Source: a virus. Taken from it: DNA of 64,000 nt. Within the stretch, counting starts at the first letter, position 1. Each line of letters starts with the position of its first letter. Below the pieces are notes generated by a model. That model saw nothing but the letters and a program-made list of their open reading frames with translations. It made no database searches and was not told where the DNA came from. The position numbers and the translations under genes are program-made. Shown one piece after another: positions 1 to 64,000 of the stretch. The stretch covers positions 1 through 64,000 of the IMG/VR virus record IMGVR_UViG_3300037468_000183, one strand, 5' to 3'.

Positions 1-42
1 GAAGGACACACGCGTACGCGAAATTGAGCTTTAGGGGTTGAC

Positions 43-525
43 GTGAGGGGACGCAAACCAAAACCGACGGCTGAGAAAATCCTGGCTGGCAATCCGGGAG
101 GACGGCCGTTGAATGAGCACGAAGCGCAGCCGGAAGTCCGGATGCCGCGCTGCCCGGAGCACCTGGGCGACGAAGCGCGCAAAGAATGGAAGCGCATGGC
201 GCGCCAATTGTTCGACGCGGGCCTGCTGACCAGCATCGACCGGGCCGCGCTGGCGGCTTATTGCGTCTGCTACGGGCGCTGGGCCGAGGCGGAAATCCTC
301 GTCAAGGAAAAGGGCACCATCGTCAAGACCACCAACGGCAACATCGTGCAGAATCCGTATCTGGCAATCGCCAATCGTGCGATGGATGACATGCGCAAAT
401 ACCTGATCGAATTTGGCATGACGCCATCGAGCCGCAGCCGAGTCAAGGCCGTTGACATGGACGGCGGCGACGACCTGGCGAGTTTGCTATTTTTTGAGAG
501 CAGCGTGGCGCTGAGCAATGGCTGA
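43..525 (+). CDS. terS: Phage terminase small subunit, P27 family
   Basis: The 160-residue product matches the P27 small-terminase family: a basic GRKPKPT-type N-terminus with a GNPGGRP motif, then a helical core (EARKEWKRMARQL, TSIDRAALAAYC) and the NPYLAIANRAMDDM segment near the C-terminus. These proteins recognise the packaging site and load the large subunit. The GTG start is preceded by AGGGG. The stop overlaps the start of the large terminase by 8 bp, so the pair is probably translationally coupled. Only 42 bases lie upstream, so the real promoter and possibly other genes are outside the window. Confidence 0.92.
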   Translation: MRGRKPKPTAEKILAGNPGGRPLNEHEAQPEVRMPRCPEHLGDEARKEWKRMARQLFDAGLLTSIDRAALAAYCVCYGRWAEAEILVKEKGTIVKTTNGNIVQNPYLAIANRAMDDMRKYLIEFGMTPSSRSRVKAVDMDGGDDLASLLFFESSVALSNG

Positions 526-2065
526 GAGCTTCGTTTTCGACGAACGCGCCGCCGACAAAGCCGTGCGTTTCTTCGAGAAAATCCTGGTGCATACCAAAGG
601 CGAATGGTCGGGCCACGGCTTCACGCTGATGGACTGGCAACGCGACGGCATCATTCGCCCGCTGTTCGGCTGGAAGCGCGCCGATGGCAAGCGCCGCTAT
701 CGCACGGCCTACATCGAGATTCCGCGCAAAAACGGCAAAACCACATTGGCGGCGGGCATCGCGTTGTATCTACTGTTTGCCGACGAGGAGCCGGGGGCGG
801 AGGTCTACTCGGCGGCCAGCGACCGCGACCAAGCGGCCATCTGTTTCGAGCAGGCGAAAGGCATGGTCGAAGACTCGCCGCTGCGCAAGTTTGCCGATGT
901 CTGGAAACGCGCGATTGTGGTGCCGAAGACCAGATCGTCGTACAAGGTGCTGTCAGCGGATGCCTTCACCAAACACGGCCTGAACGCTTCGGGGGTGGTC
1001 TTTGACGAGCTACACGCGCAACCAACGCGCGAGCTATGGGACGTGCTGACCACGGCGACGGGGGCACGCCGGCAACCGCTGGTCGTCGCCATCACTACGG
1101 CGGGCTATGATCGCACGTCGATTTGTTGGGAGCAGCACGTGTACGCGCAACAGGTGCTCTCCGGTGTCATCGAGGATCCGGCCTTTTTCGCCTACGTGTC
1201 AGCCGCCGAGGAAAGCGCCGACTGGACTGATCCGGCCGTGTGGCACAAGGCCAATCCAGCGTTGGGACAGACTATCAAGCTCGACTATCTCACGACGGAG
1301 TGCGAGCGGGCTAAACAGGTGCCCGCGTACCAGAACACGTTTCGGCGCTTGCATCTGAACCAATGGACGCTGCAAGACACGCGCTGGCTGGATTTGGGCG
1401 CTTGGGATGCCTGCGGCCTGCCGGTCGATCTGGCTGAGTTGGCGGGACGCACCTGCTACGGCGGGCTCGACTTGGCGAGCACGACCGACCTGGCGGCCTT
1501 CGTGCTGGTCTTCCCGCCGAGCGAGGAAGGCGAGCCGTATCAGGTGTTGCCGGTATTCTGGTGTCCGGAAGAAAACATCCTCGAACGGGCACGCCGGGAT
1601 CGTGTGCCTTACGATGCCTGGGCGCGTGATGGCTTCTTGCGTGCCACGCCGGGCAACGTCATCGACTACGCCACGATCTGCGCCGACATTCAGGCGCTAG
1701 GCGCGCAATTCAATATCCAAGAGATCGCTTTCGACCGCTGGGGCGCGGCGCAGATGAGTCAGCAGCTTGACGGGGCGGGTTTTACCATGATCCCGTTCGG
1801 CCAGGGGTTCGCTTCGCTGAGCGCGCCGACGAAAGAACTACTTCGCCTGGTGCTCGACAAGAGCCTGGCGCACGGTGGGCATCCGGTACTGCGTTGGATG
1901 GCCGACAATGCCGCGGCGCGTCAAGACCCGGCTGGCAATATCAAGCTAGACAAGGCCAAATCGACGGGCCGCATCGACGGCCTGATCGCGCTGATTATGG
2001 GCCTGGATCGGGCGACGCGGCGCGCCGTCTCGGTCTACGAATCACGCGGCGTGCTGGTGCTGTGA
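518..2065 (+). CDS. terL: Phage terminase large subunit (Terminase_1, HK97-like)
   Basis: 515 residues, a normal length for this family. The ATPase half shows a Walker A variant IPRKNGKTT near residue 68 and a Walker B GVVFDELHA near residue 160. The nuclease half shows the acidic GGLDLASTTD near residue 314, IAFDRWGA near residue 401 and RIDGLIALIMG near the C-terminus. It packages DNA into proheads and cuts concatemers. It follows its small subunit directly and is followed by portal, protease and capsid genes, the standard HK97 order. A second, dissimilar large terminase lies at the far right of the window. Confidence 0.95.
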   Translation: MAESFVFDERAADKAVRFFEKILVHTKGEWSGHGFTLMDWQRDGIIRPLFGWKRADGKRRYRTAYIEIPRKNGKTTLAAGIALYLLFADEEPGAEVYSAASDRDQAAICFEQAKGMVEDSPLRKFADVWKRAIVVPKTRSSYKVLSADAFTKHGLNASGVVFDELHAQPTRELWDVLTTATGARRQPLVVAITTAGYDRTSICWEQHVYAQQVLSGVIEDPAFFAYVSAAEESADWTDPAVWHKANPALGQTIKLDYLTTECERAKQVPAYQNTFRRLHLNQWTLQDTRWLDLGAWDACGLPVDLAELAGRTCYGGLDLASTTDLAAFVLVFPPSEEGEPYQVLPVFWCPEENILERARRDRVPYDAWARDGFLRATPGNVIDYATICADIQALGAQFNIQEIAFDRWGAAQMSQQLDGAGFTMIPFGQGFASLSAPTKELLRLVLDKSLAHGGHPVLRWMADNAAARQDPAGNIKLDKAKSTGRIDGLIALIMGLDRATRRAVSVYESRGVLVL

Positions 2066-2259
2066 TGATAGGTCAAGATCATTTCCTGCTTGGTTGGCTG
2101 TGCCCCTGGTGTGGACGCGTTTGGTCACCGAAGATCGAAGAATGCAAGTACTGTCGGCGCGACGATCCAGCCGTGCCATATCAAGACATGCCGGCAGCGT
2201 GCGCGCCAAGCGAGACGGCCATGCTGGACTATCCGGGGGTGCAGGTTGAAACGCGTTAG
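2065..2259 (+). CDS. Small zinc-ribbon-like protein
   Basis: A 64-residue product starting at an ATG that overlaps the last base of the terminase gene. Two CxxC pairs (CPWCGRVW near residue 14 and CKYCRR near residue 28) suggest one zinc ribbon, followed by an acidic, proline-containing tail. I do not recognise the family. Its position between terminase and portal suggests a late-expressed accessory protein, but nothing shows the function. Confidence 0.6.
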   Translation: MIGQDHFLLGWLCPWCGRVWSPKIEECKYCRRDDPAVPYQDMPAACAPSETAMLDYPGVQVETR

Positions 2260-2398
2260 CCTGGCTGATATCGCGGCGGTGCTCGGTACGCTTATGCTGG
2301 CGGTGGGTTTGGGGCTGTACGATTGGCGATTGGTATTGATCCTGTTCGGGGCGATTTTGTGCGGCGGCGGAGTGTGGGCGGCCACACGGGAGCATTAG
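2246..2398 (+). CDS. Small hydrophobic membrane protein
   Basis: A 50-residue product from a TTG start with GGGGGTGCAGG just upstream, overlapping the preceding gene by 14 bp. Most of the protein is one or two hydrophobic stretches (AAVLGTLMLAVGLGL and LVLILFGAILCGGG) around a short charged turn, so a membrane hairpin is likely. No family recognised. Confidence 0.5.
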   Translation: MKRVSLADIAAVLGTLMLAVGLGLYDWRLVLILFGAILCGGGVWAATREH

Positions 2399-2415
2399 CG
2401 CATGGCGGTGCCGGT

Positions 2416-3279
2416 ATGAGCGTGACCTTGCTCCTGGGTGATTGCACGAAGCTCATGGCCGACATTCCGAGCGCGTCCGTGGATGGCCTTATCACTGATC
2501 CACCATATCCCGAAATCTCGCGCGACTACGGCCGCATGACTGAGGCGGCCTGGTGGGACATGATGATGGTGGTTTGCGCCGAGACGCGGCGCATCCTGAA
2601 GCCTACGGGCAGCGCGGTGTTCATCCTGCAACCGAACAGCCGCAAGGTTGGCTCAATGCGGGGCTGGCTGTGGGAGTTCATGGCCTGGGTGTGTCGCGAG
2701 TGGAACATGGTGCAAGACGTGTGGTGGTGGAATATCGCGGCGCTTCCTGTGGGCGGAGCCACAAACGGAGATTTGACGCGCGCAAGTATCAAGGCGTGCG
2801 TTTGGGCCGGCTCCGACAACTGTTATAGGTATCAGGAGCGTATTTTATTGCCAGAAGCGGATAGGACTCAAAATCGCAATTCTAGCAGAGAGAAAAGGCT
2901 AGGCGGTGAAAACATCCTGCGCACTGCATCCGGGCAAACCGTTCGCGTCTCGAAGATCGGAGATGCGGCGATACGAAGGGGCGGGGTTACGCCTTACAAC
3001 TGTCTTCCAGTGGGCACGAACAGCATAAACGGCAATAGCGGTCACGGCGCAGGCACACCGCTCGAACTGGCGAAGTGGTGGACGCGCTACATCGTGCCAC
3101 CGGGCGGGGTGGTCTGCGATCCATTCATGGGCAGCGGCACGATGGGCTTGGCGGCGCTGGCCTACGGGTGCGACTTCATCGGCATGGAGAAGGAAGATCG
3201 ACCGGGCTACTACCCGACTGCGACGGCACGACTCGCAGACGCGCAAGAGCAGCCACGGCTTGAGGCGGTGCCAGCATGA
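2416..3279 (+). CDS. DNA methyltransferase (N4/N6 amino-type)
   Basis: 287 residues beginning LLLGDCTKLM. Catalytic motif IV is DPPY (residue ~31), and motif I comes late as CDPFMGSGTMGLAAL near residue 237, so the motif order is IV then I, as in beta-type amino methyltransferases. It should methylate adenine N6 or cytosine N4 in DNA. I chose the ATG at 2416 because the catalytic domain begins there; the reading frame extends upstream without family-like sequence. The stretch 2760-2960, where the target-recognition region would be, is clearly more AT-rich than its flanks, suggesting exchange. No restriction gene is adjacent. Confidence 0.88.
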   Translation: MSVTLLLGDCTKLMADIPSASVDGLITDPPYPEISRDYGRMTEAAWWDMMMVVCAETRRILKPTGSAVFILQPNSRKVGSMRGWLWEFMAWVCREWNMVQDVWWWNIAALPVGGATNGDLTRASIKACVWAGSDNCYRYQERILLPEADRTQNRNSSREKRLGGENILRTASGQTVRVSKIGDAAIRRGGVTPYNCLPVGTNSINGNSGHGAGTPLELAKWWTRYIVPPGGVVCDPFMGSGTMGLAALAYGCDFIGMEKEDRPGYYPTATARLADAQEQPRLEAVPA

Positions 3280-3295
3280 CGACAAGGATTAGCGC

Positions 3296-4645
3296 ATGGG
3301 CCTATTAGCGGACTTGCTGCGACCGGAGCGGCGCTTCCAGAGCATAGCCGATATCGACGCGCTTTTTGAGCGTGGCCCAACGACGTTGTCCAGTACGGGC
3401 TTACCGATTGGCCCGACGACGGCGCTGTCCAGTCCGGTCGTGTATGCCTGCGTCAACGTGCTGGCGCAGACGATTGCGGCGCTACCATTGCTGGTCTATC
3501 GCCGTTTGCCGGATGGCGGCAAGGAACGCGCGCCGTATCATCCGCTGTATGACCTGATGCACACCGCGCCTAACCCGGAGATGACCGCCTACGAGTTTCG
3601 CTCGTGTCTGGTGGGCCATCAAGCCTTGTGGGGCAATGCCTACGCCGAGATTCAGCGCAGTGACGCCAAGATTCTTGCACTGTGGCCGTTGCGCCCGGAT
3701 CGCATGACCGTGCAGCGCAACGAAGCGAGTGAGTTGGAGTACAGCTATCGGCTGCCGGACGGAAGATTAAAGTTGTTCCCCTTTGCCAATATCATGCACT
3801 GGCGGGCGTTGTCATCGAATGGCATCCTGGGCTACTCGCCGATTCAAATGGCGGCTGAGGCGGTGGGTCTCGACCTGGCGGCGCGTCAGTACGGGGCCAG
3901 ATTCTACGGCAACGACTCGCGGCCCGGTGGTGTACTCAAGAGCTCCGGCAAGCTGAGCGACGCCGGGGCCAAGCGCCTGAAAGATTCTTGGGAGTCTGCG
4001 CATCAGGGCTTGTCGAATAGCCAGCGCGTGGCCGTGCTGGAAGACGGTGTCGAGTGGCAACAAATCGGCATCCCGCCTGAGCAAGCGCAATTTTTGGAGA
4101 GCCGCAAATATCAGCGTTCCGAGATTGCCGCGCTGTACCGGGTGCCATTGCATATGGTAAATGACTTAGAGCGTGCAACTTTTTCTAACATCGAACATCA
4201 ATCATTGGAGTTCGTCAAATTTACGCTGTATCCGTGGTTAGTGCAGATCGAACAGGCCATTCAACGCGATTTATTCAGGATTTCTGCCGGAAAACGCACA
4301 CATTTTGGCGAGCATTTGGTAGATGGTTTGCTGCGCGGCGATATCCAGAGTCGTTATACGGCATACCAGATTGCGCGGCTGAACGGCTGGATGAACGCTA
4401 ATGAGATTCGCGAGCTCGAGAACATGAATCCAATTGACGATGCCGCAGGCAAACAATACTGGATGCCTGCCAATATGACGGTGGCGGGCGAGCCACGTCC
4501 GCAGGCTGCGCCGTTGCCGCAGGCGGAGCCGGAAGCCGAGCCGGAGGATGATGCCGACGAAGCGCCGGAGGACGGCGAAAGTTCCGACGAAGCGCAGAAT
4601 GCGGATAGATTCGCGCTAGTTCGAGACAAGGATAAATCGCAGTGA
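3296..4645 (+). CDS. Phage portal protein, HK97 family
   Basis: 449 residues with the family landmarks: SPVVYACVNVLAQTIAALPL near residue 46, the LYDLMHTAPNPEMT segment, ALWPLRPDRM, and the LHMVNDLERATFSNIEHQ stretch near residue 283. Portal forms the dodecameric vertex through which DNA enters and leaves the head. The last 45 residues are strongly acidic, rich in E, D and P, after an alanine-proline linker. The stop overlaps the GTG start of the next gene by 4 bp (GTGA). Confidence 0.95.
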   Translation: MGLLADLLRPERRFQSIADIDALFERGPTTLSSTGLPIGPTTALSSPVVYACVNVLAQTIAALPLLVYRRLPDGGKERAPYHPLYDLMHTAPNPEMTAYEFRSCLVGHQALWGNAYAEIQRSDAKILALWPLRPDRMTVQRNEASELEYSYRLPDGRLKLFPFANIMHWRALSSNGILGYSPIQMAAEAVGLDLAARQYGARFYGNDSRPGGVLKSSGKLSDAGAKRLKDSWESAHQGLSNSQRVAVLEDGVEWQQIGIPPEQAQFLESRKYQRSEIAALYRVPLHMVNDLERATFSNIEHQSLEFVKFTLYPWLVQIEQAIQRDLFRISAGKRTHFGEHLVDGLLRGDIQSRYTAYQIARLNGWMNANEIRELENMNPIDDAAGKQYWMPANMTVAGEPRPQAAPLPQAEPEAEPEDDADEAPEDGESSDEAQNADRFALVRDKDKSQ

Positions 4646-6147
4646 CGCGCAGTGTGTTGGTCATCGGCCCGCCCTTATCGGGAAAATCTACCTGGGTTAA
4701 AGAACATGCCCAGGCCGGGGATTTGATTTGGGATTTCGATCTCGTGCATTCGGCCTTGTCGTTGCAGGACTCGCACCAACACATCGACAGTATTAAGCCG
4801 TATGTATTCGTCGTCCGAGATGCGATTTTCAAGCGGCTGAGAGAGCCAGGAATCGCTAACGCCTGGATTATTAGCTCGTCTCCTGAGAAAAGCCGGGTGC
4901 AGGAGCAGATTGACCAATTGGACGCGCAGGTGATGCCGCTCCTAGCTACACCGGAGGAAGCGCATCGCCGGGCGGACAAAACCGAACGACCAGCAGCTTG
5001 GCACGGCTACATCGATAATTGGTTTGCAAAAAATGACTGGACAGCGGACGATTTTCATGGGCGTTTGTTCGAGGAGCAAAAACGGACGCTATCCGGGACA
5101 CCGCAGATTTTGCAAGTACCGATGAAGCCGAGCCGGAAGGAGAACCAGATGCCGTGGGTGATTAATCTTCACGAGGATGGCCCGGACAAAGGCCGTTTCT
5201 GCGTGCACAAGGAAAACGCCGATGGCAGCGCGGGGGAAGCCATCGCCTGCCATGACACCGAGAAGCAGGCGAAGGCGCATCAGGCCGCTTTGTATGCCAA
5301 CGAGCCGGAGGCGAATGCCAAGCCGAGCCGACCAGCGCGTCCGCTGCGCGACGATGGCAGCGAGCGCCGCACTCTGCTCGTGGAAGACATTACGCTGCGC
5401 ACCGACGAACAAACCGGCGCGCCGTTGGTCGAGGGCTATTCGTCGGTATTCAACAGCCTGAGCGAAGTCCTGTTCGAATGGGATAACGGCCGCTTCCGCG
5501 AGCAGGTTGCGTCTGGTGCGTTCACGAAATCGCTGCGCGAGCAGAACGTGCCGCTGTTGGTAGAGCACGCCAATCTGCCATTGGCGACTACCGGATCGGG
5601 CACACTGAAGCTGACAGAGGACAGTCACGGCTTGCGCTTCTCCTCGTCGCTCGACATGAGCGACCCGGACGTGCAGCGCCTCGTGCCCAAGATGCGCCGC
5701 GGCGATCTAAACAAATGCTCGTTCGGCTTCATCCCGATTCGGGAGTCCTGGGACGAAAAGACCAAGCCGCGCACACGCACGCTGCACGAGGTGCGCTTGC
5801 TGGACGTGTCGATTGTCGGACGGCCCGCTTATCCCGCGACCGAGGCGAAGGTGCGCAAGGCGCTCTTGGATGAGGGCTTGGATGCCGAGAGCATCACCGA
5901 TGTACTGGTGCGCGTGCGGCAAGGATTGCCGCTTGAAGACAACGACGTTGACCTGTTGCGGTTGCTCGTGCGGACGTGCAGCCAGCAACTTGCCGAGATA
6001 GCCACTGCGCCGGAAGTCGCGCCGCTCCTAGCTGAGCACCCGACCGAAAGCCCACAGCCGGCTCCGCTGCCAAGCGCGCCGAGTCCTGAGACTCACTCGC
6101 TGGCCTGGTACAGGACACGACTCATAAAACTGGAAGGTGTAATATGA
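4642..6147 (+). CDS. P-loop kinase-like domain fused to HK97 prohead protease
   Basis: One 501-residue reading frame with three parts. Residues 1-169 form a P-loop NTPase with Walker A GPPLSGKST at 9-17. Residues ~172-220 resemble the small DUF2188-type domain (INLHEDGPDKGRFCV). Residues ~235-405 are a U35/HK97 prohead protease, with candidate catalytic His in LVEHANL (near 312) and Ser in KCSFGF (near 360). The protease cleaves capsid scaffold during head maturation. A strong internal Shine-Dalgarno and in-frame ATG at 5137-5151 could start a separate 332-residue protease. The C-terminal ~95 residues are a helical and proline-rich extension. Confidence 0.88.
   Translation: MTRSVLVIGPPLSGKSTWVKEHAQAGDLIWDFDLVHSALSLQDSHQHIDSIKPYVFVVRDAIFKRLREPGIANAWIISSSPEKSRVQEQIDQLDAQVMPLLATPEEAHRRADKTERPAAWHGYIDNWFAKNDWTADDFHGRLFEEQKRTLSGTPQILQVPMKPSRKENQMPWVINLHEDGPDKGRFCVHKENADGSAGEAIACHDTEKQAKAHQAALYANEPEANAKPSRPARPLRDDGSERRTLLVEDITLRTDEQTGAPLVEGYSSVFNSLSEVLFEWDNGRFREQVASGAFTKSLREQNVPLLVEHANLPLATTGSGTLKLTEDSHGLRFSSSLDMSDPDVQRLVPKMRRGDLNKCSFGFIPIRESWDEKTKPRTRTLHEVRLLDVSIVGRPAYPATEAKVRKALLDEGLDAESITDVLVRVRQGLPLEDNDVDLLRLLVRTCSQQLAEIATAPEVAPLLAEHPTESPQPAPLPSAPSPETHSLAWYRTRLIKLEGVI
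5137..5151 (+). promoter_or_regulatory. Internal ribosome binding site and in-frame ATG for the protease
   Basis: AAGGAG at 5137-5142 sits 6 nt ahead of ATG at 5149-5151, which is in frame with the long gene (codon 170). It lies at the boundary between the kinase-like and protease parts, where a separate protease gene would begin. Confidence 0.55.
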
Positions 6148-7451
6148 CCCTGGAAGAAATGCGGGCAAAACGCTTGGAATTGGCGCGGAGTGCGCGGGCC
6201 ATTCTGGCGGTCTGTGAAGACGAAAAGCGCGAACAGACGCGCGAAGAAGAACGCATCCTGAAGGACTTCATCGAGCGCGGCGAAGCGATGGCTGCGCTTA
6301 TCGAGAAAGAGGCGCGCGTGCAGGCGTTGGAGGAGATGACCGAACGCTCCCACGCCGAGCCGACCAAACCGGACGTGAGCGAGGAAGACAATCGCCAGGC
6401 GCAGGGTTCACCCCGGCGCTTCCGTTCCTTCGGCGAGCAGATGCAGGCGGTGATTCGGGCCAGCCAGCCGGGCGGGGGTGTCGATCCCCGACTGTTGACG
6501 CGTGCCGTGATGGGCATGGGGGAAGGGACGCCTTCGGACGGCGGCTTCCTGGTGCAGACCGACTTCGCGGCCGAACTGCTGAAGCGGACTTACGAGACCG
6601 GCCAGGTTGCCAGTCGTTGCCGGCGCATCGGTATCAGCGCCAACGCCAACGGGCTGAAAATCCCGGCCATCGACGAGACCAGCCGCGCGGACGGTTCCCG
6701 CTGGGGCGGCGTGCGCGCCTACTGGACGGCTGAGGCGGGCGACAAGTCGAACGCCACACCGTCCTTCCGCCAACTCGAGCTGAACCTGAAGAAGCTGACG
6801 GGCTTGGCTTACGCGACCGACGAACTGTTGGCGGACGCCAGCGCCCTGGAGAACGTGCTGATGCAGGCGTTCTCGGAGGAGTTCGGTTTCAAACTGGACG
6901 ACTCGATTATCAATGGCGACGGTGCAGGCAAGCCGCTGGGCGTGCTGGTTTCCCCGGCGCTAGTCAGCGTCACGAAAGAAGTGGGCCAGCCCGCGGCGAC
7001 ATTGCAGCCGGAGAACCTCATCAAGATGTGGTCGCGCTGCTATGCGCGCTCGCGCTTGAATGCGGTCTGGTTCGTCAACCAGGACATCGAGCCGCAACTG
7101 TTCACGATGGGTATCCAGGTCGGCACGGGCGGCGGCACGGTCTACATGCCACCGGGCGGCCTGAGCGGGCAACCCTACGGCACGTTGTTTGGGCGGCCCG
7201 TGATCCCCATCGAGCAATGCGCGACGCTCGGCACGAAGGGCGACATTCTGCTGGCGGATATGAGCCAGTACATCCTGATCGACAAGGGCGGCATGCAGAG
7301 CGCCTCCTCGATCCACGTGCGCTTCACCAACGATGAGAGCGTGTTCCGCTTCGTCTACCGCGTGGACGGTCTACCGATCTGGCAGTCGCCGCTCACGCCG
7401 TACAAGGGCAGCGCGAACACGCAAAGTCCGTTTGTGGCCATGTGGGGATAA
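6144..7451 (+). CDS. Major capsid protein, HK97 fold
   Basis: 435 residues. The first ~110 are a charged coiled coil (delta/scaffold domain, e.g. EDEKREQTREEERILKDF) expected to be removed by the protease encoded upstream. The fold proper begins near GTPSDGGFLVQTDFA. Later landmarks are FRQLELNLKKLTGLAYATDELL, DDSIINGDGAGKPLGVL and the C-terminal DESVFRFVYRVDG. Hundreds of copies form the icosahedral shell. The ATG overlaps the protease stop by 4 bp. It is followed after 10 bp by an AGGAGG site for the first decoration-like gene. Confidence 0.95.
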   Translation: MTLEEMRAKRLELARSARAILAVCEDEKREQTREEERILKDFIERGEAMAALIEKEARVQALEEMTERSHAEPTKPDVSEEDNRQAQGSPRRFRSFGEQMQAVIRASQPGGGVDPRLLTRAVMGMGEGTPSDGGFLVQTDFAAELLKRTYETGQVASRCRRIGISANANGLKIPAIDETSRADGSRWGGVRAYWTAEAGDKSNATPSFRQLELNLKKLTGLAYATDELLADASALENVLMQAFSEEFGFKLDDSIINGDGAGKPLGVLVSPALVSVTKEVGQPAATLQPENLIKMWSRCYARSRLNAVWFVNQDIEPQLFTMGIQVGTGGGTVYMPPGGLSGQPYGTLFGRPVIPIEQCATLGTKGDILLADMSQYILIDKGGMQSASSIHVRFTNDESVFRFVYRVDGLPIWQSPLTPYKGSANTQSPFVAMWG

Positions 7452-7461
7452 GGAGGAAGCC

Positions 7462-7959
7462 ATGAGCAGTCCATTCTCCCTGCTGGAGAACTTGAAGCCG
7501 GTGCAGTTCATCACCCCGCGCGTGGGCAATGGCGCGTGTACGGGCGATTACGTCAGCCTGAAAAACGCGCTCAAAGCCTGGATCGTGCTGGACTTTACCG
7601 AAGGCGGTGCGGAAGCCGTATCGTTTCAGCCGGTGAAGGCGACGGCGGTCGCGCCGACCAACTCGACGGCGATCACGGCGGTGGTGCGCATCTGGAGCAA
7701 TCTGGACACAGCCACCAGCGATCTGCTTGTGGAGCGCACCGCGGCAGTACTGTATGCTGCCGATGCCGTGGCGACGAGTAAGCAAATCGTCTTCGAGATC
7801 GACCCGAATGACCTGGGTGAGTTGGCAGGTGTGCCCTACGATGTGATCTCGCTGACGGCGACCGCGCCGAATGCGGGTGACTACCTCTCTGGCACGATCT
7901 GGATTCAGCCGCGCTATGCCAGTCGGGTATTGACCTCCCCGACCGCGCTCACGGATTGA
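7462..7959 (+). CDS. Capsid-associated protein, first copy of tandem pair
   Basis: 165 residues from an ATG preceded by AAGGAGGAAGCC. It aligns along its whole length with the next product: both share GDYVSLK, KATAVAPT, RIWSNL, TSDL-VERTAAV and the identical ending RVLTSPTALTD. The sequence is beta-rich with no cysteine motifs or membrane segments. Position directly after the capsid gene suggests a head decoration or head-fibre protein; that function is inferred from location only. The gene was found by choosing the ATG with the ribosome site rather than an upstream in-frame start inside the capsid gene. Confidence 0.8.
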   Translation: MSSPFSLLENLKPVQFITPRVGNGACTGDYVSLKNALKAWIVLDFTEGGAEAVSFQPVKATAVAPTNSTAITAVVRIWSNLDTATSDLLVERTAAVLYAADAVATSKQIVFEIDPNDLGELAGVPYDVISLTATAPNAGDYLSGTIWIQPRYASRVLTSPTALTD

Positions 7960-8005
7960 CGTAAGGCGGGTCGGTGGGTGACTACCGGCCCGCAAGGAGT
8001 GAGAG

Positions 8006-8497
8006 ATGAGTTTACCTTTTGCATTGCCCGAAAACGTCAAGATCGTTGAAGGCTTGGTGCCACAGATCGGCGCAGCCGCGGCGGTGACTGGCGATTATGT
8101 CAGCTTGAAAGGTTGTCATAAAGCGTATGTCGCGATTCACTATAATCAAGGCGACGCAACTGACATCACCTGGAACGTGACGCGCGCGACGGCTGTAGCG
8201 CCCACCGGCGCGGTGGTGATGACCGAGTTGATGCGCATCTGGAGCAATCTGGCGTGCGCGACGAGCGATCTGTTCGTGGAACGCACGGCCGCGGTGAACT
8301 ACGCCAGCGGCGCGGCCCAGACGCACAAGCTCGTGATCTTCGAGGTTGACCCGGATTCGTTGACGGAAACCTTCGACTGCATCGCCGGGGCAAGCACTAC
8401 GGCCATCGCCGCAACGAGTACCGTGGCGATTACGTACTATCTGATTCCGCGCTATCCGGGGCGGGTGCTGACTTCACCGACTGCGCTCACGGACTAA
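8006..8497 (+). CDS. Capsid-associated protein, second copy of tandem pair
   Basis: 163 residues, ATG preceded by AAGGAGTGAGAG. Clear paralogue of the 7462-7959 product (same start MS-PF-L-EN-K, core RIWSNL and identical C-terminal RVLTSPTALTD). The two copies differ by more than half of their residues in the middle, so the duplication is old and both are under selection. Probably a surface decoration protein; no biochemical function can be read from the sequence. Confidence 0.8.
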   Translation: MSLPFALPENVKIVEGLVPQIGAAAAVTGDYVSLKGCHKAYVAIHYNQGDATDITWNVTRATAVAPTGAVVMTELMRIWSNLACATSDLFVERTAAVNYASGAAQTHKLVIFEVDPDSLTETFDCIAGASTTAIAATSTVAITYYLIPRYPGRVLTSPTALTD

Positions 8498-8556
8498 CAT
8501 CACTGGTCGCGCCCGGTCGGACTGGCCGGGCGCGCAACCTCAGGAGGGTTGCGACC

Positions 8557-9339
8557 ATGCTACACTCAAGATGGATCAACGGGGCACTGGCCTATTGGGA
8601 TACGCACCAGTGCCGCATCATCGACGCCATCGGTACATCGGTGGTCAAGTACAGCAATCACTTTGTGTCTGTGCCACTGGATGACACGACCCGCAACCCG
8701 TCAGAATGGCGCTGGGTTTCGGACACTGCCACGGACGCCATCACGCTGCCCATCTCGACTACCGGGGGCGTGATGCAACTGGCGACCGGGGCGGGTGGCG
8801 AGAATGAGACTTACCTGCAACTCGGCGGCGCGGCCAGCGTTACCAATGCGCCGTTCATCATCGCGGGCGCGGCGGGCGTTGCGACCAACCAGCCGCTCTA
8901 TTTCGGGATTCGCGTCAAGGCGCTGGAGCACCTGGCTGAAGGCGTGTTCGTCGGATTGGCCGGCGAAGGCGCGGCGGCGGGGAACTTCCTAACCGACGTG
9001 TCGGGCGTGATTGCCGATGATGACTTTATCGGCTTCAACATCCTGTCTGCTACGCCAGCCGCCTGGAACATCACCTGGCGCAATGCGGGGCAAGCGGTGC
9101 AGGCTGTTACCGGCGTGGCAACCAATGCCGACGACTGGCACATTTTCGAGTTCTACTACGATGGCGCGACGACCGTGACGTTCTGGGCCGATGGCGTGGC
9201 CAGCGCAACGGTGGCCACCACGACCGCGGCAACCTTCCCATTCAACGAGGAAATGGGGCCGATCCTGGCCATCAAGACGACCGCGGCTTTCCTGAAGCGG
9301 TTGCAGGTCGATTGGCTGCGGGTCATTCAGTTCAACTAG
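8557..9339 (+). CDS. Concanavalin/laminin-G-like beta-sandwich protein, first copy
   Basis: 260 residues. The alternation of short beta strands, with FGIRVKALEHLAEGVFVGLA, AWNITWRNAG and a DWHIFEFYYDGATTVTFWAD segment, is what is seen in LamG/concanavalin-type carbohydrate-binding sandwiches carried on phage heads and tails. The ATG has CAGGAGGGTTGCGACC upstream. It is paralogous to the next gene over its full length (shared MLHSRW-NG start and KRLQVDWLRV-QF end). Likely a virion-surface glycan-binding or decoration protein. Confidence 0.75.
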   Translation: MLHSRWINGALAYWDTHQCRIIDAIGTSVVKYSNHFVSVPLDDTTRNPSEWRWVSDTATDAITLPISTTGGVMQLATGAGGENETYLQLGGAASVTNAPFIIAGAAGVATNQPLYFGIRVKALEHLAEGVFVGLAGEGAAAGNFLTDVSGVIADDDFIGFNILSATPAAWNITWRNAGQAVQAVTGVATNADDWHIFEFYYDGATTVTFWADGVASATVATTTAATFPFNEEMGPILAIKTTAAFLKRLQVDWLRVIQFN

Positions 9340-9348
9340 GAGGCGGAT

Positions 9349-10140
9349 ATGCTACATTCACGTTGGGTCAACGGCAATCTCGCCTTCTGGGATACGCAGC
9401 AGTGTCGCATCATCGACGCCGTGGGGGCGGGAGTGGTCAAGTACCTCAACCACTTCACAGACCTACCGCTCGATAATGCGACCTGGTTCCCGGATGATTG
9501 GAACACCTTCGCCACGAATGCCGGGGCGGATATCGTTGCGCAGCCGATCAGTGTGCCGGGCGGTGTCTTGCAGCTCTCGACGGGCGCGGCAGCTACCGAC
9601 AATGACGAGACCTACATCCAACTCGGCGGTTCGGCTTGTGTCACCAATGCGCCGTTCGTAATCGCGGGCGCGGCGGGCGTTGCGAACGCTTCTCCGCTGT
9701 ACTTCGGGGCGCGCGTCAAGGCGCTGGAAGTGGCGGACGGCGGGTGGTTCGTGGGTCTGGCTGAGGAAGGCGCGGCGGTCACGCTGTTCATGGCGGCCAA
9801 CTCGGCGGTCTTGGCGGCGAAAGACCACATCGGCTTCAACATCCTGACGGCCTCACCAGCCGCCTGGAATATCACGTGGAAACGCGGCGCGGGCGCGGTA
9901 CAAACTGCGGCCGCCGTCGCTGTCAACGCGGGCGATTGGCATACGTTCGAGTTCTGGTATGACGGCGCAACCACCGTCACGTTCTGGATTGACGGTGTGC
10001 TGAGTGCGACCACCGCGTTGACGACAGCCGGGACATTCCCCTACGCTGAGGAAATGGGGCCGATTCTGGGTGTCAAGACCGGCGAGAACGTGCTGAAGCG
10101 GTTGCAAGTCGATTGGCTGCGCGTGGTGCAGTTCAGCTAG
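9349..10140 (+). CDS. Concanavalin/laminin-G-like beta-sandwich protein, second copy
   Basis: 263 residues starting 9 bp after the previous stop, with AGGAGGCGGAT ahead of the ATG. It repeats the whole architecture of the preceding gene, including TNAPFVIAGAAGVA, the FEFWYDGATTVTFWIDG segment and the closing KRLQVDWLRVVQF. With the 7462/8006 pair this makes two consecutive duplicated gene pairs after the capsid gene. Function inferred as virion surface binding. Confidence 0.75.
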   Translation: MLHSRWVNGNLAFWDTQQCRIIDAVGAGVVKYLNHFTDLPLDNATWFPDDWNTFATNAGADIVAQPISVPGGVLQLSTGAAATDNDETYIQLGGSACVTNAPFVIAGAAGVANASPLYFGARVKALEVADGGWFVGLAEEGAAVTLFMAANSAVLAAKDHIGFNILTASPAAWNITWKRGAGAVQTAAAVAVNAGDWHTFEFWYDGATTVTFWIDGVLSATTALTTAGTFPYAEEMGPILGVKTGENVLKRLQVDWLRVVQFS

Positions 10141-10151
10141 ACGGAGGAACT

Positions 10152-10493
10152 ATGGCAAAGAAAGCTGAGGAGCGCGAGGAACCGCAGGCAGAGCCGTATT
10201 GGCCCGTCGCGGCCTGTGAGATTCCAGCCGGCGACGTGGTTATCAAGCTGGCTCCGGCAGATGGGCCAATCGCGCTGGTCATCGGTTCACCGGCCCGCGT
10301 CGCCAACCGGCACGCCCTGGACGCACGCTGTACGGTGCAATGGTTGCCACTGCTAGATAACGGACGCTTCACCGTGCAACTGGTCAGCGGCAAAGTTGCG
10401 GGCGGCCAGGTGCTACACGCCGGTAAGACGGTTGGCTTTGCGCTGAAGCATGGTGAAACGGTAGAGTGCCTCCTACCGGTGGCAGGCGAGTAA
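10152..10493 (+). CDS. Small structural-region protein
   Basis: 113 residues from an ATG behind ACGGAGGAACT. A charged N-terminal 15 residues (KKAEEREEPQAEP) lead into a small beta-rich domain. No family recognised. It sits between the head-surface genes and the head-tail connector and is probably a minor virion or assembly protein. Confidence 0.65.
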   Translation: MAKKAEEREEPQAEPYWPVAACEIPAGDVVIKLAPADGPIALVIGSPARVANRHALDARCTVQWLPLLDNGRFTVQLVSGKVAGGQVLHAGKTVGFALKHGETVECLLPVAGE

Positions 10494-10537
10494 CAGCACG
10501 GGGGACGGTTTGACCGCCGTCCCCGAATGAGCGCAAC

Positions 10538-11440
10538 ATGGCAAACGAGCTACAGGCGCACGGCACCACCGGTCAGACTGTCTACTGCGTGCTGCGGAAA
10601 ATGAGCAGCAGCGGCAAAGTTTGGAACGGCAGTACTTTCGTACCGCTCAGTACCGGCGATTGGACGGGCTACGCGCTGACCATGACCGAGTCGGGCAGCA
10701 CCGGCACGTATCGGGCATCGATGCCCGCGGTGACGGCGGGGTTGTATCACTTCACGGCCTACATCCGGGCCACTGGCACGCCACTCGTCAGCGATGTGCA
10801 ACTCGACGCCGACGAATATACCTGGGCCGGCACCAGTACCATCGCGTTGACCAACCTCACGCGCTACGCGACCGCGGCGGAACTCAAGAACCGCATCGGT
10901 ATCCGGGATATGCTGGACGATACGATCTTAGGCCAGGTGCTCGACGCCGTGAGTCGGGGTATTGATAACTACTGCGGACGCTCCTTCTACGCGTCGGCGG
11001 CGGGCGTGGTGCGCTACTACACGCCACTCTCCGCCGAGATGGTCTTGATCGATGACTGTATCGCGCTGAGCGCCGTCGCGACCGACGACAACGCCGACCG
11101 CACGTATGCCACGACCTGGGCCACGACGGACTACGATCTGCTGCCGGAGAATGCCGCAGCCAACGGCGCGCCGTATGACACCATCGCCACGACACCGCTC
11201 GCCGCTTACCGCTTCCCATCATGGCGGCGGTCACTGAAGCTGACGGGCGCGTGGGGTTGGCCCGCCGTGCCCGATCCGGTACACGAAGCCTGTCTGATTC
11301 AGGGTTCGCGTGTGTTCAAGCGCAAAGATGCGCCGTTCGGTATCTCCGGCACGCCAGAGATGGGACAAATGCGCCTGGGGCGGCTTGACCCGGATGTGCT
11401 GTGGATGCTGGAAACCTATCGCAAACTGGTAGTGGCCTGA
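10538..11440 (+). CDS. Head-tail connector protein with N-terminal beta domain
   Basis: 300 residues in two parts. Residues ~110-300 look like the gp6-type head-tail connector of HK97-like phages: ATAAELKNRIGI, DDTILGQVLDAVSRGIDNYCGR, a beta middle and a C-terminal LKLTGAWGWPAVPDPV-EAC helix. It forms the ring below the portal. Residues 1-105 are an extra beta domain (GYALTMTESGSTGTYRASMP) of the sort usually seen on fibre proteins, so this is a fusion. The last base overlaps the next ATG. Confidence 0.82.
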   Translation: MANELQAHGTTGQTVYCVLRKMSSSGKVWNGSTFVPLSTGDWTGYALTMTESGSTGTYRASMPAVTAGLYHFTAYIRATGTPLVSDVQLDADEYTWAGTSTIALTNLTRYATAAELKNRIGIRDMLDDTILGQVLDAVSRGIDNYCGRSFYASAAGVVRYYTPLSAEMVLIDDCIALSAVATDDNADRTYATTWATTDYDLLPENAAANGAPYDTIATTPLAAYRFPSWRRSLKLTGAWGWPAVPDPVHEACLIQGSRVFKRKDAPFGISGTPEMGQMRLGRLDPDVLWMLETYRKLVVA

Positions 11441-11913
11441 TGGAAATCACAATCAACGCGACGGGCATCACCGAGGCGCTGGCGGCGGTCGATCCAAAGA
11501 AAGCGTACATGATTATCGATTTGTGGTATCTGCGTTCGACTGACTACGCCAAGCGCGAGCTACAAACACGTTCGCCAGCCAGACTCAGGCGCAAGGTGCG
11601 CGTGTTGTTCGACGGTTACAAACCGCACCGTTGGGCGCGTGTCTTCGTCAAGTCGCCGTTGGCGCATCTGCTCGAAGGTGGCACCGGGTCTAGGGGCGTG
11701 TCCCCCTTCAAGCACGTCGGCAGACATTGGCCGAGCACGAAGGGCATCATGGAGGCGACGGGCCTGCCCAAGCCGGAGGCTTTTCTAGTGGCACGCAGCA
11801 TCGGCTTGCGCGGTGGCAATCCACCCAAGCCGTTCCTGCAGCCGACCTGGAATGTGGTTATGCCGCGCATCAGTGAGATGGCGGAGCAGGCGGCGGCGGA
11901 GGTGCTGCGATGA
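11440..11913 (+). CDS. HK97 gp10-like tail completion / head-tail joining protein
   Basis: 157 residues. The segment KSPLAHLLEGGTG followed by KPFLQPTWN and a C-terminal amphipathic helix (EMAEQAAAEVLR) is characteristic of HK97-gp10-type morphogenesis proteins that close the head-tail interface. The gene begins on the last base of the connector gene and overlaps the next start by 4 bp, consistent with a tightly coupled joining cassette. Confidence 0.8.
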   Translation: MEITINATGITEALAAVDPKKAYMIIDLWYLRSTDYAKRELQTRSPARLRRKVRVLFDGYKPHRWARVFVKSPLAHLLEGGTGSRGVSPFKHVGRHWPSTKGIMEATGLPKPEAFLVARSIGLRGGNPPKPFLQPTWNVVMPRISEMAEQAAAEVLR

Positions 11914-12332
11914 CGCTGGCAACTCTGGCAACCATCATCGCCGGCATTCAAGACGAGGTGCTGACGCTGTCCGATATCCGGCTCGCGCCCGACGTGCCAC
12001 CGGAGCAGATCGCGGGCGGCGGCGTGTTCGCCGTGGTCTATCCGGCATCCGGGCGCTTCGAGCAAACCACCTCCGATGATCGGGGGCAGGGCGAGCACAC
12101 GTTGCACCTGATGGTAGCAACACCACAGGTCAACCTGCGTTCGGATTGGGCGCGCATCATCGGCTTCGGCACGACAGTTCCCAACGCCATCCTGCACGGC
12201 GCGACGTTGGGCGGCGCCATCCTGCAATCCAACCAAATCCGCTACACGTTCGGGCCGCTGGAATGGGGCGGGCAACAGATGTTTGGCTGGCTGTTTGAGA
12301 TCGACGTGTTGACAGTCGGTCTGATTACGTAG
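11910..12332 (+). CDS. Tail completion / tail terminator protein
   Basis: 140 residues, ATG overlapping the preceding stop (ATGA). Position after the gp10-like protein and immediately before the tail-tube pair is where the tail terminator is expected, and the size fits. The sequence is alternating beta/alpha with a C-terminal FGWLFEIDVLTVG strand. The assignment is by synteny; no catalytic motifs are expected. Confidence 0.65.
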   Translation: MTLATLATIIAGIQDEVLTLSDIRLAPDVPPEQIAGGGVFAVVYPASGRFEQTTSDDRGQGEHTLHLMVATPQVNLRSDWARIIGFGTTVPNAILHGATLGGAILQSNQIRYTFGPLEWGGQQMFGWLFEIDVLTVGLIT

Positions 12333-12343
12333 GAGGAAGATTC

Positions 12344-12775
12344 ATGGCACACACAGTTTTTACCGGCAAAAGCGCGACCACCGTCGTCTCCGTGGCATCA
12401 GGAGCCGTGACGGGCTGGCGCGAAGTCACCATCGAGGAAAACGGGCGTCCGGTCGCTGAGGCGATGGACATCACGAAGGCCGGCGATCTGCTCTATACCT
12501 ACATGGACGATCCGCTCGGCGGCAAGGGCCAGCCGTCCTGCAAGATCACGGTTTCGGGCCTGCTCAGCCGGTCGGATAAATCCGATTCCGGCAAACTCAC
12601 CGGCACGGCCAAAGGCGCGACCGTTACCGTAGTCGTGACGACCGCGGCCGGTGGTGACACCTTCACCATGACGAACGGGCGCTATACCTCGCTCGACACG
12701 CCGCACGGTGTCGGAGAGGTGGTGCCTTATACCGCAGTTTTCGACAAGGCGGCCACAACCGGCGTTTGGTCATAG
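12344..12775 (+). CDS. Major tail tube-like protein, first copy
   Basis: 143 residues, ATG after TAGGAGGAAGATTC. A small beta-rich protein with GWREVTIEENGRPV, YTYMDDPLGGKGQP-CKITVSG and TAVFDK. It is paralogous to the next gene, sharing DPLGGKG-P and the tube-like beta pattern. Tail tube protein stacks as hexamers to form the tail shaft. Position between tail completion and tail chaperone genes supports this. Which of the two copies is the main tube subunit cannot be decided from sequence. Confidence 0.72.
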   Translation: MAHTVFTGKSATTVVSVASGAVTGWREVTIEENGRPVAEAMDITKAGDLLYTYMDDPLGGKGQPSCKITVSGLLSRSDKSDSGKLTGTAKGATVTVVVTTAAGGDTFTMTNGRYTSLDTPHGVGEVVPYTAVFDKAATTGVWS

Positions 12776-12787
12776 GAGTGATGCGCA

Positions 12788-13225
12788 ATGGCTCAAGTTG
12801 AGTTTACAGGCCAGAAGATGACGGCTACCGCGGGCATCATCACGCTTGAAGGTGTCACGCGCATAGTCATCAACGACGTTGGCGCGCCCGTCCCCGAAGC
12901 GTTCGACGTGACGGTGGTGGCGGATGGCACTTACACCTTTCTCGAAGACCCGCTCGGCGGCAAAGGCGCGCCGAAGGCCACTGTCACCGTCACCTGCCAG
13001 GCATCGACGGCAAGCCTGGCAGACGGCAAGGCGGCTTCCGTGGCGTTCAACACACCCGCTGCGTTTCTCGTTGAGTCGGGCCAGACACCCACCGACAACA
13101 CCTGGGCGCACACTACCACTGAGTTAGTCAAGCGCGTGACCAAGATCACCTGGGGCGCACCAGTGGCAACCGTGGAGTTGACCTTCCAAGCCAATACCTG
13201 CGGCACCTGGGGGTCACACGCATGA
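12788..13225 (+). CDS. Major tail tube-like protein, second copy
   Basis: 145 residues, paralogue of the preceding protein (VRIVINDVGAPV-E-FDVT, YTFLEDPLGGKGAPKATVTV). It may be a tube subunit or a tube decoration. The ATG is preceded by GGAGTGATGCGCA. Its stop overlaps the next gene start by 4 bp, coupling it to the tail assembly chaperone. Confidence 0.72.
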   Translation: MAQVEFTGQKMTATAGIITLEGVTRIVINDVGAPVPEAFDVTVVADGTYTFLEDPLGGKGAPKATVTVTCQASTASLADGKAASVAFNTPAAFLVESGQTPTDNTWAHTTTELVKRVTKITWGAPVATVELTFQANTCGTWGSHA

Positions 13226-13506
13226 GCGCCGTCACGTATCACGCCGACGCGCCGCGCAAGGACTGGGTGGAGCTTGCGGGAGTCGCACAACTGCCGATGC
13301 GCGAGCTCGTCAAGATGGACGCCGATTCGACAACGGGCTATGAGTTCGCTAAGTCCGTGACGCTCGACGGCATGTTCTTCGACCAGGCGGGTGAACCCGT
13401 GGACTGGCGCAATGACTTTTTGGCGCTGACTGTGCAACAATGGGACTGGTGGCGGGGTCGCATCTGGCGGGCGGCGCGTGAGGAAATTATCGACCCGGAA
13501 GCCTAG
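13222..13506 (+). CDS. Tail assembly chaperone, short form (gpG-like)
   Basis: 94 residues between the tube genes and the tape measure, the place of the gpG-type chaperone that coats the tape measure during tail assembly. Landmarks are VELAGVAQLPMRELVKMDADST and a Trp-rich C-terminus WDWWRGRIWRAAREE. Directly past its stop the -1 frame stays open up to the tape measure start, so a longer frameshifted form is likely. Family assignment is by position, size and this arrangement. Confidence 0.7.
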   Translation: MSAVTYHADAPRKDWVELAGVAQLPMRELVKMDADSTTGYEFAKSVTLDGMFFDQAGEPVDWRNDFLALTVQQWDWWRGRIWRAAREEIIDPEA

Positions 13507-13706
13507 AGGCGCTGTATGCAACGTGCCAGGGGTGGCAGGATACAGCGCCGGTGGTAGCGGTGCGCTTGTTCGAGCGGGCGCGCTTTGTGGCCGAGCATCC
13601 GGGCTGGACGTATCGCGACTACGACGATGCGGCGGCCTCTGATATCCTCTTTGACCGGGAGTATCGCGCCATGATCCAACCGATCCCCAAGAGCAACAAT
13701 GGCTAA
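13482..13706 (+). CDS. Tail chaperone extension reached by -1 frameshift (gpGT-like)
   Basis: An open frame that begins after a TGA at 13479-13481 and ends at TAA 13704-13706, overlapping the tape measure start by 8 bp. It encodes about 70 residues with protein-like composition (VAVRLFERARFVAEHPGWTYRD) but has no ATG and no good ribosome site; GTG at 13551 is the only plausible independent start. It is in the -1 frame of the chaperone gene. The overlap region 13482-13503 lacks a classical A/T slippery heptamer; the best candidate is the C-CCG-GAA stretch at 13494-13500. Confidence 0.6.
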   Translation, partial: GNYRPGSLEALYATCQGWQDTAPVVAVRLFERARFVAEHPGWTYRDYDDAAASDILFDREYRAMIQPIPKSNNG

Positions 13707-16149
13707 CGTCAACCTCGACCTGAAAGCCAGCGACAATGCCTCGCGCGCGATGCAGATGGTCTCCGAGCGCCTGGTGCAACTGCGCACGGAGATTGACGCG
13801 CTGCGCGCCAAAGGCACGATCAATCTGACCGTGGCCGATGCCGGCAACCTGAACCGCCTGACCGCCGAGGCTACGCGCCTGGAGCGGGCGCTGCACACTA
13901 CCGGGGCCACGGGCACGGCGGTCGCGGGCCAGATGAGCGGCGCGTTCAGGGGTCTCGATGGCGTGCTCAGCAACCTGGGTTTGGGCGGCCTGGGGATGAT
14001 TGGCAGCGCGGCGGGCCTGGGCGCGGTGGCGATTGGTGTCGGAAAACTCACGCTTGATTTGACCAAGCTCGGAGAGGAAAGCGCGCAACTGGAAGCGCGC
14101 TTCAACGCGTTCGCGGGCGGGGCGGCGCAAGGCGCGGCCAATCTGCAATTGATGAGCACGGCCGTCGCGGGCGTTATCACGCGCGATGACCAGATGATTG
14201 CGCTGAACAAACTCATGGCTTCCGGCTTGACCGACACGGCGCAGGAAGCCGCCAAAGTTGCTGAGGCGGCGGTATGGCTCGGCAGCGCCACCGCGCAGCC
14301 GCTGGATCGCATCGAAGCTCTGACCAATGCCCTGTTGAGTGGCCGCACGAAGGGGCTAGTCCCTTACGGCATCGACATGGACAAGCTCAAAGGCCGCATG
14401 GCGGAGTTGCAGGCGGCCAATGGCAGCTTGACGGCCAGCCAGGCCACGTTGAATGCGTTCATGGAACAGGCCGGGCCGCTGATGCGCAAGGTCCAGGATG
14501 AGGGCGGCCTTGCCGCGACCTCGACGCAAAAGCTCGCCGTCGCGTGGGGCGATCTCAAGGATCAGATGGGCAGTGTGATTGCGCCCCGCATCACGCCGAT
14601 CATCGAAGGCACTGCGCAGACCATTGCGTCTATCGGCAATGTCGGCCCGTATCTGGAGAAACAGCGCGCCACCGCTGCGGCTACAGCGGCCCTGAACGAT
14701 TATAAGTTGGCCGTGCAGAATACGGCAATGGCCGAGCAGCTTTTGGCCGAGGCGCAACGTACCGGCTTCGGTACGGGGGCGGAGCAACAGGCGCTTGACA
14801 TCGCACGCGCCAATGAGGAAGCGGCGGCCCGCAGCGTGCGCGCTTGGGAAGCCGTCGGCAAAGCCGGTCTAGGCGAAATCAATGTCGGCATGACGGATGA
14901 GGGCCGGAAGGCGGTCGCGACCTGGGGCAAGGCCGGCGCAGATGCCGCCTCCGGTTTCGCCAATGCCTTCAATCTCGGCCTGGGCGGATTGCCCGGCTCG
15001 ATGGACATTGTAGCGCAGAGCGCCGCGGCGCGTATGGGCGCGGCCTTCAAGGGCTTCGACTTCACCAAGTTCGTAGACTTCCAGAAGGCGCAAGCTGGCT
15101 TCAACCTCTCGCCTATCGGCTCCGCACCGCAGTTCGATCTACAGCGCGCGGCGCCCGCCGAAGGCTTGGCCTATCTGCAAAATTACAACAAAATCGCAGA
15201 GTCCGCGATTCAGAATCTAACCGGTTTTCGCGAAGATGCGACCTCTGCCGATCTTGATACGCAGTCCAGAATGGCGAAGGAGGCCAGCGCTGCCTGGCGG
15301 GAAGCTGCCGCGTCAACCGAGCGCCGCTGGACAGCCGCAGCTAACGTGCTGATGAGCATTACTGGTGTGCCGGGCGGCGCGCCATCGGCAGTTACGCAAA
15401 CCGATGTAGACCTATCGAAAGCGGGACTGTACCAGAACAAGCCGGATGAGTACTTGCGGCGCTTGCGTGATGAAGTCGCTCAGGGCAAGGACATCTACCC
15501 GCAGGTCTCGGTCGAGGATGCCGCGGCGCGTATGGGCATCTCTGGCGGTGTCGATCCAAAGGCGATTCTCGCGCTGTTTGAAAAACAGTGGGCCAGCGGT
15601 GAGTTATTCGCCAACAAGGGCAATCTCGATCTGATCGACAAGGACGCCGTCGCGCGTGAACTCGCCAGCAAACAGGCGGCGGCACAGGGCATCGCAAATG
15701 TGCAGGGTGCCTTCGGCGTGCCCCTCGAGGGCATGAAGGGCCAAACCGATCTGATCAATGCGATTCAGGGACTCATCAATCGTCTGCCTGCGGTGATACC
15801 GGGTGCGAATGCCTTACCTGGCGCAGCCGTGCCGCCGGCGGGCGGTGACCTCGCCAAGCCGGGAGCCGGGGCTATTGCTGCGATGGCGCTCAATGCGCAG
15901 ATCATCAATATCAGCGCGGCGACGGCCAGCATCACAGCGGGCACGCTCGCGGCACCTGCGGGGCCAAGCGCCACGGCGCAAGCGGTCAACATCACGATTG
16001 CCGCAGGCGGCGTGCTGATCGGCGGCGACACGTCTACCGGCGCGGAAACGCGTCTGAGGGATTGGCTCATCGAAGCCTTCAGGGGCTTCGCACAATCTGA
16101 GCAGCGGCGCGCACCGTCTGCGCCAGCGTTTATGCCGGGCAATCCATAG
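13699..16149 (+). CDS. Tail tape measure protein
   Basis: 816 residues, the longest gene of the tail core. It starts VNLDLKASDNASRAM, a common tape-measure opening, continues in long heptad-like helices, and has an apolar Gly/Ala-rich segment (GLGGLGMIGSAAGLGAVAIGVGK is part of it) around residues 85-115. The middle (~residues 125-330) resembles the tape-measure domain with a NKLMASGLTDTAQEAAKVAE-type repeat. It fixes tail length and is ejected with DNA. At this length a tail of roughly 120 nm is expected by the usual proportionality. No lysozyme or peptidase domain is visible. Confidence 0.9.
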   Translation: MANVNLDLKASDNASRAMQMVSERLVQLRTEIDALRAKGTINLTVADAGNLNRLTAEATRLERALHTTGATGTAVAGQMSGAFRGLDGVLSNLGLGGLGMIGSAAGLGAVAIGVGKLTLDLTKLGEESAQLEARFNAFAGGAAQGAANLQLMSTAVAGVITRDDQMIALNKLMASGLTDTAQEAAKVAEAAVWLGSATAQPLDRIEALTNALLSGRTKGLVPYGIDMDKLKGRMAELQAANGSLTASQATLNAFMEQAGPLMRKVQDEGGLAATSTQKLAVAWGDLKDQMGSVIAPRITPIIEGTAQTIASIGNVGPYLEKQRATAAATAALNDYKLAVQNTAMAEQLLAEAQRTGFGTGAEQQALDIARANEEAAARSVRAWEAVGKAGLGEINVGMTDEGRKAVATWGKAGADAASGFANAFNLGLGGLPGSMDIVAQSAAARMGAAFKGFDFTKFVDFQKAQAGFNLSPIGSAPQFDLQRAAPAEGLAYLQNYNKIAESAIQNLTGFREDATSADLDTQSRMAKEASAAWREAAASTERRWTAAANVLMSITGVPGGAPSAVTQTDVDLSKAGLYQNKPDEYLRRLRDEVAQGKDIYPQVSVEDAAARMGISGGVDPKAILALFEKQWASGELFANKGNLDLIDKDAVARELASKQAAAQGIANVQGAFGVPLEGMKGQTDLINAIQGLINRLPAVIPGANALPGAAVPPAGGDLAKPGAGAIAAMALNAQIINISAATASITAGTLAAPAGPSATAQAVNITIAAGGVLIGGDTSTGAETRLRDWLIEAFRGFAQSEQRRAPSAPAFMPGNP

Positions 16150-16157
16150 GGGTCAGT

Positions 16158-16496
16158 ATGCCAACAGGTTTTGGGGCAGTCGAGTTCGGCATCTTGGTAG
16201 CTTCGACCGGGGCGCGGCGTATCGATGCCGACGTAACTGAGATCAAAATTCCGGGCGGGCCGACCTATGTCGATATCGGCGGGCCGCGCGCGATCCATAT
16301 TTCGCTCGAGCTCTTTTTCGCCACCGGCTCGGTTTATGCCAGTCTGGAGGCGCTGGTGGGTACGCAGGCCACTTTGACCACCGAGATCGGCGCGATTGCC
16401 AACGCCTGTTTGGTCTCGCTGGCGCGCACCTGGTACAATGCGGGCGGCACGGGGCCGACGAAGGCCGCGGCCGAGTTCGTCATACCGAGCGCCTGA
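16158..16496 (+). CDS. Small tail protein after tape measure
   Basis: 112 residues, beta-rich with a short central helix (SVYASLEALVGTQATL). It lies between tape measure and hub genes, the place of distal-tail proteins. ATG has GGGGTCAGT upstream. No catalytic motif is visible. Role inferred from position only. Confidence 0.6.
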   Translation: MPTGFGAVEFGILVASTGARRIDADVTEIKIPGGPTYVDIGGPRAIHISLELFFATGSVYASLEALVGTQATLTTEIGAIANACLVSLARTWYNAGGTGPTKAAAEFVIPSA

Positions 16497-16498
16497 GT

Positions 16499-17647
16499 GT
16501 GACGACCTATCTGCGCCAGCCGATCTTGACCGTGAGCGTCAACGGCATTCCATTGTCGGAGGTCATCTCGGCTCGGTGTCAAATCGGCTATACACTGAGC
16601 ATCGCACAAGCTGAGGTCGAGTTACCGAGCTTGCCGGAGGGTCTTGTGCCTTTCGATACCGTCGAGGTGTTCATGGGCGCGACCGAGGCGACGATTGAAG
16701 TGCGCTTCACCGGCTACGTAACGCAGATCGAGAATGAGCTTTATCCGAAGGCGGTCAAGCTCACCTGCCGGGGCAACTTGCAGAAAGCCGAAACGTACGC
16801 GGCCATGACCGACGTAGACATGACGAGCTATGCCTACTATTTGATAAACGGCGGCACGTTCGGGCACACCGATGAAACGATGGTTAGCACGATCCTATAC
16901 ATTGTCGGTCTGACTACTGGCTACACGCCATCGGGTGAAACGCCATATACTGGTATCGGCGGTACAGGCACTATGCTAGGAAAAACGGTGCCGTTTGTCA
17001 ACACAGCGTTTACCTGGAATACCGGCGAAAGTGGACTGTCATTCATCCAAAAACTCGACAGCGTATGCCTGGGCTATTGTACTTTCGAGTTGGCCGATGG
17101 CTCAATCGTGCGCCAGCAAATCAGCGCCCTGCCCGCCGTCAGTGCATCGAAGACCTTCACTGAGCACGTGGACATTTACCGAGCGACAGCACTTGACACG
17201 ATCCTGGAAGCCAAGAACCGCATCAAAGTTTCTGGCTGGCAGCGCAACAATAACACCGATGCCGCCAAAAATGAGGCTACGGCGGATGCGGAAAATTACT
17301 GGTTCAACATCCTGTCCGGTTCCACGCAATGGTACGTGCAGCATAGTCTGTCAAGCGCGATGATTGAGGGCAGTCTAATTGATGGCGTTGACCCTGCGGG
17401 TCTGGAGTGCCAGGCGGTAGCAGATTGGCAATTGGCCGAGTTGAACGTCAGACGGTTGCGCGTGAACCTCACAACGCCTCGCGATGATAACATTGCGCCG
17501 GGTGCGACGATTGCGATAAACTCACCGACGCGCCTGGGCATCACGACGCAAAACTTTTGGGTGCAGGAAGTGGCCTGTGAGGTCAACCGCCAGAATCAGT
17601 TTGCACAAAATCTTGTGTGCCTGGGCGTCGTGCCGGAGCCTGCCTAA
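16499..17647 (+). CDS. Tail hub / baseplate protein (gpD-like)
   Basis: 382 residues from a GTG directly after the previous stop. The opening LRQPILTVSVNGIPLSEVISARCQ, followed by beta strands describing an offset coordinate domain (PFDTVEVFMGA, VRFTGYVTQIENELYPKAVKLTCRG), is characteristic of hub proteins of the late-control D/gp27 superfamily. It likely forms the trimeric hub joining tail tube and fibres. The last base overlaps the next ATG. Confidence 0.72.
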   Translation: MTTYLRQPILTVSVNGIPLSEVISARCQIGYTLSIAQAEVELPSLPEGLVPFDTVEVFMGATEATIEVRFTGYVTQIENELYPKAVKLTCRGNLQKAETYAAMTDVDMTSYAYYLINGGTFGHTDETMVSTILYIVGLTTGYTPSGETPYTGIGGTGTMLGKTVPFVNTAFTWNTGESGLSFIQKLDSVCLGYCTFELADGSIVRQQISALPAVSASKTFTEHVDIYRATALDTILEAKNRIKVSGWQRNNNTDAAKNEATADAENYWFNILSGSTQWYVQHSLSSAMIEGSLIDGVDPAGLECQAVADWQLAELNVRRLRVNLTTPRDDNIAPGATIAINSPTRLGITTQNFWVQEVACEVNRQNQFAQNLVCLGVVPEPA

Positions 17648-18237
17648 TGCCTGGCGATCCTGAACTGACTCAAGCCGTACAGGTTTTCCTGTCGCAGATG
17701 TGGCAGCACATCGACAACACGATTCGCGCCATGATCGGGCATCATCATCGGGAGCATGAGCCGGGCGGTAACGATCAAGTGCGCTTGCCCGTCTACGCCC
17801 TATCTGATGTACACTGGCTAAAAGACGCTTCCGGGGATCCACCCGACGATGGCGATACGCTCATCTATTATCGGCATAAGACCGACGGCGTAGCGAGCTA
17901 TGAGCGTGATGGCTGGTGGGAAATCGAGCCAGCTGGCAGGCACCAGGCGCATCTTGGTGTGATCCTGCCCGCCTCTGTGATCCCGCCAGGGCCGACGAAC
18001 ATCACCGGCAAATCGTTCTCTGTTCGTGGCGTACTGATTTCATCCGATGGCGCGTGTACTGGCACCCTGAGCTTTGGCGGCTCATACTCGTTTTCGTTTG
18101 GCGCGGCAGGCGGCTCGCAGTCATGGGACTTGGAGAACACTCCCGGCACATGGGGCGGCGGCAGTTCCATAAGCGTAACCTACCCTAACGATACGACCGC
18201 ATCATGGCTCACAGCAGATATTTGGTTGGCAGGCTAA
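17647..18237 (+). CDS. Baseplate/tail-tip protein with His-rich motif
   Basis: 196 residues. The N-terminal 60 residues are helical and contain IGHHHREHEPGGNDQV, a motif often found where a tail fibre attaches to the baseplate. The C-terminal ~100 residues form a Gly/Ser-rich beta domain (TLSFGGSYSFSFGAAGG). Probably a short fibre or adaptor. The assignment is by position and composition. Confidence 0.6.
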   Translation: MPGDPELTQAVQVFLSQMWQHIDNTIRAMIGHHHREHEPGGNDQVRLPVYALSDVHWLKDASGDPPDDGDTLIYYRHKTDGVASYERDGWWEIEPAGRHQAHLGVILPASVIPPGPTNITGKSFSVRGVLISSDGACTGTLSFGGSYSFSFGAAGGSQSWDLENTPGTWGGGSSISVTYPNDTTASWLTADIWLAG

Positions 18238-18238
18238 A

Positions 18239-19489
18239 ATGACAAAAGCACGCTGGTCTATCGCATTCATGTTTATCGTGGCGCTGTTCGTGCTGGTGAT
18301 GTGCACGCAGCCCGCGACCTCCACACCGCCCATTGACGAGATGGGTTTGCCGCGCGCGCAGGGTGGCAGTTGCAGCACCTATTCGAATAGTACGACTATA
18401 ACAATCCCGGATGGTGATTCAACGGGCATCACCTCCACGATTACTATTCCGCCCGTCGCAGGGATAGTAACGTATGTGCGCGTTTCGATAGGTATCGATC
18501 ACGCCTATCCTGGCGACCTCAGCGCCTATTTGACGACGCCGAATCTGTGCATGAGCGAGATATTCGCCGGTGATATGGGTTCGGACGCCTTCGCAGGATC
18601 GCTATATTTCGCCAACGATGGCGCGATGTATATCTATGACGATAGTGTTCCGTTCTCAAATCTTTACAGACCAAATGCCGAATTTAGTTCCAATTTTCGC
18701 GCGGGCGGACGCTGGACACTGAACATATCTGACAATGCAGGTGCCGACGAGGGCACGCTAACCGGTTGGAGCGTCACGCTTTGTACCGGCAGTGCGCGGC
18801 CTAGCGATGGGCCAGCTACGGCCACGCCAACGATTACGCCGACACCGACCACTACACCGATAGGAACTGTTACACCGATCCCCTTCAGCGCGTGCGTTTC
18901 CATCTATGAGGTAGACACAGGATTTGACAACAATTCTCCTGGCGATCTCGAACGTTGCCCGTCAACTCCACCGGCGGGCGATGGCGCATCGTCTGGATAC
19001 CATCTATATCAGCAAGTCGCACCGCCTAACTGGGCAAATCACGCCATTTGCGCATATACAAAATATCCATATAACATTCAAGTCTCTCTAGGACCAAGCG
19101 AATCTTACGAGTGGGGCGGCGGAAACGGCTATTTATCCGGTGGTTTTTGGTTGCCGGAACCGTACATAGATCCGTATGTTGGTCCAGTCTCAGAAAGTAC
19201 TAATGGCACATATGTAACTTGTGGTGAAGGCAATAGCTATCGGAGTGGCATTTGGCACAAGAATACCCAAAGCCAAATCACCGGCTGGTACGGTTCTCCT
19301 GGCGTTATTGCTAGTCAGGGTCTCGCGTGGCAAGAAAAGGTTGATGAATGTGTGGGCGGTGGCGGCGCATACATTGACGAAACCATTACTATTTTGGCGT
19401 GCGAAATGCCAGCGCCAACCGCAACGCCCACGCCGCGTCTGCCGATCTGTGGCACACCGCGCCCCGGTGGCGGCTGGGGCATCTTCTAG
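18239..19489 (+). CDS. Secreted or membrane-anchored protein with proprotein-convertase P-domain
   Basis: 416 residues. An N-terminal hydrophobic segment ends LFVLVMC, with Cys22 in a weak lipobox (the -1 Met is not standard). Residues ~45-188 read as a P/Homo B domain: PDGDSTGITSTITI, a Tyr-Pro-Gly-Asp-Leu turn, and GRWTLNISDNAGADEGTLTGW. A Thr/Pro linker follows (~190-215), then a Cys-containing domain of ~190 residues and a short Pro/Thr tail. P-domains usually accompany secreted proteases, but no protease domain is present here. An exported protein in a fibre operon could act at the host surface, for example in superinfection exclusion; that is inference. Confidence 0.7.
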   Translation: MTKARWSIAFMFIVALFVLVMCTQPATSTPPIDEMGLPRAQGGSCSTYSNSTTITIPDGDSTGITSTITIPPVAGIVTYVRVSIGIDHAYPGDLSAYLTTPNLCMSEIFAGDMGSDAFAGSLYFANDGAMYIYDDSVPFSNLYRPNAEFSSNFRAGGRWTLNISDNAGADEGTLTGWSVTLCTGSARPSDGPATATPTITPTPTTTPIGTVTPIPFSACVSIYEVDTGFDNNSPGDLERCPSTPPAGDGASSGYHLYQQVAPPNWANHAICAYTKYPYNIQVSLGPSESYEWGGGNGYLSGGFWLPEPYIDPYVGPVSESTNGTYVTCGEGNSYRSGIWHKNTQSQITGWYGSPGVIASQGLAWQEKVDECVGGGGAYIDETITILACEMPAPTATPTPRLPICGTPRPGGGWGIF

Positions 19490-19498
19490 GAGGTAGAC

Positions 19499-19852
19499 AT
19501 GGCAGTCGAGTACAGAGGACAAGGCCGATTTGAGATAGTGCATGGCTGTGCGCAAACGTCAACTAACAGCCTGGTAGTGGTCACTGGCAGCGAACTTGAC
19601 GTGCGCGGTTGGCGCTCGGTCGAGTACACCATCAGCGTCGCGACCAATAGTGTCAAGTGGACGGTTTACGCCGACAACGACAGCGCCTTCGGGACGGAGG
19701 TCGTGGTGAAAGCAGAGGCGACGGTAGCCGCGCTGGCAACCGGCACATACTCGATTGCTAACGCGCCGTACACCGATTATCGTATCAAGATCGACTCGGC
19801 GGTCGATGACGTGCACGGCAAAGTCAGCATTACCGCGCTGATGACGGGTTGA
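19499..19852 (+). CDS. Small beta-rich fibre-region protein
   Basis: 117 residues, ATG after TAGGAGGTAGAC. The sequence alternates beta strands (VEYTISVATNSVKWTVYADND, YRIKIDSAVDDVHGKVSITAL) resembling an Ig-like or carbohydrate-binding module. No family recognised. Likely a tail-tip accessory protein. Confidence 0.6.
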   Translation: MAVEYRGQGRFEIVHGCAQTSTNSLVVVTGSELDVRGWRSVEYTISVATNSVKWTVYADNDSAFGTEVVVKAEATVAALATGTYSIANAPYTDYRIKIDSAVDDVHGKVSITALMTG

Positions 19853-19926
19853 GGTATACTGATAGCGCGTTAGGCGCAACGTATCGGGCTTTGCCATAGA
19901 CGGCGAAGCAGAAGCGAAGGTCATCC

Positions 19927-20535
19927 GTGAGCATCGCATTATGGGTTGCGTTACTCCTGGCTCCGCTGGCGCCGTTCCTGCCGGTGCCCTACACGGCTAT
20001 CGAATTGGTCTCAGCCAACATCCCCACCGCTGGGATATGTTTCAACGTGGCCTATGGTCTGGAACAAATCACGGGGGGCGACAGGCCGACATTTGAGCGC
20101 ACGGGGATACTGTTTCAGGCGCGAGCGGTGTGTTCAGCCGAGGATATTACACCCGTCGAGCCGTGGCACTCGATCAACGAGAAAGTCACATTGCCGGATG
20201 AGTTGACGTATTTAGATTTCCCGGAGTTTCTGGTGGTGGCCTGGACGGATCGGCGGAGCGGAACGCGCCAGGTACATTGGGCGAATGTCTGGAAAAGCGG
20301 GGAGTCGTATGGCATCTTCCGCGATATCGTTTCGGCGGCATACCCGCTCTCGTTTGCCCCGACCATCTGGCTGTCATCCAGTCCCAATTATCCGGGGCCA
20401 CGCTTGGAGATGGCAATCAGCGCCGTTGAGGCACAGCGGTTTCGGCTGATAACTACAGCAGATGGGCCGCACTGGATCGAAGCCTATGATCCGCCGCCGA
20501 CGTACATCTATTTGCCTGCTGTGAGGTTTCCGTGA
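19927..20535 (+). CDS. Predicted secreted protein with IYLPAV C-terminal tail
   Basis: 202 residues from a GTG. The hydrophobic N-terminus (IALWVALLLAPLAPFLPV) is a likely signal peptide. The mature part is a compact domain of unknown family with two Cys pairs. It ends TYIYLPAVRFP. YLPLV-type C-termini are a recurrent feature of secreted proteins of Chloroflexota, so this supports such a host. A TATACT-like box lies in the 74-bp gap upstream, but I could not find a matching -35. The last 4 bases overlap the next gene. Confidence 0.65.
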   Translation: MSIALWVALLLAPLAPFLPVPYTAIELVSANIPTAGICFNVAYGLEQITGGDRPTFERTGILFQARAVCSAEDITPVEPWHSINEKVTLPDELTYLDFPEFLVVAWTDRRSGTRQVHWANVWKSGESYGIFRDIVSAAYPLSFAPTIWLSSSPNYPGPRLEMAISAVEAQRFRLITTADGPHWIEAYDPPPTYIYLPAVRFP

Positions 20536-20621
20536 AACGATACGCTGCACTCGTCGCCTTGCTGCTGGTTGCGCTGGCGCTGGTCGCGCTGGTCTTTGCT
20601 GCCTACGGCGAGGCGATCTGA
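20532..20621 (+). CDS. 29-residue single-span membrane peptide
   Basis: A GTG start overlaps the previous stop (GTGA). The peptide is a basic KRY followed by a Leu/Ala/Val stretch (ALVALLLVALALVALVFAA) and a short acidic end, so it should span the membrane once. The stop overlaps the next ATG by one base. The double overlap argues that it is really translated. It could be a holin-like or regulatory peptide; nothing proves that. Confidence 0.5.
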   Translation: MKRYAALVALLLVALALVALVFAAYGEAI

Positions 20622-20923
20622 TGAGCACAAGCGATCAGTATTCGCCGGGTGTGCCGTTTGTGGCATCCGGACTTTGTCGAACGGAGGGCCGAGTGAATCT
20701 GTTACAGAGATTTGGCGAGCCGCGCGAACGTCTGCGCTCATGGTTGATCCGCACGCTCGCAGGTGACGTGCCGGTGATTCTCAACTGCCACATCACCGTA
20801 CCGACGACGTTGGCACATCCGGGCTTGTACGTCGACAATCGGCGCGCCATCATCGTGTTGTCCGACATTGCCAGCAGTGACGAAATGTGGAGTAAGGCGC
20901 ATGGCGTCATCGAAACCGACTGA
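20621..20923 (+). CDS. Hypothetical protein
   Basis: 100 residues. The N-terminal half has a basic patch (LLQRFGEPRERLRSWLIRTL), and the C-terminal half has beta strands with AIIVLSDIASSDEM. No family recognised. It overlaps both neighbours and belongs to the fibre-region operon. Confidence 0.55.
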   Translation: MSTSDQYSPGVPFVASGLCRTEGRVNLLQRFGEPRERLRSWLIRTLAGDVPVILNCHITVPTTLAHPGLYVDNRRAIIVLSDIASSDEMWSKAHGVIETD

Positions 20924-21134
20924 GGCCATCATAGCCGCGGCTGATGGTGACTTTGCCGATCCCGCCACCTGGAGCCGCGTGCTCACGTGCACAGTCTGCG
21001 GATTGCCCTGGGCGCGCATCCAGGACGGTCAGATCATCGTAATCTCTCGCCATCACGGCGAGCAACACACCAACAGTACGCCCCTGTGCGTCACGCCCAA
21101 CGAGGACGCGACGCATGGCGACAATCGTAGCTGA
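20901..21134 (+). CDS. Small metal-binding protein
   Basis: 77 residues, ATG with GGAGTAAGGCGC upstream. A CTVCGLPW knuckle near residue 31 and a downstream HH plus Cys suggest a bound zinc ion. It overlaps the previous gene by 23 bp and the next by 20 bp. Function unknown. Confidence 0.55.
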   Translation: MASSKPTEAIIAAADGDFADPATWSRVLTCTVCGLPWARIQDGQIIVISRHHGEQHTNSTPLCVTPNEDATHGDNRS

Positions 21135-22518
21135 CAGCAGCGGAAATTTCAGCGCCACAGGCACCTGGACGGGCGACGCTGTCCCCGGCGAAAACGATGT
21201 GGCGCAGACCGGCGCCTACACCGTCACCATCGACGCCGACATTACCTGCACGCGCATCGAAGCCACATCGAGCGGCCACTTCGAGGTCACGACGGGCGGC
21301 ATTACGATCAATGCGGCAGTGACACACGCCGGCAGTTATGCCACGAATGGCGCCTTGCGCTGCACGCATACCACCGGCACGGTTACGGTCAATGGCGCGG
21401 TGACAGGCGGCGGCACAAATGCGCACGGCATCGGCAATGGCGCCGCGGGCACGCTCACGGTCATCGGTAACATTACCGGCGGAAGCGCGGGGCATGGCAT
21501 CCGCAACATCTCCACAGGCACCGTCAACGTCGGTTCAGTGGGCACGCCGACGACGATTCAAGGCGGAGCCAGCGGTTATGGGTTTTCCAACGTGTCCACC
21601 GGCACCGTCAACATCATCGGCAATGCCATTGGCGGGAGCAGCCTAACCGGCCATGGTGTATACAATGGCTCTACGGCAACCATCACCATCACAGGCAACG
21701 TCACAGGCGGCAGCTATAATGCAGCCTATGGCGCTTACAACAATGCCGGGGGGACGATCAACATTTCCGGCGATGCCACAGGCGGGTCAGTAGCCGGTTC
21801 AGCCGGAACCTACAATTACAGTACCGGCACAGTCACCGTTAATCGGGCCATTGGTGGCACGGGAGCCTATGGACTCTACGGCGAAAACTCTGGCGGCACG
21901 ACCACCTACAAGCGCACCGGCTCGCAGGCCAACGGCTGGGGCGCACTCGGCGGCTACTGCAAGATGGTGGTTGACGCGGACTACAATGTGATTGTCGTTA
22001 AGGACTCGGCGGGCAATGACGTGAGCATGAGCAACGACTATCCGGCAGCGGCGAAGGTCATCGATGACACGACCTACAACCGCACGACGCAGGTCGGCAC
22101 CTATCACGCGGCGGGTGCGGGCGAGGTGCTGGACTCCGCCGTGTTCGGCGCAGCCAGTGGCACCGCGGGCACTTACCACGCGCCTGATGCGGGCGAGGTT
22201 ACGTCTAACGCCGCCTTCGGCATCAGCAGCGGCACATCGGGCACCTACCACCGCCCGGAAACCGCTGAGGTCATCGACTCAGCCACGTTCGGCATTACTG
22301 GCGCCCAGACCGGCACCGTGCATCTGCCGAGCGCGGCTGAGGTCATCGACACGGCGGTCTTCGGCGCGGCATCCGGCACGGCTGGCACGTTTGCGATTCC
22401 CGCCGAAGCAGACGTGGAGAGTGGCGTACAGTACGGCGCGGGCGGTACGGAGTTCACGGGCGAACTCGTTGCGGGTGTTGGCGGTGGCGGCGGCTTCTTT
22501 CCGCCGCCGTTCAGCTAA
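21115..22518 (+). CDS. Beta-solenoid tail fibre with C-terminal 24-residue repeats
   Basis: 467 residues. Residues ~1-290 are made of short Gly/Asn/Thr-rich turns of the type GTVTVNGAVTGGGTNAHGIGN, repeated about ten times, as in beta-helical fibres. Residues ~325-445 contain five repeats of about 24 residues with the pattern GTYH-P-A-EV-DSA-FG. The end is Gly-rich with FFPPPFS. It is likely a trimeric fibre or tip protein binding the cell surface. Start is the ATG at 21115 inside the end of the previous gene. Confidence 0.75.
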   Translation: MATIVADSSGNFSATGTWTGDAVPGENDVAQTGAYTVTIDADITCTRIEATSSGHFEVTTGGITINAAVTHAGSYATNGALRCTHTTGTVTVNGAVTGGGTNAHGIGNGAAGTLTVIGNITGGSAGHGIRNISTGTVNVGSVGTPTTIQGGASGYGFSNVSTGTVNIIGNAIGGSSLTGHGVYNGSTATITITGNVTGGSYNAAYGAYNNAGGTINISGDATGGSVAGSAGTYNYSTGTVTVNRAIGGTGAYGLYGENSGGTTTYKRTGSQANGWGALGGYCKMVVDADYNVIVVKDSAGNDVSMSNDYPAAAKVIDDTTYNRTTQVGTYHAAGAGEVLDSAVFGAASGTAGTYHAPDAGEVTSNAAFGISSGTSGTYHRPETAEVIDSATFGITGAQTGTVHLPSAAEVIDTAVFGAASGTAGTFAIPAEADVESGVQYGAGGTEFTGELVAGVGGGGGFFPPPFS

Positions 22519-22541
22519 TCTCATTCTAGGAGAGCTATCCC

Positions 22542-22832
22542 ATGACATCGCAGAAGAAACTACAGTACATCAAGCAGGTCAAAGCCGCGGCTACGAAACT
22601 CGCGCAGGCCATCGAGGAATGTGACTCGCTGGTGGCGGTCTATACTGATCGTGGCTATGCAGAGAAGGGGTCTGATCCCATCATGGCTACCGACGCCGCG
22701 CGTGAGGAAATTACGCCGGAGCAGATCGCCTACTTCGTGGCGTTCGTCGGCGCATTGGACAGCATCGGCGCGACGATCCCGGAGTTGATGGGGTACTCTG
22801 CGTTGCTGAACACGCTGCGCACCGACAAATAA
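22542..22832 (+). CDS. Small helical protein of the fibre operon
   Basis: 96 residues, ATG with AGGAGAGCTATCCC upstream. Mostly helical: a basic N-terminal helix (KKLQYIKQVKAAATKLAQAIEEC) and a second region ITPEQIAYFVAFVGALDSI. Possibly a fibre chaperone or linker; no family recognised. Confidence 0.6.
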   Translation: MTSQKKLQYIKQVKAAATKLAQAIEECDSLVAVYTDRGYAEKGSDPIMATDAAREEITPEQIAYFVAFVGALDSIGATIPELMGYSALLNTLRTDK

Positions 22833-22844
22833 TGAGGTAGCGCC

Positions 22845-25514
22845 ATGATCGTACTGCAAACTTCGACGCTCGCGAATCAGGATATTTCCGCTTATCTACT
22901 GGTGGACACATACACGGTCTTGGCAGACGAGATTGAGCTTCAGGTCTTCGTCGCCCTGGATCAGGTCGCGGGCGGCGGAAACTATAGTATCTATTTGACG
23001 CGGCAACTGGCGGGCGCGGGCGCGGCCTACATGCTACCCATCTCCACGGTTGCTGTGCCTGCCGCGCAGACGGCTATCGCGTTCCAGACGACAGGTGCGA
23101 TTCAGGCTGAGTATGATGACGTAATCAAGGTCTACGTCAAGGGTCTCGTTGGCGATACAGCGACCCCGGATATTGCGGTGCGCTGGTATGACGTTTCTAT
23201 GACCGCGGCTGGGATTGCCGGAGCGACGCGCACCGAACTCGCGACCGAGCTCGCGCTCCTCGTGACGGCATTGCCAGATAGCGCACCAGGCGCGGAAGGC
23301 GGCCTAACGCTGGCCGGCCCGCAAGGATTCGTCCAAGCAATTTCCGTGGGGTACGGCGACATGGATGGGTTGAGGAATCCTGTGGGCATCGAGGCTACCA
23401 CCGTGCCCGCGGATGTTGACAATGATACCGTGCTGATCCTGACGGATTTTATTGGCATGGCAGACGACTCATTCAAAAACTATATGGTCTTGACCGGCAA
23501 CCGCCACACCTATCGTGCGCTCGCGTTCAACGGCACGACGGGCGCGCTTACCATCTCGCCAGCAATGCAAGCGTTCGAGGCGGAGAGCGTGATGTTTCTG
23601 ATCCCCGCCATTGCTGGCAGCGATGGCGCTACGGCGGAAGAAGTCGCGGACGCGGTATGGGATGAGGTTGCCACCGGGCACACTTCCGCGGGCAAAGCCG
23701 GCGAGCAACTGTGGACAGACATGGACGCAGTGTTGGCGGATACGGCGGCTACTCGCCGGGCGCTGGTGCTCAACTCGACTACCATCGCGACCCTGGCGAC
23801 GCAGCTGTCATTCACGCTGACCGCGGGTGCGCCCGACAATTCCGCCTATCCGAAAGGTTCGGCCGTTGTCGTGCGCGATGCCACAACAGCATTGCAGCGT
23901 TGCGTTGGTATCCTGGAGACATACACCGGCGCGAGCAAGACCGTGACCCTGGAAGCCGATCCGGGCGTCTACACAATGGCCGCGGGTGACCTGGTGGATA
24001 TCATCGCCAGCACGCCGCTCCTGCAAGATATTGACGACGAAATCGATAACATCGAAGCGATGATTGGCAACATCGCCGTAACCGGCGCGCCGTCCTACAA
24101 AGCGGCCTCCTCGTTCACGATCACCGCGGCGAGCATCACCGAAACCAACACCTACGAGATGACCGACACGTCGAACGGCATCAATCACACGTTGACGCCA
24201 GCGAGCACCAGTGTCGATGGTTACTACGAATATCTACTTGGCGGCGATGAGGTCGCCACGTCTGTCGCTTTCAAGGGCCGACTCTACAGCAATCCGACCG
24301 CTTCCCGCACGTTCGTGATCCAGGCTTGGGACTGGGTAGCCGGTACGCCGGCTTGGGTGACACTGGAAACCATCAACGCCGTCAACACGGACGCCGCGGC
24401 GAATGATGTGGCACGCGCGCCGATCCTGGTCAGCAAATATACCGGCACAGGCGCGAACCTGGGCAAGGTGCATATCCACATCTACGGCACCGGCTTGACC
24501 ACCTCGACGCCGATCCGTATCGACCAACTGGTGGTCGGACGCGCCAACACGTCGCGCACGGTCGGTTACGCAGACGGCGCAGTCTGGCTCAACACCAACG
24601 CCACGGCCAACACCGGCACCGAGTCATATGTGGACGGCACGGCAGATCATCCGGTGACGACCATCGCCGCAGCCATCACGATTGCGGACGCGATGGGCCT
24701 GAAGCGCATCCGCATCGCCAACGGCTCGGCGGTCGAGTTGTCTGGCACCATTGCCAACAAGTCTTTGGTCGGTCGCAATTGGACGTTGGATTTGTCCGAT
24801 GAGGCGATTACCGGTGCGTACATCGAAGGCGCGACCATTTCCGGCATCTCCAGCGGTACGGATGCCGAGTTTGTCGATTGCCACTTTACGGGCACGGCGA
24901 CAGTCGGCGGCGGCGATTACTTCCGCTGCGGCTTCGGCGTTGTGACCTTCACCATGCTGGCGAGCAGCAGTTATAACTTCGTGGCCTGCTTCGATGACGA
25001 CCCGGACACGGCCACGAGTCCGATCTTCGTCTTTGCGGCTTCGGCGGTGGTCGGAGCGCGCAACTGGCGCGGCGCTTTCCAAGCCAACGCTATGGCGACC
25101 GGCAACAAGCTGACGCTCGACGGCGCGGGGCGGTTGGTCATCGGCAGCACCTCCGAGGGCGGCGCGATCACCATGCGGGGCTTCTTCGCACCCATCACCG
25201 GCGGGGGGGGCTTGCATACCGAAGCCGAGTTCGTCGCGCATGGCGGCTCACCGATTACGCAGACATCGCGCTTCGATACCGCCAACGTGGCCGACTCCAT
25301 ACTGGCACGCGACATCGGTTCTGGCACCGGGGCGGGCACATCCGAGGAGCGCACTGTACGGGCGGCGCTGCGCTTCCTGCGCAACAAGCGCGGTATCGCA
25401 GCGGGCACACTTACCGTCACAAAGGAAGACGACACGACCGCGGCATGGACGGCCGCAGTCACCACCAGCGCCGCGGCGGAACCCGTCACGGCTATCGACC
25501 CAGCCGGGCCTTGA
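22845..25514 (+). CDS. Large tail fibre with beta-helix domain
   Basis: 889 residues. The first ~250 residues are beta-rich. A helical module EEVADAVWDEVATGHTSAGKAGEQ near residue 265 is a common phage-fibre spacer. A jelly-roll-like domain occupies ~410-560. Residues ~585-790 have the pattern of a single-stranded right-handed beta-helix (TIAAAITIADAMGLKRIRIANG, then successive DCHFTG / YFRCGF / YNFVACF turns). The C-terminal ~60 residues are basic and Thr-rich. Likely the main receptor-binding fibre. Confidence 0.75.
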   Translation: MIVLQTSTLANQDISAYLLVDTYTVLADEIELQVFVALDQVAGGGNYSIYLTRQLAGAGAAYMLPISTVAVPAAQTAIAFQTTGAIQAEYDDVIKVYVKGLVGDTATPDIAVRWYDVSMTAAGIAGATRTELATELALLVTALPDSAPGAEGGLTLAGPQGFVQAISVGYGDMDGLRNPVGIEATTVPADVDNDTVLILTDFIGMADDSFKNYMVLTGNRHTYRALAFNGTTGALTISPAMQAFEAESVMFLIPAIAGSDGATAEEVADAVWDEVATGHTSAGKAGEQLWTDMDAVLADTAATRRALVLNSTTIATLATQLSFTLTAGAPDNSAYPKGSAVVVRDATTALQRCVGILETYTGASKTVTLEADPGVYTMAAGDLVDIIASTPLLQDIDDEIDNIEAMIGNIAVTGAPSYKAASSFTITAASITETNTYEMTDTSNGINHTLTPASTSVDGYYEYLLGGDEVATSVAFKGRLYSNPTASRTFVIQAWDWVAGTPAWVTLETINAVNTDAAANDVARAPILVSKYTGTGANLGKVHIHIYGTGLTTSTPIRIDQLVVGRANTSRTVGYADGAVWLNTNATANTGTESYVDGTADHPVTTIAAAITIADAMGLKRIRIANGSAVELSGTIANKSLVGRNWTLDLSDEAITGAYIEGATISGISSGTDAEFVDCHFTGTATVGGGDYFRCGFGVVTFTMLASSSYNFVACFDDDPDTATSPIFVFAASAVVGARNWRGAFQANAMATGNKLTLDGAGRLVIGSTSEGGAITMRGFFAPITGGGGLHTEAEFVAHGGSPITQTSRFDTANVADSILARDIGSGTGAGTSEERTVRAALRFLRNKRGIAAGTLTVTKEDDTTAAWTAAVTTSAAAEPVTAIDPAGP

Positions 25515-25533
25515 CCCATAGGAGAGGATTATC

Positions 25534-26019
25534 ATGGCAGCAGCAGTTTCAATCCGGGTGTACACTGGCGCAGACGCCGCCACACAGAGCGACGCCGTTA
25601 CCGGCATCGACTTTCTCAGTGCCGACAACGCCACCAACAGCACGGCCAACCGTGCCGCTTTCCCGATCACGGCGGGTACGCGCAGCTACGAGAAGTGGAT
25701 CCGGGCTTACGTCGATACCGCCGCCGACAACTACGTCTCGACGTTCCAACTGTGGGGCGACGGCGCGGTGCAGGCTTCGACTGTGCTCTACGTCGGGAAG
25801 ACCGCGACGGGCGTCACGCCGACGACCACGACCAGCGCCGTCGCGACCAATACCTGGGTGACGTACACCAGCACGAGCAAGTTCGCCTGGCACGCCACGA
25901 ACATGACGGGCGTCGGTAGCACGAGCGACGCGGCAGTCCTGCAACTTTTGGCAAATGCGGATGCAGCCGCCGGCAACTGGACTCAAGAGACGGTCAACTA
26001 CAGTTTCAACGAAGCCTAA
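25534..26019 (+). CDS. Fibre-region beta-sandwich protein
   Basis: 161 residues, ATG after TAGGAGAGGATTATC. Beta-rich with aromatic residues spaced as in carbohydrate-binding sandwiches (YEKWIRAYVDT, STFQLWGDG) and the end TQETVNYSFNEA, a closing strand common in phage tail appendage proteins. Function inferred as a fibre-tip or capsid-surface accessory. Confidence 0.6.
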   Translation: MAAAVSIRVYTGADAATQSDAVTGIDFLSADNATNSTANRAAFPITAGTRSYEKWIRAYVDTAADNYVSTFQLWGDGAVQASTVLYVGKTATGVTPTTTTSAVATNTWVTYTSTSKFAWHATNMTGVGSTSDAAVLQLLANADAAAGNWTQETVNYSFNEA

Positions 26020-26040
26020 TTGCACGAAAGGGGCAATTCA

Positions 26041-27369
26041 ATGCAGTTACCACAAACGACCGTCTTTGGCGTCAGCACGCTCCAATCCTGGGGCGACCTG
26101 GCGCTATGGGAGCTATTCCTGAACGACCACCCCGATCTCAAATGCATCATCGAGATTGGGACGTATGCGGGCGGCCTGGCGCTATTCCTACAGCAGCAGG
26201 CCGCCGCGCGCGGGATGCGTTTCACGACCTGCGACAACGAACGCTATCCAAGCGCGGCTATCGAGAGACTGGAAGATAACTTCATTCTGGGCGACGCGCT
26301 AACGCATGATCTGATTCGTGAGGCGCTGGAAAATCCAGACAACCATCCGCTGCTGGTCTACTGCGACGGCGGCGACAAGCCTGCCGAGTTTGCGCACTTC
26401 GTGCCACTCCTCCAACCCGGCGACTTCATCGGCGTCCATGACTACGGCAGCGAGTTCACGGATGTGCACGCGGAGCAATTCGCAGACAGCCTGCGTCCTG
26501 CCGCCGTCGAGCGCCATCGGCAAGCCAAGAGCTTGACGCGCTTCTATCGGCGCGTCGCGCAGGATGGGTGGGGTAGCATCGGCGTGGGCGTGCGCATCTC
26601 CAAATATCCTGAGCCGGCGTTTTTCTGCGCGTGGACGGCGCTGCTCACGGGCGGCTTACACCGTGAGGACACGGTGCTACTTCCTGCGACGCATATGCCC
26701 GCGCATTGGGCCGCCGACGCCCTGGTGCGCGAGTTCATCAAATCCGGGCGCGATACGCTGCTCCTGGTGGATGACGACATGACTTTCACACCGGACGCGC
26801 TGAAGACCTTGCGCGAGCACGCAGCCAACTGGCCATACGATATTGTCACCGCTGTCGCCACGCATCGCTCTTGGCCGCCAACGCCGGTCATCATGCAATT
26901 GCAAGAGCAACCCAGTGGCCCGGAATCCCGCAAAGGCGAGTTCTTCAGGACGATCTCGGACTGGACACCGGGCGAGGTGGTGCCCGTGGATGCCTGCGGT
27001 TTGGCCTTCACGCTGATTCGGCGCAACGTGCTAACCGAGATGGCCGACAAAGCCTACAATCTCGATCTCAATTACTGGTTTCACTATGGGCCGGGCAATG
27101 AGAGCGACGACATTCCTTTCTGTCGCCGGGCGCGCAACATGGGCTTCCGGCTCGGCGTCGATACGTCCATCGAGCTTGGGCATATCGCCGCTGTGCCATT
27201 GACCGCCGAAAACTGGCGCGGCTTCCAGTCCCAACGCGCGCTGGTCAAAGATGGTTATCGGGCCGATGTGGACGGCGACCGGCTGGCCGCGGTCCTGCGT
27301 GAGGCGTTACCAAACTTGACCGAGCACAAGGCCGACGCCGAAAAGCTCCTGGAGGTGATTCGTGCCTGA
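26041..27369 (+). CDS. Class I methyltransferase fused to GT-A glycosyltransferase
   Basis: 442 residues. Residues 1-~200 carry a SAM-binding motif IIEIGTYAGG at 36-45, then TCDNE and YCDGGDK, like the cephalosporin-hydroxylase/CmcI group. Residues ~205-442 carry a GT-A core: LLLVDDDMTF with DxD-type acids near 244-246, and DDIPFCRRARNMGFRLGVD near 356. It may build or cap a methylated glycan on fibres or on host envelope. The ATG at 26041 has AAAGGGGCAATTCA upstream. It sits between fibre genes and overlaps the next by 8 bp. Confidence 0.75.
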   Translation: MQLPQTTVFGVSTLQSWGDLALWELFLNDHPDLKCIIEIGTYAGGLALFLQQQAAARGMRFTTCDNERYPSAAIERLEDNFILGDALTHDLIREALENPDNHPLLVYCDGGDKPAEFAHFVPLLQPGDFIGVHDYGSEFTDVHAEQFADSLRPAAVERHRQAKSLTRFYRRVAQDGWGSIGVGVRISKYPEPAFFCAWTALLTGGLHREDTVLLPATHMPAHWAADALVREFIKSGRDTLLLVDDDMTFTPDALKTLREHAANWPYDIVTAVATHRSWPPTPVIMQLQEQPSGPESRKGEFFRTISDWTPGEVVPVDACGLAFTLIRRNVLTEMADKAYNLDLNYWFHYGPGNESDDIPFCRRARNMGFRLGVDTSIELGHIAAVPLTAENWRGFQSQRALVKDGYRADVDGDRLAAVLREALPNLTEHKADAEKLLEVIRA

Positions 27370-27730
27370 GTATTTGTACGATATCGCCATCGAAGCACCG
27401 GACGGTCAGATCAAGATCGATTGGGGCCATACGCCTGGTTGGATGGAGACGCACCGCGCTTTGCTCGACACGGCGGAGCGCGTCAGTCTGCTACCCAAAG
27501 ACCCCGCTGTAGGACTACCGCTCATCTCGACGCAACTGCAACCCGGTCAACGGTGGGTGCTGTTCAGCCGTGTCTACGGACAAGTGACGGGGGGCCAACA
27601 AGTGCGCTTGTATTGCATTGGTTGGCAACAGACGATTGGCGGTAAGAGCGTCAAGGCGCTCACCTGGGTCTATCCAAACGGTGTGATCGAAAACGGCAAC
27701 GAGCCGACTTACTGGCTCAACTTTCTCTAG
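27362..27730 (+). CDS. Hypothetical protein
   Basis: 122 residues from a GTG within the end of the glycosyltransferase gene, with GGAGGTGATTC upstream. Beta-rich with WVLFSRVYGQV and LTWVYPNGVIENGNEPTYWL. No family recognised. Coupling suggests a partner of the bifunctional enzyme or a small fibre protein. Confidence 0.55.
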   Translation: MPEYLYDIAIEAPDGQIKIDWGHTPGWMETHRALLDTAERVSLLPKDPAVGLPLISTQLQPGQRWVLFSRVYGQVTGGQQVRLYCIGWQQTIGGKSVKALTWVYPNGVIENGNEPTYWLNFL

Positions 27731-27769
27731 CCAAAGGCGCGGCAATCCCATGTCGTGCTGAGGTGCGCA

Positions 27770-27841
27770 ATGGCAACGAATCCAATCACGATGCAATTTA
27801 ACAACCGAATAGTTGCGGCTGTTCTGGACGGGCGGCCATGA
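27770..27841 (+). CDS. 23-residue ORF coupled to the repeat protein
   Basis: ATG preceded by TGAGGTGCGCA. The peptide is MATNPITMQFNNRIVAAVL plus four residues. Its stop overlaps the ATG of the long repeat gene (ATGA). It could be a leader that couples translation or a tiny virion peptide. The evidence is only the ribosome site and overlap. Confidence 0.35.
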   Translation: MATNPITMQFNNRIVAAVLDGRP

Positions 27842-30378
27842 GCGAGGGCTTGTTAGACCTGCTCGGTCTCGGTCTTGGCCTGGGCGTACCGCAGGAAGTC
27901 GGCTCTATCACCGCGGATGCGATTCTGCAACGGGCGCGCAGCGGATCGATAACCGCCTCTGCCGTTATCGGCAAGGCGCAAACGGGTAGCGTCACGAGCG
28001 CGGCGATTATCCTCAGCGCGACCGCAAGCAACATCACCGCCGATGCTGTTATTGTCAGCGCGGAGCAGGAACGCACCGGCAGCATCACGGCTGATGCAAT
28101 CCTCGTAACGAGCAAGGTTGCCAGCGTCACAGCCAGCGCCGTCCTGCTACGTGGTCGGACTGGCAGCGTAACCGCCTCGGCAATCATCGGTAAGGCTCAA
28201 TCTTCCAGCATCACTGGCGATGCGATCCTGCTCCGAGAGCGTAGCGGATCAATCACCGCCGATGCGGTTCTGGTCAAGGCGCAAACTTCCAGCATCACGG
28301 CCAGCGCGATTATCATTCGCGGTCAGTCTGCCGCATTGACCACCGACGCGGTTATTGTGCGGGCGCAGGCATCCGCACTTACCAGCGATGCGACAATCCA
28401 GAACGCCATTGCAAGCGGCATCACGGCCAGCGCCGTTATTCTGCGCGCACGTGCGAGCACCTTCACAACTGACGCCATTCTCCAGACGCTCCGCAGTGGC
28501 AGTATCACCGGCGACGCGACGATCTTCAAGGCGCAGGCGGGCAGTGTTACGGCGGATGCTTACATTGTCACATCGGGCGCGCAAGCCATTACGGCCTATG
28601 CCGTAATTCAGCAGGCACGCAGCGCCAGCATAACCGCCGCTGCCTACATCGTTTGGACGCAGGCGACCAGTCTGACTGCGGATGCGGTCTTGCTCAAGAC
28701 GCAGGTCGGGGCCATCACCGGCGCGGCAATCATTCGGCAGGCGCGGGCGTCCAGCATCACGGCGGACGCTACGTTACAGTCTGTCCGCACCAGCAGCGTC
28801 ACAGCGAACGCGGTTATCATTGGCGCGCAGGCAACAGTATTTAGCGTCGATGCGATAATCCTGCGACTCCGGTCAAGCAGCATCACCGCCGATGCTGTGG
28901 TTCAGAGTCGCGTTGACCGCGCCATAACCGCGGACGGCGTTATTCAGGCGGCGCGTTCGACCAGCATCACGGCGGACGCCGTTATCGACAGGACAGGCTC
29001 CGGGGCGCTGACCGCGGATGCCGTGATTCGCAGCGCACGGACTGGCGCAGTCACCGCTGACGCCGTACTACATAAGACGCAGGCGACAAGCATCGCCGCC
29101 GATGCCGTAATCTGGAAAGCTCGCTCAAGCACTTTTACAACCGACGCCATCCTGCTCCGGCAGCGCAGCGGACAAGCCAACGCCGACGCCACGATCTTCC
29201 GCACACAGAGCGGTAGCATCACCGCAGACGCGTATATCAGCACGACGGGCGGGCAGGCGGTTACAGCCGATGCGGTGATTCAACGCGAACGCACCGGCGC
29301 GGTGACTGCGGACGCGTTTATCATTACGGCGCAAGCGGGGAGCCTCACGGCAAACGCCGCGGTGCAGGTCGCGCGTGCGGCTTCGGTCACTGCGGATGCT
29401 GTAATCCAGGGCGCACGCACCGACGGCATCGCGGCACAAGCGACGATTCGGACGGCGCGCACTTCCAGCGTTAGCGCGGATGCCGTCATTCGCCAGGCGC
29501 AGAGCGGCTCCTTCACCAGCGACGCGGTTCTGACGGCGACACGCACCGAGCAGATTGCGGCGGAAGCAGTCATCGCTCAGACTCGCACCGGCAGCATCAC
29601 AGTAGATGCTGTCCTCGGCAGGGTGCGCACTGGAAGTGCGACAGCCGAAGCCGTCCTGCTACGGACACAGGCCAGCACTTTTACAGCCGACGCCTATATC
29701 ATCACGACTGGCGGGCAGGCCATCACCGCCGCCGCCGTCATCTTGCGCGCACAAACGGGCAGCATCACGGCGGGCGCGTTCATCGTCACGCCACGCACCG
29801 GCAGCATCACCGCCGACGCGCTAGTGTTGGTCGGACGCTCAGGCAGCGTCACCGCGCAGGCTGTGGTACGGCAGACCAACGCCGGCAGCATCGTGGCGCA
29901 AGCAACGATTCAGACGGCGCGGGCGGGCAGTGTCACGGCGAACGCACTCCTGCAACAAACACGCACCGGCAGCATCGCCGCTGATGCCTTCTTGCAGGTG
30001 CTACACGTCGCCAGCATCGCAGCGCAGGCTGTGGTTAAGGCGACTCAGACGGGTGCAATCTCTGCCGCGGCCAGCATCGCGCAACCGCGGGCGGGCAGTG
30101 TCACGGCTTCCGCCTACATCGTGTATGCCGGCATCCGGGATATCTCAGCCGATGCCGTCATTCTCCGCGCGCGCAGCGGTAGTCTCACGGCGCAAGCTGT
30201 GGTGCGTGGAACACAGGCCGGCAGTCTGACTGCCGATGCACGCATTCTAAGCGGTCTGACGCCAGCGTGCCGCATCTATGACGTGCCCGCCGAAGATCGC
30301 ATATTCGAGGTGGCAGCAGAGGATCGCACGTATGACGTGGCGGCAGAAGACAGAATCTACGAGGTGCAATGTGGGTGA
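27838..30378 (+). CDS. Giant 14-residue repeat protein
   Basis: 846 residues. After a Leu/Gly-rich start of ~20 residues there are about 56 tandem repeats of 14 residues with consensus SITADAVILRAQTG (42 bp per unit), ending near residue 805. The unit has a Thr-Ala-Asp-Ala-hydrophobic core and a basic or polar pair, suggesting a beta-solenoid or rod of two short strands per turn. The last 40 residues hold a different repeat of nine residues (RIYDVPAED type, four copies). Position in the fibre region suggests a long virion rod. No known domain was recognised. Confidence 0.75.
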   Translation: MSEGLLDLLGLGLGLGVPQEVGSITADAILQRARSGSITASAVIGKAQTGSVTSAAIILSATASNITADAVIVSAEQERTGSITADAILVTSKVASVTASAVLLRGRTGSVTASAIIGKAQSSSITGDAILLRERSGSITADAVLVKAQTSSITASAIIIRGQSAALTTDAVIVRAQASALTSDATIQNAIASGITASAVILRARASTFTTDAILQTLRSGSITGDATIFKAQAGSVTADAYIVTSGAQAITAYAVIQQARSASITAAAYIVWTQATSLTADAVLLKTQVGAITGAAIIRQARASSITADATLQSVRTSSVTANAVIIGAQATVFSVDAIILRLRSSSITADAVVQSRVDRAITADGVIQAARSTSITADAVIDRTGSGALTADAVIRSARTGAVTADAVLHKTQATSIAADAVIWKARSSTFTTDAILLRQRSGQANADATIFRTQSGSITADAYISTTGGQAVTADAVIQRERTGAVTADAFIITAQAGSLTANAAVQVARAASVTADAVIQGARTDGIAAQATIRTARTSSVSADAVIRQAQSGSFTSDAVLTATRTEQIAAEAVIAQTRTGSITVDAVLGRVRTGSATAEAVLLRTQASTFTADAYIITTGGQAITAAAVILRAQTGSITAGAFIVTPRTGSITADALVLVGRSGSVTAQAVVRQTNAGSIVAQATIQTARAGSVTANALLQQTRTGSIAADAFLQVLHVASIAAQAVVKATQTGAISAAASIAQPRAGSVTASAYIVYAGIRDISADAVILRARSGSLTAQAVVRGTQAGSLTADARILSGLTPACRIYDVPAEDRIFEVAAEDRTYDVAAEDRIYEVQCG

Positions 30379-30646
30379 CAGTAAAATTTTCAACAAAGAC
30401 CCGGACGCCCTGCTAGACTATCGTGTCGATTGGATCGCCTGGCTGGGCGTCGATACGATCTCGACATCCACCTGGATATTGGAGTCCGGCATCACGAAAT
30501 TTACGGACTCCAAGACAAACACGGCAGCGACAATCTGGCTTTCGGGTGGCACGGCGAACGAATCCTATCGCGTCGTTAATAAGATCGTCACGGCCGGAGG
30601 TCGCACGGATGAACGCACGCTGACGATTGTCTGCGAGTCGAAATAG
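30371..30646 (+). CDS. Small phage-fibre-type Ig-like protein
   Basis: 91 residues from a GTG with GAGG 6 nt upstream, overlapping the end of the repeat gene. The pattern KDPDALLDYRVDWIAWLG then ISTSTWILESGIT and a closing strand TLTIVCES is the one seen in a widespread small phage protein found near tail fibres, probably with an Ig-like fold. Role is likely virion attachment or decoration. Confidence 0.65.
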   Translation: MGDSKIFNKDPDALLDYRVDWIAWLGVDTISTSTWILESGITKFTDSKTNTAATIWLSGGTANESYRVVNKIVTAGGRTDERTLTIVCESK

Positions 30647-30667
30647 TCGCTCATATAAGGAGCCAAC

Positions 30668-31306
30668 ATGATCGGTAAATGGATAGCTGGCACAGGCGGT
30701 CTGAATCTCGAAATCGTGCCTTACGAGACGCGCCCGGATGCCGCGCGTTGGCAGGGCGGGCCGGTGTATCGCGTCAAGGACATATTCTCGACGCGCAATG
30801 GCTCTTTCGAACCAACAAACGAATTTGGCAGCATCGACCAATGGGCGAAGGATGCGTACTGGTCGGGTGCCAAGTTCGACGGGGCAGGCGGCGATCACAA
30901 CTTTTTCATCCTGGCGCTGGACGAAGCGGGCCAGCCGATTCCAGGGAAGGGCCTGCTGTTCTGGCAAGGCGCAATGACCGCTGATTTCACTCCGAGCGAC
31001 CCGCGCACGGCGAAACATGACGGCTCTGAGAATATCCCGGTATTTGGCTCGTATGCGCCGGATCGCGACGAACATGGTTCGTGGAGCGGCGCGGTACTGG
31101 GAAAATCCGATGTGTTGGTGGGCGTCGGGATGCCGTGGAATCATCACGTTTCGACGTTCCTGGTGCTGCAAGCGGTTGCTGATTCCCAGCCTCCACCACG
31201 ACCGCCTGACCCTCTGCCGGATGACGACTTCCAGCAGACCGTATTGGCGCATCTCGACGCCATTTATTTGCGGCTCGATGACATGGCGAAGCACTTGGGT
31301 GCATGA
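30668..31306 (+). CDS. Hypothetical fibre-region protein with coiled-coil end
   Basis: 212 residues. Residues 1-~165 form one compact aromatic-rich domain (YRVKDIFSTRNG, NFFILALDEAGQPIPGKG, FWQGAMTADFTP). A PPPRPPDPLPDDD linker follows, then a 25-residue helix (VLAHLDAIYLRLDDMAKHL). The ATG is preceded by AAGGAGCCAAC. No family recognised. The architecture suggests a binding domain tethered through a coiled coil to another virion part. Confidence 0.6.
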   Translation: MIGKWIAGTGGLNLEIVPYETRPDAARWQGGPVYRVKDIFSTRNGSFEPTNEFGSIDQWAKDAYWSGAKFDGAGGDHNFFILALDEAGQPIPGKGLLFWQGAMTADFTPSDPRTAKHDGSENIPVFGSYAPDRDEHGSWSGAVLGKSDVLVGVGMPWNHHVSTFLVLQAVADSQPPPRPPDPLPDDDFQQTVLAHLDAIYLRLDDMAKHLGA

Positions 31307-31332
31307 AAACATGTGAGGGGCGCGCTAAAATA

Positions 31333-33708
31333 ATGACCAAACTTGCGACGGTCGTCTTAGTGGTCTTTTTGCTGGCTGGCTGTATCGCGCCGCCATCGCC
31401 GCCATACACCAGCGTGGGCAACTATCGCGCCGCGCTGCCACCGCAAATCCCCCGACAAATGCCTGCTATGCCACGTGCGCCGCAGACGGCGGTCTGGACA
31501 TACGCGCTGCCGGCGAAGCCGTGTCCCTGGTCATCGTCTGACAGCAATTGCCACTACGCGTCGCCCGCGCTGGCCGATCTTGGGCACACGGGTACTCTGG
31601 ACATTATCGTCGCGACTAATAACGGCCATGTCGTGGCAGTCGATCATGCCGGTAAGCTGCTCTGGGATGTGGATGTGGCACCCGCTTTCGGTATGCTGCC
31701 CGATACTCAGGAAATTGGCTCATCTCCGGCCGTGGGTGATATCGATGCCGATGGCTGGCTGGAGATCGCGGTAGGCGTTGGTTCGGTGTATCCGACCGTC
31801 TGCACCACGGGCGGCGTGATCGTCCTGGATCACATGGGACGCGTCAAGTCCGGCTGGCCGCAACTGGCTGACGATTGGAGCCTGCCGCTCGGCTGCCGCG
31901 ATACTGTTTTTAGCACGCCCGCGCTCGGTGATCTCGATAAAGACGGCAAGCTGGAAATCGTCGCCGGCGGCTTCGACATGAAAATCTATGCCTGGCGCTA
32001 CGATGGTACGCTCCTGCCGGGTTTCCCGCCCGATGGCGCACATGCCGCGCGCTTCCCAACTGAGCCGGAATTGCAGGGCCGTCTCAGTGATACCATCTGG
32101 TCATCGCCCGCGCTGGGCGATTTAGACCGCGACGGTTTTCTGGAAATCGTCATCGGCAGTGACGAGGGCAATCGACCACCGGGCTATAGCTGCCCCTATC
32201 GCCTGCCTCCCAATTGGCGGCCCGACTACTGCGGCGGCGCGCTCTACGTGCTGGATCGCTTTGGCCGCTTTTTGCCGGGTTTCCCGAAATATGTTCTCGA
32301 TATCATCGCGTCTTCGCCCGCGCTGGTGGATTTGGACGGCGACGACTGGCTGGACATTGTCGTGGGCACGGGGCCTTTTTATTCTGACAACTCCCCCAAC
32401 TATCCCGCCAGCGGCTTCCGCGTGTATGTCTGGGATCATCTCGGCAATGATCTTCCGGGCTGGGAGGGCGGTAAGCTCGTCGGCGGCCCTACGCCAGCGT
32501 CACCAAGCATTGGCGACCTGGACGGCGATGGCGAGCCCGAAATAGTCATCGCAACCTATGATCCAGAGCGTAAGCTGTACGCCTGGCATGTTGACGGTGC
32601 GCTATTGCAGGGCTTCCCGATGGCGCCAACCTTCAATGGCGTAACTTATGCTAGTTTCGACACGCCTGCGAATTTCGTCTTGGCGGATTACAACGGCGAC
32701 GGCAGGCAGGAAATCTTTTTCAGCACCGGCTGGCTGGTGACGGTCGTGGATGGTAACGGCAAGCAGCTTACCAGCACGGGTTATGGCAGTCCCCTACCAT
32801 CCTACATGTCCAACGGCTCGCTGATCAATAATCCCGCCATTGGTGACCTGCGCCATGATGGGCAGTTGGCATTGATCGCCACTAACAGCCAGGTGACCGT
32901 TTGGGATTTACCAGGTGCTGGCCGGGCAGCCGCCTGGCCGCTCTTTCGCAACAACGCACCACGCATGGGGAGTCTTGGCACAATCATACCTCTGCCCATC
33001 GTCGCCCATAGCGCACGTGGTCTCGTGGAACGCTTCTACCTGCATGTTTTACGGCGCGCACCGGACCAAGCGGGCATGGATACCTGGACCAATGCGTTGC
33101 TGGATCGCGCCATGAGCGGCGCTGATTTGGCACGCGCCTTTGTCCTCAGTTCTGAATTTGGCGACAGCAACACCACCAATGCTGATTTCCTAACCATCAT
33201 ATATCGCGCATTCTTCGACCGCGTGCCGGATGCTGGCGGTTACAACGTCTGGCTCAGCGCGCTCAACAACGGACTGCCGCGCGTCGAGATGCTGGACGGC
33301 TTTATCCGTTCGCGCGAATTTGCTGAGCTATGCGACAGCTACGGCATCCGCGCCAACACAACGCACCAGGACAAGCTGCGCAGTTTCGTGACGCGCCTCT
33401 ATCGCGAAGTCTTGGGACGCGCACCGGATGCCGCGGGGTTGGCGCTGTGGGCTATGGGCAACCATACGGGTGGAGAGATGGTGCGCGGTTTCGTGCTCAG
33501 CCAGGAGTTCGGCAAGCGCGCATTCAGCGATGAGCAATTCGTGACCATGCTGTATCGCGCACTCCTCAACCGCGTACCGGATAGCGGAGGCTATGACTAC
33601 TGGCTCGCCAATCTCCGCGGCGGCATGAGTCGCACGCGCGTGCTGGAAAACTTTATCGGTTCGGCGGAATTTACCGAACTATGCAAGAGCTACGGCATCG
33701 CGCCCTAA
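31333..33708 (+). CDS. Lipoprotein with FG-GAP beta-propeller and DUF4214 repeats
   Basis: 791 residues. The start at 31333 gives a textbook lipoprotein signal with lipobox LLAGC (Cys17). Residues ~75-540 carry seven propeller blades with calcium-binding motifs of the DIDADG / DLDKDG / DLDGDG type. Residues ~565-790 carry four DUF4214-like repeats (FYLHVLRRAPDQAGMDTW, with FILS-EF between). DUF4214 occurs in surface and S-layer-associated proteins. An exported lipoprotein in a phage late region is unusual. It may be a lysogenic-conversion or exclusion factor. Confidence 0.75.
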   Translation: MTKLATVVLVVFLLAGCIAPPSPPYTSVGNYRAALPPQIPRQMPAMPRAPQTAVWTYALPAKPCPWSSSDSNCHYASPALADLGHTGTLDIIVATNNGHVVAVDHAGKLLWDVDVAPAFGMLPDTQEIGSSPAVGDIDADGWLEIAVGVGSVYPTVCTTGGVIVLDHMGRVKSGWPQLADDWSLPLGCRDTVFSTPALGDLDKDGKLEIVAGGFDMKIYAWRYDGTLLPGFPPDGAHAARFPTEPELQGRLSDTIWSSPALGDLDRDGFLEIVIGSDEGNRPPGYSCPYRLPPNWRPDYCGGALYVLDRFGRFLPGFPKYVLDIIASSPALVDLDGDDWLDIVVGTGPFYSDNSPNYPASGFRVYVWDHLGNDLPGWEGGKLVGGPTPASPSIGDLDGDGEPEIVIATYDPERKLYAWHVDGALLQGFPMAPTFNGVTYASFDTPANFVLADYNGDGRQEIFFSTGWLVTVVDGNGKQLTSTGYGSPLPSYMSNGSLINNPAIGDLRHDGQLALIATNSQVTVWDLPGAGRAAAWPLFRNNAPRMGSLGTIIPLPIVAHSARGLVERFYLHVLRRAPDQAGMDTWTNALLDRAMSGADLARAFVLSSEFGDSNTTNADFLTIIYRAFFDRVPDAGGYNVWLSALNNGLPRVEMLDGFIRSREFAELCDSYGIRANTTHQDKLRSFVTRLYREVLGRAPDAAGLALWAMGNHTGGEMVRGFVLSQEFGKRAFSDEQFVTMLYRALLNRVPDSGGYDYWLANLRGGMSRTRVLENFIGSAEFTELCKSYGIAP

Positions 33709-33778
33709 TGGAAGGAGGGCCTATGCACTGAACCGAACTTGACGACGGGCAGGCTAATATCATGTTAGGGGGCAAATC

Positions 33779-33985
33779 GTGGGTACACTTCTGGAGCAAA
33801 TCGCGGCGATGGTCGCAACGTTGAACGAGGTCAAGACGTTGTGCGAGGGGATTGTCACAGCGTCAGCGGCACAGGAGACGGACTACAACGCGGCGGAGGC
33901 GGCACAACAGCAAGCCGGTGTTTCGTCGGCGGCGGTCGTGCTTCTGGCGCAACAGGTGATCGCGAAGATCGGGGCCGTCACGTAG
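33779..33985 (+). CDS. Small helical protein at end of late operon
   Basis: 68 residues from a GTG with AGGGGGCAAATC upstream. Predicted to be nearly all helix, Ala/Gln-rich (AAEAAQQQAGVSSAAVVLLAQQVI). The last rightward gene before the transcription-stop hairpin. A lysis or tail role is possible by position, but there is no clear membrane segment. Confidence 0.55.
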   Translation: MGTLLEQIAAMVATLNEVKTLCEGIVTASAAQETDYNAAEAAQQQAGVSSAAVVLLAQQVIAKIGAVT

Positions 33986-34002
33986 GACGGCATGCTTCAA
34001 GT

Positions 34003-34039
34003 AAGGACAGCTTTGACTGCCGTAGTCAAAGCTGTCCTT
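34003..34039. terminator. Perfect 16-bp hairpin between converging blocks
   Basis: Arms AAGGACAGCTTTGACT (34003-34018) and its exact complement (34024-34039) around a 5-nt loop. It lies 17 bp after the last rightward gene and 13 bp after the end of the leftward gene 34053-34517. No T-tract follows on either strand, so it may act as a bidirectional terminator with help or as an mRNA 3-prime end barrier. Confidence 0.7.
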
Positions 34040-34052
34040 GCGAGCGACGAGT

Positions 34053-34517
34053 TTACTTGCTTCTGTAGTAGGCTCCGAACCACTCTAGCCAATGTGCAAA
34101 TGCCTGTTGCTGAGCTGTGCTAGGATAGGTACGTTGAGGCAGTTGAAACTTCAGAAACCAGGCAACTGCAAGTGCAATCGTAGCTGTCCATGCGTTGGCG
34201 ATTCCAACGTCTGCCGCCCAATCGCAACAGAAGTCGAAGTCAGTTGCGCAGACGTCGCTGAGGTCGAACGATTTCCGGAGCAATCGCAAGCTGCAGGTTC
34301 CGCCACCAGAGATGCTACCACCTGTGCCAACGGCAATCAGGCACTCCTCTTTTGACTCCCCGTCACCCACCATGACCTTGTATCGCGTTCCGTCACCGGG
34401 TTGTACGACCAACAACTTCGCGTTGCCAGAGAAACAAACTGTTTGCTGTGTCATTAGTTCAGACTCCCGAAGCGGATTGCCAGGCATCAGGATCGAGTAC
34501 GTGACGAAGTAGGCCAT
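34053..34517 (-). CDS. Hypothetical protein with one hydrophobic segment
   Basis: 154 residues, ATG preceded by CCAGGAGGAACA. The first half is beta-rich with several Cys (DVCATDFDFCCDW). A hydrophobic stretch ATIALAVAWFL lies near residue 118, followed by an aromatic helix HWLEWFGAYYRSK. No family recognised. It is the last gene of the leftward block, and a parS site lies just upstream of its ribosome site. Lower GC than neighbours. Confidence 0.6.
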   Translation of the reverse strand: MAYFVTYSILMPGNPLRESELMTQQTVCFSGNAKLLVVQPGDGTRYKVMVGDGESKEECLIAVGTGGSISGGGTCSLRLLRKSFDLSDVCATDFDFCCDWAADVGIANAWTATIALAVAWFLKFQLPQRTYPSTAQQQAFAHWLEWFGAYYRSK

Positions 34518-34534
34518 TGTTCCTCCTGGGAAAA

Positions 34535-34550
34535 TGTTTCACGTGAAACA
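34535..34550. promoter_or_regulatory. Perfect parS centromere site (copy 1)
   Basis: TGTTTCACGTGAAACA, identical to the bacterial chromosomal parS consensus bound by ParB, extended to an 18-bp palindrome by flanking A and T. It lies in the 43-bp gap between two leftward genes. A second identical 18-bp site is 2.1 kb away. Confidence 0.85.
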
Positions 34551-34560
34551 TGCGCGGCGC

Positions 34561-35400
34561 TCAGTCCTCCGTCGCGTCGAGCGGCATCTGCACGGCGCGC
34601 TCCGACTCGTGCGGGAATAGCGGCGCTTGCAGTTGCGCCCGTCCGACACGCTCCCGCGTCAGTGCGATGTACTCAGCGGCAATGTCGATGCCGATAGCCC
34701 GGCGTCCCAACGTAACCGCCATTTTCAGCGTAGTGCCCGATCCGCACATAGGATCAAGCACCACGTCGCCGGGATTGCTCCAGGAGAGGATGTGATCGCG
34801 CGCCAGGGCTTCGGGGAAGATCGCAGGGTGATTTGCTGCGTCAGGATCAGAATAGCCGTTCGTTCCGTGTGATAGGATGTCCCATACGTTATCCTTCACG
34901 CGCATTCCGCCCCCGATTCTGACATTAAGAACTTCTTGGGTGCCTCTTATTTTTGATCCTACGACAAAACCACCATGCCCAGTCGATTTTACTTTTATCA
35001 GATTGGCGGTGGTAGGAGACTCCTTTGACATGATAAACATATACTCAAAAACTGATGCGTAACGGACAGTTTCAGGGAACTGGGGAGCACTCCGGCGATA
35101 GATCATCGTATCGTGAAGGTTGAAGCCCAGGCCCATGAACCCAAGCGCCTGCCGGAAGCTCGTGCCCGTCTCGCTGCCGTTGACCGTCGCATCGGCAACG
35201 ACCCACACGACCACGCCGCCCGGCTTGGTGACGCGCCACAGTTGCGCGGCGATGGCCTCGAAGTCGAAGGTGTAACCGCGGTATTCGCGAAGTCCGTCAT
35301 ACGGAGGAGAAGTCACTGTTAGATCAATCGAGCCGTCTGGAATGTGCGCCGCCATGACAGCAGCGCACTCTCCGGTATACAGCGTCACGTCATTGCTCAT
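34561..35400 (-). CDS. DNA methyltransferase (N4/N6 amino-type)
   Basis: 279 residues from the ATG at 35400, preceded by GGGAAGCAACT; an upstream in-frame extension looks like antisense of the neighbouring gene. Motif IV is TSPPYDGL (residue ~33), and motif I is LDPMCGSGTTLKMA near residue 228, again order IV-I. The central part 34910-35065, corresponding to the target-recognition region, is strikingly AT-rich. A modification enzyme without an adjacent endonuclease, probably protecting phage DNA. Confidence 0.88.
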   Translation of the reverse strand: MSNDVTLYTGECAAVMAAHIPDGSIDLTVTSPPYDGLREYRGYTFDFEAIAAQLWRVTKPGGVVVWVVADATVNGSETGTSFRQALGFMGLGFNLHDTMIYRRSAPQFPETVRYASVFEYMFIMSKESPTTANLIKVKSTGHGGFVVGSKIRGTQEVLNVRIGGGMRVKDNVWDILSHGTNGYSDPDAANHPAIFPEALARDHILSWSNPGDVVLDPMCGSGTTLKMAVTLGRRAIGIDIAAEYIALTRERVGRAQLQAPLFPHESERAVQMPLDATED

Positions 35401-35617
35401 AGTTGCTTCCCACCGGCTCGCAGGTCGCCACGTCCACGAGCAGATCATCGCCGCCATTCTCCGGGCGGATGTACAGCCGGTGTCCGTCCGCGTGGCCGCA
35501 GATGACGACGGCGGGATGACCTTCGTGCAGGATGCGGTCGCCGGGTAGGGGACGTGGCTTGCGCTCATGGCAAATATGGCCTCTTGGGAAGCTCTGACCA
35601 ATAGTCGCAGTCGGCAA
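35390..35617 (-). CDS. Small hypothetical protein, intact copy of a duplicated module
   Basis: 75 residues, probably from a TTG at 35617 (weak AAGG upstream), overlapping the next gene by 11 bp and the previous by 53 bp. The core LPGDRILHEGHPAVVICGHA is repeated almost identically in the start-less fragment at 36208-36375. A His/Cys cluster (CHERKP, HEGH, CGHADGH) may bind metal. No family recognised. Confidence 0.5.
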   Translation of the reverse strand: MPTATIGQSFPRGHICHERKPRPLPGDRILHEGHPAVVICGHADGHRLYIRPENGGDDLLVDVATCEPVGSNYEQ

Positions 35618-36218
35618 GCCTTACGGGGCTGAAATCCTCCGGGTAGATCAGCACCATCTGGCGCGCCGGTGAATACACGCCGGGCCATACGACGCCGTTG
35701 TGGACTACGAGAATCGTGCCCGCCTGCTTGGGAGCTTCAACGGTGAGATTCCATTCGACCTTTACGATATTGCCGCTGTCCTGCTGATCCTCGATGCGTT
35801 CAAAAAGCATGATGTTCCCCCCATCTGCCATGATTCCGTCAATGTCGTCGCGAAACTGATGGATGGTTTCGATGAGTCGCTGCGCTGCTGAGCCAATCCA
35901 GCGATCATGCTCAGCGTCGTATACCGTCAAACCACGCTCGGCCAGGGCATCCAACAAGGTCGCCCGCAAGACTATAAATTCTTCGTCGCTCATTTTTAGC
36001 AGTCCTCCTACCTGTATTACATCATTCGGTCGATCACTTGGATTGCTCGGCCAGCACCAGCGGCGCGCTGCGAGAGCGTCCAACTCATCTCTGAGCCGCT
36101 GCCTTTCTACCTGCAAATTGCGGATGCACATGCTCCACAAGTGTGTCACCGGCACTATCTCGCCGGTATCCGAGTTCGTGGTTTCATCTAACATCTCATT
36201 GCAGTATTCACATCTCAT
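35565..36218 (-). CDS. Hypothetical protein with N-terminal CxxC motif
   Basis: 217 residues from the ATG at 36218. It starts MRCEYCNEML, half of a zinc knuckle with a later Cys (MCIRN). The middle is helical (FIVLRATLLDALAERGL), and the C-terminal third is beta-rich with VYSPARQMVLIYPEDFSPV. The start overlaps the stop of the fragment upstream. No family recognised. Confidence 0.6.
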   Translation of the reverse strand: MRCEYCNEMLDETTNSDTGEIVPVTHLWSMCIRNLQVERQRLRDELDALAARRWCWPSNPSDRPNDVIQVGGLLKMSDEEFIVLRATLLDALAERGLTVYDAEHDRWIGSAAQRLIETIHQFRDDIDGIMADGGNIMLFERIEDQQDSGNIVKVEWNLTVEAPKQAGTILVVHNGVVWPGVYSPARQMVLIYPEDFSPVRLADCDYWSELPKRPYLP

Positions 36219-36375
36219 TGTCGCATTCCTCCAGCAGTTTCAGCAGTTGCCCACGGCGCACCTGTTTGTCGATGCTCAGCCGGAGGCCGTCCGCATGGCC
36301 GCAGATGACGACGGCAGGATGGCCTTCGTGCAGGATGCGGTCGCCGGGCAGGCGGAGACGTGTATGGTTGCGTCG
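36208..36375 (-). pseudogene. Start-less duplicate of the 35390-35617 gene
   Basis: An open frame of 55 codons without any usable start codon after a TGA at 36376-36378. It encodes RLPGDRILHEGHPAVVICGH and a distinct helical tail. A 62-bp stretch (36287-36348) matches 35484-35545 with three differences, so the duplication is recent. Its stop overlaps the next start (ATGAGATGTGA). It could be the -1 frame continuation of the 36276-36560 gene or a decaying copy. Confidence 0.55.
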
Positions 36376-36560
36376 TCATGTCTCAGGTTGATGTGCATTT
36401 TCCAACGCTGATTACCGCTTGGGTATGCGACCTTGACATTGGAGCCGTCAACCTCGATTACGGTTCCGGCCTTGTCTGTCCAATCGTTGACGATGGCCGA
36501 CAGGTCAAACACGTCATCACCGACCTTGAAACCATGATCTATTGGGTAGACAAATAACAT
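36276..36560 (-). CDS. Small beta-barrel-like protein, possibly frameshifted
   Basis: 94 residues nominally, ATG at 36560 with GAGGAGAGCAAC upstream. Residues 1-~65 read as a small SH3-like domain (KVGDDVFDLSAIVNDWTDKAG, GSNVKVAYPSG). The final ~28 residues are in a frame antisense-like to a conserved module, and the -1 frame there holds the conserved residues of the duplicated gene. So the natural product may end near residue 66 or continue into 36208-36375 by frameshift. Confidence 0.5.
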   Translation of the reverse strand: MLFVYPIDHGFKVGDDVFDLSAIVNDWTDKAGTVIEVDGSNVKVAYPSGNQRWKMHINLRHDDATIHVSACPATASCTKAILPSSSAAMRTASG

Positions 36561-37075
36561 GTTGCTCTCCTCGCTTCCTCTATGATGCGCTCGCACTGCG
36601 CGATACGCTCGGTATGATCAAGACTCAGGCATGGCCGATAGTATGCCTTGCGCGCCTTGCGTGGTCGCGGCGCGGGCAATGTTTCACGTGAAACATGCGG
36701 CGCGTCCGTGACACGCTCGCCGGGGGCCAGGATCACGACCGCGGAGATGGGCGCGTTATGGCAGTCGCCGGCGATGTGGATGCCGTGGCAGGAGGGACAA
36801 GGCGTGACATAGGACAATGGCCCAGGATCAGGAAGATCGAACTTGCGCCTTACCATCCTGTGAGTTTCCCAACTCACTTTAGACCATTCTCCGTGCGCCA
36901 GGGCATAGAGAACATTGTGCGATACGCCCTTGTCTTCTGCCAAAGCGCGCCATGATCGCGAATGCTTATAAGCGACCTGGACGGCCATTCGCGTGAGGTC
37001 TAACTCGGACATGACAAAGTCTGTTTCTGGAAAGAAACAAGGACTGGCGGTATCGTGCAGGGCATCCTGTGACAT
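36539..37075 (-). CDS. HTH-like DNA-binding protein with zinc ribbon
   Basis: 178 residues from the ATG at 37075 (GGAAAG upstream); an internal ATG at 37012 lacks a ribosome site. Residues ~30-75 form a helix-turn-helix (SRSWRALAEDKGVSHNVLYALA). Residues ~90-110 contain CPSCHGIHIAGDC, a zinc ribbon. The C-terminus is basic and Arg-rich, ending in a helix. Within the coding sequence, the residues HVSRET are encoded by a perfect parS site. A regulator role is inferred. Confidence 0.65.
   Translation of the reverse strand: MSQDALHDTASPCFFPETDFVMSELDLTRMAVQVAYKHSRSWRALAEDKGVSHNVLYALAHGEWSKVSWETHRMVRRKFDLPDPGPLSYVTPCPSCHGIHIAGDCHNAPISAVVILAPGERVTDAPHVSRETLPAPRPRKARKAYYRPCLSLDHTERIAQCERIIEEARRATCYLSTQ
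36680..36695. promoter_or_regulatory. Perfect parS centromere site (copy 2)
   Basis: A second exact TGTTTCACGTGAAACA, again extended to 18 bp (ATG...CAT) and followed by GCG as at copy 1. Unlike copy 1 it lies inside a gene, encoding HVSRET of the HTH/zinc-ribbon protein. Confidence 0.85.
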
Positions 37076-37079
37076 AGTT

Positions 37080-37817
37080 TTACTTTCCGGCGTTCCTGGA
37101 GTGACCGCCTCCGTATACCCAAACATGCCACTCCTTGAGCGGCACAGGAAGGAGCGCAACTTCCTCAAGCGTCATGATGGGAATAGCATTGGTGGCGTAC
37201 TTCCACTTATCCCATATCTCGATCTCCGCGTTATGCCGTAAGGTTTCGGCGTAGTTTGTCGCCCTGGTCGCAGCGGCCTTGTCGGCGCGTGACTGTGCTT
37301 CCTCTGGGGCGAGAGTCTTCGGTTTGTCAATCAAGTTGCGTCCGTTGCGCAGCAAGTCCTGGCGCGAATTGTAGCCGGCGTCCTCGACTATGTTGTGGCA
37401 CTTGCGGCAAAGCAGAGCGAGATTGTCCTCGTGATCCAAGCCACCATCGGCGCGCTTGATGACGTGATGCGGAGTCAGCATGTATTCGGTTCCGCATATC
37501 TCGCACTTTCCTTCGGCACGTCGGCGCACCTTTGCCTCAACACCACCGGGTAACAGCATTGTGGTTTTCATGTGCCTCTTCTCCTGTTCTGTTTTTGGCG
37601 GCATCATCTGACCGGCTATGAATTGCGTCATCTCGTTGACGGTTGCTGTTCGCTTGCGTTTCTCGTTGCGCAATGCGGCGATACTGCAAAGCAAGTTACC
37701 TGCTAGACTATCGAAGGATGCTAAATCGTGATCGTCAAAATCGTCAGGGGTTGCATGGCGCAACTTGTCAGCAGCGGAACGGAGTGCGGAAAACACGCAT
37801 GATGAGTTATCTTCCAC
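37080..37817 (-). CDS. HNH endonuclease
   Basis: 245 residues. I place the start at GTG 37817, with GAGGGACAAA upstream, just after the leader terminator; an alternative ATG at 37571 (AGGAGAAGAGGCAC) would give a 163-residue form. The HNH core is CEICGTEYMLTPHHVIKR, then GGLDHEDNLALLCRKCHN, with two CxxC zinc pairs. The N-terminal ~80 residues are helical, and the C-terminal ~85 are helical and charged. It may be a homing-type or packaging-associated nuclease. Expression appears controlled by the leader at 37832-37942. Confidence 0.82.
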   Translation of the reverse strand: MEDNSSCVFSALRSAADKLRHATPDDFDDHDLASFDSLAGNLLCSIAALRNEKRKRTATVNEMTQFIAGQMMPPKTEQEKRHMKTTMLLPGGVEAKVRRRAEGKCEICGTEYMLTPHHVIKRADGGLDHEDNLALLCRKCHNIVEDAGYNSRQDLLRNGRNLIDKPKTLAPEEAQSRADKAAATRATNYAETLRHNAEIEIWDKWKYATNAIPIMTLEEVALLPVPLKEWHVWVYGGGHSRNAGK

Positions 37818-37831
37818 TTTGTCCCTCGGAT

Positions 37832-37942
37832 AAACAAACGGGCCGCTCGGAGCGTTTCTTGTCGAGGGAAACGTGAGCGGCCCGCGGGAGTCCATCTCTG
37901 GACTATCCACCTATGTGATGCTCCCTACCGTTTCCCTCGACA
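37832..37942 (-). promoter_or_regulatory. Leader RNA with mutually exclusive stems (attenuator)
   Basis: On the minus strand the transcript should start near 37941. Stem A pairs 37942-37929 with 37873-37860 (TGTCGAGGGAAACG and its exact complement). Inside it lies AGTCCA/TGGACT. Stem B pairs 37884-37875 with 37848-37839 (CGGGCCGCTC and complement) and is followed by TTTGTTTA, i.e. an intrinsic terminator. The 5-prime arm of B lies inside loop A and the 3-prime arm of A inside loop B, so the two interleave. The HNH ribosome site comes right after B. Confidence 0.65.
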
Positions 37943-37947
37943 GATAC

Positions 37948-37976
37948 ATTCTACCCTACATCTCCCGGAATGTCAA
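37948..37976 (-). promoter_or_regulatory. Sigma-70-type promoter for the HNH transcript
   Basis: Minus strand TTGACA (37976-37971), 17-nt spacer, TAGAAT (37953-37948). The predicted start lies at the first base of leader stem A. Confidence 0.7.
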
Positions 37977-38009
37977 CCGGGCCGCGCGGCGCAACGCTCG
38001 CGGTCGCGC

Positions 38010-38459
38010 TCAATGCTGCCTGCCAAACACAAGCGGCAGGTACAGCCGCATGACGGGTACCGCGTGCGTCGTGATTGGCGCGGCACCCATCACTCGATCC
38101 GGCACTGTATCCGGGCCGGTGTCCCATCGCACGTGCTCGCCCTCCTGGACGCCCTGTCACACGATTGACACGAGGTGCGCGCCCGATATGGCGATGGTGA
38201 TATCGAGCGTGTCACTTCCCTGCCACGTTATGTCATCGCCAACCACATTGACGACCATGCCGGGCCGCGTCCAGATGCGCACCGTGTCGCCGGACGTGCC
38301 CCTGAGCGTGTACATGAATGCCGTGCTCTGACCATCGGGCAGCACGTATGGGCCGCAGAAATATACCAGAGTGGCGCCTGAGCTTGGGCCCGCGTGGGCC
38401 GGCACGGATAGCGCCAACAGCATGACGATGCCAATGACAAGACCAAACTTCTGTTTCAT
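38010..38459 (-). pseudogene. Secreted YLPLV-tail protein interrupted by an in-frame TGA
   Basis: ATG at 38459 has AAGGAGGAATAAC upstream. A classic signal peptide (GLVIGIVMLLALSVPAHA) is followed by a small beta domain. TGA at 38157-38159 ends translation after 100 residues. The same frame then continues for 48 more codons, with QEGEHVRWDTGPDTVP and a final MRLYLPLVFGRQH before TGA at 38010. The conserved export-type tail beyond the stop means it was, or by readthrough still is, a 149-residue protein. The short form may also be functional. Confidence 0.6.
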
Positions 38460-38460
38460 G

Positions 38461-38772
38461 TTATTCCTCCTTGAAGTCAACTTCACACGGCGCGCCGCGC
38501 GCAAAGGCACATGCCTCATCGAGCGAGTCGAAGCGACACAACGCGTAAAACGCGGCATCCCGACTCGACGGCATAGGCTCATGTATCCAGTGCCTATTCC
38601 GGCCGAGCACGTAATGATCGCCGCTGCGAATGGCCCAACGGTCGGGCGCGCCGTCGCCGTAAATGCAACGGTCGACTCGAATGCCGAGAATGTCGTGGAT
38701 GGCTTTGCCGTCGTTGTCGGGTCTGACGATCCACACCGAACAAATATCATAGCCGCCTATCCTGTCATCCAT
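38461..38772 (-). CDS. Hypothetical protein
   Basis: 103 residues from the ATG at 38772, preceded by AATGAGGAGCGAT. It ends one base from the start of the next gene. Sequence features are ICSVWIVRPDNDGKAIHDILG, several Cys and a C-terminal acidic end (CEVDFKEE). No family recognised. Confidence 0.55.
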   Translation of the reverse strand: MDDRIGGYDICSVWIVRPDNDGKAIHDILGIRVDRCIYGDGAPDRWAIRSGDHYVLGRNRHWIHEPMPSSRDAAFYALCRFDSLDEACAFARGAPCEVDFKEE

Positions 38773-38780
38773 ATCGCTCC

Positions 38781-39188
38781 TCATTCCTCGTTGCGCCTGC
38801 CGCGCATCACGTCCGCCGCGGCTTTCTTGACGCCCTCGGCCATCACGTCGAAAGCGTATTCGTCGGCCCACGTCAGCGCCTCGGCACTGTTCGCGAGCGT
38901 GACGGCCACGTCCGGCAATTCGGCCCTGAGACCAGCGTATGACCGGATGCGTCCGTAGCTCTGCCAGCGCGCCAGATCATCGAATTCGGCGCGGGCCGCG
39001 TCGTGCAGATTGGCGATCAGTTCGTCGGTTTGGCCGCTGAAGCCCTCGACATGGCGCGCCGCCTCGCAGGCTTCCTCAAGCAGCTTGCAGACTTGGCGCG
39101 CTGTCAGTTTCTCAGCAGTCAGTCCCTCTGTATAGCCGCGCGCGACCAGCGATTCAAAGATAGCTTCCTGTGCCTCATGCGTTTGCAT
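38781..39188 (-). CDS. MazG-like nucleotide pyrophosphohydrolase domain protein
   Basis: 135 residues, ATG with AGGAGGACAAGCGCG upstream. The pair of acidic motifs EEACE (near residue 38, EExxE) and ELPDVAVTLANSAE (near residue 90, ExxD) in an all-helical protein is the MazG/all-alpha NTP-PPase signature. Such phage enzymes hydrolyse (d)NTPs or alarmone-type nucleotides. The match is by motif only, so confidence is moderate. Confidence 0.6.
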   Translation of the reverse strand: MQTHEAQEAIFESLVARGYTEGLTAEKLTARQVCKLLEEACEAARHVEGFSGQTDELIANLHDAARAEFDDLARWQSYGRIRSYAGLRAELPDVAVTLANSAEALTWADEYAFDVMAEGVKKAAADVMRGRRNEE

Positions 39189-39984
39189 CGCGCTTGTCCT
39201 CCTTGTCCTTGATCCAATACTCCCAAACGTCTCCGCGCTTCCTGCGGGCCAGCTTGCCTTTCTTCTCCATCCTCGTCAGACAGTTGGACGCCAGCGAGCC
39301 GGGAAGATCGAGCACGGCGTTGACTTCGCGGAACGTCATGGGTGTCTTTGCCGCGGTCAGCAACGACAACACCTTTTCAATGTGCTTCTGCTTGCGGCCG
39401 ACCGGGTTGGCCGGCACAGGCGAAGGCACGGCGTTACCCGTTGCCAGCCAGGTAGTGCGCGCCTTGCAGCGTTCGGGGCGGGCGATGCCAATGGCGACGA
39501 TGCGACCCTGATTGCGCAGCAGGCGCCACGCGCCCAGCAGCAACGACTTCTCGCTGTCCACGCCAACGCAACACTCGAAGAACATCGCTGGACGATCCAG
39601 GAGGAGCAGGTTTGCCAACAGCACATCAGCAATCGCTGCAATCTCCACGCGCCTTTGCTCGGCCACGGCTTGCGCGTCTGCCTCGTCAACCGCTGCACGG
39701 CAGACAACCGCCTCCCGCGCGATGTTGGCGCGCTGGCATTCTGCGTAGTACGGACAGGCAGGCCGTTTGGTCTTTGGGTCGTCACACTGGCCCATGCCGA
39801 CGATGCCCGCCTTTGGGTCTGCATGTGACGGCAACGCTTCCCGCCTCACAGCGTCAATCTCGGCCAGGGACAACACCCAGGCATTCGCGAATCCGGGCGC
39901 GCCGCTTGGGATGCGACGCACCGCTGACAGGCCCAAACCGGCGTTGGGCAAAGTGTCAGAGACGAAGGTTCTGCGAGATAGCAT
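39175..39984 (-). CDS. Protein with Cys cluster and C-terminal winged helix
   Basis: 269 residues. The middle part has CPYYAECQRANIAREAVVC (a possible metal site) and a hydrophobic helix VLLANLLLL. Residues ~205-265 form a MarR/winged-helix domain (KHIEKVLSLLTAAKTPMTFR, then a basic wing ARRKRGDVWEYW). It is probably a DNA-binding regulator. A 14-bp imperfect hairpin lies 45 bp upstream of its start. Confidence 0.6.
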   Translation of the reverse strand: MLSRRTFVSDTLPNAGLGLSAVRRIPSGAPGFANAWVLSLAEIDAVRREALPSHADPKAGIVGMGQCDDPKTKRPACPYYAECQRANIAREAVVCRAAVDEADAQAVAEQRRVEIAAIADVLLANLLLLDRPAMFFECCVGVDSEKSLLLGAWRLLRNQGRIVAIGIARPERCKARTTWLATGNAVPSPVPANPVGRKQKHIEKVLSLLTAAKTPMTFREVNAVLDLPGSLASNCLTRMEKKGKLARRKRGDVWEYWIKDKEDKRDANA

Positions 39985-40028
39985 AGTACTCCTTTCTGTG
40001 GTGAGTCGTCAGGCCGTCCGGCGACAAG

Positions 40029-40066
40029 AGCGTCTGTCTGCGCTACTGCAAACGCGGACAGACGCT
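40029..40066. terminator. 14-bp hairpin in intergenic gap
   Basis: AGCGTCTGTCTGCG (40029-40042) pairs with CGCGGACAGACGCT (40053-40066) with one G-T type mismatch. It lies between the leftward genes 40090-40296 and 39175-39984, in the 105-bp gap. No T-run follows, so attenuation or mRNA protection are both possible. Confidence 0.5.
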
Positions 40067-40089
40067 TGCGGGGCGGCTTGGCGTGGTGG

Positions 40090-40296
40090 TTATGCGTGCT
40101 TCTGACGCAGCCACCACGTAAAATCAGCATACGTGAGCGGCTTGGGACATATTTCCGAGTCGTTCGGCCTGGCCTGATTATCTCCAGGCCACATCTCTCG
40201 GCGTACACCATATCCAAGCAGGCAACGCACGCCGATACTGTTTGTATATTCCAGCGCGCGGCAGTTTTTGCACGTCTGTTTCTTGCGTGCGGTCAT
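40090..40296 (-). CDS. Small zinc-finger-like protein
   Basis: 68 residues, ATG at 40296 after TGCGGAGGACGC. The motif CKNCRALEY with later Cys residues (VRCLLG, EICPKP) suggests a four-cysteine zinc site. Short phage proteins like this often bind nucleic acid or inhibit host enzymes; function unknown. Confidence 0.6.
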   Translation of the reverse strand: MTARKKQTCKNCRALEYTNSIGVRCLLGYGVRREMWPGDNQARPNDSEICPKPLTYADFTWWLRQKHA

Positions 40297-40327
40297 GCGT
40301 CCTCCGCATTGCACCTGATAAGTGTGG

Positions 40328-40585
40328 CTATACGTGCCTCAGCCAATCGGCTTCTGCGCTCAGATATTCCGCATGGCGTTGCGCAACAATGTCACACTCG
40401 GCGTGATACGCGCCTTCCAGTGCTCGGATGGTCGCATATAACTCGGCGTCAAACGGCTTGCTGCTGTCGGCAAATGAGTCGAGCACCGCATAGAGCGTGG
40501 CGCGCGCTTCGAGCATCTTGCCCACGGCAGCATACTCCGCGTGTTGTGCGTCGAGTCGCACCAGGTCTCTGTCGCGTGTTATCAT
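40328..40585 (-). CDS. Small helical protein
   Basis: 85 residues, ATG preceded by GGAGGAGGACGT. Predicted to be one helical hairpin with His and Asp residues (YHAECDIVAQRHAEYLSAEA). The start overlaps the upstream stop by 4 bp. No family recognised. Confidence 0.6.
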   Translation of the reverse strand: MITRDRDLVRLDAQHAEYAAVGKMLEARATLYAVLDSFADSSKPFDAELYATIRALEGAYHAECDIVAQRHAEYLSAEADWLRHV

Positions 40586-40902
40586 ACGTCCTCCTCCGGG
40601 TCGGGCGCGTCGTCGGCGTCGAGCGTCGGGCAGGTCTCGCGCAGCACGGCGTAGCTGTCCGTCTGCACGTAGGGCGGATTGCTGACAATCGCCAGGATGC
40701 TGTCCGGCGTGTGGTAGATGTCTGACGGCGGCGGCTTGCCACCGGGATAGCGCGCTTCGGCGGCCGCTTCGACAACCTTGAGATCATCTGACGGCATCTG
40801 GTTGCCCTTCGAAATATAGAGCCACCACAGCGCCCCTTCGACAAAGGCGCGCCGCAGATCGTCGGCTGGCAGCCGTCCCTCGATGTGATCGACCCAACTC
40901 AT
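40582..40902 (-). CDS. Hypothetical protein
   Basis: 106 residues. N-terminal helix (RRAFVEGALWWLYISKG), then Pro-rich segments and an acidic end (DADDAPDPEEDV). Overlaps both neighbours by 4 bp. The VEGALWW-YI pattern recurs in phage proteins of unknown function. Confidence 0.6.
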   Translation of the reverse strand: MSWVDHIEGRLPADDLRRAFVEGALWWLYISKGNQMPSDDLKVVEAAAEARYPGGKPPPSDIYHTPDSILAIVSNPPYVQTDSYAVLRETCPTLDADDAPDPEEDV

Positions 40903-41189
40903 GCGTCCTCCCTCGCTGCGTTCTCCGCAGCATTCGGCGCGAGCGCCGTCCGAATCACGTCACGCGCTTGCATCACGTTGACCGGCAGATATACGTGGTA
41001 TTGGCTGCTCTGCTCCAGCAATCGCTGCACGTGCTCTAGCGCCGTGCGCAGGCGCGCGTTCTCGGCTTGCGCCTCATTTCGGACCAGTCGATACTGCTTC
41101 GTCAGGACAAGCACGTATTGCAGGCGCTCGCCGGTCGATTGCAGATAGTCGCGCAGGCGGTCGTTCTCGGCTTGCAGATCGTCTGTCAT
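40899..41189 (-). CDS. Coiled-coil protein
   Basis: 96 residues from the ATG at 41189 (GGAGGCCCGCAC upstream). Two heptad-rich helices (LQAENDRLRDYLQSTGERLQ and RNEAQAENARLRTALEHVQ) suggest a coiled-coil dimer. It ends in a short Ala-rich tail. Overlaps the methyltransferase gene by 4 bp. Confidence 0.6.
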   Translation of the reverse strand: MTDDLQAENDRLRDYLQSTGERLQYVLVLTKQYRLVRNEAQAENARLRTALEHVQRLLEQSSQYHVYLPVNVMQARDVIRTALAPNAAENAAREDA

Positions 41190-43072
41190 GTGCGGGCCTC
41201 CGGTTTGCGAACAAACCATACATCCTCGTTCAGAATCGCCGCGTGCGGATTCTTCTCATTGGCGAGTCGGCGGAAAAAACTCACCTTGTCGCATTTGAGC
41301 GACTTGTCCTCACCGAGCAGCCCCAATTGCGCGCCGTGATCGGTCGTCTTCCAGGCCGTGACGTGGAGCAGCGGATCGAAGCCAACTGATTCACACAGCG
41401 CCAACCACTGCTCCCCGAAGGGGACGCGCTGCTTGTTGCGCACGAAGTCGCCAGTGATCCAGGCCGCCACTGCGCCAGGCTTGAGCACGGCGTAGGTCTG
41501 GGCGACGATCTCGCGCGCGGCAGTCCAGAACGTGTCTGCCCGCAATGCGCCGACTTGCCCATCTGTGTCGCCGTAATTCGACTGAAACATAGCAGCGCAT
41601 CCAATGTTGGTAGGTGAAACGAATACATCCGGGCGCTTTGTCGTAAACTCACCTTTGGCGTATCGTTCGGCCTTACGTTGGCGGGCCGAATCATCATTGA
41701 TCCCTGTATTGACGCTCGCCTCATACGGCGGACTGCTCACCGTCGCATCGAAGCCGTTGCCCGCTGGCATGGCGCCGAGTTGGCCGGGGGTGGCGCCGTA
41801 GCGTGCGCCCAGGGCCTTGCGCTGCTCCCAGCCGGCCGTCCCGCGAACGAAGTTGCCGTCAGCGTCGCGCAGTCCGCTCGCGCCTTCGTCTCCGCCTGGC
41901 CCGCCGTCGATGCGCGTCTCGGAGTAGGGTGGACTCGAAACACACGCCGAATACCCCTGCATCGTCAACGCCTGCGAGTGCTGGCCGGGCTTGTTGCCGG
42001 TGAGCTTGTCCGTGTCGATGCCGTTGCCGCCGTGCACGGTGTTGGCGCTGTAGGGGGGCGAACCAACTGCCGCCGAGTAGTCGCCGGGTGGCATCTGCTC
42101 CAGTTGCCCCGGTGTTGCGCCATAGCCAGGACGACGCGCTGTGCCTTCGGCGGCCCGGCGCGCGTCTTCAGCGGCATCCAAGCGCACGCTCTGTCCATCG
42201 TGACCAGTCGTGCCCGCATACGGCGGACTCGCAATCGCGCCATCGTAGCGCAGCGCCGCGTCGAAGTCGCCGGGTGGCAGCGCGCCCAGTTGGCCGGGCG
42301 AGGTGCCGTAGGACGCCACTTGCATTGTTCTTCCGGGGCGCGCTTCGGCATTGAATGCTGCATCTGTGCTTTGTAAGCTCCCCTGAAACGGCGGCGACGA
42401 CACGACCGCATCCGCTTCCGCCACGATCTCCGCCAGCCGGCGCGAGTCGCCTTGCAGCACGCGCGCCGTGCCATAGCCGGGGAAGTGCGGCGCGTAGCGG
42501 GCGCGCCATGTCTCCAGGTTGCCGGGCTGATATTCGGCGCAAGGCACGGCGCGCTTGGCTTCCAACTGGCGCAGATGTGCCTGAGCTACAGTCAATTCGC
42601 TGGCGTAGTTCTCGCGCTCAGCATCCGTGATAGGGCGGGGTGGTTCCCAAGTGGCATCGGTTTCGTCATACCTGCCGGACGATTGGATGCCCGTTTTTAG
42701 GATGGCCTCCAGGTCGCGCACGTGTTGGCGCTGGCGGTCAAGCTCGGCTTGGTTCTTGGCGCACGCCGGGCACAGATGCAAAGTGTTGCAGGTGTAGCCG
42801 CGGCACAAGTCAACGAACTTCGGCTCCAATTCCATGCCCGTCCAGTGCAGGCCATACAACGCGGCGTGGAAGGCGCAGCCGCCGATGCCGCCGAACGGAT
42901 CAACAACTTTGTCACCAGGGGCCAGCCAACCTTCGGCCAGCATGTGGCGATAGATGCGCTCGGCCAGGCCGAAAGATATCTTTGCCGGATGCGCGTAGGC
43001 TTCAGCGGCCAACGGTGCGCTCTGCCACGAACCATCATAGCAGCCGAACCACTCAGTTTGCATTGGGGCCAT
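41186..43072 (-). CDS. DNA methyltransferase with five tandem SPPY/SPPF segments
   Basis: 628 residues, ATG after GAGGAAGATC. Motif I is KVVDPFGGIGG near residue 53, followed by MELEPKFVDLCRGY and a Cys-containing helical insert. Motif IV (SPPY or SPPF) then appears five times between residues ~230 and ~455, each followed by a segment ending YGATPGQLG-MP-G. A single methyltransferase C-terminal half follows (YAVLKPGAVAAWITGDF). Only one catalytic loop is needed, so four are duplicates. It should methylate DNA at adenine or cytosine amino groups. No endonuclease is adjacent. Confidence 0.82.
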   Translation of the reverse strand: MAPMQTEWFGCYDGSWQSAPLAAEAYAHPAKISFGLAERIYRHMLAEGWLAPGDKVVDPFGGIGGCAFHAALYGLHWTGMELEPKFVDLCRGYTCNTLHLCPACAKNQAELDRQRQHVRDLEAILKTGIQSSGRYDETDATWEPPRPITDAERENYASELTVAQAHLRQLEAKRAVPCAEYQPGNLETWRARYAPHFPGYGTARVLQGDSRRLAEIVAEADAVVSSPPFQGSLQSTDAAFNAEARPGRTMQVASYGTSPGQLGALPPGDFDAALRYDGAIASPPYAGTTGHDGQSVRLDAAEDARRAAEGTARRPGYGATPGQLEQMPPGDYSAAVGSPPYSANTVHGGNGIDTDKLTGNKPGQHSQALTMQGYSACVSSPPYSETRIDGGPGGDEGASGLRDADGNFVRGTAGWEQRKALGARYGATPGQLGAMPAGNGFDATVSSPPYEASVNTGINDDSARQRKAERYAKGEFTTKRPDVFVSPTNIGCAAMFQSNYGDTDGQVGALRADTFWTAAREIVAQTYAVLKPGAVAAWITGDFVRNKQRVPFGEQWLALCESVGFDPLLHVTAWKTTDHGAQLGLLGEDKSLKCDKVSFFRRLANEKNPHAAILNEDVWFVRKPEART

Positions 43073-43087
43073 GATCTTCCTCTCTCG

Positions 43088-43441
43088 TCAAGACTCTGAT
43101 AGATACGTCTCAATCTCAGCGGCGGCGTCCAGCCATTGCCAACACACCGCCACGCGATACCCCTGCACTCGCAGGGCGTCGATCCACCATTGCTGCGCCG
43201 CGCTGATGCGACCGCCTTTGGCCTTCATCTCGATGAACAGGCCATGATAGCCGTGACGGGCGCAAGGCAAAAACAAATCCGGCACTCCAGATTTTTCGCC
43301 TTCGGCCTTGAGTCGGGTCGCCGTGGCAATGTGTCGCCAGCCGCCGTTGGGTGTGTGGTGCAGCAGCGCCAACTCCGGCAGGCGCTGCTCGTTGTACGCC
43401 GTCCACTCGAATAGAGCGATCTGCTCTGAGGATTCGCTCAC
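43088..43441 (-). CDS. VRR-NUC domain nuclease
   Basis: 117 residues, the stand-alone phage length. The motif order is typical: HHTPNGGWRHIATATRLKAEG, GVPDLFLP, GLFIEMKAKGG and QGYRVAVCWQW, with the PD-(D/E)XK residues in PDLF and EMK. These enzymes cut branched or damaged DNA, and some resolve Holliday junctions. Overlaps the upstream gene by 4 bp. Confidence 0.88.
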   Translation of the reverse strand: MSESSEQIALFEWTAYNEQRLPELALLHHTPNGGWRHIATATRLKAEGEKSGVPDLFLPCARHGYHGLFIEMKAKGGRISAAQQWWIDALRVQGYRVAVCWQWLDAAAEIETYLSES

Positions 43442-43662
43442 TCTGAAGGTTCAGTTGCGGAGATGTCACCAGCAATGAGCGGCAATTGCCGCTCATTGCT
43501 GGTGACAATCAACTCCACCTCGTCCTTGTTGCTTGACAACCACGACAACCTGCCGCGCTGATCAAGCACATTCTGTGTCAGCGTCATCTCAAACGTGATG
43601 GTCGCGTTTCCCGTCACCATGTCGATGCGGGCGGATTTGATGATTGACTTTGGAAATATCAT
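43438..43662 (-). CDS. Small protein containing a palindromic coding segment
   Basis: 74 residues, ATG with AAGGAGCCAAC upstream. Beta-rich (ARIDMVTGNATITFEMTL, EVELIVTS). The residues VTSNERQLPLIAGD are encoded by a perfect 42-bp palindrome at 43465-43506. No family recognised. Confidence 0.6.
   Translation of the reverse strand: MIFPKSIIKSARIDMVTGNATITFEMTLTQNVLDQRGRLSWLSSNKDEVELIVTSNERQLPLIAGDISATEPSE
43465..43506. repeat. Perfect 42-bp palindrome inside a gene
   Basis: GTCACCAGCAATGAGCGGCA plus A, followed by its exact complement with no spacer; the centre is at 43485/43486. As RNA it would form a 19-20 bp hairpin, and as DNA a strong cruciform. Confidence 0.85.
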
Positions 43663-43678
43663 GTTGGCTCCTTGTTGC

Positions 43679-43810
43679 TCACGTTTTTGTCGTCTTCCAG
43701 AATCTACGCTTGCCGCACAGCCAGGTCATGTGCCTGCCGCTGTGGGCCGCGCTCCGCTCACAGATGCGAAATTTTCCCGCGACGGTTGTCGGAGATCCGC
43801 ACTTGCGCAT
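43679..43810 (-). CDS. 43-residue Cys-containing basic protein
   Basis: Starts ATG at 43810 with TAGGAGGACGT, one of the best ribosome sites in the block. The product MRKCGSPTTVAGKFRICERS continues basic with a third Cys and ends KRRFWKTTKT. The next gene starts 16 bp after its stop. Possibly a small metal- or nucleic-acid-binding peptide. Confidence 0.55.
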   Translation of the reverse strand: MRKCGSPTTVAGKFRICERSAAHSGRHMTWLCGKRRFWKTTKT

Positions 43811-43818
43811 ACGTCCTC

Positions 43819-43932
43819 CTATCGTTTCCCAGATATCTTCTCTCGAATCCACACGAGAATGGTCGCGACAGTCACTATCACCAGAAACATGATGACGACA
43901 TAGCCGAGCATCCGGCCGTCATAGTAGCTCAT
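43819..43932 (-). CDS. 37-residue single-span membrane protein
   Basis: ATG at 43932 with GAGGTGCTGGC upstream. A Tyr/Asp/Arg N-terminus, the hydrophobic stretch YVVIMFLVIVTVATILVW, and a basic end (REKISGKR) predict an N-out single-span protein. It overlaps the upstream stop by 4 bp. Confidence 0.6.
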   Translation of the reverse strand: MSYYDGRMLGYVVIMFLVIVTVATILVWIREKISGKR

Positions 43933-44240
43933 GCCAGCACCTCGATGATGCGCGCCAGGGGCACGGTTTCGAATTGCATATGTCTCGCTATGGCCCACGA
44001 GCTTTGCATATGGCAGGTGGTGCGATTGACCTTGAGTATCACACCCTCCCATTCGTGGCGCGCCCATCCACCGATCTTGCCTTCGGCGCGCCGCATGTCC
44101 CAGAAGCGCACGCGCTGCCCGACCTGATACGCGCCTTCGTGCTCGCTCACTTTGCCTCCTGTGTTGCAAAAGTCGCAACCGTAAAGGTGATTGCCGCCAC
44201 CGCAGCCGTGCGGGCCGGGGTAGTGGCGGCAGATGTTCAT
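43929..44240 (-). CDS. Cys/His-rich small protein
   Basis: 103 residues from the ATG at 44240, overlapping the upstream stop (ATGA). The N-terminus CRHYPGPHGCGGGNHLYGCD resembles a zinc-binding knuckle. The rest is a small beta domain (QVGQRVRFWDM, EWEGVILKVN), like an SH3 fold. Function unknown. Confidence 0.6.
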   Translation of the reverse strand: MNICRHYPGPHGCGGGNHLYGCDFCNTGGKVSEHEGAYQVGQRVRFWDMRRAEGKIGGWARHEWEGVILKVNRTTCHMQSSWAIARHMQFETVPLARIIEVLA

Positions 44241-45007
44241 ACGCCACAGATGCCGCTGCACTCGTCATTCCACAGCGACAGTTGCCCGCGCTCCTCGGCA
44301 TTCGAGAAGTCCACCAGCGCCAACGGTTGCTGCGATGGATGCAGAAACAAGTCATAAGGCGGGCGCACCTTGCGAATGGCATCGTCAACCTCGACGGCCT
44401 TGTGCCAGTCGCCGTTACCGGACGCCTTCATGTCGTGCCAGGCGCGGGTATCGTGAAACGGACAGAACACACAAGCGGACTTGGGGGGCGTCGGTAGATT
44501 GTGGCGCGCCAACCAAGCGGCGCAATCGTTGCGTGTCATGCGCTTTTCGATCAGCGGCCAGCGGTGGGTGATGTACTTCACGTCGCTGTCTCGCATACGC
44601 TGCACCTCATCAAGGCTGATGCCGATCCATTGCTCGACTGGGCGGCCTTCCCGGTTGGCTTGCAGCCAGCGGCGGATGGGTGCGATCTTCCAGCATTGGG
44701 TACATTGTCGGCGGAGTTGTCCGCCTCTATCGGTTGGCGTTGCCGTGAATGACGGGATGAAGATTTCCCCCCCCACCCGGTCGGTTACGATCCGGGGCGA
44801 CTTGTCTTGCACCGTCACCACCCGCACGCCATGTTCTTCCAGCCACGGCGTCCACTGCCGCGCGAACGCATACGTCCCGCTCATCTCGTGCGTCGTGTCG
44901 GCGTGGATCGCGACATCCGGCATTTCGATCTCGCCCAGGGCCGCCATTGCCGCCAACGTGAAGGACTGCCAGCCCCAACCGAGCGAGAGTGTCACAAGTG
45001 GTTTCAT
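44237..45007 (-). CDS. Phosphoadenosine phosphosulfate reductase-like protein
   Basis: 256 residues. The PP-loop is present in altered form (SLGWGWQS in place of SGGxDS, residues 8-15). ADTTHEMSGTYAFARQW follows, then two Cys pairs (CTQCWKIAPI and CVFCPFHD) that could hold an iron-sulfur cluster, plus a conserved KR-basic segment. Phage members of this family are common and have been linked to DNA or nucleotide sulfur chemistry; the substrate here is unknown. ATG preceded by GGGAGATGAC. Confidence 0.82.
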   Translation of the reverse strand: MKPLVTLSLGWGWQSFTLAAMAALGEIEMPDVAIHADTTHEMSGTYAFARQWTPWLEEHGVRVVTVQDKSPRIVTDRVGGEIFIPSFTATPTDRGGQLRRQCTQCWKIAPIRRWLQANREGRPVEQWIGISLDEVQRMRDSDVKYITHRWPLIEKRMTRNDCAAWLARHNLPTPPKSACVFCPFHDTRAWHDMKASGNGDWHKAVEVDDAIRKVRPPYDLFLHPSQQPLALVDFSNAEERGQLSLWNDECSGICGV

Positions 45008-45016
45008 GTCATCTCC

Positions 45017-45130
45017 CTACCACGGCAAGCGCCGCGGTGCCAGCGGGTAGCTCGGAAACTCCCGCTCGAACATGATGCCGGCCAGGATGCCGGCGACGAA
45101 GGCGATAGCCGCGAGCAGCAAGAGTTTCAT
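45017..45130 (-). CDS. 37-residue membrane protein
   Basis: MKLLLLAAIAFVAGILAGIM followed by a short polar tail with several Arg and Pro. One membrane segment or a signal-anchor. The start overlaps the upstream stop by 4 bp. Confidence 0.6.
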   Translation of the reverse strand: MKLLLLAAIAFVAGILAGIMFEREFPSYPLAPRRLPW

Positions 45131-45420
45131 GGTTGCACCGCGATTTCTAGCGCCGCGCGTAGGCCGATGATCTCCGAGCGCAAGCGCTCGACCTCGGCCT
45201 GTGCCAATGCGCCTATCTGACACATGCGCACAAGGCCAGCATCTCCCCATGTTTCGACAACACCACCGCGTGTATACGCAAAACCTGCATCGATCATCAA
45301 GGCGCGCAGACTCTTGACCTCTGCGCGCAGGCGCTCGACTTCGGTCGCGAGTTCCTGCACTCCCTCGTCCGTCACGGTTGCGCCACCACGTATGATGGCT
45401 TCCAGTTCTTCGTTTGTCAT
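45127..45420 (-). CDS. Coiled-coil protein
   Basis: 97 residues from the ATG at 45420, with AAGGAGGAATAACACC upstream. Two heptad stretches (QELATEVERLRAEVKSLRAL and AQAEVERLRSEIIGLRAAL) flank a Gly-rich turn, so a helical hairpin or dimer is likely. Similar in layout to the 40899-41189 protein. No enzymatic motif. Confidence 0.6.
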   Translation of the reverse strand: MTNEELEAIIRGGATVTDEGVQELATEVERLRAEVKSLRALMIDAGFAYTRGGVVETWGDAGLVRMCQIGALAQAEVERLRSEIIGLRAALEIAVQP

Positions 45421-45424
45421 GGTG

Positions 45425-46456
45425 TTATTCCTCCTTCGTTGAGTCGTAAACATCGCCAAGCCGGAAGAACTCCGGCTGCATCACCTGATCGAAACCGCCT
45501 GTGCCGCCCATCGTGTTTTTGTCAATCTGCACGTGGACGGTTGGCGAATAGTTGCCATCTGCCATGCGTTCGCGGCGCAGCAGAATTACGACATTCGCCT
45601 TATTCGACTTGCTGGCGCTGCCACTCATGGCGTTACGATCCATCGTGCGCGCCGTTTCGTCCTTACCGGCCTTGCTCATCTGTGCCACCATCACGACAGG
45701 CAACTCAACGGCCTCGGCCAGTACCTTGAGTTGCTCGACGTTATCAGCCTCGCGCTCCCAGGTATTCGAGCCGTACATCTGCAATTGGCGCTTACTCGGT
45801 TGCGCCTTCTCCAGATAGTCGATAACCGCCACGTCACAGGCGCCCGCTGCGTGCAACTTGCGCAACTCGGCAACCGTGCGCTCCATCGTCCAGCCAGGTG
45901 TATGCAGATAGGTGATATCACCTTCCCAGGCGAGCAGGCGGGGCCGTACTTCGGCAACCATGCTCCGCTGAGCAGGCGACATAATTCCGCTCTTGAGCGT
46001 GCGCACTGGAATCGACGTATGCCGTGCCGTGCGTCGATCCAACATCAATGTCCAGTTGAGCTCGTAGTGCACGAAGACCACCTTGTGGCGGCGGCGCGCC
46101 CAATGCTCGGCTAGGCACTCAACGACAATCGTCTTGCCTTGTCCGTCCGGCGCAGTGATCGATACCAGCATACCGGCTTCGAGCGGATCAATGAAGGAGT
46201 TCCAGGAAGCCCAGGGCCAGTCAATCAAGCGGCGCTCGTTGAGCGGCAAAGCGGCTTGCGCGTCGCGCTTGGCGAGCAAGGCATCGTAGTAGTCAAATGA
46301 TGCTGGCCAAGTCAACGCAGCATTGTCATCACCACCGCCGAAACGTGCCAGGGTCGCGCTCAGCCAGGCGTGCAGGTCGGTGGCGGTTTCGTCGGCCAGA
46401 CAGCGGCGCAAGAGTTCCTTGCCCACTGCCTCGTATTGTGCGACATCGGGATCCAT
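45425..46456 (-). CDS. DnaB-type replicative helicase (RecA-fold)
   Basis: 343 residues. Walker A is APDGQGKT near residue 102, Walker B is DVAVIDYL near residue 200, and an SxQ-like sensor follows (VVMVAQMSKAGKD), then KSNKANVVILLRRER typical of DnaB C-terminal domains. The N-terminal ~70 residues are short compared with bacterial DnaB, so the primase-binding domain is reduced. It unwinds DNA at the phage fork. Adjacent initiator and primase genes form a replication cassette. Confidence 0.85.
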   Translation of the reverse strand: MDPDVAQYEAVGKELLRRCLADETATDLHAWLSATLARFGGGDDNAALTWPASFDYYDALLAKRDAQAALPLNERRLIDWPWASWNSFIDPLEAGMLVSITAPDGQGKTIVVECLAEHWARRRHKVVFVHYELNWTLMLDRRTARHTSIPVRTLKSGIMSPAQRSMVAEVRPRLLAWEGDITYLHTPGWTMERTVAELRKLHAAGACDVAVIDYLEKAQPSKRQLQMYGSNTWEREADNVEQLKVLAEAVELPVVMVAQMSKAGKDETARTMDRNAMSGSASKSNKANVVILLRRERMADGNYSPTVHVQIDKNTMGGTGGFDQVMQPEFFRLGDVYDSTKEE

Positions 46457-46468
46457 CTTAGCTTGCTC

Positions 46469-47221
46469 CTACCATGTTGCATCCTCCGCCGTGCGTGGCG
46501 TCCGGCGTGCTTCGGCCTTTGTGTCCGCCCAGAAGTATATCCACTCTGCACCATCCGTAGACGGCATCCGTGTGATGACATGCTCGTTGGTCGGTGGACT
46601 GTGACCGTTGCCACTTGCCAGCATTACGGATTCAGCGCAGCGTGCCACATAGTTGACCACGTTCTGCTTGCCCTCGGCTTTGGCGGCCTTCCAGCCCGCT
46701 TGCCACGCCACGAGACCCACTCTGCCTATCGTTTCGAGATGGGCGTCAAGGTGGGGCTTCGTCATCATCAGGTTATCTGCTTCATAGGCGGCGCGCACGG
46801 TGGCGGCGTATGATTCGGATTGGATTGGATTCGGATTGGATTGGATTACGGGTGCATCTGATTTCGGATGATTTCCATTGATATCAGATGATATCATAGG
46901 CGGGTACTTGCTGCGCTTTGCCCGTATCTGCTGATGGTTCTCCCACGTGACGACTTGCAGATACGGCTTGTCAGCTACCATGTAGAGCCGAATCAGGTTT
47001 ACATCGGCCAGCACTCGCAAGGCACTGGCAACCCAACCCTCGGTGACAGTCGCAAGTTTGAGCGGAAAGCACTTCGCCCGGATGATCGCGGGGCGGGCGT
47101 CCATGCGCCCGTAGTCATCGCACTGTACGAGCAGGCGATACCAGAACACTTCTTGCTCAGGAGTCAGTTTGTCGAGATTGTCACTTGTGCAGATGCTATC
47201 CTTCAGGATGCGATTGGGCAT
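46469..47221 (-). CDS. DnaD-like replication initiation protein
   Basis: 250 residues from the ATG at 47221, 1 nt after the upstream stop. The N-terminal RILKDSICTSDNLDKLTPEQ, then FWYRLLVQCDDYGRMDARP, is the winged-helix opening of phage DnaD/replisome-organiser proteins. A repeated NPNPIQSE linker (encoded by a GGATT repeat near 46820-46850) separates a helical C-terminal domain. It probably loads the helicase encoded next to it. Confidence 0.75.
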   Translation of the reverse strand: MPNRILKDSICTSDNLDKLTPEQEVFWYRLLVQCDDYGRMDARPAIIRAKCFPLKLATVTEGWVASALRVLADVNLIRLYMVADKPYLQVVTWENHQQIRAKRSKYPPMISSDINGNHPKSDAPVIQSNPNPIQSESYAATVRAAYEADNLMMTKPHLDAHLETIGRVGLVAWQAGWKAAKAEGKQNVVNYVARCAESVMLASGNGHSPPTNEHVITRMPSTDGAEWIYFWADTKAEARRTPRTAEDATW

Positions 47222-47222
47222 G

Positions 47223-48098
47223 TTATACCACCTTCTGCCAGCCGAAGCGCTTGGCAATGCCGAACACTGTCGCCACGGTCACGGCTCCGGTGGGGTTGCC
47301 CGTCTCGTGGAAGCTGCGCCACTTGCGCTCGACTTCGCCAGGCGCGCCATCGGCCCACGTTTCGGCCAGCGGTAAGCCGGCGTCGCCAAAGTTTGCTTGG
47401 AGTCCCATGAGCACCTGCACCCATTCGTCGTAGTCGATGCCCCAGGGCGGGATGCGCTTGAGTGCGTCATAGACTTCGGTCTGCGTGGCGGGAGCGGCGA
47501 AATCCTTGTGCTCGACAACGCGTTTCTCACGGCGGCCTGTGTCGCTCCATTGCTGGATCAGATGCTTGACCGTTTCCAGCGTCAGGACGTTTTCGAGATA
47601 GGCAATCTCGCAACCGGTCGCGCCGTAGAAGAAGCGCACCGGGTCTTTGCATTGCCGGTCGGCCGTGCCGAACAGCCACAAGAGCGCCTGCACGGCTTGA
47701 CTGTAGTTCTTGGCCTGCATGATCGGCGTGTCGAGGAGGAAGACAGCGCGTGCTCGTGGCGCTTCGGGTGTGTGGCTGGTCGTGGTGTAGAGCAGACTGG
47801 CGTATTTGGCGATGAACTTATCGGCGCTGAGCGTCGCCAATGTGCTGCGACTGTCTTCGGTATCGAAGTCGAGTCCGATGTGTTGGCCGCAAACGTAATT
47901 CTCAGATGTGCGCCAGCCCTTTGCGTGCCAAGTCGTGAAAGCGTGCCCGGTGTAGATCGAGTCAGCTAAATCCATGCGGCTGACTTCTCGATTGACGAAA
48001 CCGGCGTTGAACGTGCTCCAGAACGTATCACCAGCCGGAATCTTGTGCGTCAGCTGGTGCCTGGATACGGCCACGCGGAATGAAGCGTCATTGCTCAT
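47223..48098 (-). CDS. Primase with PriCT-2 domain
   Basis: 291 residues. The first ~180 residues have archaeo-eukaryotic primase-like features: GLDFDTED with paired acids near residue 75, TTTSHTPEAPRARAVFLLD, and DPVRFFYGA. The C-terminal ~80 residues are a PriCT-2 domain (LKRIPPWGIDYDEWVQVLMG ... FGIAKRFGW). It likely makes primers for the phage fork with the adjacent helicase and initiator. Confidence 0.78.
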   Translation of the reverse strand: MSNDASFRVAVSRHQLTHKIPAGDTFWSTFNAGFVNREVSRMDLADSIYTGHAFTTWHAKGWRTSENYVCGQHIGLDFDTEDSRSTLATLSADKFIAKYASLLYTTTSHTPEAPRARAVFLLDTPIMQAKNYSQAVQALLWLFGTADRQCKDPVRFFYGATGCEIAYLENVLTLETVKHLIQQWSDTGRREKRVVEHKDFAAPATQTEVYDALKRIPPWGIDYDEWVQVLMGLQANFGDAGLPLAETWADGAPGEVERKWRSFHETGNPTGAVTVATVFGIAKRFGWQKVV

Positions 48099-48522
48099 GC
48101 TGCACCTTCCTACTGTTGCCGCGCCCCGGCATCCAGGGCGTTACCAGATCGTGCCACAGGTCGTGATGGTATTTGCAGAGCAGCGCGCCGAATTGCTCCC
48201 AGGCGGCCCACTGTGGCGCGACTTCGGGGTGGTCGTTGAATACTTGCGGCATCCAGTGGTGATTTGCTGCGCCATCCTTCCCGCCGCATATCACGCATGA
48301 TTGCCGATAGTCGTCTTGGATTGGCACATCGTCAAGCGTTTTGCCGACTGCGGCGGCCAGCGCGGTCGCTACCAGATGGCTGATGTAGCGCATTGGTTTC
48401 TCGGCCCATCCATCACAGGCGATGCAACGCCAGGCATACATCACTACGCCATCGGCACTGATGATGCGGCGGACATAGACGCGCTGCGTCTTGCCACACT
48501 GACGGCAGGCGGGCTTTGCCAT
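48088..48522 (-). CDS. Zinc-ribbon and HNH-like protein
   Basis: 144 residues from the ATG at 48522 (GAGGCATGAT upstream). An N-terminal zinc ribbon (CRQCGKTQ ... CIACDGW) is followed by a second CxxC/HH set (CVICGGKDGAANHHWMP) and LLCKYHHDLWHDLV, matching the treble-clef metal site of HNH nucleases, although the central Asn/His are not fully clear. A recombination or repair nuclease role is inferred. Confidence 0.65.
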   Translation of the reverse strand: MAKPACRQCGKTQRVYVRRIISADGVVMYAWRCIACDGWAEKPMRYISHLVATALAAAVGKTLDDVPIQDDYRQSCVICGGKDGAANHHWMPQVFNDHPEVAPQWAAWEQFGALLCKYHHDLWHDLVTPWMPGRGNSRKVQHEQ

Positions 48523-48523
48523 A

Positions 48524-48727
48524 TCATGCCTCGGTATCTTGCAAGATTCTCGCAGATAGTCTGTCGTTCTGCGCCTTGAAGCGTTCGATCTCCGCGCGGT
48601 CAACGCGGTAACCTTTCGGCAGGGGTATCAGCCGGATCATGCCGGCCTTGCCCCAGCGCGTGAGCGTGCGGGTATGCACACGAAGGATGGCGGCGGCTTC
48701 CTGTAGGGTGAGTAGTTCGTTTATCAT
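48524..48727 (-). CDS. Excisionase-like HTH (MerR-type) DNA-binding protein
   Basis: 67 residues. LLTLQEAAAILRVHTRTLTR followed by WGKAGMIRLIPLPKGYRVDR is the helix-turn-helix and wing of the excisionase/MerR-like family, which bind DNA and may regulate or direct recombination. I chose the third in-frame ATG (48727) because the promoter -10 at 48740-48735 places the transcript start on it. That makes it leaderless. Two upstream in-frame ATGs lie in the promoter. Confidence 0.78.
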   Translation of the reverse strand: MINELLTLQEAAAILRVHTRTLTRWGKAGMIRLIPLPKGYRVDRAEIERFKAQNDRLSARILQDTEA

Positions 48728-48734
48728 GTCCATC

Positions 48735-48762
48735 ATTATACATCATCGGCTAGAAAAGTCAA
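48735..48762 (-). promoter_or_regulatory. Internal leftward promoter
   Basis: Minus strand TTGACT (48762-48757), 16-nt spacer, TATAAT (48740-48735). The predicted +1 coincides with the ATG at 48727. Confidence 0.75.
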
Positions 48763-48780
48763 TTCGTCGCAACGGTCAAG

Positions 48781-48806
48781 CGGGCCGCAGCGCACGCCAC
48801 GGCCCG
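48781..48806 (-). terminator. GC-rich hairpin after gene 48815-49126
   Basis: CGGGCCG (48781-48787) and CGGCCCG (48800-48806) with a 12-nt loop, just past the stop of the upstream leftward gene and before the internal promoter. A T-rich stretch is weak. Confidence 0.5.
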
Positions 48807-48814
48807 GTCTGTGC

Positions 48815-49126
48815 TCAGCTATTATTCCGCGACAAGCTATCAAGCACGACGTGTAGCTGAGTGGTATACTCGTGCGCCTTTGCTGCCTCCGCATCGAGTT
48901 TTGCGGCGTAAGCTTTTGCCTGCGCGATTAGCCAGGCGTTGGCATCCGGCAACGTCCCGAATAGCTGATATGTGCCGATCTTCGTAACGCTCGGAAAATA
49001 CATATAACCAAGTAGCGGCTCGTAATCCGGCGCGACTGAGTAGGTCTTCGTCGTTTCCTTGACGATGCCGATACGGGCTAGATTCGCCTTGCCCCACTCG
49101 AATTTTGCCGCATACTTAATCTGCAT
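48815..49126 (-). CDS. Hypothetical protein
   Basis: 103 residues, ATG with GGAAGGGTACT upstream. A beta N-terminal half (KTYSVAPDYEPLLGYMYFP) and a long C-terminal helix (AQAKAYAAKLDAEAAKAHE). No family recognised. Followed by a GC hairpin that may end its transcript. Confidence 0.55.
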   Translation of the reverse strand: MQIKYAAKFEWGKANLARIGIVKETTKTYSVAPDYEPLLGYMYFPSVTKIGTYQLFGTLPDANAWLIAQAKAYAAKLDAEAAKAHEYTTQLHVVLDSLSRNNS

Positions 49127-49169
49127 AGTACCCTTCCATTCTGTGCGCGCCTTGCGACGCGCCCGATGT

Positions 49170-49346
49170 TCAGTCGATGATCTTCAGCAGTCCGACGCTC
49201 ACGCCCCACTGCACTTCGCGACAGGCGATGACCGTCGCCTCTGGATGCGCGAGGGCGTAGCGGCGGGCGGCATTCACGCCGTCACTGCCGGCCCATGTGA
49301 CGATCCTGCCGTCGATCAAGAGCAACTCGAAGGTTCTGTCAGGCAT
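49170..49346 (-). CDS. Small hypothetical protein
   Basis: 58 residues from the ATG at 49346. It reads PDRTFELLLIDGRIVTWAGS, then a short helix and strands, like a small alpha/beta fold. It overlaps the upstream gene by 31 bp. A longer in-frame start upstream is possible but has no better ribosome site. Confidence 0.45.
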   Translation of the reverse strand: MPDRTFELLLIDGRIVTWAGSDGVNAARRYALAHPEATVIACREVQWGVSVGLLKIID

Positions 49347-49504
49347 AGCAGAACGTCCTCCTCCTCGGCATCCTCGGCTAACCAGGATTCGATCTCCTCG
49401 ATGGTGAAGTTGCCTCGGATGGCCCGGCCGTAATTCTCGATGTCGCACGCCGCCGCGTCGCCATCAAACATCCAGTCGAATGACATCATGTCATAGGTCT
49501 TCAC
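49316..49504 (-). CDS. Small acidic protein
   Basis: 62 residues from a GTG at 49504 with AAGGAG 8 nt upstream. Acidic, with FTIEEIESWLAEDAEEEDVL, a DNA-mimic-like charge pattern common in small phage inhibitors; that comparison is inference. No family recognised. Confidence 0.5.
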   Translation of the reverse strand: MKTYDMMSFDWMFDGDAAACDIENYGRAIRGNFTIEEIESWLAEDAEEEDVLLCLTEPSSCS

Positions 49505-49614
49505 GGTATCCACTCCTTGTCTGTTTCGCCCACCCCGCCGCCAGTATCTCTACCCCTCTGTTCCACGGGTCAATTCCCGGTGTAGAAGCGGCGCGCACGG
49601 AGCAGGCGATTGTA

Positions 49615-50808
49615 TCACTTGCCGACGATCTCTTTGCCGGCAACCTTCGCCTCGGCGCGCTTCTCCAGCGCCACGCAGACGGCTTCCAGGTTCTCGGTCG
49701 TTACCTTCCGGAAGTTCTCGGCGTAGACCGCACGCAGAAGGTGCGGCATGTCGGCCTTGCCGTCCTTGCGATAGTACGGGAAGACCTGGACAAAGACCTC
49801 GCACCACTGCGCGAAGGCGTGGGCGGCCTTGCCTTCCATGTCCGCCATCTGGCCTCCGCCATGCGGCTTCGGGGCGGCGCTGCGCTCCACGGTGGCGCTC
49901 GTCATGGCGTGAAACTCCGCCTCCGCATCAGACAACGGCGGCTCGGTCGCGGGCGGTGGCTTGGACGCCGCGACGGGTGGCGGCTCCTCCTCGGCCAGGT
50001 CTTCGTCGTCGTCATCGTAGTCATCGTCATCGTCCGCGTCGTCAACGTGGCGGGCCGTCAGTTGCAACGGTTGGCCCGCGGCCAATGCCATCTGTTCCTC
50101 GGCCTCGACCTGCATCCGTGCCAACACCCACTCGGCGGCGGGCACGATCTTGACCAGGTCCTTGATGGTGCGATTGCGCCGGCCCGCAGCCTTATCCTCG
50201 TCCTTCCAGGCTGGCGTCGAGATGGATTGCTTGACGCGTAGCACGTTGAACAGGATGCCGTTGAGATGGCCGGCTTTGGTTTCGGCGTCCAGCAGACAGG
50301 CAGTGATGGAGACCAGATCATTAATGCTGTGTGTCTCCATCGTCACGAAGCCGACGAAGCCCGCCCGGATCAACTGCGGCACGATCATGCTCAGGCGCCC
50401 GACTTGCTTACAGCCGGGGTTGTCCTTCGCGCGCGTCTTGGTTCCGGTGTAGTACGGACACGGCCGTTCGCCATCGGCATAGTCGCCGTTGGCCGTGCGC
50501 CAGCGGTTCATTGTCTGACCGTCGCAACGATGCACCATACCGCCGTGGTCATATTCCTCAAACCACGTATTCCAATTCTGTTCCAGCGTCGCGAATGGCA
50601 GATAGGCCTCGATCAGCGCGGGCTTACCGCCGTATGCGGCATCGAAAGCGCGCTGCACATCCTGGCGTTCGCTCGTGAAACGCCAGTGATCCAGGTCGGG
50701 GCCGGGGCGCTTCGGGTCGGTCTTGGGGCCGCCCTTGCGGAGTTTGCCCAAGTCCGGGAACTTGGGCGTGATGTCCTGGCGTCTTGTCATGCCGACTATG
50801 GGTGACAT
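49615..50808 (-). CDS. Recombination directionality factor-like protein
   Basis: 397 residues from the ATG at 50808 (AGAGGAGGAACTTTT upstream). The N-terminal ~200 residues match the phiC31 gp3-type family often annotated as hydrolase or metal-binding protein: LDHWRFTSERQDVQRAFDAA, YGG, HRCDGQTMNRW, CPYYTGT and CKQVGRLSMIVPQLIRAGF. A very acidic linker (VDDADDDDDYDDDDEDLAEEE is longer than shown) separates a helical C-terminal domain. Family members switch serine integrases from integration to excision. No integrase is seen in this window. Confidence 0.7.
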   Translation of the reverse strand: MSPIVGMTRRQDITPKFPDLGKLRKGGPKTDPKRPGPDLDHWRFTSERQDVQRAFDAAYGGKPALIEAYLPFATLEQNWNTWFEEYDHGGMVHRCDGQTMNRWRTANGDYADGERPCPYYTGTKTRAKDNPGCKQVGRLSMIVPQLIRAGFVGFVTMETHSINDLVSITACLLDAETKAGHLNGILFNVLRVKQSISTPAWKDEDKAAGRRNRTIKDLVKIVPAAEWVLARMQVEAEEQMALAAGQPLQLTARHVDDADDDDDYDDDDEDLAEEEPPPVAASKPPPATEPPLSDAEAEFHAMTSATVERSAAPKPHGGGQMADMEGKAAHAFAQWCEVFVQVFPYYRKDGKADMPHLLRAVYAENFRKVTTENLEAVCVALEKRAEAKVAGKEIVGK

Positions 50809-51476
50809 AAAAGTTCCTCCTCTGTATGCTCCTGTAACTTCTTGGCCTGCCACCTCGCGTTTGCCGCCGCGCTTTGCTTGGCCTTTCCATCCGGTGTAGC
50901 CAAGCGGACTTTGTGCGAGGCAGACATCTTGGCACGCGTCTCGGTGCTGTGTACGCGCCCCTTGATTGCAGCGCTGTGTTGGGCACGTGCCTCTGGATTG
51001 CTCATCTGAATTATTGCCGCGGCGCTTATCTTCTCGCGTGTCTCCGGGCTGACTACCTTGCCCCTCTGCGCCGCGCCTATCTTAGCGCGTGTTTCGGCAG
51101 TCTGCGTCCGCCCTCTCAGCATGGCGCGTATTTCGTCGCTATAGTGAACTCCCCTGCACGTCCTGGGGTGTGGAGCTATGTTATAACCATGCTCTCTGTC
51201 GTATGATCGTAACGTGTCCATCCAGTGTTGTTCGCGCTCGTCCAGCCGCGCCAAATCCTCGATGTGTTCCAGGACAATGATCTCGAAAGCCTCCCATCCG
51301 TACTTCGCAACGGCGCGATACAAAGGGTGCGGCTTCTTCCCGACCAAGCACCGATGTTGGTATATGCGCTCTCTGAGGCACTGCGCCTGACCCACGTACA
51401 CCTTGCCGCTTTCCACATGGAAGATGCCGTAGATGCCAGTAAACTTCCAGTCGCCCCAATACGCTTTCGGCATCAT
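50796..51476 (-). CDS. GIY-YIG endonuclease with NUMOD-type repeats
   Basis: 226 residues. The catalytic domain is GIYGIFHVESGKVYVGQA with the Arg in CLRERIYQH and the Glu in EREQHWMDTL. After residue ~110 come four short DNA-binding repeats (SDEIRAMLRG, TAETRAKIGAAQRG, SPETREKISAA, STETRAKMSASH), the NUMOD pattern of homing endonucleases. A selfish free-standing homing endonuclease is likely. It overlaps the next gene start by 13 bp. Confidence 0.85.
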   Translation of the reverse strand: MMPKAYWGDWKFTGIYGIFHVESGKVYVGQAQCLRERIYQHRCLVGKKPHPLYRAVAKYGWEAFEIIVLEHIEDLARLDEREQHWMDTLRSYDREHGYNIAPHPRTCRGVHYSDEIRAMLRGRTQTAETRAKIGAAQRGKVVSPETREKISAAAIIQMSNPEARAQHSAAIKGRVHSTETRAKMSASHKVRLATPDGKAKQSAAANARWQAKKLQEHTEEELLCHP

Positions 51477-51484
51477 GTTGCCTC

Positions 51485-51826
51485 CTATGTCTTGAGAATC
51501 GCGTCCTGCATATCTGCGGGCAATCCGGCGATGATGGTATCTTCCAGCGGATTGTACGGATGCGCTGCGGGTTGTTCGATGGTATCCTGGAGCAGTGCGG
51601 CACGCACATGAGCCGCCGCCCCGCCGTCCGGGAACGTCAGCGTTGAGCCATCCACGAAGCGCACGAGTACGCCGGTATGCGTCTCGTGCTTGACCGCCAC
51701 TGTGACCGCAAATCCATTGCGATCCTGCTCATACTGCGGCACGTCTTTTCGCCACTGAAAGTCAAGGTTGGCCCAGGCGATGGCGTCTAGGTTAATGACA
51801 TGGCCGCCCACGGCGATACTGTTCAT
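51485..51826 (-). CDS. Hypothetical protein
   Basis: 113 residues with a start overlapping the upstream stop by 4 bp. A beta-rich first half (VNLDAIAWANLDF-type strands, GVLVRFVDGSTLTF) is followed by a helical end. The pattern V-G-V-RF-DGS is typical of small phage beta-sheet proteins. No family recognised. Confidence 0.55.
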   Translation of the reverse strand: MNSIAVGGHVINLDAIAWANLDFQWRKDVPQYEQDRNGFAVTVAVKHETHTGVLVRFVDGSTLTFPDGGAAAHVRAALLQDTIEQPAAHPYNPLEDTIIAGLPADMQDAILKT

Positions 51827-52065
51827 TGCTCACTCCTATAATGCTTCGGATCGTCCGACCAGTGGCGGTCGAAAGGATCGGCAAAGCCGAGTACGTCCAC
51901 TGCGTAGCCGTATGCGGAGCAGATGACCTCTGGCGCATAGGCATTGTAGCCGTCAATCGTGGCTTTCGGCTCGAAGTCGTAGACTGCGCCGCCTGTCATG
52001 GCAATAAAGACGCCCTCGGCAAACTTGGGATATTCGGCGCTGTCCTCCTGCGGGGTATCGTCCAT
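51823..52065 (-). CDS. Small acidic protein
   Basis: 80 residues from the ATG at 52065 with TAAGGAGGATGAC upstream. Acidic ends (DDTPQEDSAE, FDRHWSDDPKH), aromatic core (AYAPEVICSAYGYAVDV). No family recognised. Confidence 0.55.
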   Translation of the reverse strand: MDDTPQEDSAEYPKFAEGVFIAMTGGAVYDFEPKATIDGYNAYAPEVICSAYGYAVDVLGFADPFDRHWSDDPKHYRSEQ

Positions 52066-52075
52066 GTCATCCTCC

Positions 52076-52186
52076 TTACCTGAGTCCCCAGGCCGCGCCG
52101 GGTGACGCGGACACGACATAATACATGAATGCGCCGAATGCCACGCCGACGAGGAGCAGCAGAGCGGCGTCGATAAGACGGTTCAT
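52076..52186 (-). CDS. 36-residue single-span membrane protein
   Basis: ATG at 52186 overlaps the upstream stop by 4 bp. NRLIDAALLLLVGVAFGAF then MYYVV gives one membrane span. The short polar end is SASPGAAWGLR. Function unknown. Confidence 0.5.
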   Translation of the reverse strand: MNRLIDAALLLLVGVAFGAFMYYVVSASPGAAWGLR

Positions 52187-52407
52187 GCTTCCAGCCTAAT
52201 CTGAATCGCGGACTTGATTACCGCGGGCAAGTTGCTCCAGGCGATCAACGGCAGTGAGCGTTGCACCTTTGCGGGTCGCCACTGTATCCAAATGGCGGTG
52301 TTCATACGGGACAAATCAGGATTCGCCGTCACCTGATCTTCGCTGAAGAAATTCGCGTTTCCAGCACGTGAGCCGAGATGCAATGCTATCCACTGTGCGA
52401 TATTCAT
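52183..52407 (-). CDS. Small hypothetical protein
   Basis: 74 residues from the ATG at 52407 (AAAGGAGGATGGGGT upstream). Contains IAQWIALHLGSRAGNANFFS and a mixed C-terminus with WIQWRPAKVQRSLPL. No family recognised. Confidence 0.55.
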   Translation of the reverse strand: MNIAQWIALHLGSRAGNANFFSEDQVTANPDLSRMNTAIWIQWRPAKVQRSLPLIAWSNLPAVIKSAIQIRLEA

Positions 52408-52454
52408 ACCCCATCCTCCTTTTGCAGGTCTAGCGCGCCTTGCCCATACGCGAC

Positions 52455-52495
52455 ATGCGCAGGGTTGCAACCGCCCGGATGACCGGGGAGTAGCG
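52455..52495 (-). repeat. Conserved leader element, copy 1
   Basis: In the 167-bp gap upstream of gene 52183-52407. On the minus strand it reads ACTCCC, ~9 variable bases, then GGGCGGTTGCAACCCTG, with the palindrome GGTTGCAACC at 52463-52472; further on are GGGCAA and AGACCTG. The same order occurs in the gap upstream of the next leftward gene. Confidence 0.5.
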
Positions 52496-52574
52496 CACCA
52501 CGAGTTGACACGTGACCCCTAGACCTGCGCCCAAGCAATCATGCTCCGGCCGCCGATAAATGCGACTCGGTTGG

Positions 52575-52910
52575 TTATGATGGCGTATGCCGCCGCTTGT
52601 ATATGGCGTATGCTGCACGATTCAAGTGGCGTTTGCGCCACCCATCGTAGATGCCCCTGATCCAGAGGCCAAGACTCATACTTACATGAGATTGCTCCTG
52701 CCACAACTTGACTTTCAACGTCTCGCGCATCTGGTAATAACGGTCGTTTTGCGCCTTACCACCCAAAATCTCAAGCCATTTTGCTTCGCCTTCGGGTGTA
52801 CCAAATACGACAGTCTCACGCGCCAGCAGTACACGCTCCCACAACTCATCGAATTCTGCTTGTTCTTCGGGTGTAGGCTCTTGGCGCGTATCCTCTTTTT
52901 CGTCAAACAT
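52575..52910 (-). CDS. Hypothetical protein
   Basis: 111 residues, ATG with GAAGGAGCAAACCT upstream. Acidic helical N-terminus (EEQAEFDELWERVLLAR), then LEILGGKAQNDRYYQMRETL and a basic C-terminus (IYKRRHTPS). No family recognised; the acidic-to-basic layout suggests a small regulatory protein. Confidence 0.55.
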   Translation of the reverse strand: MFDEKEDTRQEPTPEEQAEFDELWERVLLARETVVFGTPEGEAKWLEILGGKAQNDRYYQMRETLKVKLWQEQSHVSMSLGLWIRGIYDGWRKRHLNRAAYAIYKRRHTPS

Positions 52911-53293
52911 AGGTTTGCTCCTTCGATGCCAGCCTTTTGAGATGTCCGGCTGGCAGGGCGTGATATGCTTGCCGACCCACAGCGTCTAGTCAGGTCTGGC
53001 CCACATTGCCCACGGCGGCATGGTGTCCGTCAGGGTTGCAACCGCCCCGCTCACGCGAGGGAGTAGTGGACTTCTAGATGACGCATCGTCAGCTTGTCCC
53101 TGTCACCGGCGGCCGGTTGCCGGTTGGTTCTGTTTGCCTGACCACGTGGATCAGCGAGTGCGCTTACCAGCCGCCTGTATCATCATGCCATCGCACCTCC
53201 TGTCTGTCATCTCCCGCCCTGGCGTCAAGTGTGACACGCCGTGCAGTCACGCTCCGCTAGGGGATTGTCACGAGCAGGGCAGGATATTGGCCG
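52911..53293 (-). other. 383-bp intergenic region with second leader element
   Basis: No convincing gene on either strand. It holds a second copy of the leader element (about 53026-53075) with GGTTGCAACC at 53034-53043, and an 8-bp hairpin TGCCAGCC/GGCTGGCA (52927-52934 and 52948-52955) upstream of gene 52575-52910. A strong ribosome site near 53193 leads only into very short frames. Confidence 0.5.
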
Positions 53294-53494
53294 CTATGCC
53301 TCTCCGCCGCACATCGCGACGATGCTCGTCAGGGCGTCAATGATCCGGCCCATGTCCCCCACGTTGCCCCAGGTGACATCATCCGGTGCGACCTCGCCCA
53401 TGTCGGCCAGATAATCCTGGACACGAGACAGGAGTTCGGTCGCCACGGCGGTGCGGGCGATGTAGGCATCAAGTGCGGCCTGTTTGGTGTACAT
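53294..53494 (-). CDS. Small hypothetical protein
   Basis: 66 residues from the ATG at 53494, with GGAAGGATACGCAACC upstream; the CGCAACC-ATG context recurs at the next three genes. Helical (AALDAYIARTAVATELLSRV), with an acidic turn and a C-terminal helix. No family recognised. Confidence 0.5.
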   Translation of the reverse strand: MYTKQAALDAYIARTAVATELLSRVQDYLADMGEVAPDDVTWGNVGDMGRIIDALTSIVAMCGGEA

Positions 53495-53510
53495 GGTTGC
53501 GTATCCTTCC

Positions 53511-53729
53511 CTATGCGATTCTGATGCAGTCATGCTGCACCTTGATCTTGCCTGCGTCGCACAGTGCGGCGATGATCTGCTGATACATATCCAGCGTCAT
53601 GCCGAACTCAGACATGGCGGCGTAGATGATGCCGCTCGGTGCGCCAGTCGGCCCGGCGTGTTCGGCAGCGTCCAGGATGGCCGCACAAGTCAGCCGGAGG
53701 ACCTTGATGGCCCGATCTTTGTCGGTCAT
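53511..53729 (-). CDS. Small winged-helix-like protein, paralogue A
   Basis: 72 residues from the ATG at 53729 (AGGAGTCGCAACC). Helix-rich with GAPSGIIYAAMSEFGMTLDM, then QQIIAALCDAGKI and a beta end, like a small winged helix. It resembles the next product (MTD-R-R opening, hydrophobic helix, short closing strand). Confidence 0.5.
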   Translation of the reverse strand: MTDKDRAIKVLRLTCAAILDAAEHAGPTGAPSGIIYAAMSEFGMTLDMYQQIIAALCDAGKIKVQHDCIRIA

Positions 53730-53920
53730 GGTTGCGACTCCTGAAGGGGATGCACGAACTCCATCCCTCCGATGTCGTGCCGCTTGCACTGTGCCAATCC
53801 CTCAGCAATCAGCTTGTCCAGAACGGTCGGGTTGACGAAACCGGATGAATAACGGCCATCGAATCTGCGAATCGGTTCCTCGGTCAAGATTTGCAAAATC
53901 CGTTCACGCTCGTCGGTCAT
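53726..53920 (-). CDS. Small winged-helix-like protein, paralogue B
   Basis: 64 residues from the ATG at 53920 (AGGAGTCGCAACC upstream). TDERERILQILTEEPIRRFD, then NPTVLDKLIAEGLAQCKRHD and GGMEFVHP fit a small DNA-binding or adaptor fold. It shares its leader and layout with paralogue A and overlaps it by 4 bp. Confidence 0.5.
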   Translation of the reverse strand: MTDERERILQILTEEPIRRFDGRYSSGFVNPTVLDKLIAEGLAQCKRHDIGGMEFVHPLQESQP

Positions 53921-54186
53921 GGTTGCGACTCCTTGACAATCGCTGTGAAATAGCTCGTCTTGGGCCAATTGGCCCAGTCATCGCGGCTCGTCACGGTGCC
54001 GGGAATGTCGGCCGCGCGGAGCGCCTGCTCAACGCTGTTGGCCCACATTTCGGCGGTCTTCCCGAAGGCGTAGAAGTAGCTGCGCTTCAGTTCGATCTCG
54101 CCGGTTTTCTTGCAGACGATTTGGTCAGCGAAAACCGGGGCAACGTCCTGGATGAAGGTCTTGATGCGTTCCTGATACGGTGTCAT
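53917..54186 (-). CDS. Small hypothetical protein
   Basis: 89 residues from the ATG at 54186 (AGGACACGCAACC upstream). Features: QERIKTFIQDVAPVFADQIV, KTGEIELKRSYFYAFGKTAE and a C-terminal WANWPKTSYFTAIV. No family recognised. Overlaps the next gene by 4 bp. Confidence 0.5.
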   Translation of the reverse strand: MTPYQERIKTFIQDVAPVFADQIVCKKTGEIELKRSYFYAFGKTAEMWANSVEQALRAADIPGTVTSRDDWANWPKTSYFTAIVKESQP

Positions 54187-54211
54187 GGTTGCGTGTCCTT
54201 TCCTGCGTGCT

Positions 54212-54264
54212 GCGGCGGGCATGGCCCTTCCGACCGGCGAAGGTCGGCGCTCGATGCCCGCCGC
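54212..54264 (-). other. Two-tier intercistronic hairpin
   Basis: Outer stem GCGGCGGGCAT (54212-54222) with ATGCCCGCCGC (54254-54264), inner stem CCGACC (54230-54235) with GGTCGG (54242-54247). It begins 10 bp after the stop of the upstream gene 54275-54544 on the minus strand. Confidence 0.6.
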
Positions 54265-54274
54265 GGTTGTTGCG

Positions 54275-54544
54275 TTAGCGATAATTACGAACGGCCTTCT
54301 TGGCCGCTAATACTGCTGCGTCCCAGGCGTCGTAATCGGCATCGCTGTAGTCATCATTCGTCGGGATGGCTGAGCGGAACTGCGGCGCAACGATGTCGCG
54401 CACGAACTCGCGCAGTTGCTTGTTTGGTACATCGCCGGTGACAATGATGTCAATATTCCCATCGCCCGACTCTGAAACCTTCGGGTCTAGCAGTTTCACC
54501 CCGTCTACGGGGTGATTCACGATTGTGAATTTGATGGTTGCCAT
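54275..54544 (-). CDS. Small hypothetical protein
   Basis: 89 residues from the ATG at 54544 with AGGAGATAAGGAC upstream. Beta N-terminal half (IKFTIVNHPVDGVKLL, NIDIIVTGDV), then helices with NDDYSDADYDAWDAAVLAAK. Overall acidic with a basic end. No family recognised. Confidence 0.5.
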   Translation of the reverse strand: MATIKFTIVNHPVDGVKLLDPKVSESGDGNIDIIVTGDVPNKQLREFVRDIVAPQFRSAIPTNDDYSDADYDAWDAAVLAAKKAVRNYR

Positions 54545-54566
54545 GTCCTTATCTCCTGTGTTTATT

Positions 54567-54627
54567 GGCTCCTGACTGCACACGTCAACGCTGCGATGGC
54601 GTGGCGCTGGATGTGCAGTCAGCAGCC
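54567..54627 (-). other. Intercistronic hairpin
   Basis: GGCTCCTGACTGCACA (54567-54582) pairs with 54612-54627 with a single mismatch over 16 bp. It lies between leftward genes 54659-54823 and 54275-54544. Confidence 0.6.
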
Positions 54628-54658
54628 AACAAGCGCGGGGCCTGTTGCTGCGGTGGTG

Positions 54659-54823
54659 TTAGCTGACCTGCTCCCAGATGAAGTCTTCAAGCGCCTTCTT
54701 GAAGTCGTGGTTGGTCAAGTACTCTCGAATCAGTTCGGTATCGGCTGCGGCGTCCAGCTTGCCCGCCTTGCGCTGCTCGTCTGCGATCTGGTTGAAGATG
54801 GCCCTTGCTTCTGCGGTGGTCAT
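54659..54823 (-). CDS. Small helical protein
   Basis: 54 residues from the ATG at 54823 with AGGAGACCGCAGAC upstream. TTAEARAIFNQIADEQRKAG and a second helix with KKALEDFIWEQVS. Its opening resembles the next leftward product (EARSILNEQ), so the two may be diverged duplicates. Confidence 0.5.
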   Translation of the reverse strand: MTTAEARAIFNQIADEQRKAGKLDAAADTELIREYLTNHDFKKALEDFIWEQVS

Positions 54824-54839
54824 GTCTGCGGTCTCCTGT

Positions 54840-54859
54840 GCCCCGGTCGCTGCCGGGGC
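54840..54859 (-). other. Intercistronic hairpin
   Basis: GCCCCGG/CCGGGGC with a 6-nt loop, four bases past the stop of gene 54864-55049 on the minus strand. Confidence 0.55.
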
Positions 54860-54863
54860 GGTG

Positions 54864-55049
54864 TTAGCGACTCGTTGCAATCCGGTCGCTGATTTTCCAT
54901 GCCAGTTCCTTGTCTTCCTGCGTTGCGCTGCGGCGAGCGAGCACCGTGCGGATGGCCTCACGAATGGTGCTCAGTCCCCACTCCCGCATGTAGCGCACGC
55001 TGTTCTGGTCTTGCTCGTTCAGGATGCTGCGGGCTTCATTGAGTTTCAT
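54864..55049 (-). CDS. Small helical protein, first gene of leftward block
   Basis: 61 residues from the ATG at 55049 with GAGGAGGACAGG upstream. KLNEARSILNEQDQNSVRYM and a basic helix RTVLARRSATQEDKELAWK. First gene after the leftward promoter. An in-frame extension to a TTG at 55295 exists but reads as Arg/Pro-rich non-conserved sequence and lacks a ribosome site. Confidence 0.5.
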   Translation of the reverse strand: MKLNEARSILNEQDQNSVRYMREWGLSTIREAIRTVLARRSATQEDKELAWKISDRIATSR

Positions 55050-55322
55050 CCTGTCCTCCTCGTGTCCAGTCATCAGCATTGTGTCGAGGCTTTGAACTCG
55101 CACCCAGGTGGGTGGCTGCTTTACTGGTTGCCTCTGGTTTCTTCTTTTGTAGCTGTGCCCCTGCCAGTTTTCGATTCCCTCACGCTCGCTCCGGGTTTTG
55201 CTTCGGGTGATCTGCTGGGTTACTATCCCGCTTGGTTCACCCGCCTCCCCGTCTCGTCGTGGCGGTCTGCCTGGTCGTTCGGTCTCGGCTTTCAAGGTGC
55301 TTTCTACTTTCTAACTATCTAC
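55050..55322 (-). other. Long leader of the leftward transcript
   Basis: About 265 nt between the leftward promoter and the first ATG. I see no gene. A possible GGGTGA/TCACCC stem occurs near 55205-55245. The length suggests RNA-level regulation, but no known riboswitch pattern was recognised. Confidence 0.4.
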
Positions 55323-55351
55323 ACTATAGCACGTTTATACACGTTTGTCAA
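55323..55351 (-). promoter_or_regulatory. Leftward early promoter
   Basis: Minus strand TTGACA (55351-55346), 17-nt spacer, TATAGT (55328-55323): one mismatch to the sigma-70 consensus. It faces the whole 34-55 kb block. Confidence 0.85.
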
Positions 55352-55423
55352 TAGGTAAAAGGACGAGTTTTGGAAATGTGTTAAAATGTTAAGGTTCAAA
55401 CTCATAAATACGCTGCGATAAGT

Positions 55424-55441
55424 TTGACAATCTGTTATAAT
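55424..55441 (+). promoter_or_regulatory. Rightward promoter (extended -10)
   Basis: TGTTATAAT at 55433-55441 is an extended -10 element. TTGACA at 55424-55429 is only 6 nt away, so it cannot be its -35, but TTGACA with TAGACT (55447-55452, 17-nt spacer) is a second option. Either would transcribe the gene starting at 55474. Confidence 0.6.
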
Positions 55442-55473
55442 GGGCTTAGACTATAAACAAAGGAGCAACAACA

Positions 55474-55683
55474 ATGAGCGAAAACGAATATCTTACCGTG
55501 GATCAGGCGGCGGAGCGTGCCAACCGCCACGCGCAGACGATCAGGAATTGGGTACGCTCAGGCAAACTACCTGCCTTTCGCCTGGGGCAATCGTATTTAA
55601 TCCGGCCCGAAGACCTCGACGCAATGTATCAGCCGGTGCAGGTCAAGCCGGTGACGACCGTCGAGCCGGAGGTGGCGCCATGA
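55474..55683 (+). CDS. Excisionase-like HTH DNA-binding protein
   Basis: 69 residues, ATG with AAAGGAGCAACAACA upstream. YLTVDQAAERANRHAQTIRN and WVRSGKLPAFRLGQSYLIRP form the MerR/excisionase-type HTH. First gene of the right block, directly across from the leftward promoter, so it is a good candidate for controlling the divergent region. The stop overlaps the next ATG. Confidence 0.82.
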   Translation: MSENEYLTVDQAAERANRHAQTIRNWVRSGKLPAFRLGQSYLIRPEDLDAMYQPVQVKPVTTVEPEVAP

Positions 55684-55979
55684 CCTGGCCTGCATCGGGC
55701 TGGACAACGCCGCTTGGCGAAACGTCGCCGCTGATTCATGGCGTCGTTCTGGCATTGCTGGCGCTGACGATCTGGATGTACGGCCATTATTACGTCTGGC
55801 CGGTCGTCGTGCGCATCGGACAACGCGTGCCACGGCCAACGCCGCGTATGCGCACGGCTCAGGTCGCGCCACAGCCAGCGGCGGCCGATGAGGTGGACGT
55901 AATGGCGGCTGATACTGAAACCGTAGCTCAGACGACGCGGCGCGGCAAATACAACATGGGATTCGACTGGGAGCGTTAG
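55680..55979 (+). CDS. Small membrane protein
   Basis: 99 residues, ATG overlapping the previous stop. One span (GVVLALLALTIWMYGHYYVW) followed by a basic, Pro-rich cytosolic tail ending NMGFDWER. Precedes the membrane-bound ATPase by 3 bp and may be its partner. Confidence 0.6.
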   Translation: MTWPASGWTTPLGETSPLIHGVVLALLALTIWMYGHYYVWPVVVRIGQRVPRPTPRMRTAQVAPQPAAADEVDVMAADTETVAQTTRRGKYNMGFDWER

Positions 55980-55982
55980 GCC

Positions 55983-57485
55983 ATGAGCGGTGGAAGGTTC
56001 GCACTTGCACTGGTGGCTGGCGGGGTCGTGATTGCCGTCTGCGTGATCGCGCTGAACTTTTTCGATCCACCGGCGCAGAGCGTGCGCGCCACGAGCGCGG
56101 CGTTGACCATCGCTGAGCAGCAGGCGCTCGCGCCGACCTGGATGGACGTCAAGCGCGGACTGCTGACAAGTGCGGGCATGGGTGGTTCGGTGCTGATCGT
56201 CTCGCTGTGCCTGGGCCTCTCGTTCCTGGTGCTACGCGAGCCCTTGCTCCTCCGCCATCACAAAGGTATCTTCCCCGCGTTCTTCACCATCCTCGGACTG
56301 CGCGCCAGCGACCCGCCCGGCAACCCGGAGGCGCACGCTGAGTATGCGCGTGTGGCTGGCGTGCAACGTCCGCTCGGTCGTCCGGCGTTGCCGCGGCCCG
56401 ACGCACAACTGGCGCTGCCCGCGCCCGATGATCTCACTGTCGAGCTTGATCCCGTCGAGGTCTTGGCTCCCGAACTGGATTCGCATCCGCACAAACTCAT
56501 CATTGCCGAGAGTCGCTTCGGCAAAACCAACTTGGCGTGGGCCATCATCCGGCGCTATCAAGCGGCGCTGCCGGATTGCGAGTTCCTGGTGCTGTCGATG
56601 ATCGAAAGCAAGTGGCCCGATCTGCAAGTCGCATCCACCGGCGCGCAGATGTTGGCGGCGATGACCGCCGTCGAGCAGGAATTGATCCGGCGCGACAATC
56701 TGCTGAAGCAACTCCGAATCACGGACGTGCACGAGAGTGACGTGCTGAACGCGTTCGCCGTGGTCTTCGATGAGGTCGAGACGACTTTCGAACTGATGTC
56801 CGGCGCACAGCGCACCGAGTTTCGGCGGCTGGTAACGCGCTACGTCAACCAAGCCGGCAACGTCAAAGGCGCGTTGATCTCGCTGTCGCAAACCGGCTCA
56901 CGCGACATTCTGCCGAAGTCGATCCTGGCGAATGCAGATTTGTATATCGGGCGTTGTGGCACCTACGTGCCGGCGTCGTTCTCGATCCAGGAACCGGTGC
57001 TCGTGAACGCGCTCAGCCGGGCTGAGAAGGGCCAGTGGTATTCGTATCGTCATCGGGCCTGGTTCACGGCTCCGCTGGTCAAACCGCCACATGATGTGCG
57101 GCTGTGGAGTGGCTGGAAGCCGACGCTGGAACTCACCGCCGATGGCGAGGCGGATGGCATGGGTGCCAATGATGCACCGGACGGCGCAGCCCTACCCCTA
57201 CTCCCTACTGACGGGGAGGGGGGGGTGTGGCCCGATTTCGGAGTAGGGGTAGGCGTAGGCGACAGTAGGGGATATACATTTGCCATCGATGAGACCTTCA
57301 AGCGGCGCGTTCTGGAGGTTTGGGATGGTCTGGAGAAGCCGAACTATACTGCCGTCCAGAAGATTATGTTTCCCGATCAGGAAGACGGCGGGGCGCACTG
57401 GAAGGCCATCAAGGCGGTCATCATCGCGCGCCGTGAGGTAGAGCGCCAGCGGCATCGCAAGCAATACCTGGAGGCAACAGCATGA
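55983..57485 (+). CDS. Membrane-anchored FtsK/HerA-like ATPase
   Basis: 500 residues. Two N-terminal membrane spans (ALALVAGGVVIAVCVIALNFF and LLTSAGMGGSVLIVSLCLGL-type, residues ~7-26 and ~58-84). A P-loop IIAESRFGKTNLAWA follows near residue 175 and a Walker B AFAVVFDEVET near residue 260, then LISLSQTGSRDILPKS as a sensor region. It resembles coupling or translocase ATPases used in DNA transfer. A Gly/Val-rich linker near residues 405-430 is encoded by an inverted repeat with G-tracts. Role in the phage unknown. Confidence 0.7.
   Translation: MSGGRFALALVAGGVVIAVCVIALNFFDPPAQSVRATSAALTIAEQQALAPTWMDVKRGLLTSAGMGGSVLIVSLCLGLSFLVLREPLLLRHHKGIFPAFFTILGLRASDPPGNPEAHAEYARVAGVQRPLGRPALPRPDAQLALPAPDDLTVELDPVEVLAPELDSHPHKLIIAESRFGKTNLAWAIIRRYQAALPDCEFLVLSMIESKWPDLQVASTGAQMLAAMTAVEQELIRRDNLLKQLRITDVHESDVLNAFAVVFDEVETTFELMSGAQRTEFRRLVTRYVNQAGNVKGALISLSQTGSRDILPKSILANADLYIGRCGTYVPASFSIQEPVLVNALSRAEKGQWYSYRHRAWFTAPLVKPPHDVRLWSGWKPTLELTADGEADGMGANDAPDGAALPLLPTDGEGGVWPDFGVGVGVGDSRGYTFAIDETFKRRVLEVWDGLEKPNYTAVQKIMFPDQEDGGAHWKAIKAVIIARREVERQRHRKQYLEATA
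57191..57253. repeat. 14-bp inverted repeat around a G-tract, inside the ATPase gene
   Basis: CCTACCCCTACTCC (57191-57204) and its exact complement (57240-57253) flank a run of eight G at about 57227-57234, followed by further GTAGGG-type units to ~57272. The encoded linker looks inserted. Confidence 0.65.
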
Positions 57486-57595
57486 AAGCCTGGCTATGGT
57501 TCGGCCTGGGCATGTTGACGATGTGGGTGCTCAGCAATCCGGGCATGTTCAAAGCCTGGCTGCTCAGCGCCTTCGCGATTATGGGAGTACACTGA
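57482..57595 (+). CDS. 37-residue membrane protein
   Basis: ATG overlaps the ATPase stop (ATGA). KAWLWFGLGMLTMWVLSNPG and a second apolar stretch (AWLLSAFAIMGV) suggest a short membrane hairpin. Possibly an ATPase accessory. Confidence 0.55.
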   Translation: MKAWLWFGLGMLTMWVLSNPGMFKAWLLSAFAIMGVH

Positions 57596-57596
57596 C

Positions 57597-58079
57597 ATGG
57601 CAACCATCATCGTTGCCGCGCCGCAATGCACGCCGGCGCGCTACTGGCAGACGCGTGTCGAGGGCCAGCTTGCAGAGTATGGCGCAAAACAGGCCGGCCT
57701 GCGCGTCGATGCGGAGGAAGTCGGGAAGTCCTACATCCGCATCAAGGTTGACGTTTCGGACGACTACGCCAACTTTGCCGAGTATACGCTACTGCGTTTC
57801 GGCTATCAGCAGATGTCGAAGCCCATCAATCCCAAGAATCAAAAGTTGGCGAAACGCTATCTCGACTTGGCGGCGGCTGGCGCATCATGGCAGGAAGCCG
57901 GCTGCAAGACGAAAAACAAAGGCGCGGTCATCGGGGAGCTTGGCGTGAGTGCGCCGGTGCCATCCTGGAAATCTCAGGGCAAACTATGGAGTCAAGGCTA
58001 TAAGCCGGCGACCAAACGCCGCAAGGCGCGTCAGCACAAGGGTGCTTTGCGGACATGGCTGGAGGATTTGCTACCATGA
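57597..58079 (+). CDS. Hypothetical protein
   Basis: 160 residues. An alpha/beta N-terminal part (TIIVAAPQCTPARYWQTRVE, SYIRIKVDVSDDYANFAEYT) and a basic C-terminus (KPATKRRKARQHKG). The end could bind nucleic acid. No family recognised. Overlaps the next gene by 4 bp. Confidence 0.6.
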   Translation: MATIIVAAPQCTPARYWQTRVEGQLAEYGAKQAGLRVDAEEVGKSYIRIKVDVSDDYANFAEYTLLRFGYQQMSKPINPKNQKLAKRYLDLAAAGASWQEAGCKTKNKGAVIGELGVSAPVPSWKSQGKLWSQGYKPATKRRKARQHKGALRTWLEDLLP

Positions 58080-58267
58080 CCCTGCCGCAACTGCTCGCCA
58101 TCGCCGCTGGCATCGCCAGCATCATCCTGGTGCTGATCGACAACGAGCGCATCGCGGCACGCTCACCGCCAACGGACGCCACGGAGGACACGCCCGAACC
58201 GCAGCCGGCCATCCGGCTGAACTCATGGGATGAGCAGGAGCGATACATTCGGAGGGAGAAACCATGA
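58076..58267 (+). CDS. Small single-span membrane protein
   Basis: 63 residues, ATG overlapping the previous stop. LPQLLAIAAGIASIILVLID spans the membrane. The tail is acidic then polar (DATEDTPEPQP). Overlaps the next gene by 4 bp. Confidence 0.6.
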   Translation: MTLPQLLAIAAGIASIILVLIDNERIAARSPPTDATEDTPEPQPAIRLNSWDEQERYIRREKP

Positions 58268-58551
58268 CCGGAGCATATTGGCCCGCGGCGACTTGGCCCG
58301 CAGATGACAACACGGAGGAAGCCATGACCGGAACGACACCACCGAAACAGCCGAGCACGACACTTGTCGCGTACTGTCCAGAGTGCTTTGGGATGCGCAT
58401 GATCCTGTGTCGCGAGAACATTGTGAGCGACCGGCCGCAAGCGTATTGGTTCGCCTGCACGGACTGTGGGGTAGAAACGACTCATGCGCCAACGCTCAGC
58501 GCCGTCAGAGACATGGTGCGCTGGGTGCCGATTGACGCCACGCTGGACTAG
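58264..58551 (+). CDS. Zinc-ribbon protein
   Basis: 95 residues, ATG after GGAGGGAGAAACC. A second in-frame ATG at 58324 also has a strong site (GGAGGAAGCC), so two forms are possible. The core is a four-Cys ribbon: YCPECFGMRMILC ... FACTDCGVET. Last gene before a hairpin terminator. Confidence 0.65.
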   Translation: MTGAYWPAATWPADDNTEEAMTGTTPPKQPSTTLVAYCPECFGMRMILCRENIVSDRPQAYWFACTDCGVETTHAPTLSAVRDMVRWVPIDATLD

Positions 58552-58571
58552 GCTGGACGCACCGCAAATGG

Positions 58572-58601
58572 CAAGGCCGACTTCTTGCGGAGTCGGCCTT
58601 G
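58572..58601. terminator. Hairpin between converging genes
   Basis: CAAGGCCGACT and AGTCGGCCTTG with an 8-nt loop, 21 bp after the rightward stop and 25 bp after the leftward stop. Likely bidirectional. Confidence 0.65.
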
Positions 58602-58625
58602 TCATTGTTGGGGCAGGTGGTGCGG

Positions 58626-58880
58626 CTATTCGTCGGTCTTCCGTGGTCTTCCTCCGAGCTTGCCATTGGCGGCGCTGCTTTTGGCCTTGCGCTCGCTGCG
58701 GATGCTGCCTAGTGCAGCGGCGGCGGCGGATGTCGCACCGTAACTTATCACCTCGGCAAACAGGGCCTTGATTGTCGCTTCGTCTTTTACGGCAAAGCAC
58801 TTGCTGGCCCAGGGCCAATATGCGTCATTGTATGCGGAGCACTTGGCGATCAGTTCATCAATGTTAAGGTCGGGTTTCAC
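58626..58880 (-). CDS. Small helical protein, single leftward gene
   Basis: 84 residues. DELIAKCSAYNDAYWPWASK, then EATIKALFAEVISYGATSAA and a basic tail ending GKLGGRPRKTDE, an AT-hook-like GRPRK end. Only leftward gene in the right block. Possibly DNA-binding. Its start faces the 58921 promoter. Confidence 0.6.
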   Translation of the reverse strand: MKPDLNIDELIAKCSAYNDAYWPWASKCFAVKDEATIKALFAEVISYGATSAAAAALGSIRSERKAKSSAANGKLGGRPRKTDE

Positions 58881-58920
58881 GACTTACCGCGCGATACCGG
58901 ACGCCGCGTCACGTTGCCGC

Positions 58921-58950
58921 TTGACACGTGACGCGCATCGGATGTATGAT
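58921..58950 (+). promoter_or_regulatory. Rightward promoter
   Basis: TTGACA (58921-58926), 18-nt spacer, TATGAT (58945-58950). The predicted +1 falls on or next to ATG 58958. Confidence 0.7.
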
Positions 58951-58957
58951 ACTCGCG

Positions 58958-59236
58958 ATGCAGGCACAGACGCCCGCCGTGTGCGCGGGGCGCGTCAGGG
59001 GATGGGGCGCTCCGCCACACGCCTGCAACGCATACCACCGGAAACGCGGCGCTTTGGGCAGCGTCGCGCGACCGGCGCACCTGGAGCAGATGACGTGCCT
59101 TGAGAAAGCCACAGCAACGTCACGGATGCGTTTTCCCTCCTTGTTCCGTGTCCGAAGGTCGAGTGTGCGCAGACCTGTCTGCTCCATTGTTCTCACGGAT
59201 TCCCTCAGTGCAGTGCTCTCCTGGTCTCGAGCCTAA
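58958..59236 (+). CDS. Possible leaderless gene, Arg/Cys-rich
   Basis: 92 residues if real. It starts MQAQTPAVCAGRVRGWGAPP and continues with HACNAYHRKRGALG and MTCLEKATATS, then a less protein-like Arg/Ser-rich end. The support is the promoter whose start lies on this ATG. A leftward frame over the same bases (to 58909) also looks open, so the call is weak. Low similarity to anything I know. Confidence 0.35.
   Translation: MQAQTPAVCAGRVRGWGAPPHACNAYHRKRGALGSVARPAHLEQMTCLEKATATSRMRFPSLFRVRRSSVRRPVCSIVLTDSLSAVLSWSRA
59154..59182. repeat. Operator-like repeat, copy 1
   Basis: GAAGGTCGAG, TGT, then GCGCAGACCTGTCTGC. The last part contains arms GCAGAC and GTCTGC. The near-identical copy at 60306-60332 lies upstream of another rightward gene. 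Confidence 0.5.
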
Positions 59237-59244
59237 ATTGCTGC

Positions 59245-59273
59245 TTGACACGCACCATGTATCGTGCTATGCT
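59245..59273 (+). promoter_or_regulatory. Promoter of the effector-associated-domain gene
   Basis: TTGACA (59245-59250), 17-nt spacer, TATGCT (59268-59273). The start would be near 59280, about 20 nt ahead of the ATG at 59300. Confidence 0.75.
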
Positions 59274-59299
59274 GAACATAATACCAATCCACAATATGG

Positions 59300-59797
59300 A
59301 TGAAGATGAATGCCACCGAGCTACGCGCGTTTATTGCAGATCGCTACAACGACGATGAGCTGCGCGCGTTGGCGTTTGATCTTGGCATTCCGTTTGAGGA
59401 TTTAGGCGCACCAGATAGCGGCAAAACCGCACGCGTGCAAGCTCTCATCGAGTGGTGTAATCGTCATGGCCGCTACGCAGAACTGGAAACCACCGCTCGC
59501 CGCGCGCGTACATCCGCCACGGCAGCCCGGCCCGCGCCCGCGATGAATGACTGGGGGCCAGCCGGCATTGATCGCATGGTGCGTCACATGGATGAGCTAC
59601 GCGAGGATGTGGCCGAGCTGGTGACGAAAGTCGAGCTCCAGAACCAGAGGCTCGCGATGCTGGAGAAGCACATTGATAGGATCATCGAGCATCCGCGGTC
59701 AGTATCCTGGCAGACGTGGGCCGTGGCCATCATCGGTCTCGGAATGGCCGTGGCGCTGGTCTACAGCGTCGGACAGTTCTTGCTAGGCGGGCACTAA
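59300..59797 (+). CDS. Effector-associated (death-like) domain protein with coiled coil and membrane anchor
   Basis: 165 residues. Residues 3-70 match the bacterial effector-associated / death-like domain pattern: LRAFIADRYNDDELRALAFD, then LGIPFEDLG, KTARVQALIEWCNRHGRYAE and a basic end. Residues ~92-130 are a coiled coil (MDELREDVAELVTKVELQNQ), and ~137-160 a membrane span. In bacteria such domains recruit effectors to NTPase-based immune sensors. In a phage it may be a decoy, an exclusion factor, or a membrane effector adaptor. It has its own promoter and no strong ribosome site. The stop overlaps the next ATG. Confidence 0.7.
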   Translation: MKMNATELRAFIADRYNDDELRALAFDLGIPFEDLGAPDSGKTARVQALIEWCNRHGRYAELETTARRARTSATAARPAPAMNDWGPAGIDRMVRHMDELREDVAELVTKVELQNQRLAMLEKHIDRIIEHPRSVSWQTWAVAIIGLGMAVALVYSVGQFLLGGH

Positions 59798-60237
59798 TGG
59801 CAGATTATCCGCGTGAGGGTGTCGTCATCCTGTACGCGCTGCTGACGGCGACGCAGATTTATCTCGCGTTGCTATGGGCGCTGGGCCGGCTGCGACCGCT
59901 CGGCGTCGTCTGGAATACGCTCACCTATCTCGTGCTGGCGCTGGCGTTTGGCTTGACGACGCTGGGCACGTTCAACCCACCGCTCGTCAACCTGGTCGAG
60001 CAGCGCTGGCTGTTGCGGGCCTGTTATACGGCATACCTCGTCTTGTGCGTCTTCGCCATCCTGACACATTGGTTTTCGCTGTTTCGGCAGACGATGCGGC
60101 GCGACGCGGAGGACGCCCGACGCATTGCTGAGGCACGGCAGATCGTGGCGGAGGATCGGCGGCGCATAGCGGAGGATGCGCGCACCGCTGAGCAGGATGC
60201 ACGCAAGCATCCAGCGGATTCTCCGCCAGCATCCTGA
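59797..60237 (+). CDS. Three-span membrane protein with coiled-coil tail
   Basis: 146 residues, ATG overlapping the previous stop, so coupled to the effector-associated-domain protein. Three spans at ~8-30, 37-57 and 72-94 (ILYALLTATQIYLALLWALG, TYLVLALAFGLTTLG, YTAYLVLCVFAILTHWF). A charged Asp/Ala/Arg coiled coil follows (DAEDARRIAEARQIVAEDRR). The tail could bind the coiled coil of its partner. Function unknown. Confidence 0.65.
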   Translation: MADYPREGVVILYALLTATQIYLALLWALGRLRPLGVVWNTLTYLVLALAFGLTTLGTFNPPLVNLVEQRWLLRACYTAYLVLCVFAILTHWFSLFRQTMRRDAEDARRIAEARQIVAEDRRRIAEDARTAEQDARKHPADSPPAS

Positions 60238-60305
60238 TGTGTGGCAGATGGCGCGCTGAACCTCCATCAGCCTGGCAGCGCCACCGGGGTTTGACATTGG
60301 CTGCG

Positions 60306-60332
60306 GAAGGTCGAGCGCGCAGACCTGTCTGC
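60306..60332. repeat. Operator-like repeat, copy 2
   Basis: GAAGGTCGAG, C, then GCGCAGACCTGTCTGC, as at 59154-59182. The site overlaps one arm of a 10-bp inverted repeat GTGTGGCAGA/TCTGCCACAC (60239-60248 and 60328-60337). Confidence 0.5.
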
Positions 60333-60357
60333 CACACGACATAACGGAGGCGACATA

Positions 60358-60615
60358 ATGACAGCAACCGGCGACAAGACGGCCGTATACGAGATCCCGG
60401 AGGCGCGCGAGATCGAGCCGATCCCATCGCAGCAACAGGCTCCGCATCTCTACGATTGGGCGACTCTCGCGCTGGCGATTGCCGGTATCATCGCGATCCT
60501 GGGTATGTTCGTGCTCTCGTTGCTTGGCAAGCCTGTGCCCGAGGGCATCGGCACGCTCGGCGGTGTGGCGCTTGGCGCGCTCGCGGGCATGGTGGCAGTC
60601 AGTCGCAAGCCGTAG
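60358..60615 (+). CDS. Small two-span membrane protein (holin-like layout)
   Basis: 85 residues, ATG after ACGGAGGCGACATA. A 30-residue polar N-terminus, then two apolar segments (LALAIAGIIAILGMFVLSLL and GIGTLGGVALGALAGMVAV) and a short basic end. The two-span layout and size fit a class II holin, but no endolysin gene is adjacent and the similarity is only structural. Confidence 0.55.
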   Translation: MTATGDKTAVYEIPEAREIEPIPSQQQAPHLYDWATLALAIAGIIAILGMFVLSLLGKPVPEGIGTLGGVALGALAGMVAVSRKP

Positions 60616-60924
60616 GGTTTTGAGGCAGTCGGATGGTGAGGGCGGGAGTAAGCGTGCCTACCCGTATTCACGGACAGGCACAGCAGAAACGAGTCGGACG
60701 GAGCCGGGTTGGTCGTTTCGCATCCGTAGGTCAGACGTGTCCAGGCGCAGCTTTACCACTTCCTACGGGCCTACTCTCTTGCGAGACTGCGGCGGTTTGC
60801 GGATGATCTGGATGGGCGAAGGTCACGCCGTTACCCGAAGGCCCAGGATAGGCAATCCCTGGTGTTGTGCTGCATATGGCGCTTGAATCGCCTACAGCAT
60901 AGCATGACTAGAACGGCAGAGGAT

Positions 60925-60979
60925 GACATTGAGCCGACACGTTACCGACAGTGAGCCGACATCTAGCCGACATTCCGAT
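60925..60979 (+). repeat. Iteron cluster 1: five contiguous 11-bp units
   Basis: GACATTGAGCC, GACACGTTACC, GACAGTGAGCC, GACATCTAGCC and GACATTCCGAT with no gaps. Degenerate copies of the unit in cluster 2. Confidence 0.75.
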
Positions 60980-61029
60980 AGTAATGATAACCCGTCAAGA
61001 GGGATTGACAACGAACGATACAGCTTGCT

Positions 61030-61062
61030 GACATTCAGCCGACATTCAGCCGACATTCAGCC
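61030..61062 (+). repeat. Iteron cluster 2: three perfect 11-bp units
   Basis: GACATTCAGCC three times in tandem, 50 bp after cluster 1 and 72 bp before the ParB-domain gene. The period equals about one helical turn, so a protein would bind one DNA face. Confidence 0.85.
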
Positions 61063-61095
61063 AGCGGCAAAATCATAATGCGCAAAACTGGCCTA

Positions 61096-61124
61096 TTGCG
61101 TTTTCGCGCATCCGGGTGTATGCT
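61096..61124 (+). promoter_or_regulatory. Promoter of the ParB-methyltransferase gene
   Basis: TTGCGT (61096-61101), 17-nt spacer, TATGCT (61119-61124). The ATG at 61134 lies 9 nt after the -10, so the mRNA is probably leaderless. The -35 is weak. Confidence 0.55.
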
Positions 61125-61133
61125 TGTGACGCC

Positions 61134-62489
61134 ATGAATCTAAGCGAGTTTCGTCCCGCACGAGTCAACGCAAATCGCCACACGGCGCGCGGCATCGGCG
61201 CGCTCGAAAAGAGCATCCAGTCAGACGGCTGGATCGGCGCGATGACCACCGCCGCCGATGGCGAGATGATCGCCGGCAGCGCCCGCATCGAGACGGCGGC
61301 GGGCGTGTTCGGCGTGGACGCGGAGCCGGTTGTCATCCACAGCGACGGCAAGCGGCCTATTGTTGTCATTCGCGATGACATCCCGAACGCGTCAACGAAG
61401 GTCGCGCAACGGCTGGCGCTGGCGGACAATCGCATTCACCAGCTTGACCTGGACTTCGACGTGCAGGTGCTCACCAGCTTCGATGCCGACGTGCTGGAAG
61501 GCTTGTGGACGGGCGACGAAATCAGCGACATGGGCCAGCAGTGGGCGGATGAGCAGAGCCGCAACGCCGAAGACCCCGGCGCGCAAGTGGACAAGGCGGA
61601 GGAACTGCAAGCCAAGTGGCACGTGCAACCCGGCGACCTGTGGGCGATGGGTGACCACCGTCTGCTGTGCGGAGATTGTCGGGAGCCTGCATCCTGGGTG
61701 CGCTTGCTTGCGGGCGTCAAGGCCAATGGCGTTTTCACATCCCCGCCTTATGCCGAGCAGCGCAAGGAGCAATACGGCGGGACACCAGCCGCCGAATACG
61801 TGGCATGGTGGGAAGCGGTGCAGGCCAACGTCAAGGCGCATCTCGCGCCCGATGGTTCGTTCTTCGTGAACATCAAGCCGCACTGCGCAGACGGCGAGCG
61901 TGTGCTGTACGTGTTTGATCTGGTGCTGGCGATGAAGCGGGAGTGGGGCTGGCGTTTCGTGGATGAGTTGTGTTGGACAAACCGGGGATTCCCTGGCGAG
62001 CCGCAAGACAGATTCCAGAACGCTTTTGAGCCGGTATATCACTTTTCGGATGGAAAAATCAAGTTTCGCCCAAAGGCCGTTTGGCATTCAAGCGATTCGG
62101 TTCCCGTACACAAGGCGGGGCAGAACTTCAGGCAATCCAATCGAGGAAACGGCTTTGAGAGTCCAGACGTAGAAAGCGGGATGGCCTACCCTCGCAATGT
62201 CCTGGATATCCCAAATGGCAATGGCGGAGATTCGCGACACGCTGCCGCCTTTCCAGTCGCGTTGCCTGACTTCTTCGTGCGCGCCTACTCGGACGCCGGC
62301 GACGTGTGGCTTGATCCGTTCTGCGGCAGTGGCACGACGATTGTCGCCGCGCACAACAACAAGCGGCGGGGATTCGGAATCGAGATGCTGCCGAAGTATT
62401 GCGCCGTGATCCTGGAACGCATCAGCGGCCTGGGGATTACGCCTGCACTGTTGAGCAATGGGGGAACTGTGGCCGATGGCGGGCGCTGA
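61134..62489 (+). CDS. ParB-like domain fused to DNA methyltransferase
   Basis: 451 residues. Residues 1-~120 are the ParB/sulfiredoxin-like nuclease-type domain (SEFRPARVNANRHTARGIGA, then GEMIAGSARIETAAGVFGV and QRLALADNRIHQ). Residues ~170-440 are an amino-methyltransferase with motif IV TSPPYAEQ near 204 and motif I LDPFCGSGTTIVAA near 393. A common phage fusion, probably modifying DNA at adenine or cytosine amino groups. The part at 61960-62150 is more AT-rich than its flanks. The iterons lie just upstream. Confidence 0.85.
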   Translation: MNLSEFRPARVNANRHTARGIGALEKSIQSDGWIGAMTTAADGEMIAGSARIETAAGVFGVDAEPVVIHSDGKRPIVVIRDDIPNASTKVAQRLALADNRIHQLDLDFDVQVLTSFDADVLEGLWTGDEISDMGQQWADEQSRNAEDPGAQVDKAEELQAKWHVQPGDLWAMGDHRLLCGDCREPASWVRLLAGVKANGVFTSPPYAEQRKEQYGGTPAAEYVAWWEAVQANVKAHLAPDGSFFVNIKPHCADGERVLYVFDLVLAMKREWGWRFVDELCWTNRGFPGEPQDRFQNAFEPVYHFSDGKIKFRPKAVWHSSDSVPVHKAGQNFRQSNRGNGFESPDVESGMAYPRNVLDIPNGNGGDSRHAAAFPVALPDFFVRAYSDAGDVWLDPFCGSGTTIVAAHNNKRRGFGIEMLPKYCAVILERISGLGITPALLSNGGTVADGGR

Positions 62490-62820
62490 AAACCTGAAGC
62501 CGTTTGTCAAAGGCGATCCGCGCATTAACCGCAAGGGCCGACCTCGCACCTTCGACGCGCTGCGCGAGCTTGCGCAACAGATCGCGCATGAGACCGTCAA
62601 GGACAAGAGCGGCGATCCCGTCGTCGTCGAGGGCCACGCCGCGACGGTGACCGAGATCATCCTGCGCAAGTGGGCGGCCAGCAATGATCCCCGCTTGCAG
62701 ATGGCGTTCGTGGAAGTCGCCTACGGCAAAGAGGCGCTCAAGGCCGAAATCAGCGGGGCCAATGGTGGCACGCTCGATATCCATGTGATCTACGATGCCA
62801 AGCCAGAACAGACGGGTTGA
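62476..62820 (+). CDS. Second terminase small subunit-like protein (DUF5681 type)
   Basis: 114 residues from the ATG at 62476 (an in-frame ATG at 62458 is also possible). FVKGDPRINRKGRPRTFDAL is the typical opening of the DUF5681-type proteins that precede large terminases. It ends with LDIHVIYDAK. It overlaps the methyltransferase gene by 14 bp and the terminase by 26 bp. Confidence 0.7.
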   Translation: MAGAENLKPFVKGDPRINRKGRPRTFDALRELAQQIAHETVKDKSGDPVVVEGHAATVTEIILRKWAASNDPRLQMAFVEVAYGKEALKAEISGANGGTLDIHVIYDAKPEQTG

Positions 62821-64000
62821 CGTGCATCTGCCGACGCCGCACCAGCGCCAGGCGGAGTTCATCGCGTCCGGCGTGCCGAGAAAATGTGTCCGGGCAGGCA
62901 GACGCGGCGGGAAAACGGTCGGCGTGTCTGTGCTGGCCGTCGAGCAATTCCTGGCCGGCAAGCGCATCCTATACGGCGCGCCGACGACTGAGCAGGTGGA
63001 TCGCTTCTGGACGACCGTCACGCGCGCGCTGGCCGAGCCGATCGCGCGCAAGGTCTTCTACAAAAACGAGACCGAGCACGTCATCGAGCGCCTGGGCACG
63101 GAGCAGCGCATCCGGGCCAAAACGTGCTGGAACAGCAATACCCTGCGTGGCGATTACGCCGACGTTTTGATCCTGGACGAATGGCAACTCATGGACGAAG
63201 CCGCCTGGGATGAGGTCGGCGCGCCGATGCTGCTCGATAACAACGGTGACGCGATCTTCATTTACACGCCGCCCAGCCTGCATTCTCGTAGCGTCTCGAA
63301 GGCGCGTGATCCGCAACATGCGGCGAAGATGTTCAAGCGGGCGCAAGGGGACACGTCCGGCAGATGGCAGACGTTCCACTTCACGAGTCGCGAGAATCCG
63401 CACATCTCGACGGCGGCGCTGGACGAAATCGCGCACGACATGACGGCCGTAGCCTATCGCATGGAGATCATGGCCGAAGATGTGGACGAAGCGCCTGGCG
63501 CACTCTGGAAGCGCGAGCACCTCGACAGCGGGCGAGTGCTCCAAGCGCCCGAACTCAAGCGCGTCTTCGTGGGTGTCGATCCTTCCGGCAGCGTCGGCGG
63601 CGATGCGACTGGCATTGTGACGGTGGGTGGCGTCGGCAATCAGCTTTTTGTGCTGGCCGATGACACGCTCAACGGCACGCCGCTAGAATGGGCGAAAGCT
63701 GCCGTGACTGCCTACTATCGCCACGGCGCTAACGGCATCGTGGCAGAGGCCAACTTTGGCGGTGACATGGTGCTCCAGACGATTCGCACGGTAGACGCCA
63801 ATGTACCGGTCAAGCTGGTCACGGCTTCCCGCTCGAAGCAAGTGCGCGCCGAGCCGGTAGCAGCGGTCTTCGAGCAACAGCGCGGCCATCTCGTCGGCAC
63901 GTTTCCGGCGCTGGAAGACGAGCTTGTGCTGTGGACGCCCGGCGATGCGTCACCGAATCGACTCGACGCTATGGTCTGGGCGGCGACCGATTTGCTGAGC
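62795..64000 (+). CDS. Second terminase large subunit, cut by the window end
   Basis: At least 402 residues, still open at 64000. The start at ATG 62795 gives MPSQNRRVDVHLPTPHQRQA; GTG at 62822 is an alternative. Walker A is CVRAGRRGGKT near residue 35, and Walker B is DVLILDEWQLMDEAAW near residue 125. FIYTPPS follows as the coupling motif, and the nuclease domain begins VFVGVDPSGSVGGDATGIV near residue 259 with IVAEANFGGD. It is of the gp17/Terminase_6 type and shows no recognisable similarity to the Terminase_1-type protein at 518-2065. Confidence 0.85.
   Translation, partial: MPSQNRRVDVHLPTPHQRQAEFIASGVPRKCVRAGRRGGKTVGVSVLAVEQFLAGKRILYGAPTTEQVDRFWTTVTRALAEPIARKVFYKNETEHVIERLGTEQRIRAKTCWNSNTLRGDYADVLILDEWQLMDEAAWDEVGAPMLLDNNGDAIFIYTPPSLHSRSVSKARDPQHAAKMFKRAQGDTSGRWQTFHFTSRENPHISTAALDEIAHDMTAVAYRMEIMAEDVDEAPGALWKREHLDSGRVLQAPELKRVFVGVDPSGSVGGDATGIVTVGGVGNQLFVLADDTLNGTPLEWAKAAVTAYYRHGANGIVAEANFGGDMVLQTIRTVDANVPVKLVTASRSKQVRAEPVAAVFEQQRGHLVGTFPALEDELVLWTPGDASPNRLDAMVWAATDLLS

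Follow-up and report, generated by a model that had tools for sequence, protein, structure and literature searches.

Chromosomal-type parS sites in a phage genome, and in many others, as candidate handles for host ParB

CTX phage uses host XerCD at dif, and in doing so offers a precedent for what we describe here, a virus that carries a chromosome-maintenance site of its host and would depend on a host protein to use it. The likeness ends with the machinery, since XerCD/dif is a matter of recombination and integration, not of a ParB clamp. The site in our case is parS, the chromosomal consensus of which in B. subtilis and C. glutamicum is TGTTNCACGTGAAACA (PMC7022226). As on those chromosomes (PMC7022226), we see the same 16-bp palindrome in several copies, within genes as well as between them; here, however, it sits on viral DNA and has no parA or parB beside it. 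Centromere-like sites on phage DNA are themselves familiar from P1 and from phages that carry parABS, namely mycobacteriophages (PMC7157519) and Gordonia phages of subcluster A15 (PMC5559632). Those phages encode partition proteins of their own, whereas the phage in our window lacks canonical ParA and ParB and its site is the host chromosomal sequence. The last point of comparison is a class of proteins that join a ParB-like fold to a DNA methyltransferase, which are enriched in phages and for which anti-defence or interaction roles have been proposed (PMC12704722). Such fusions occur in our record too, one of them close to a pair of sites, but they are not canonical ParB and any link to parS is putative.

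The site itself is a textbook chromosomal parS. In the open-licence literature searched we found no earlier report of an orphan chromosomal-type parS in phages, whether lytic or otherwise, and it appears to be undescribed there.

Four sites in two related phages

The window, by which we mean the whole stretch of DNA analysed, is 64,000 nucleotides long and makes up the first 64 kb of a viral record of 104,080 bases (IMGVR_UViG_3300037468_000183), of which the record-wide analysis covered 104,000. A pattern scan of the window places exact copies of TGTTTCACGTGAAACA at 34535-34550 and 36680-36695, each surrounded by the 18-bp palindrome ATGTTTCACGTGAAACAT, just as a preliminary description made from the letters had it. 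Allowing up to three mismatches, the window holds no parS site beyond this exact pair. Exact copies three and four lie further along the record, at 98089 and 99388. Four exact 16-mers in 104 kb stand against an expected count of about 1e-5 (1.1e-5 to 1.7e-5 for the record under Markov models of order 1 to 4), so that even a single copy would not be put down to chance, a point on which the preliminary description was also right. The match to the 16-bp consensus is exact and above chance, the consensus being that of B. subtilis and C. glutamicum, which may not be the host's.

Site 1 (palindrome at 34534-34551, no strand) is intergenic. It lies between two leftward ORFs, 34053-34517 and 34561-35400, both on the minus strand, with the AGGAGG ribosome-binding site of 34053-34517 coming just after it. 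Site 2 (palindrome at 36679-36696, likewise no strand) is translated in frame as HVSRET, within ...DAPHVSRETLPAP..., on the minus strand of the leftward ORF 36539-37168. One site between genes and one read as HVSRET is what had been claimed, and so it proved. The protein that holds HVSRET matches nothing in Pfam or NCBIfam over 36542-37036, and a search for viral contigs encoding its relatives found none. Between the two sites sits a DNA methyltransferase gene (N6_N4_Mtase, 34561-35400, minus strand; Pfam PF01555, E=9.8e-36).

Comparing the record with itself reveals two related phages end to end, phage A at about 1-61 kb and phage B over the remainder, up to where the record is truncated. Both come with a terminase, a portal and tail genes of their own. 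Such a record could stem from tandem prophages, from an episome or from a join made in assembly. The same comparison pairs site 1 with site 3 and site 2 with site 4. At sites 1 and 3 the two phages are homologous from the very first base of parS onward, and leftward of it they are unrelated. Sites 2 and 4 lie within a 159-bp block of 93% identity in a mosaic ORF, the middle of which (TPCPSCHGIHIAGDCHNAPI...VILAPGERVTDAPHVSRETLPAP, with a shared centre TPCPSCHGIHIAGDCHNAPI...DAPHVSRETLPAP) is common to both phages while both its ends are unrelated. The spacing differs as well, 2145 bp in phage A with the methyltransferase in between and 1299 bp in phage B with other DNA in its place; nothing that matches the methyltransferase over its full length lies between sites 3 and 4. 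Phage B lacks, at the corresponding place, the small ORF (34053-34517, minus strand) that lies downstream of site 1. The DNA to the left of 1 and 3, the stretch from one site to the next and the ORF of sites 2 and 4 at either end have thus been replaced, yet the parS sites have persisted. As a signal of selection this comparison of sequences is suggestive and not conclusive, because the blocks that hold parS are themselves 86-93% identical.

Other stretches shared by the two phages are 30289-33708 with 94612-98038 (86.5% identity) and 38783-39693 with 103087-104000 (86%). The first, a 3.4-kb block, takes in the last large rightward gene of phage A (31303-33708, plus strand), the product of which starts with a lipobox-like motif (LLAGC) and carries FG-GAP repeats along with four DUF4214 domains, and the counterpart of which stops just before site 3. 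An imperfect, terminator-like inverted repeat (34003-34039, no strand, seen as a self-inverted match) lies 3' of this gene in phage A.

Partition genes and the likely reader

No gene for a partition system of the usual kind came to light. The ParA ATPase model (PF13614) had no match at E<=1 across the 104-kb record, while 14 of 14 positive controls were detected; the only match to ParB_N (PF02195) in the record falls below the cut-off; and no NCBIfam ParB model matched among the proteins scanned. These negatives are for a record that may be incomplete at its ends. With no ParA and no canonical ParB in it, we rejected a phage-encoded ParABS.

What the record does encode is two fusions of a ParB-like fold with a methyltransferase. 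One (61134-62489, plus strand; Pfam PF01555, E=2.6e-36; PHROGs ParB-like partition protein, E=3.7e-9, together with DNA methyltransferase) is the first gene of phage B, and the other (100304-101602) lies near the sites of phage B. By eye, the latter also has a helix-turn-helix-like stretch. Neither is a canonical ParB. The preliminary description had seen neither ParA nor a CTPase-type ParB gene, which holds for ParA and for canonical ParB but passes over these two fusions.

As the phage encodes no canonical ParAB, host ParB would be the natural reader of the sites, and the earlier suggestion that the host protein binds these sites gains support from the gene content. Tyrosine (PF00589) and serine (PF00239) integrases likewise had no match at E<=1 in the record, the ends of which are open. 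The record does encode a Gp3-like recombination directionality factor, and it has genes for a replication initiation protein, a DnaB-like helicase and a primase.

parS in other phages, plasmids and E. coli

Named phages gave no megablast match to 27-52 kb of the window. A portal search returned 20 viral loci of 32-67% identity, in pieces of 4-93 kb and with parS in none of them, and one locus in a Caproicibacter genome (39% identity). Relatives of the terminase came from many hosts and all fell below 60% identity. Among the public portal relatives, in their 4-93 kb pieces, no close relative spans the parS region.

The site is another matter. In IMG/VR at least 120 stretches hold an exact parS, whereas the reversed-palindrome control turned up in 1. 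Fifty parS-bearing records were checked whole, of which 46 had no ParB_N (PF02195) match at E<=0.001 and none held the control palindrome, even with one mismatch. One IMG/VR record of 116,662 bases (IMGVR_UViG_3300037518_000322) holds 24 parS-like sites at one mismatch or fewer and has no ParB_N match; it may represent either a remarkable phage or DNA from a host origin. Among annotated phages an 18-letter parS query matched 315 of 50,697 records, a redundant count that comes down to some 25-30 lineages among the matches listed; the same query with the other flanks matched 306 records, and the control none. Lytic tailed phages with dsDNA, inoviruses and microviruses are all represented among the carriers, which number among them phages of Listeria (Pecentumvirus), Gordonia (clusters CS and CX), Microbacterium, Arthrobacter, Lactobacillus (Harbinvirus), Bacillus (B103-like), Ruegeria, Butyrivibrio and Vibrio. 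Listeria phage P100, which is virulent, carries an exact parS. The lytic Gordonia cluster CS phages, reported to be without integrase, parABS or repressor, have two sites.

We sampled 14 named phages, in which the number of sites ranges from 1 to 6 per genome and the control palindrome is absent; 13 of the 14 have no ParB_N match. Arrangements vary. Phage vB_BcoS-136 packs four sites within 1 kb, Voltaire has two that are 19 bp apart, and JasmineDragon has six dispersed sites, one exact and the rest differing only in their outer bases. The inovirus PQ006097.1 (6,183 bases) carries six exact copies and has no ParB_N match. Many of the phage sites are intergenic, although genomes of this kind are mostly coding.

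Korravirus, tied to the window phage by the parS site only and not by kinship, provides what we consider the strongest evidence that a palindrome-reading dimer may be selecting for the site. Nine relatives were compared, and all nine have 2-3 parS sites per genome. The Korravirus site examined lies in a gap, mostly 65-66 bp long, between the genes for DNA polymerase I and a PurA-like synthetase, and 10 of 10 diverged phages share its 14-bp core GTTTCACGTGAAAC without change, although over this region the relatives have an identity of 75-97% to the reference. The outermost parS pair does change, from T..A to C..G, and does so symmetrically, which is what selection on a palindrome predicts. Random loss of the sites among relatives had been named beforehand as an observation that would refute the reading. 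Korravirus shows no such pattern, which bears on the window phage only indirectly.

Plasmids offer a contrast. Exact host-type parS was found in 18 of 72,556 plasmid records, some of them chromosome-sized. Two are 18-kb Enterococcus faecium 'plasmids' (NZ_CP019991.1 and CP063571.1), similar in size to the parS-bearing Enterococcus phage CUB-FM (18,153 bases), and these may be phage genomes. The E-value limit passes matches of at least 16 letters in phages, at least 17 in plasmids and probably only the full 18 in E. coli, and about two thirds of the sampled phage rows had at least 17 letters matched; allowing for match length, we estimate parS to be about 35-fold commoner per base in phages than in plasmids. 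E. coli served as the negative control, since Enterobacteriaceae have no chromosomal par (PMC7022226), and in 28 Gb of its genomes no 18-mer was found. Another chromosomal variant, TGTTCCACGTGGAACA, occurs in 108 phage records, with those of Mycobacterium and Pseudomonas leading and its own control at zero; Pseudomonas ParB prefers half-sites GTTCCAC or GTTTCAC (PMC10419367). From these sequences, the parS variant in phages appears to differ with the host. A counter-example is TGTTCCACGTGGAACA in 10 Klebsiella phage records, from a host family that lacks chromosomal par; the three we saw are intragenic.

What the sites may be for

When the same tag recurs in many phages that have no recognisable gene for its reader, recruitment of a host chromosome-handling protein suggests itself. 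Our explanation as a whole, for which we would offer a probability of about 0.5, is that the sites are functional chromosomal-type parS, two per phage, that recruit host ParB for positioning, tethering or organising the phage DNA. Making no canonical ParB, the phage would draw in host ParB through parS. The protein would load there as a CTP-dependent clamp, slide from parS along the adjoining stretch of the phage genome and recruit ParA and/or SMC, and the most likely outcome would be phage DNA that is positioned, tethered or organised in the cell during replication. We hold the parts of this proposal with different degrees of conviction. Judged from sequence, host ParB very probably binds the parS sites of the window phage. 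That positioning or organisation is the purpose of such binding we put forward tentatively, at a shade under even odds. Given binding, we lean, with due reserve, towards positioning and organisation over decoy or partition. Some role in infection, be it positioning and organising through ParA or SMC or the capture of ParB, is favoured because plasmids rarely carry parS and phages reported to be without integrase, parABS and repressor do.

The preliminary description raised three possible uses: a position near the origin, a ParB roadblock or silencer on the leftward operon, both of which are conjectural, and plasmid-like lysogeny, in which a prophage maintained as a plasmid would be inherited stably through host ParABS and its own parS. 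For the window phage this is possible because no integrase was found. The missing tyrosine and serine integrases fit it, as do the genes for replication initiation protein, DnaB-like helicase and primase, and a single parS together with chromosomal par can stabilise unstable plasmids (PMC7022226). Yet plasmids ought to be the main beneficiaries, and they carry exact parS in 18 of 72,556 records against 315 of 50,697 for phages; the Gordonia CS phages, which have no integrase, parABS or repressor, carry it as well; and the Gp3-like recombination directionality factor hints at integration. As a general purpose plasmid-like lysogeny lacks support, parS being rare on plasmids and present in lytic phages, and we think borrowed partition unlikely.

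We are equally doubtful of a decoy, in which phage copies of parS would titrate host ParB and so disturb segregation, SMC loading or cell-cycle control. Such a device asks for no phage-encoded partner and would suit lytic and small ssDNA phages, the 6.2-kb inovirus with its six exact sites among them. The arithmetic is less kind, because 1-6 sites per genome against the roughly 10 parS of B. subtilis (PMC7022226) would call for many genome copies, and a pure sponge has no need of conserved placement in short intergenic gaps of the kind seen in Korravirus.

A good deal less probable is that the palindrome is an operator for a regulator of the phage's own, such as the ParB-fold/methyltransferase fusions, or that ParB acts there only as a local transcription roadblock. 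A ribosome-binding site of the leftward genes does follow closely on site 1, and the record has its fusions, that at 100304-101602 with the helix-turn-helix-like stretch. The 16-mer, however, recurs amid unrelated gene sets and across several host phyla, mostly where there is no ParB-domain protein, host ParB being all that is common to them, and fusions of this type are widespread in phages with no known link to parS (PMC12704722). Chance, or captured host DNA that has no function, we give next to no credence: chromosomes do bear the same site near oriC and some public 'phage' contigs do resemble host DNA (an Acinetobacter match falls inside a betaine transporter gene), but an expected count of about 1e-5, reversed-palindrome controls near zero in every collection, phage genes all around the sites and their conservation in Korravirus led us to reject both chance and host contamination.

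Recruitment of host ParB for positioning or organisation may extend well beyond this record. On the sequences surveyed, orphan host parS is probably, by a modest margin over even, a widespread and convergently evolved strategy in dsDNA and ssDNA phages, with the sliding clamp of host ParB giving phages a handle matched to their host, which could serve to position the DNA, to load SMC or to take over segregation. If so, ParB, a protein central to chromosome segregation, would be a common host factor in infection. It would also explain a conserved noncoding element of well-studied phages, and it would predict new phage-host interactions in the form of DNA localisation, SMC loading and effects on origin segregation. 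The near-absence of parS from plasmids, when set against phages, is a question in itself.

The record has other curiosities. In each phage the final large late gene (31303-33708 and record 95642-98038) encodes the FG-GAP/DUF4214 protein, an unusual cargo that perhaps came from a host; a search for viral contigs encoding its relatives found none. A perfect 44-bp palindrome at 43464-43507 falls between leftward genes and is a candidate terminator or replication element, and a perfect 24-bp palindrome, GAGGGGCGGACATGTCCGCCCCTC, lies at record 72892-72915. The gene at 37083-37910 encodes an HNH endonuclease that resembles the IscB model weakly (40.8 bits against a cut-off of 175), that at 50796-51473 a GIY-YIG endonuclease with NUMOD3 motifs, likely a homing endonuclease, and 8557-9339 and 9349-10140 are adjacent duplicated genes of about 72-78% DNA identity.

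Follow-up and report, generated by a model that had tools for sequence, protein, structure and literature searches.

A predicted phage leader RNA with two interlocking stems upstream of exchangeable DNA-acting genes

The leader of the HNH gene

The window analysed here, a stretch of 64,000 nucleotides of a virus (IMG/VR record IMGVR_UViG_3300037468_000183), carries on its minus strand an HNH endonuclease-type gene that is preceded by a promoter and a structured leader. The features are listed below in the direction of transcription; copy 2 is a second leader found elsewhere in the same record.

37977..37992, minus strand: 16-nt block with the palindrome GCCGCGCGGC, abutting the -35 hexamer on its upstream side; 16/16 identical to copy 2
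37948..37976, minus strand: promoter TTGACA-17-TAGAAT, 11/12 consensus bases; hexamers and spacing the same in copy 2
37929..37942, minus strand: 5' arm of stem S1 (a), TGTCGAGGGAAACG, at the predicted RNA start; from complementarity and covariation
37889..37904, minus strand: hairpin AGTCCA-GAGA-TGGACT with a GNRA-type loop, separating a from b; from the sequence
37875..37885, minus strand: 5' arm of stem S2 (b); from complementarity and covariation
37874..37874, minus strand: 1-nt junction from b to a'; 1 nt in copy 2 too
37860..37873, minus strand: 3' arm of S1 (a'), with a 7-nt complementarity to the Shine-Dalgarno region as well; from complementarity
37838..37848, minus strand: 3' arm of S2 (b'), the predicted terminator arm; from complementarity
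37830..37838, minus strand: T-rich run TTTGTTTAT directly behind b', the predicted termination region; T score 3.68
37822..37827, minus strand: Shine-Dalgarno-like GAGGGA; from the sequence
37080..37817, minus strand: HNH endonuclease-type gene, GTG at 37817, 245 aa; Pfam HNH 4.5e-10, PHROG HNH families

The promoter consists of TTGACA (37976-37971), a 17-nt spacer and TAGAAT (37953-37948), and is the sole site above 9/12 consensus bases within 30000-46000, where sites of at least 9/12 occur at chance level (5 vs 5.6 expected). The block abutting it at 37977..37992 is a possible operator or UP region. Arm a starts at the sixth base downstream of the -10 hexamer, which is compatible with an RNA start at the first base of this arm, and we infer the start to be there.

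Stem S1 (37942-37929 with 37873-37860) comprises 14 bp that are 100% complementary, with 55 nt separating its arms, and stem S2 (37884-37875 with 37848-37839) comprises 10 perfect base pairs, or 11 counting an outer G-U pair. The stems interleave, the order on the minus strand being a, hairpin, b, a', b', T-rich run, Shine-Dalgarno sequence and GTG, and share no bases: b stops 1 nt before a', and b' starts 11 nt past a'. The promoter, the perfect 14-bp stem behind it, the interleaved 10-bp stem with its U-rich run and the gene start that follows at once (GAGGGA at 37827-37822, then GTG 37817) had all been proposed in the initial annotation, and each was borne out.

The program-made list of open reading frames starts the HNH frame inside the leader, at GTG 37910; GTG 37817, with GAGGGA just ahead, is the credible start. 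By sequence, both the promoter and the intrinsic-terminator-like signal lie ahead of the start codon. A leader peptide starting at GTG 37910 was considered and rejected: its frame is open into the HNH gene, no Shine-Dalgarno sequence is visible before it, and the corresponding frame of copy 2, read by eye, has an upstream stop.

Chance expectation of the layout

The layout was described by a descriptor (interleaved arms in this order plus a T tail), which was applied to the window and, as a control, to 100 dinucleotide shuffles of it. The shuffles gave 44 matches with stems of at least 8 and at least 7 bp and none with at least 10 and at least 8 bp, whereas the real window gave a single match, with 14 and 11 bp. 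A plain inverted repeat is less special, even with 14 bp or more: the window has four such sites vs 0.07 matches per shuffle. Perfect inverted repeats other than S1 are located at 34003-34039 (16 bp), 43464-43507 (20 bp) and 57191-57253 (14 bp); the first of them is located between two converging genes, where it possibly terminates transcription from both sides.

A second copy with different letters and the same pairing

The window belongs to a virus record of 104,080 bases, and a search of this record for the leader identified a second place at 101,711-101,767. Copy 2 thus lies outside the window (approximately 101.6-101.77 kb). Since contig pieces at 87-104 kb are collinear with those at 17-40 kb (69-95% nucleotide identity), the two leaders occupy matching, syntenic places of two related phages, and the record, with its two related phage halves, represents either tandem prophages or a chimeric assembly. 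It also carries two different large-terminase genes, one at 518-2065 of the window and one starting from 62795.

Copy 2 has the promoter hexamers, the spacing and the leader plan of copy 1 with different letters: its arms are TGTCGAAGGCTGC (a), GCAGCCTTCGACA (a'), ACAGCCCGCCG (b) and CGGCGGGCTGT (b'), and its counterpart of the hairpin at 37889..37904 is TCCC-GCAA-GGGA, in which 4/4 counted pairs are kept and one is changed on both sides. This hairpin and S2 are followed by a T-rich run, which is weak (score 2.5-3.1), an SD-like GGAGGAA and ATG. The gene behind it differs from that behind copy 1 and encodes a ParB-like/DNA-methyltransferase protein (Pfam N6_N4_Mtase 1.1e-9; ParB-like PHROG 5.5e-6). 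The element is therefore not tied to the nuclease gene; the candidate L163 described below also precedes a DNA methyltransferase.

Base pairs were counted on a MAFFT alignment of the two copies, made by sequence alone, for 28 pairs (14 in S1, four in the hairpin and 10 in S2). Wherever a cell has a letter on either side, the two letters pair (55/55 cells); all 28 pairs are kept and none is broken in these two sequences, which come from one contig. Eleven of the 28 pairs are changed on both sides (four in S1, one in the hairpin and six in S2) and none on one side. No shuffle out of 500 was as good, and slid versions of the alignment had at most one double change. In a register set by hand, with one gap within S1 and an 11-bp S2, there are five and four double changes, one single change and no breaks. 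The covariation proposed as a check of the leader is thus present.

The two copies are identical in 16/16 positions upstream of the -35 hexamer, in 28/36 promoter columns and in 53/95 positions of the leader. The letters of the leader thus drift while the pairing persists. As the second copy, different in sequence, keeps the same folding, this leader and its interlocking stems very probably constitute a genuine element of gene control. An ordinary promoter followed by hairpins without any regulatory role is very unlikely: the four sites above show that the window has long inverted repeats elsewhere too, but both stems show compensatory changes, and copy 2 keeps the order of the arms and the junction. 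Because of the compensatory pair changes, plain hairpins without regulation are strongly disfavoured.

Search for further members

The firm members are two, both on one contig. When the collected DNA was searched with the descriptor and with the covariance model, they ranked first or close to first, and nearly all other places scored far lower. Relatives of the methyltransferase were found at 28 loci of viral contigs, and the upstream regions of 26 were examined. One of these, L163, has the arm order of the two copies on another viral contig, upstream of a related methyltransferase: it has a promoter-like stretch and, 5 nt past a weak -10 of the sequence GATACT, TGTCG; S1 has 7 bp, the long S2 abuts a' (a junction of 0 nt), and seven T and, soon after, ATG follow. 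Its descriptor score of 73.8 exceeds those of all 20 shuffles (at most 44.0), and in the ranking over 1.33 Mb it shares the top with the two copies (72.8 and 71.0), ahead of a repeat-rich place (66.1). Only 14 nt, without a hairpin, lie between a and b. The predicted energies are -9.3 kcal/mol for S1 vs -37.6 kcal/mol for S2; as the terminator outweighs S1, the default state of L163 would be the opposite one. L163 was missed by the covariance model R1 and by a third, later variant of the descriptor, in the latter case, we think, because its stem extends into the T tract and no T tail remains behind it. We regard it as a candidate, either distant kin or convergence, and it is omitted from the pair counts, since a three-sequence MAFFT alignment misplaces it.

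In the other 25 of the 26 examined relatives, including L155 (68% identity), the element was not counted as present. Two of the loci scored above their 20 shuffles, L156 (48.6 vs a maximum of 39.9) and L174 (50.6 vs 42.4), and were rejected since their arms are far from the plan, with a 5-nt junction and a 28-nt L3 in the one and arms more than 90 nt apart that reach into the gene start in the other. Long perfect hairpins of other types were seen by eye upstream of related methyltransferases at L168 (approximately 17 bp) and L173 (approximately 15 bp); leader or operator structures seem to be frequent at these genes.

The methyltransferase was found at four loci of GTDB contigs. One of these, L183 from a cyanobacterial MAG, has a weak descriptor score of 56.9 (among up to 400 background windows 0.7% scored as high, and one had 69.1), and was left uncounted, as its -10 abuts arm a. 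A profile search gave 42 loci, seven of which were read upstream; the scan of all of L187-L229 returned the L163 contig alone (as L187). The covariance model R1, run on 198 sources and 47 whole records, retrieved only its two source copies, all other matches being weak (E of at least 0.08); of its three record matches the one that was read, L230, has no such element. The element was found in none of 61 loci of the viral collection with the promoter and TGTCGA pattern (by inspection and descriptor), in none of five with TGTCGA...TCGACA after TAGAATG, and in none of 80 loci with PAPS-reductase relatives. Relatives of the HNH protein were sought in viral contigs and phage records and none was found; for the neighbour protein A1 none was confirmed.

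Folding and proposed mechanism

In nested folding S1 is favoured over S2 in both copies (-49.7 vs -44.7 kcal/mol in copy 1 and -41.9 vs -36.2 kcal/mol in copy 2), and removal of arm a makes b:b' the minimum free energy structure. The initial annotation had held that only one of the stems can form. This is not supported: the stems use separate bases and are joined by 1 nt in both copies, which makes an H-type pseudoknot containing S1 and S2 together sterically possible. By an A-form estimate L3 must bridge approximately 39 A over 13-14 bp, and its 11 and 9 nt in the two copies provide approximately 60-72 A. Of the proposed logic of an attenuator or riboswitch, then, the conserved unit of promoter, leader and predicted terminator before the start codon is supported, and the mutual exclusion as stated is not.

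The reading that we prefer, with a probability of roughly 0.58, is that of a cis-acting 5' leader which would control transcription into the adjoining gene by premature termination. The RNA would begin at a, and because a' is made earlier than b', S1 should form first. If the leader works as a switch, a:a' would block b:b', read-through would be the default, and the terminator would form once some factor or event captures arm a or rearranges the hairpin-bearing stretch that separates a from b. If it works as a pseudoknot, S1 would pre-organise the terminator, and the leader would be a near-constitutive brake on the gene and yield a compact RNA of approximately 105 nt. Both versions are attenuation in a wide sense. 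A phage or host RNA-binding protein seems a likelier trigger than a small ligand, since the stretch that separates the stems is short and conserved only in part.

The same region would be the aptamer if the leader were a metabolite riboswitch, the binding site lying in the hairpin region from a to b. Common to both copies are the stretch ACATAGG..GAT and the GNRA-type hairpin, but the region separating S1 from S2 is identical in 22/37 positions, little above the leader as a whole, the gap in L163 is short and lacks the hairpin, and no Rfam family matches. We consider a riboswitch unlikely.

Control of translation is likewise improbable. It would be exerted through a', which could pair with the Shine-Dalgarno region, while arm a mimics this region, so that formation of S1 would free it. 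The predicted pairing of a' with the Shine-Dalgarno region amounts to -13.5 kcal/mol (7 bp) in copy 1, -8.3 kcal/mol in copy 2 and -6.5 kcal/mol (6 bp) in L163, with shuffle p values of 0.010, 0.168 and 0.010, respectively. However, copy 2 is not significant, the pattern was noticed post hoc, and matches of this kind arise readily with an a' rich in pyrimidines.

Relation to known RNA classes and systems

Rfam searches at gathering score gave no matches in the window and none in L008, and at lax thresholds the matches in both leaders all fell far short of the gathering scores, in agreement with the earlier statement that no known riboswitch class was recognised. IscB proteins, in which RuvC is split by HNH, are encoded behind an omega RNA. 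The HNH protein aligns through its residues 58-168 with positions 150-255 of the IscB model NF040563, scoring 41 bits vs a cut-off of 175; this match covers the HNH part only, the window has no Rfam match, and an IscB/omega RNA assignment was rejected.

In attenuators with intrinsic terminators, such as those of the trp/pyr type and the antisense-controlled ones of plasmids, a leader with alternative stems ends in a terminator just before the gene. The leader described here resembles them in its promoter, its possibly alternative stems and the predicted terminator adjoining the gene. It differs in that the antiterminator and terminator arms of classical attenuators overlap, whereas the arms here do not; its 5' arm pairs with the terminator loop, no leader peptide with a Shine-Dalgarno sequence was seen, and no ligand, protein or antisense RNA is known for it. 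The phage immunity leaders of P4 (CI RNA) and P1 (c4) likewise contain segments complementary to one another and stop transcription early, as is predicted here; for the present leader no processed RNA acting in trans is known, and the gene context differs. With the H-type pseudoknot riboswitches SAM-II and preQ1-I it shares the a-b-a'-b' order and the very short junction, but its stems are much longer, there is no Rfam match, and a hairpin is located inside loop 1.

The closest layout is that of the phage-borne RCd22/abiF locus, which is reported to consist of a promoter, an RNA of approximately 130 nt, a terminator and the gene, with no promoter between, and with most transcription ending at the terminator (PMC12373285). 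As in RCd22-AbiF and type III toxin-antitoxin systems, a promoter, a structured RNA of approximately 100-130 nt, a terminator and a gene follow one another on the same transcript (PMC12373285). The leader is nevertheless not a member, its RNA motif and the encoded proteins being different ones: Rfam detects no abiF RNA in it, and the genes encode an HNH protein and a methyltransferase.

In another reading, with the same layout, the locus would encode a stable phage non-coding RNA of approximately 105-110 nt that adopts an H-type pseudoknot fold (S1 of 14/13 bp, S2 of 11 bp, 1-nt junction) and is ended by its own terminator. The downstream gene would be fed by read-through, and the RNA would act in trans or upon the protein encoded downstream. 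The non-overlapping arms and the 1-nt junction in both copies are in line with such an RNA, an L3 of 9-11 nt suffices for the estimated 39 A, S1 at the extreme 5' end would protect it, and a precedent for the layout is reported for RCd22/abiF (PMC12373285). It is a live alternative, though a less probable one: the downstream proteins are neither AbiF nor ToxN, the abiF motif is absent by Rfam, and a near-identical RNA plan stands before different proteins, which is not what one would expect if RNA and protein formed a dedicated pair.

Taken from sequence comparison, the leader is a covariation-supported phage RNA and most likely an attenuator of exchangeable DNA-acting genes. More tentatively, it may represent a new class of phage leader RNA, with interleaved or pseudoknotted stems from +1 and a terminator, that forms a portable cassette for exchangeable DNA-acting cargo (an HNH nuclease, a methyltransferase) and senses a phage or host factor; a limited literature search returned nothing on such a leader. 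The timing of phage gene expression is usually ascribed to promoters, repressors and antitermination proteins. A leader RNA gating swapped-in nuclease and methylase genes, if real, would be a further, RNA-level layer of control. The two natural versions, different in sequence and equal in shape, make swap and compensatory-mutation tests straightforward.

Loci sharing the promoter pattern

Most of the 61 loci with the promoter pattern look like marine phages with a short hairpin of their own at the RNA start. Among L009-L069, many TTGACA-N17-TAGAAT promoters are followed by AACTTTGTCGAAGTT or ACCTTTGTCGAGGTT, forming a short hairpin at the likely RNA start, and these start hairpins occur in several sequence families. 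Twenty one pattern loci were given to Rfam, and nine of them (L010, L017, L022, L024, L032, L045, L050, L059 and L061, all on marine-looking phage contigs) have a 37-nt abiF RNA (RF03085) that is followed after 4-7 nt by a tRNA in the same orientation. The abiF RNA is also named in a paper on the cyanophage S-CREM1 (PMC9964418). Near phage tRNAs it is possibly an antitoxin-like RNA that is carried along.
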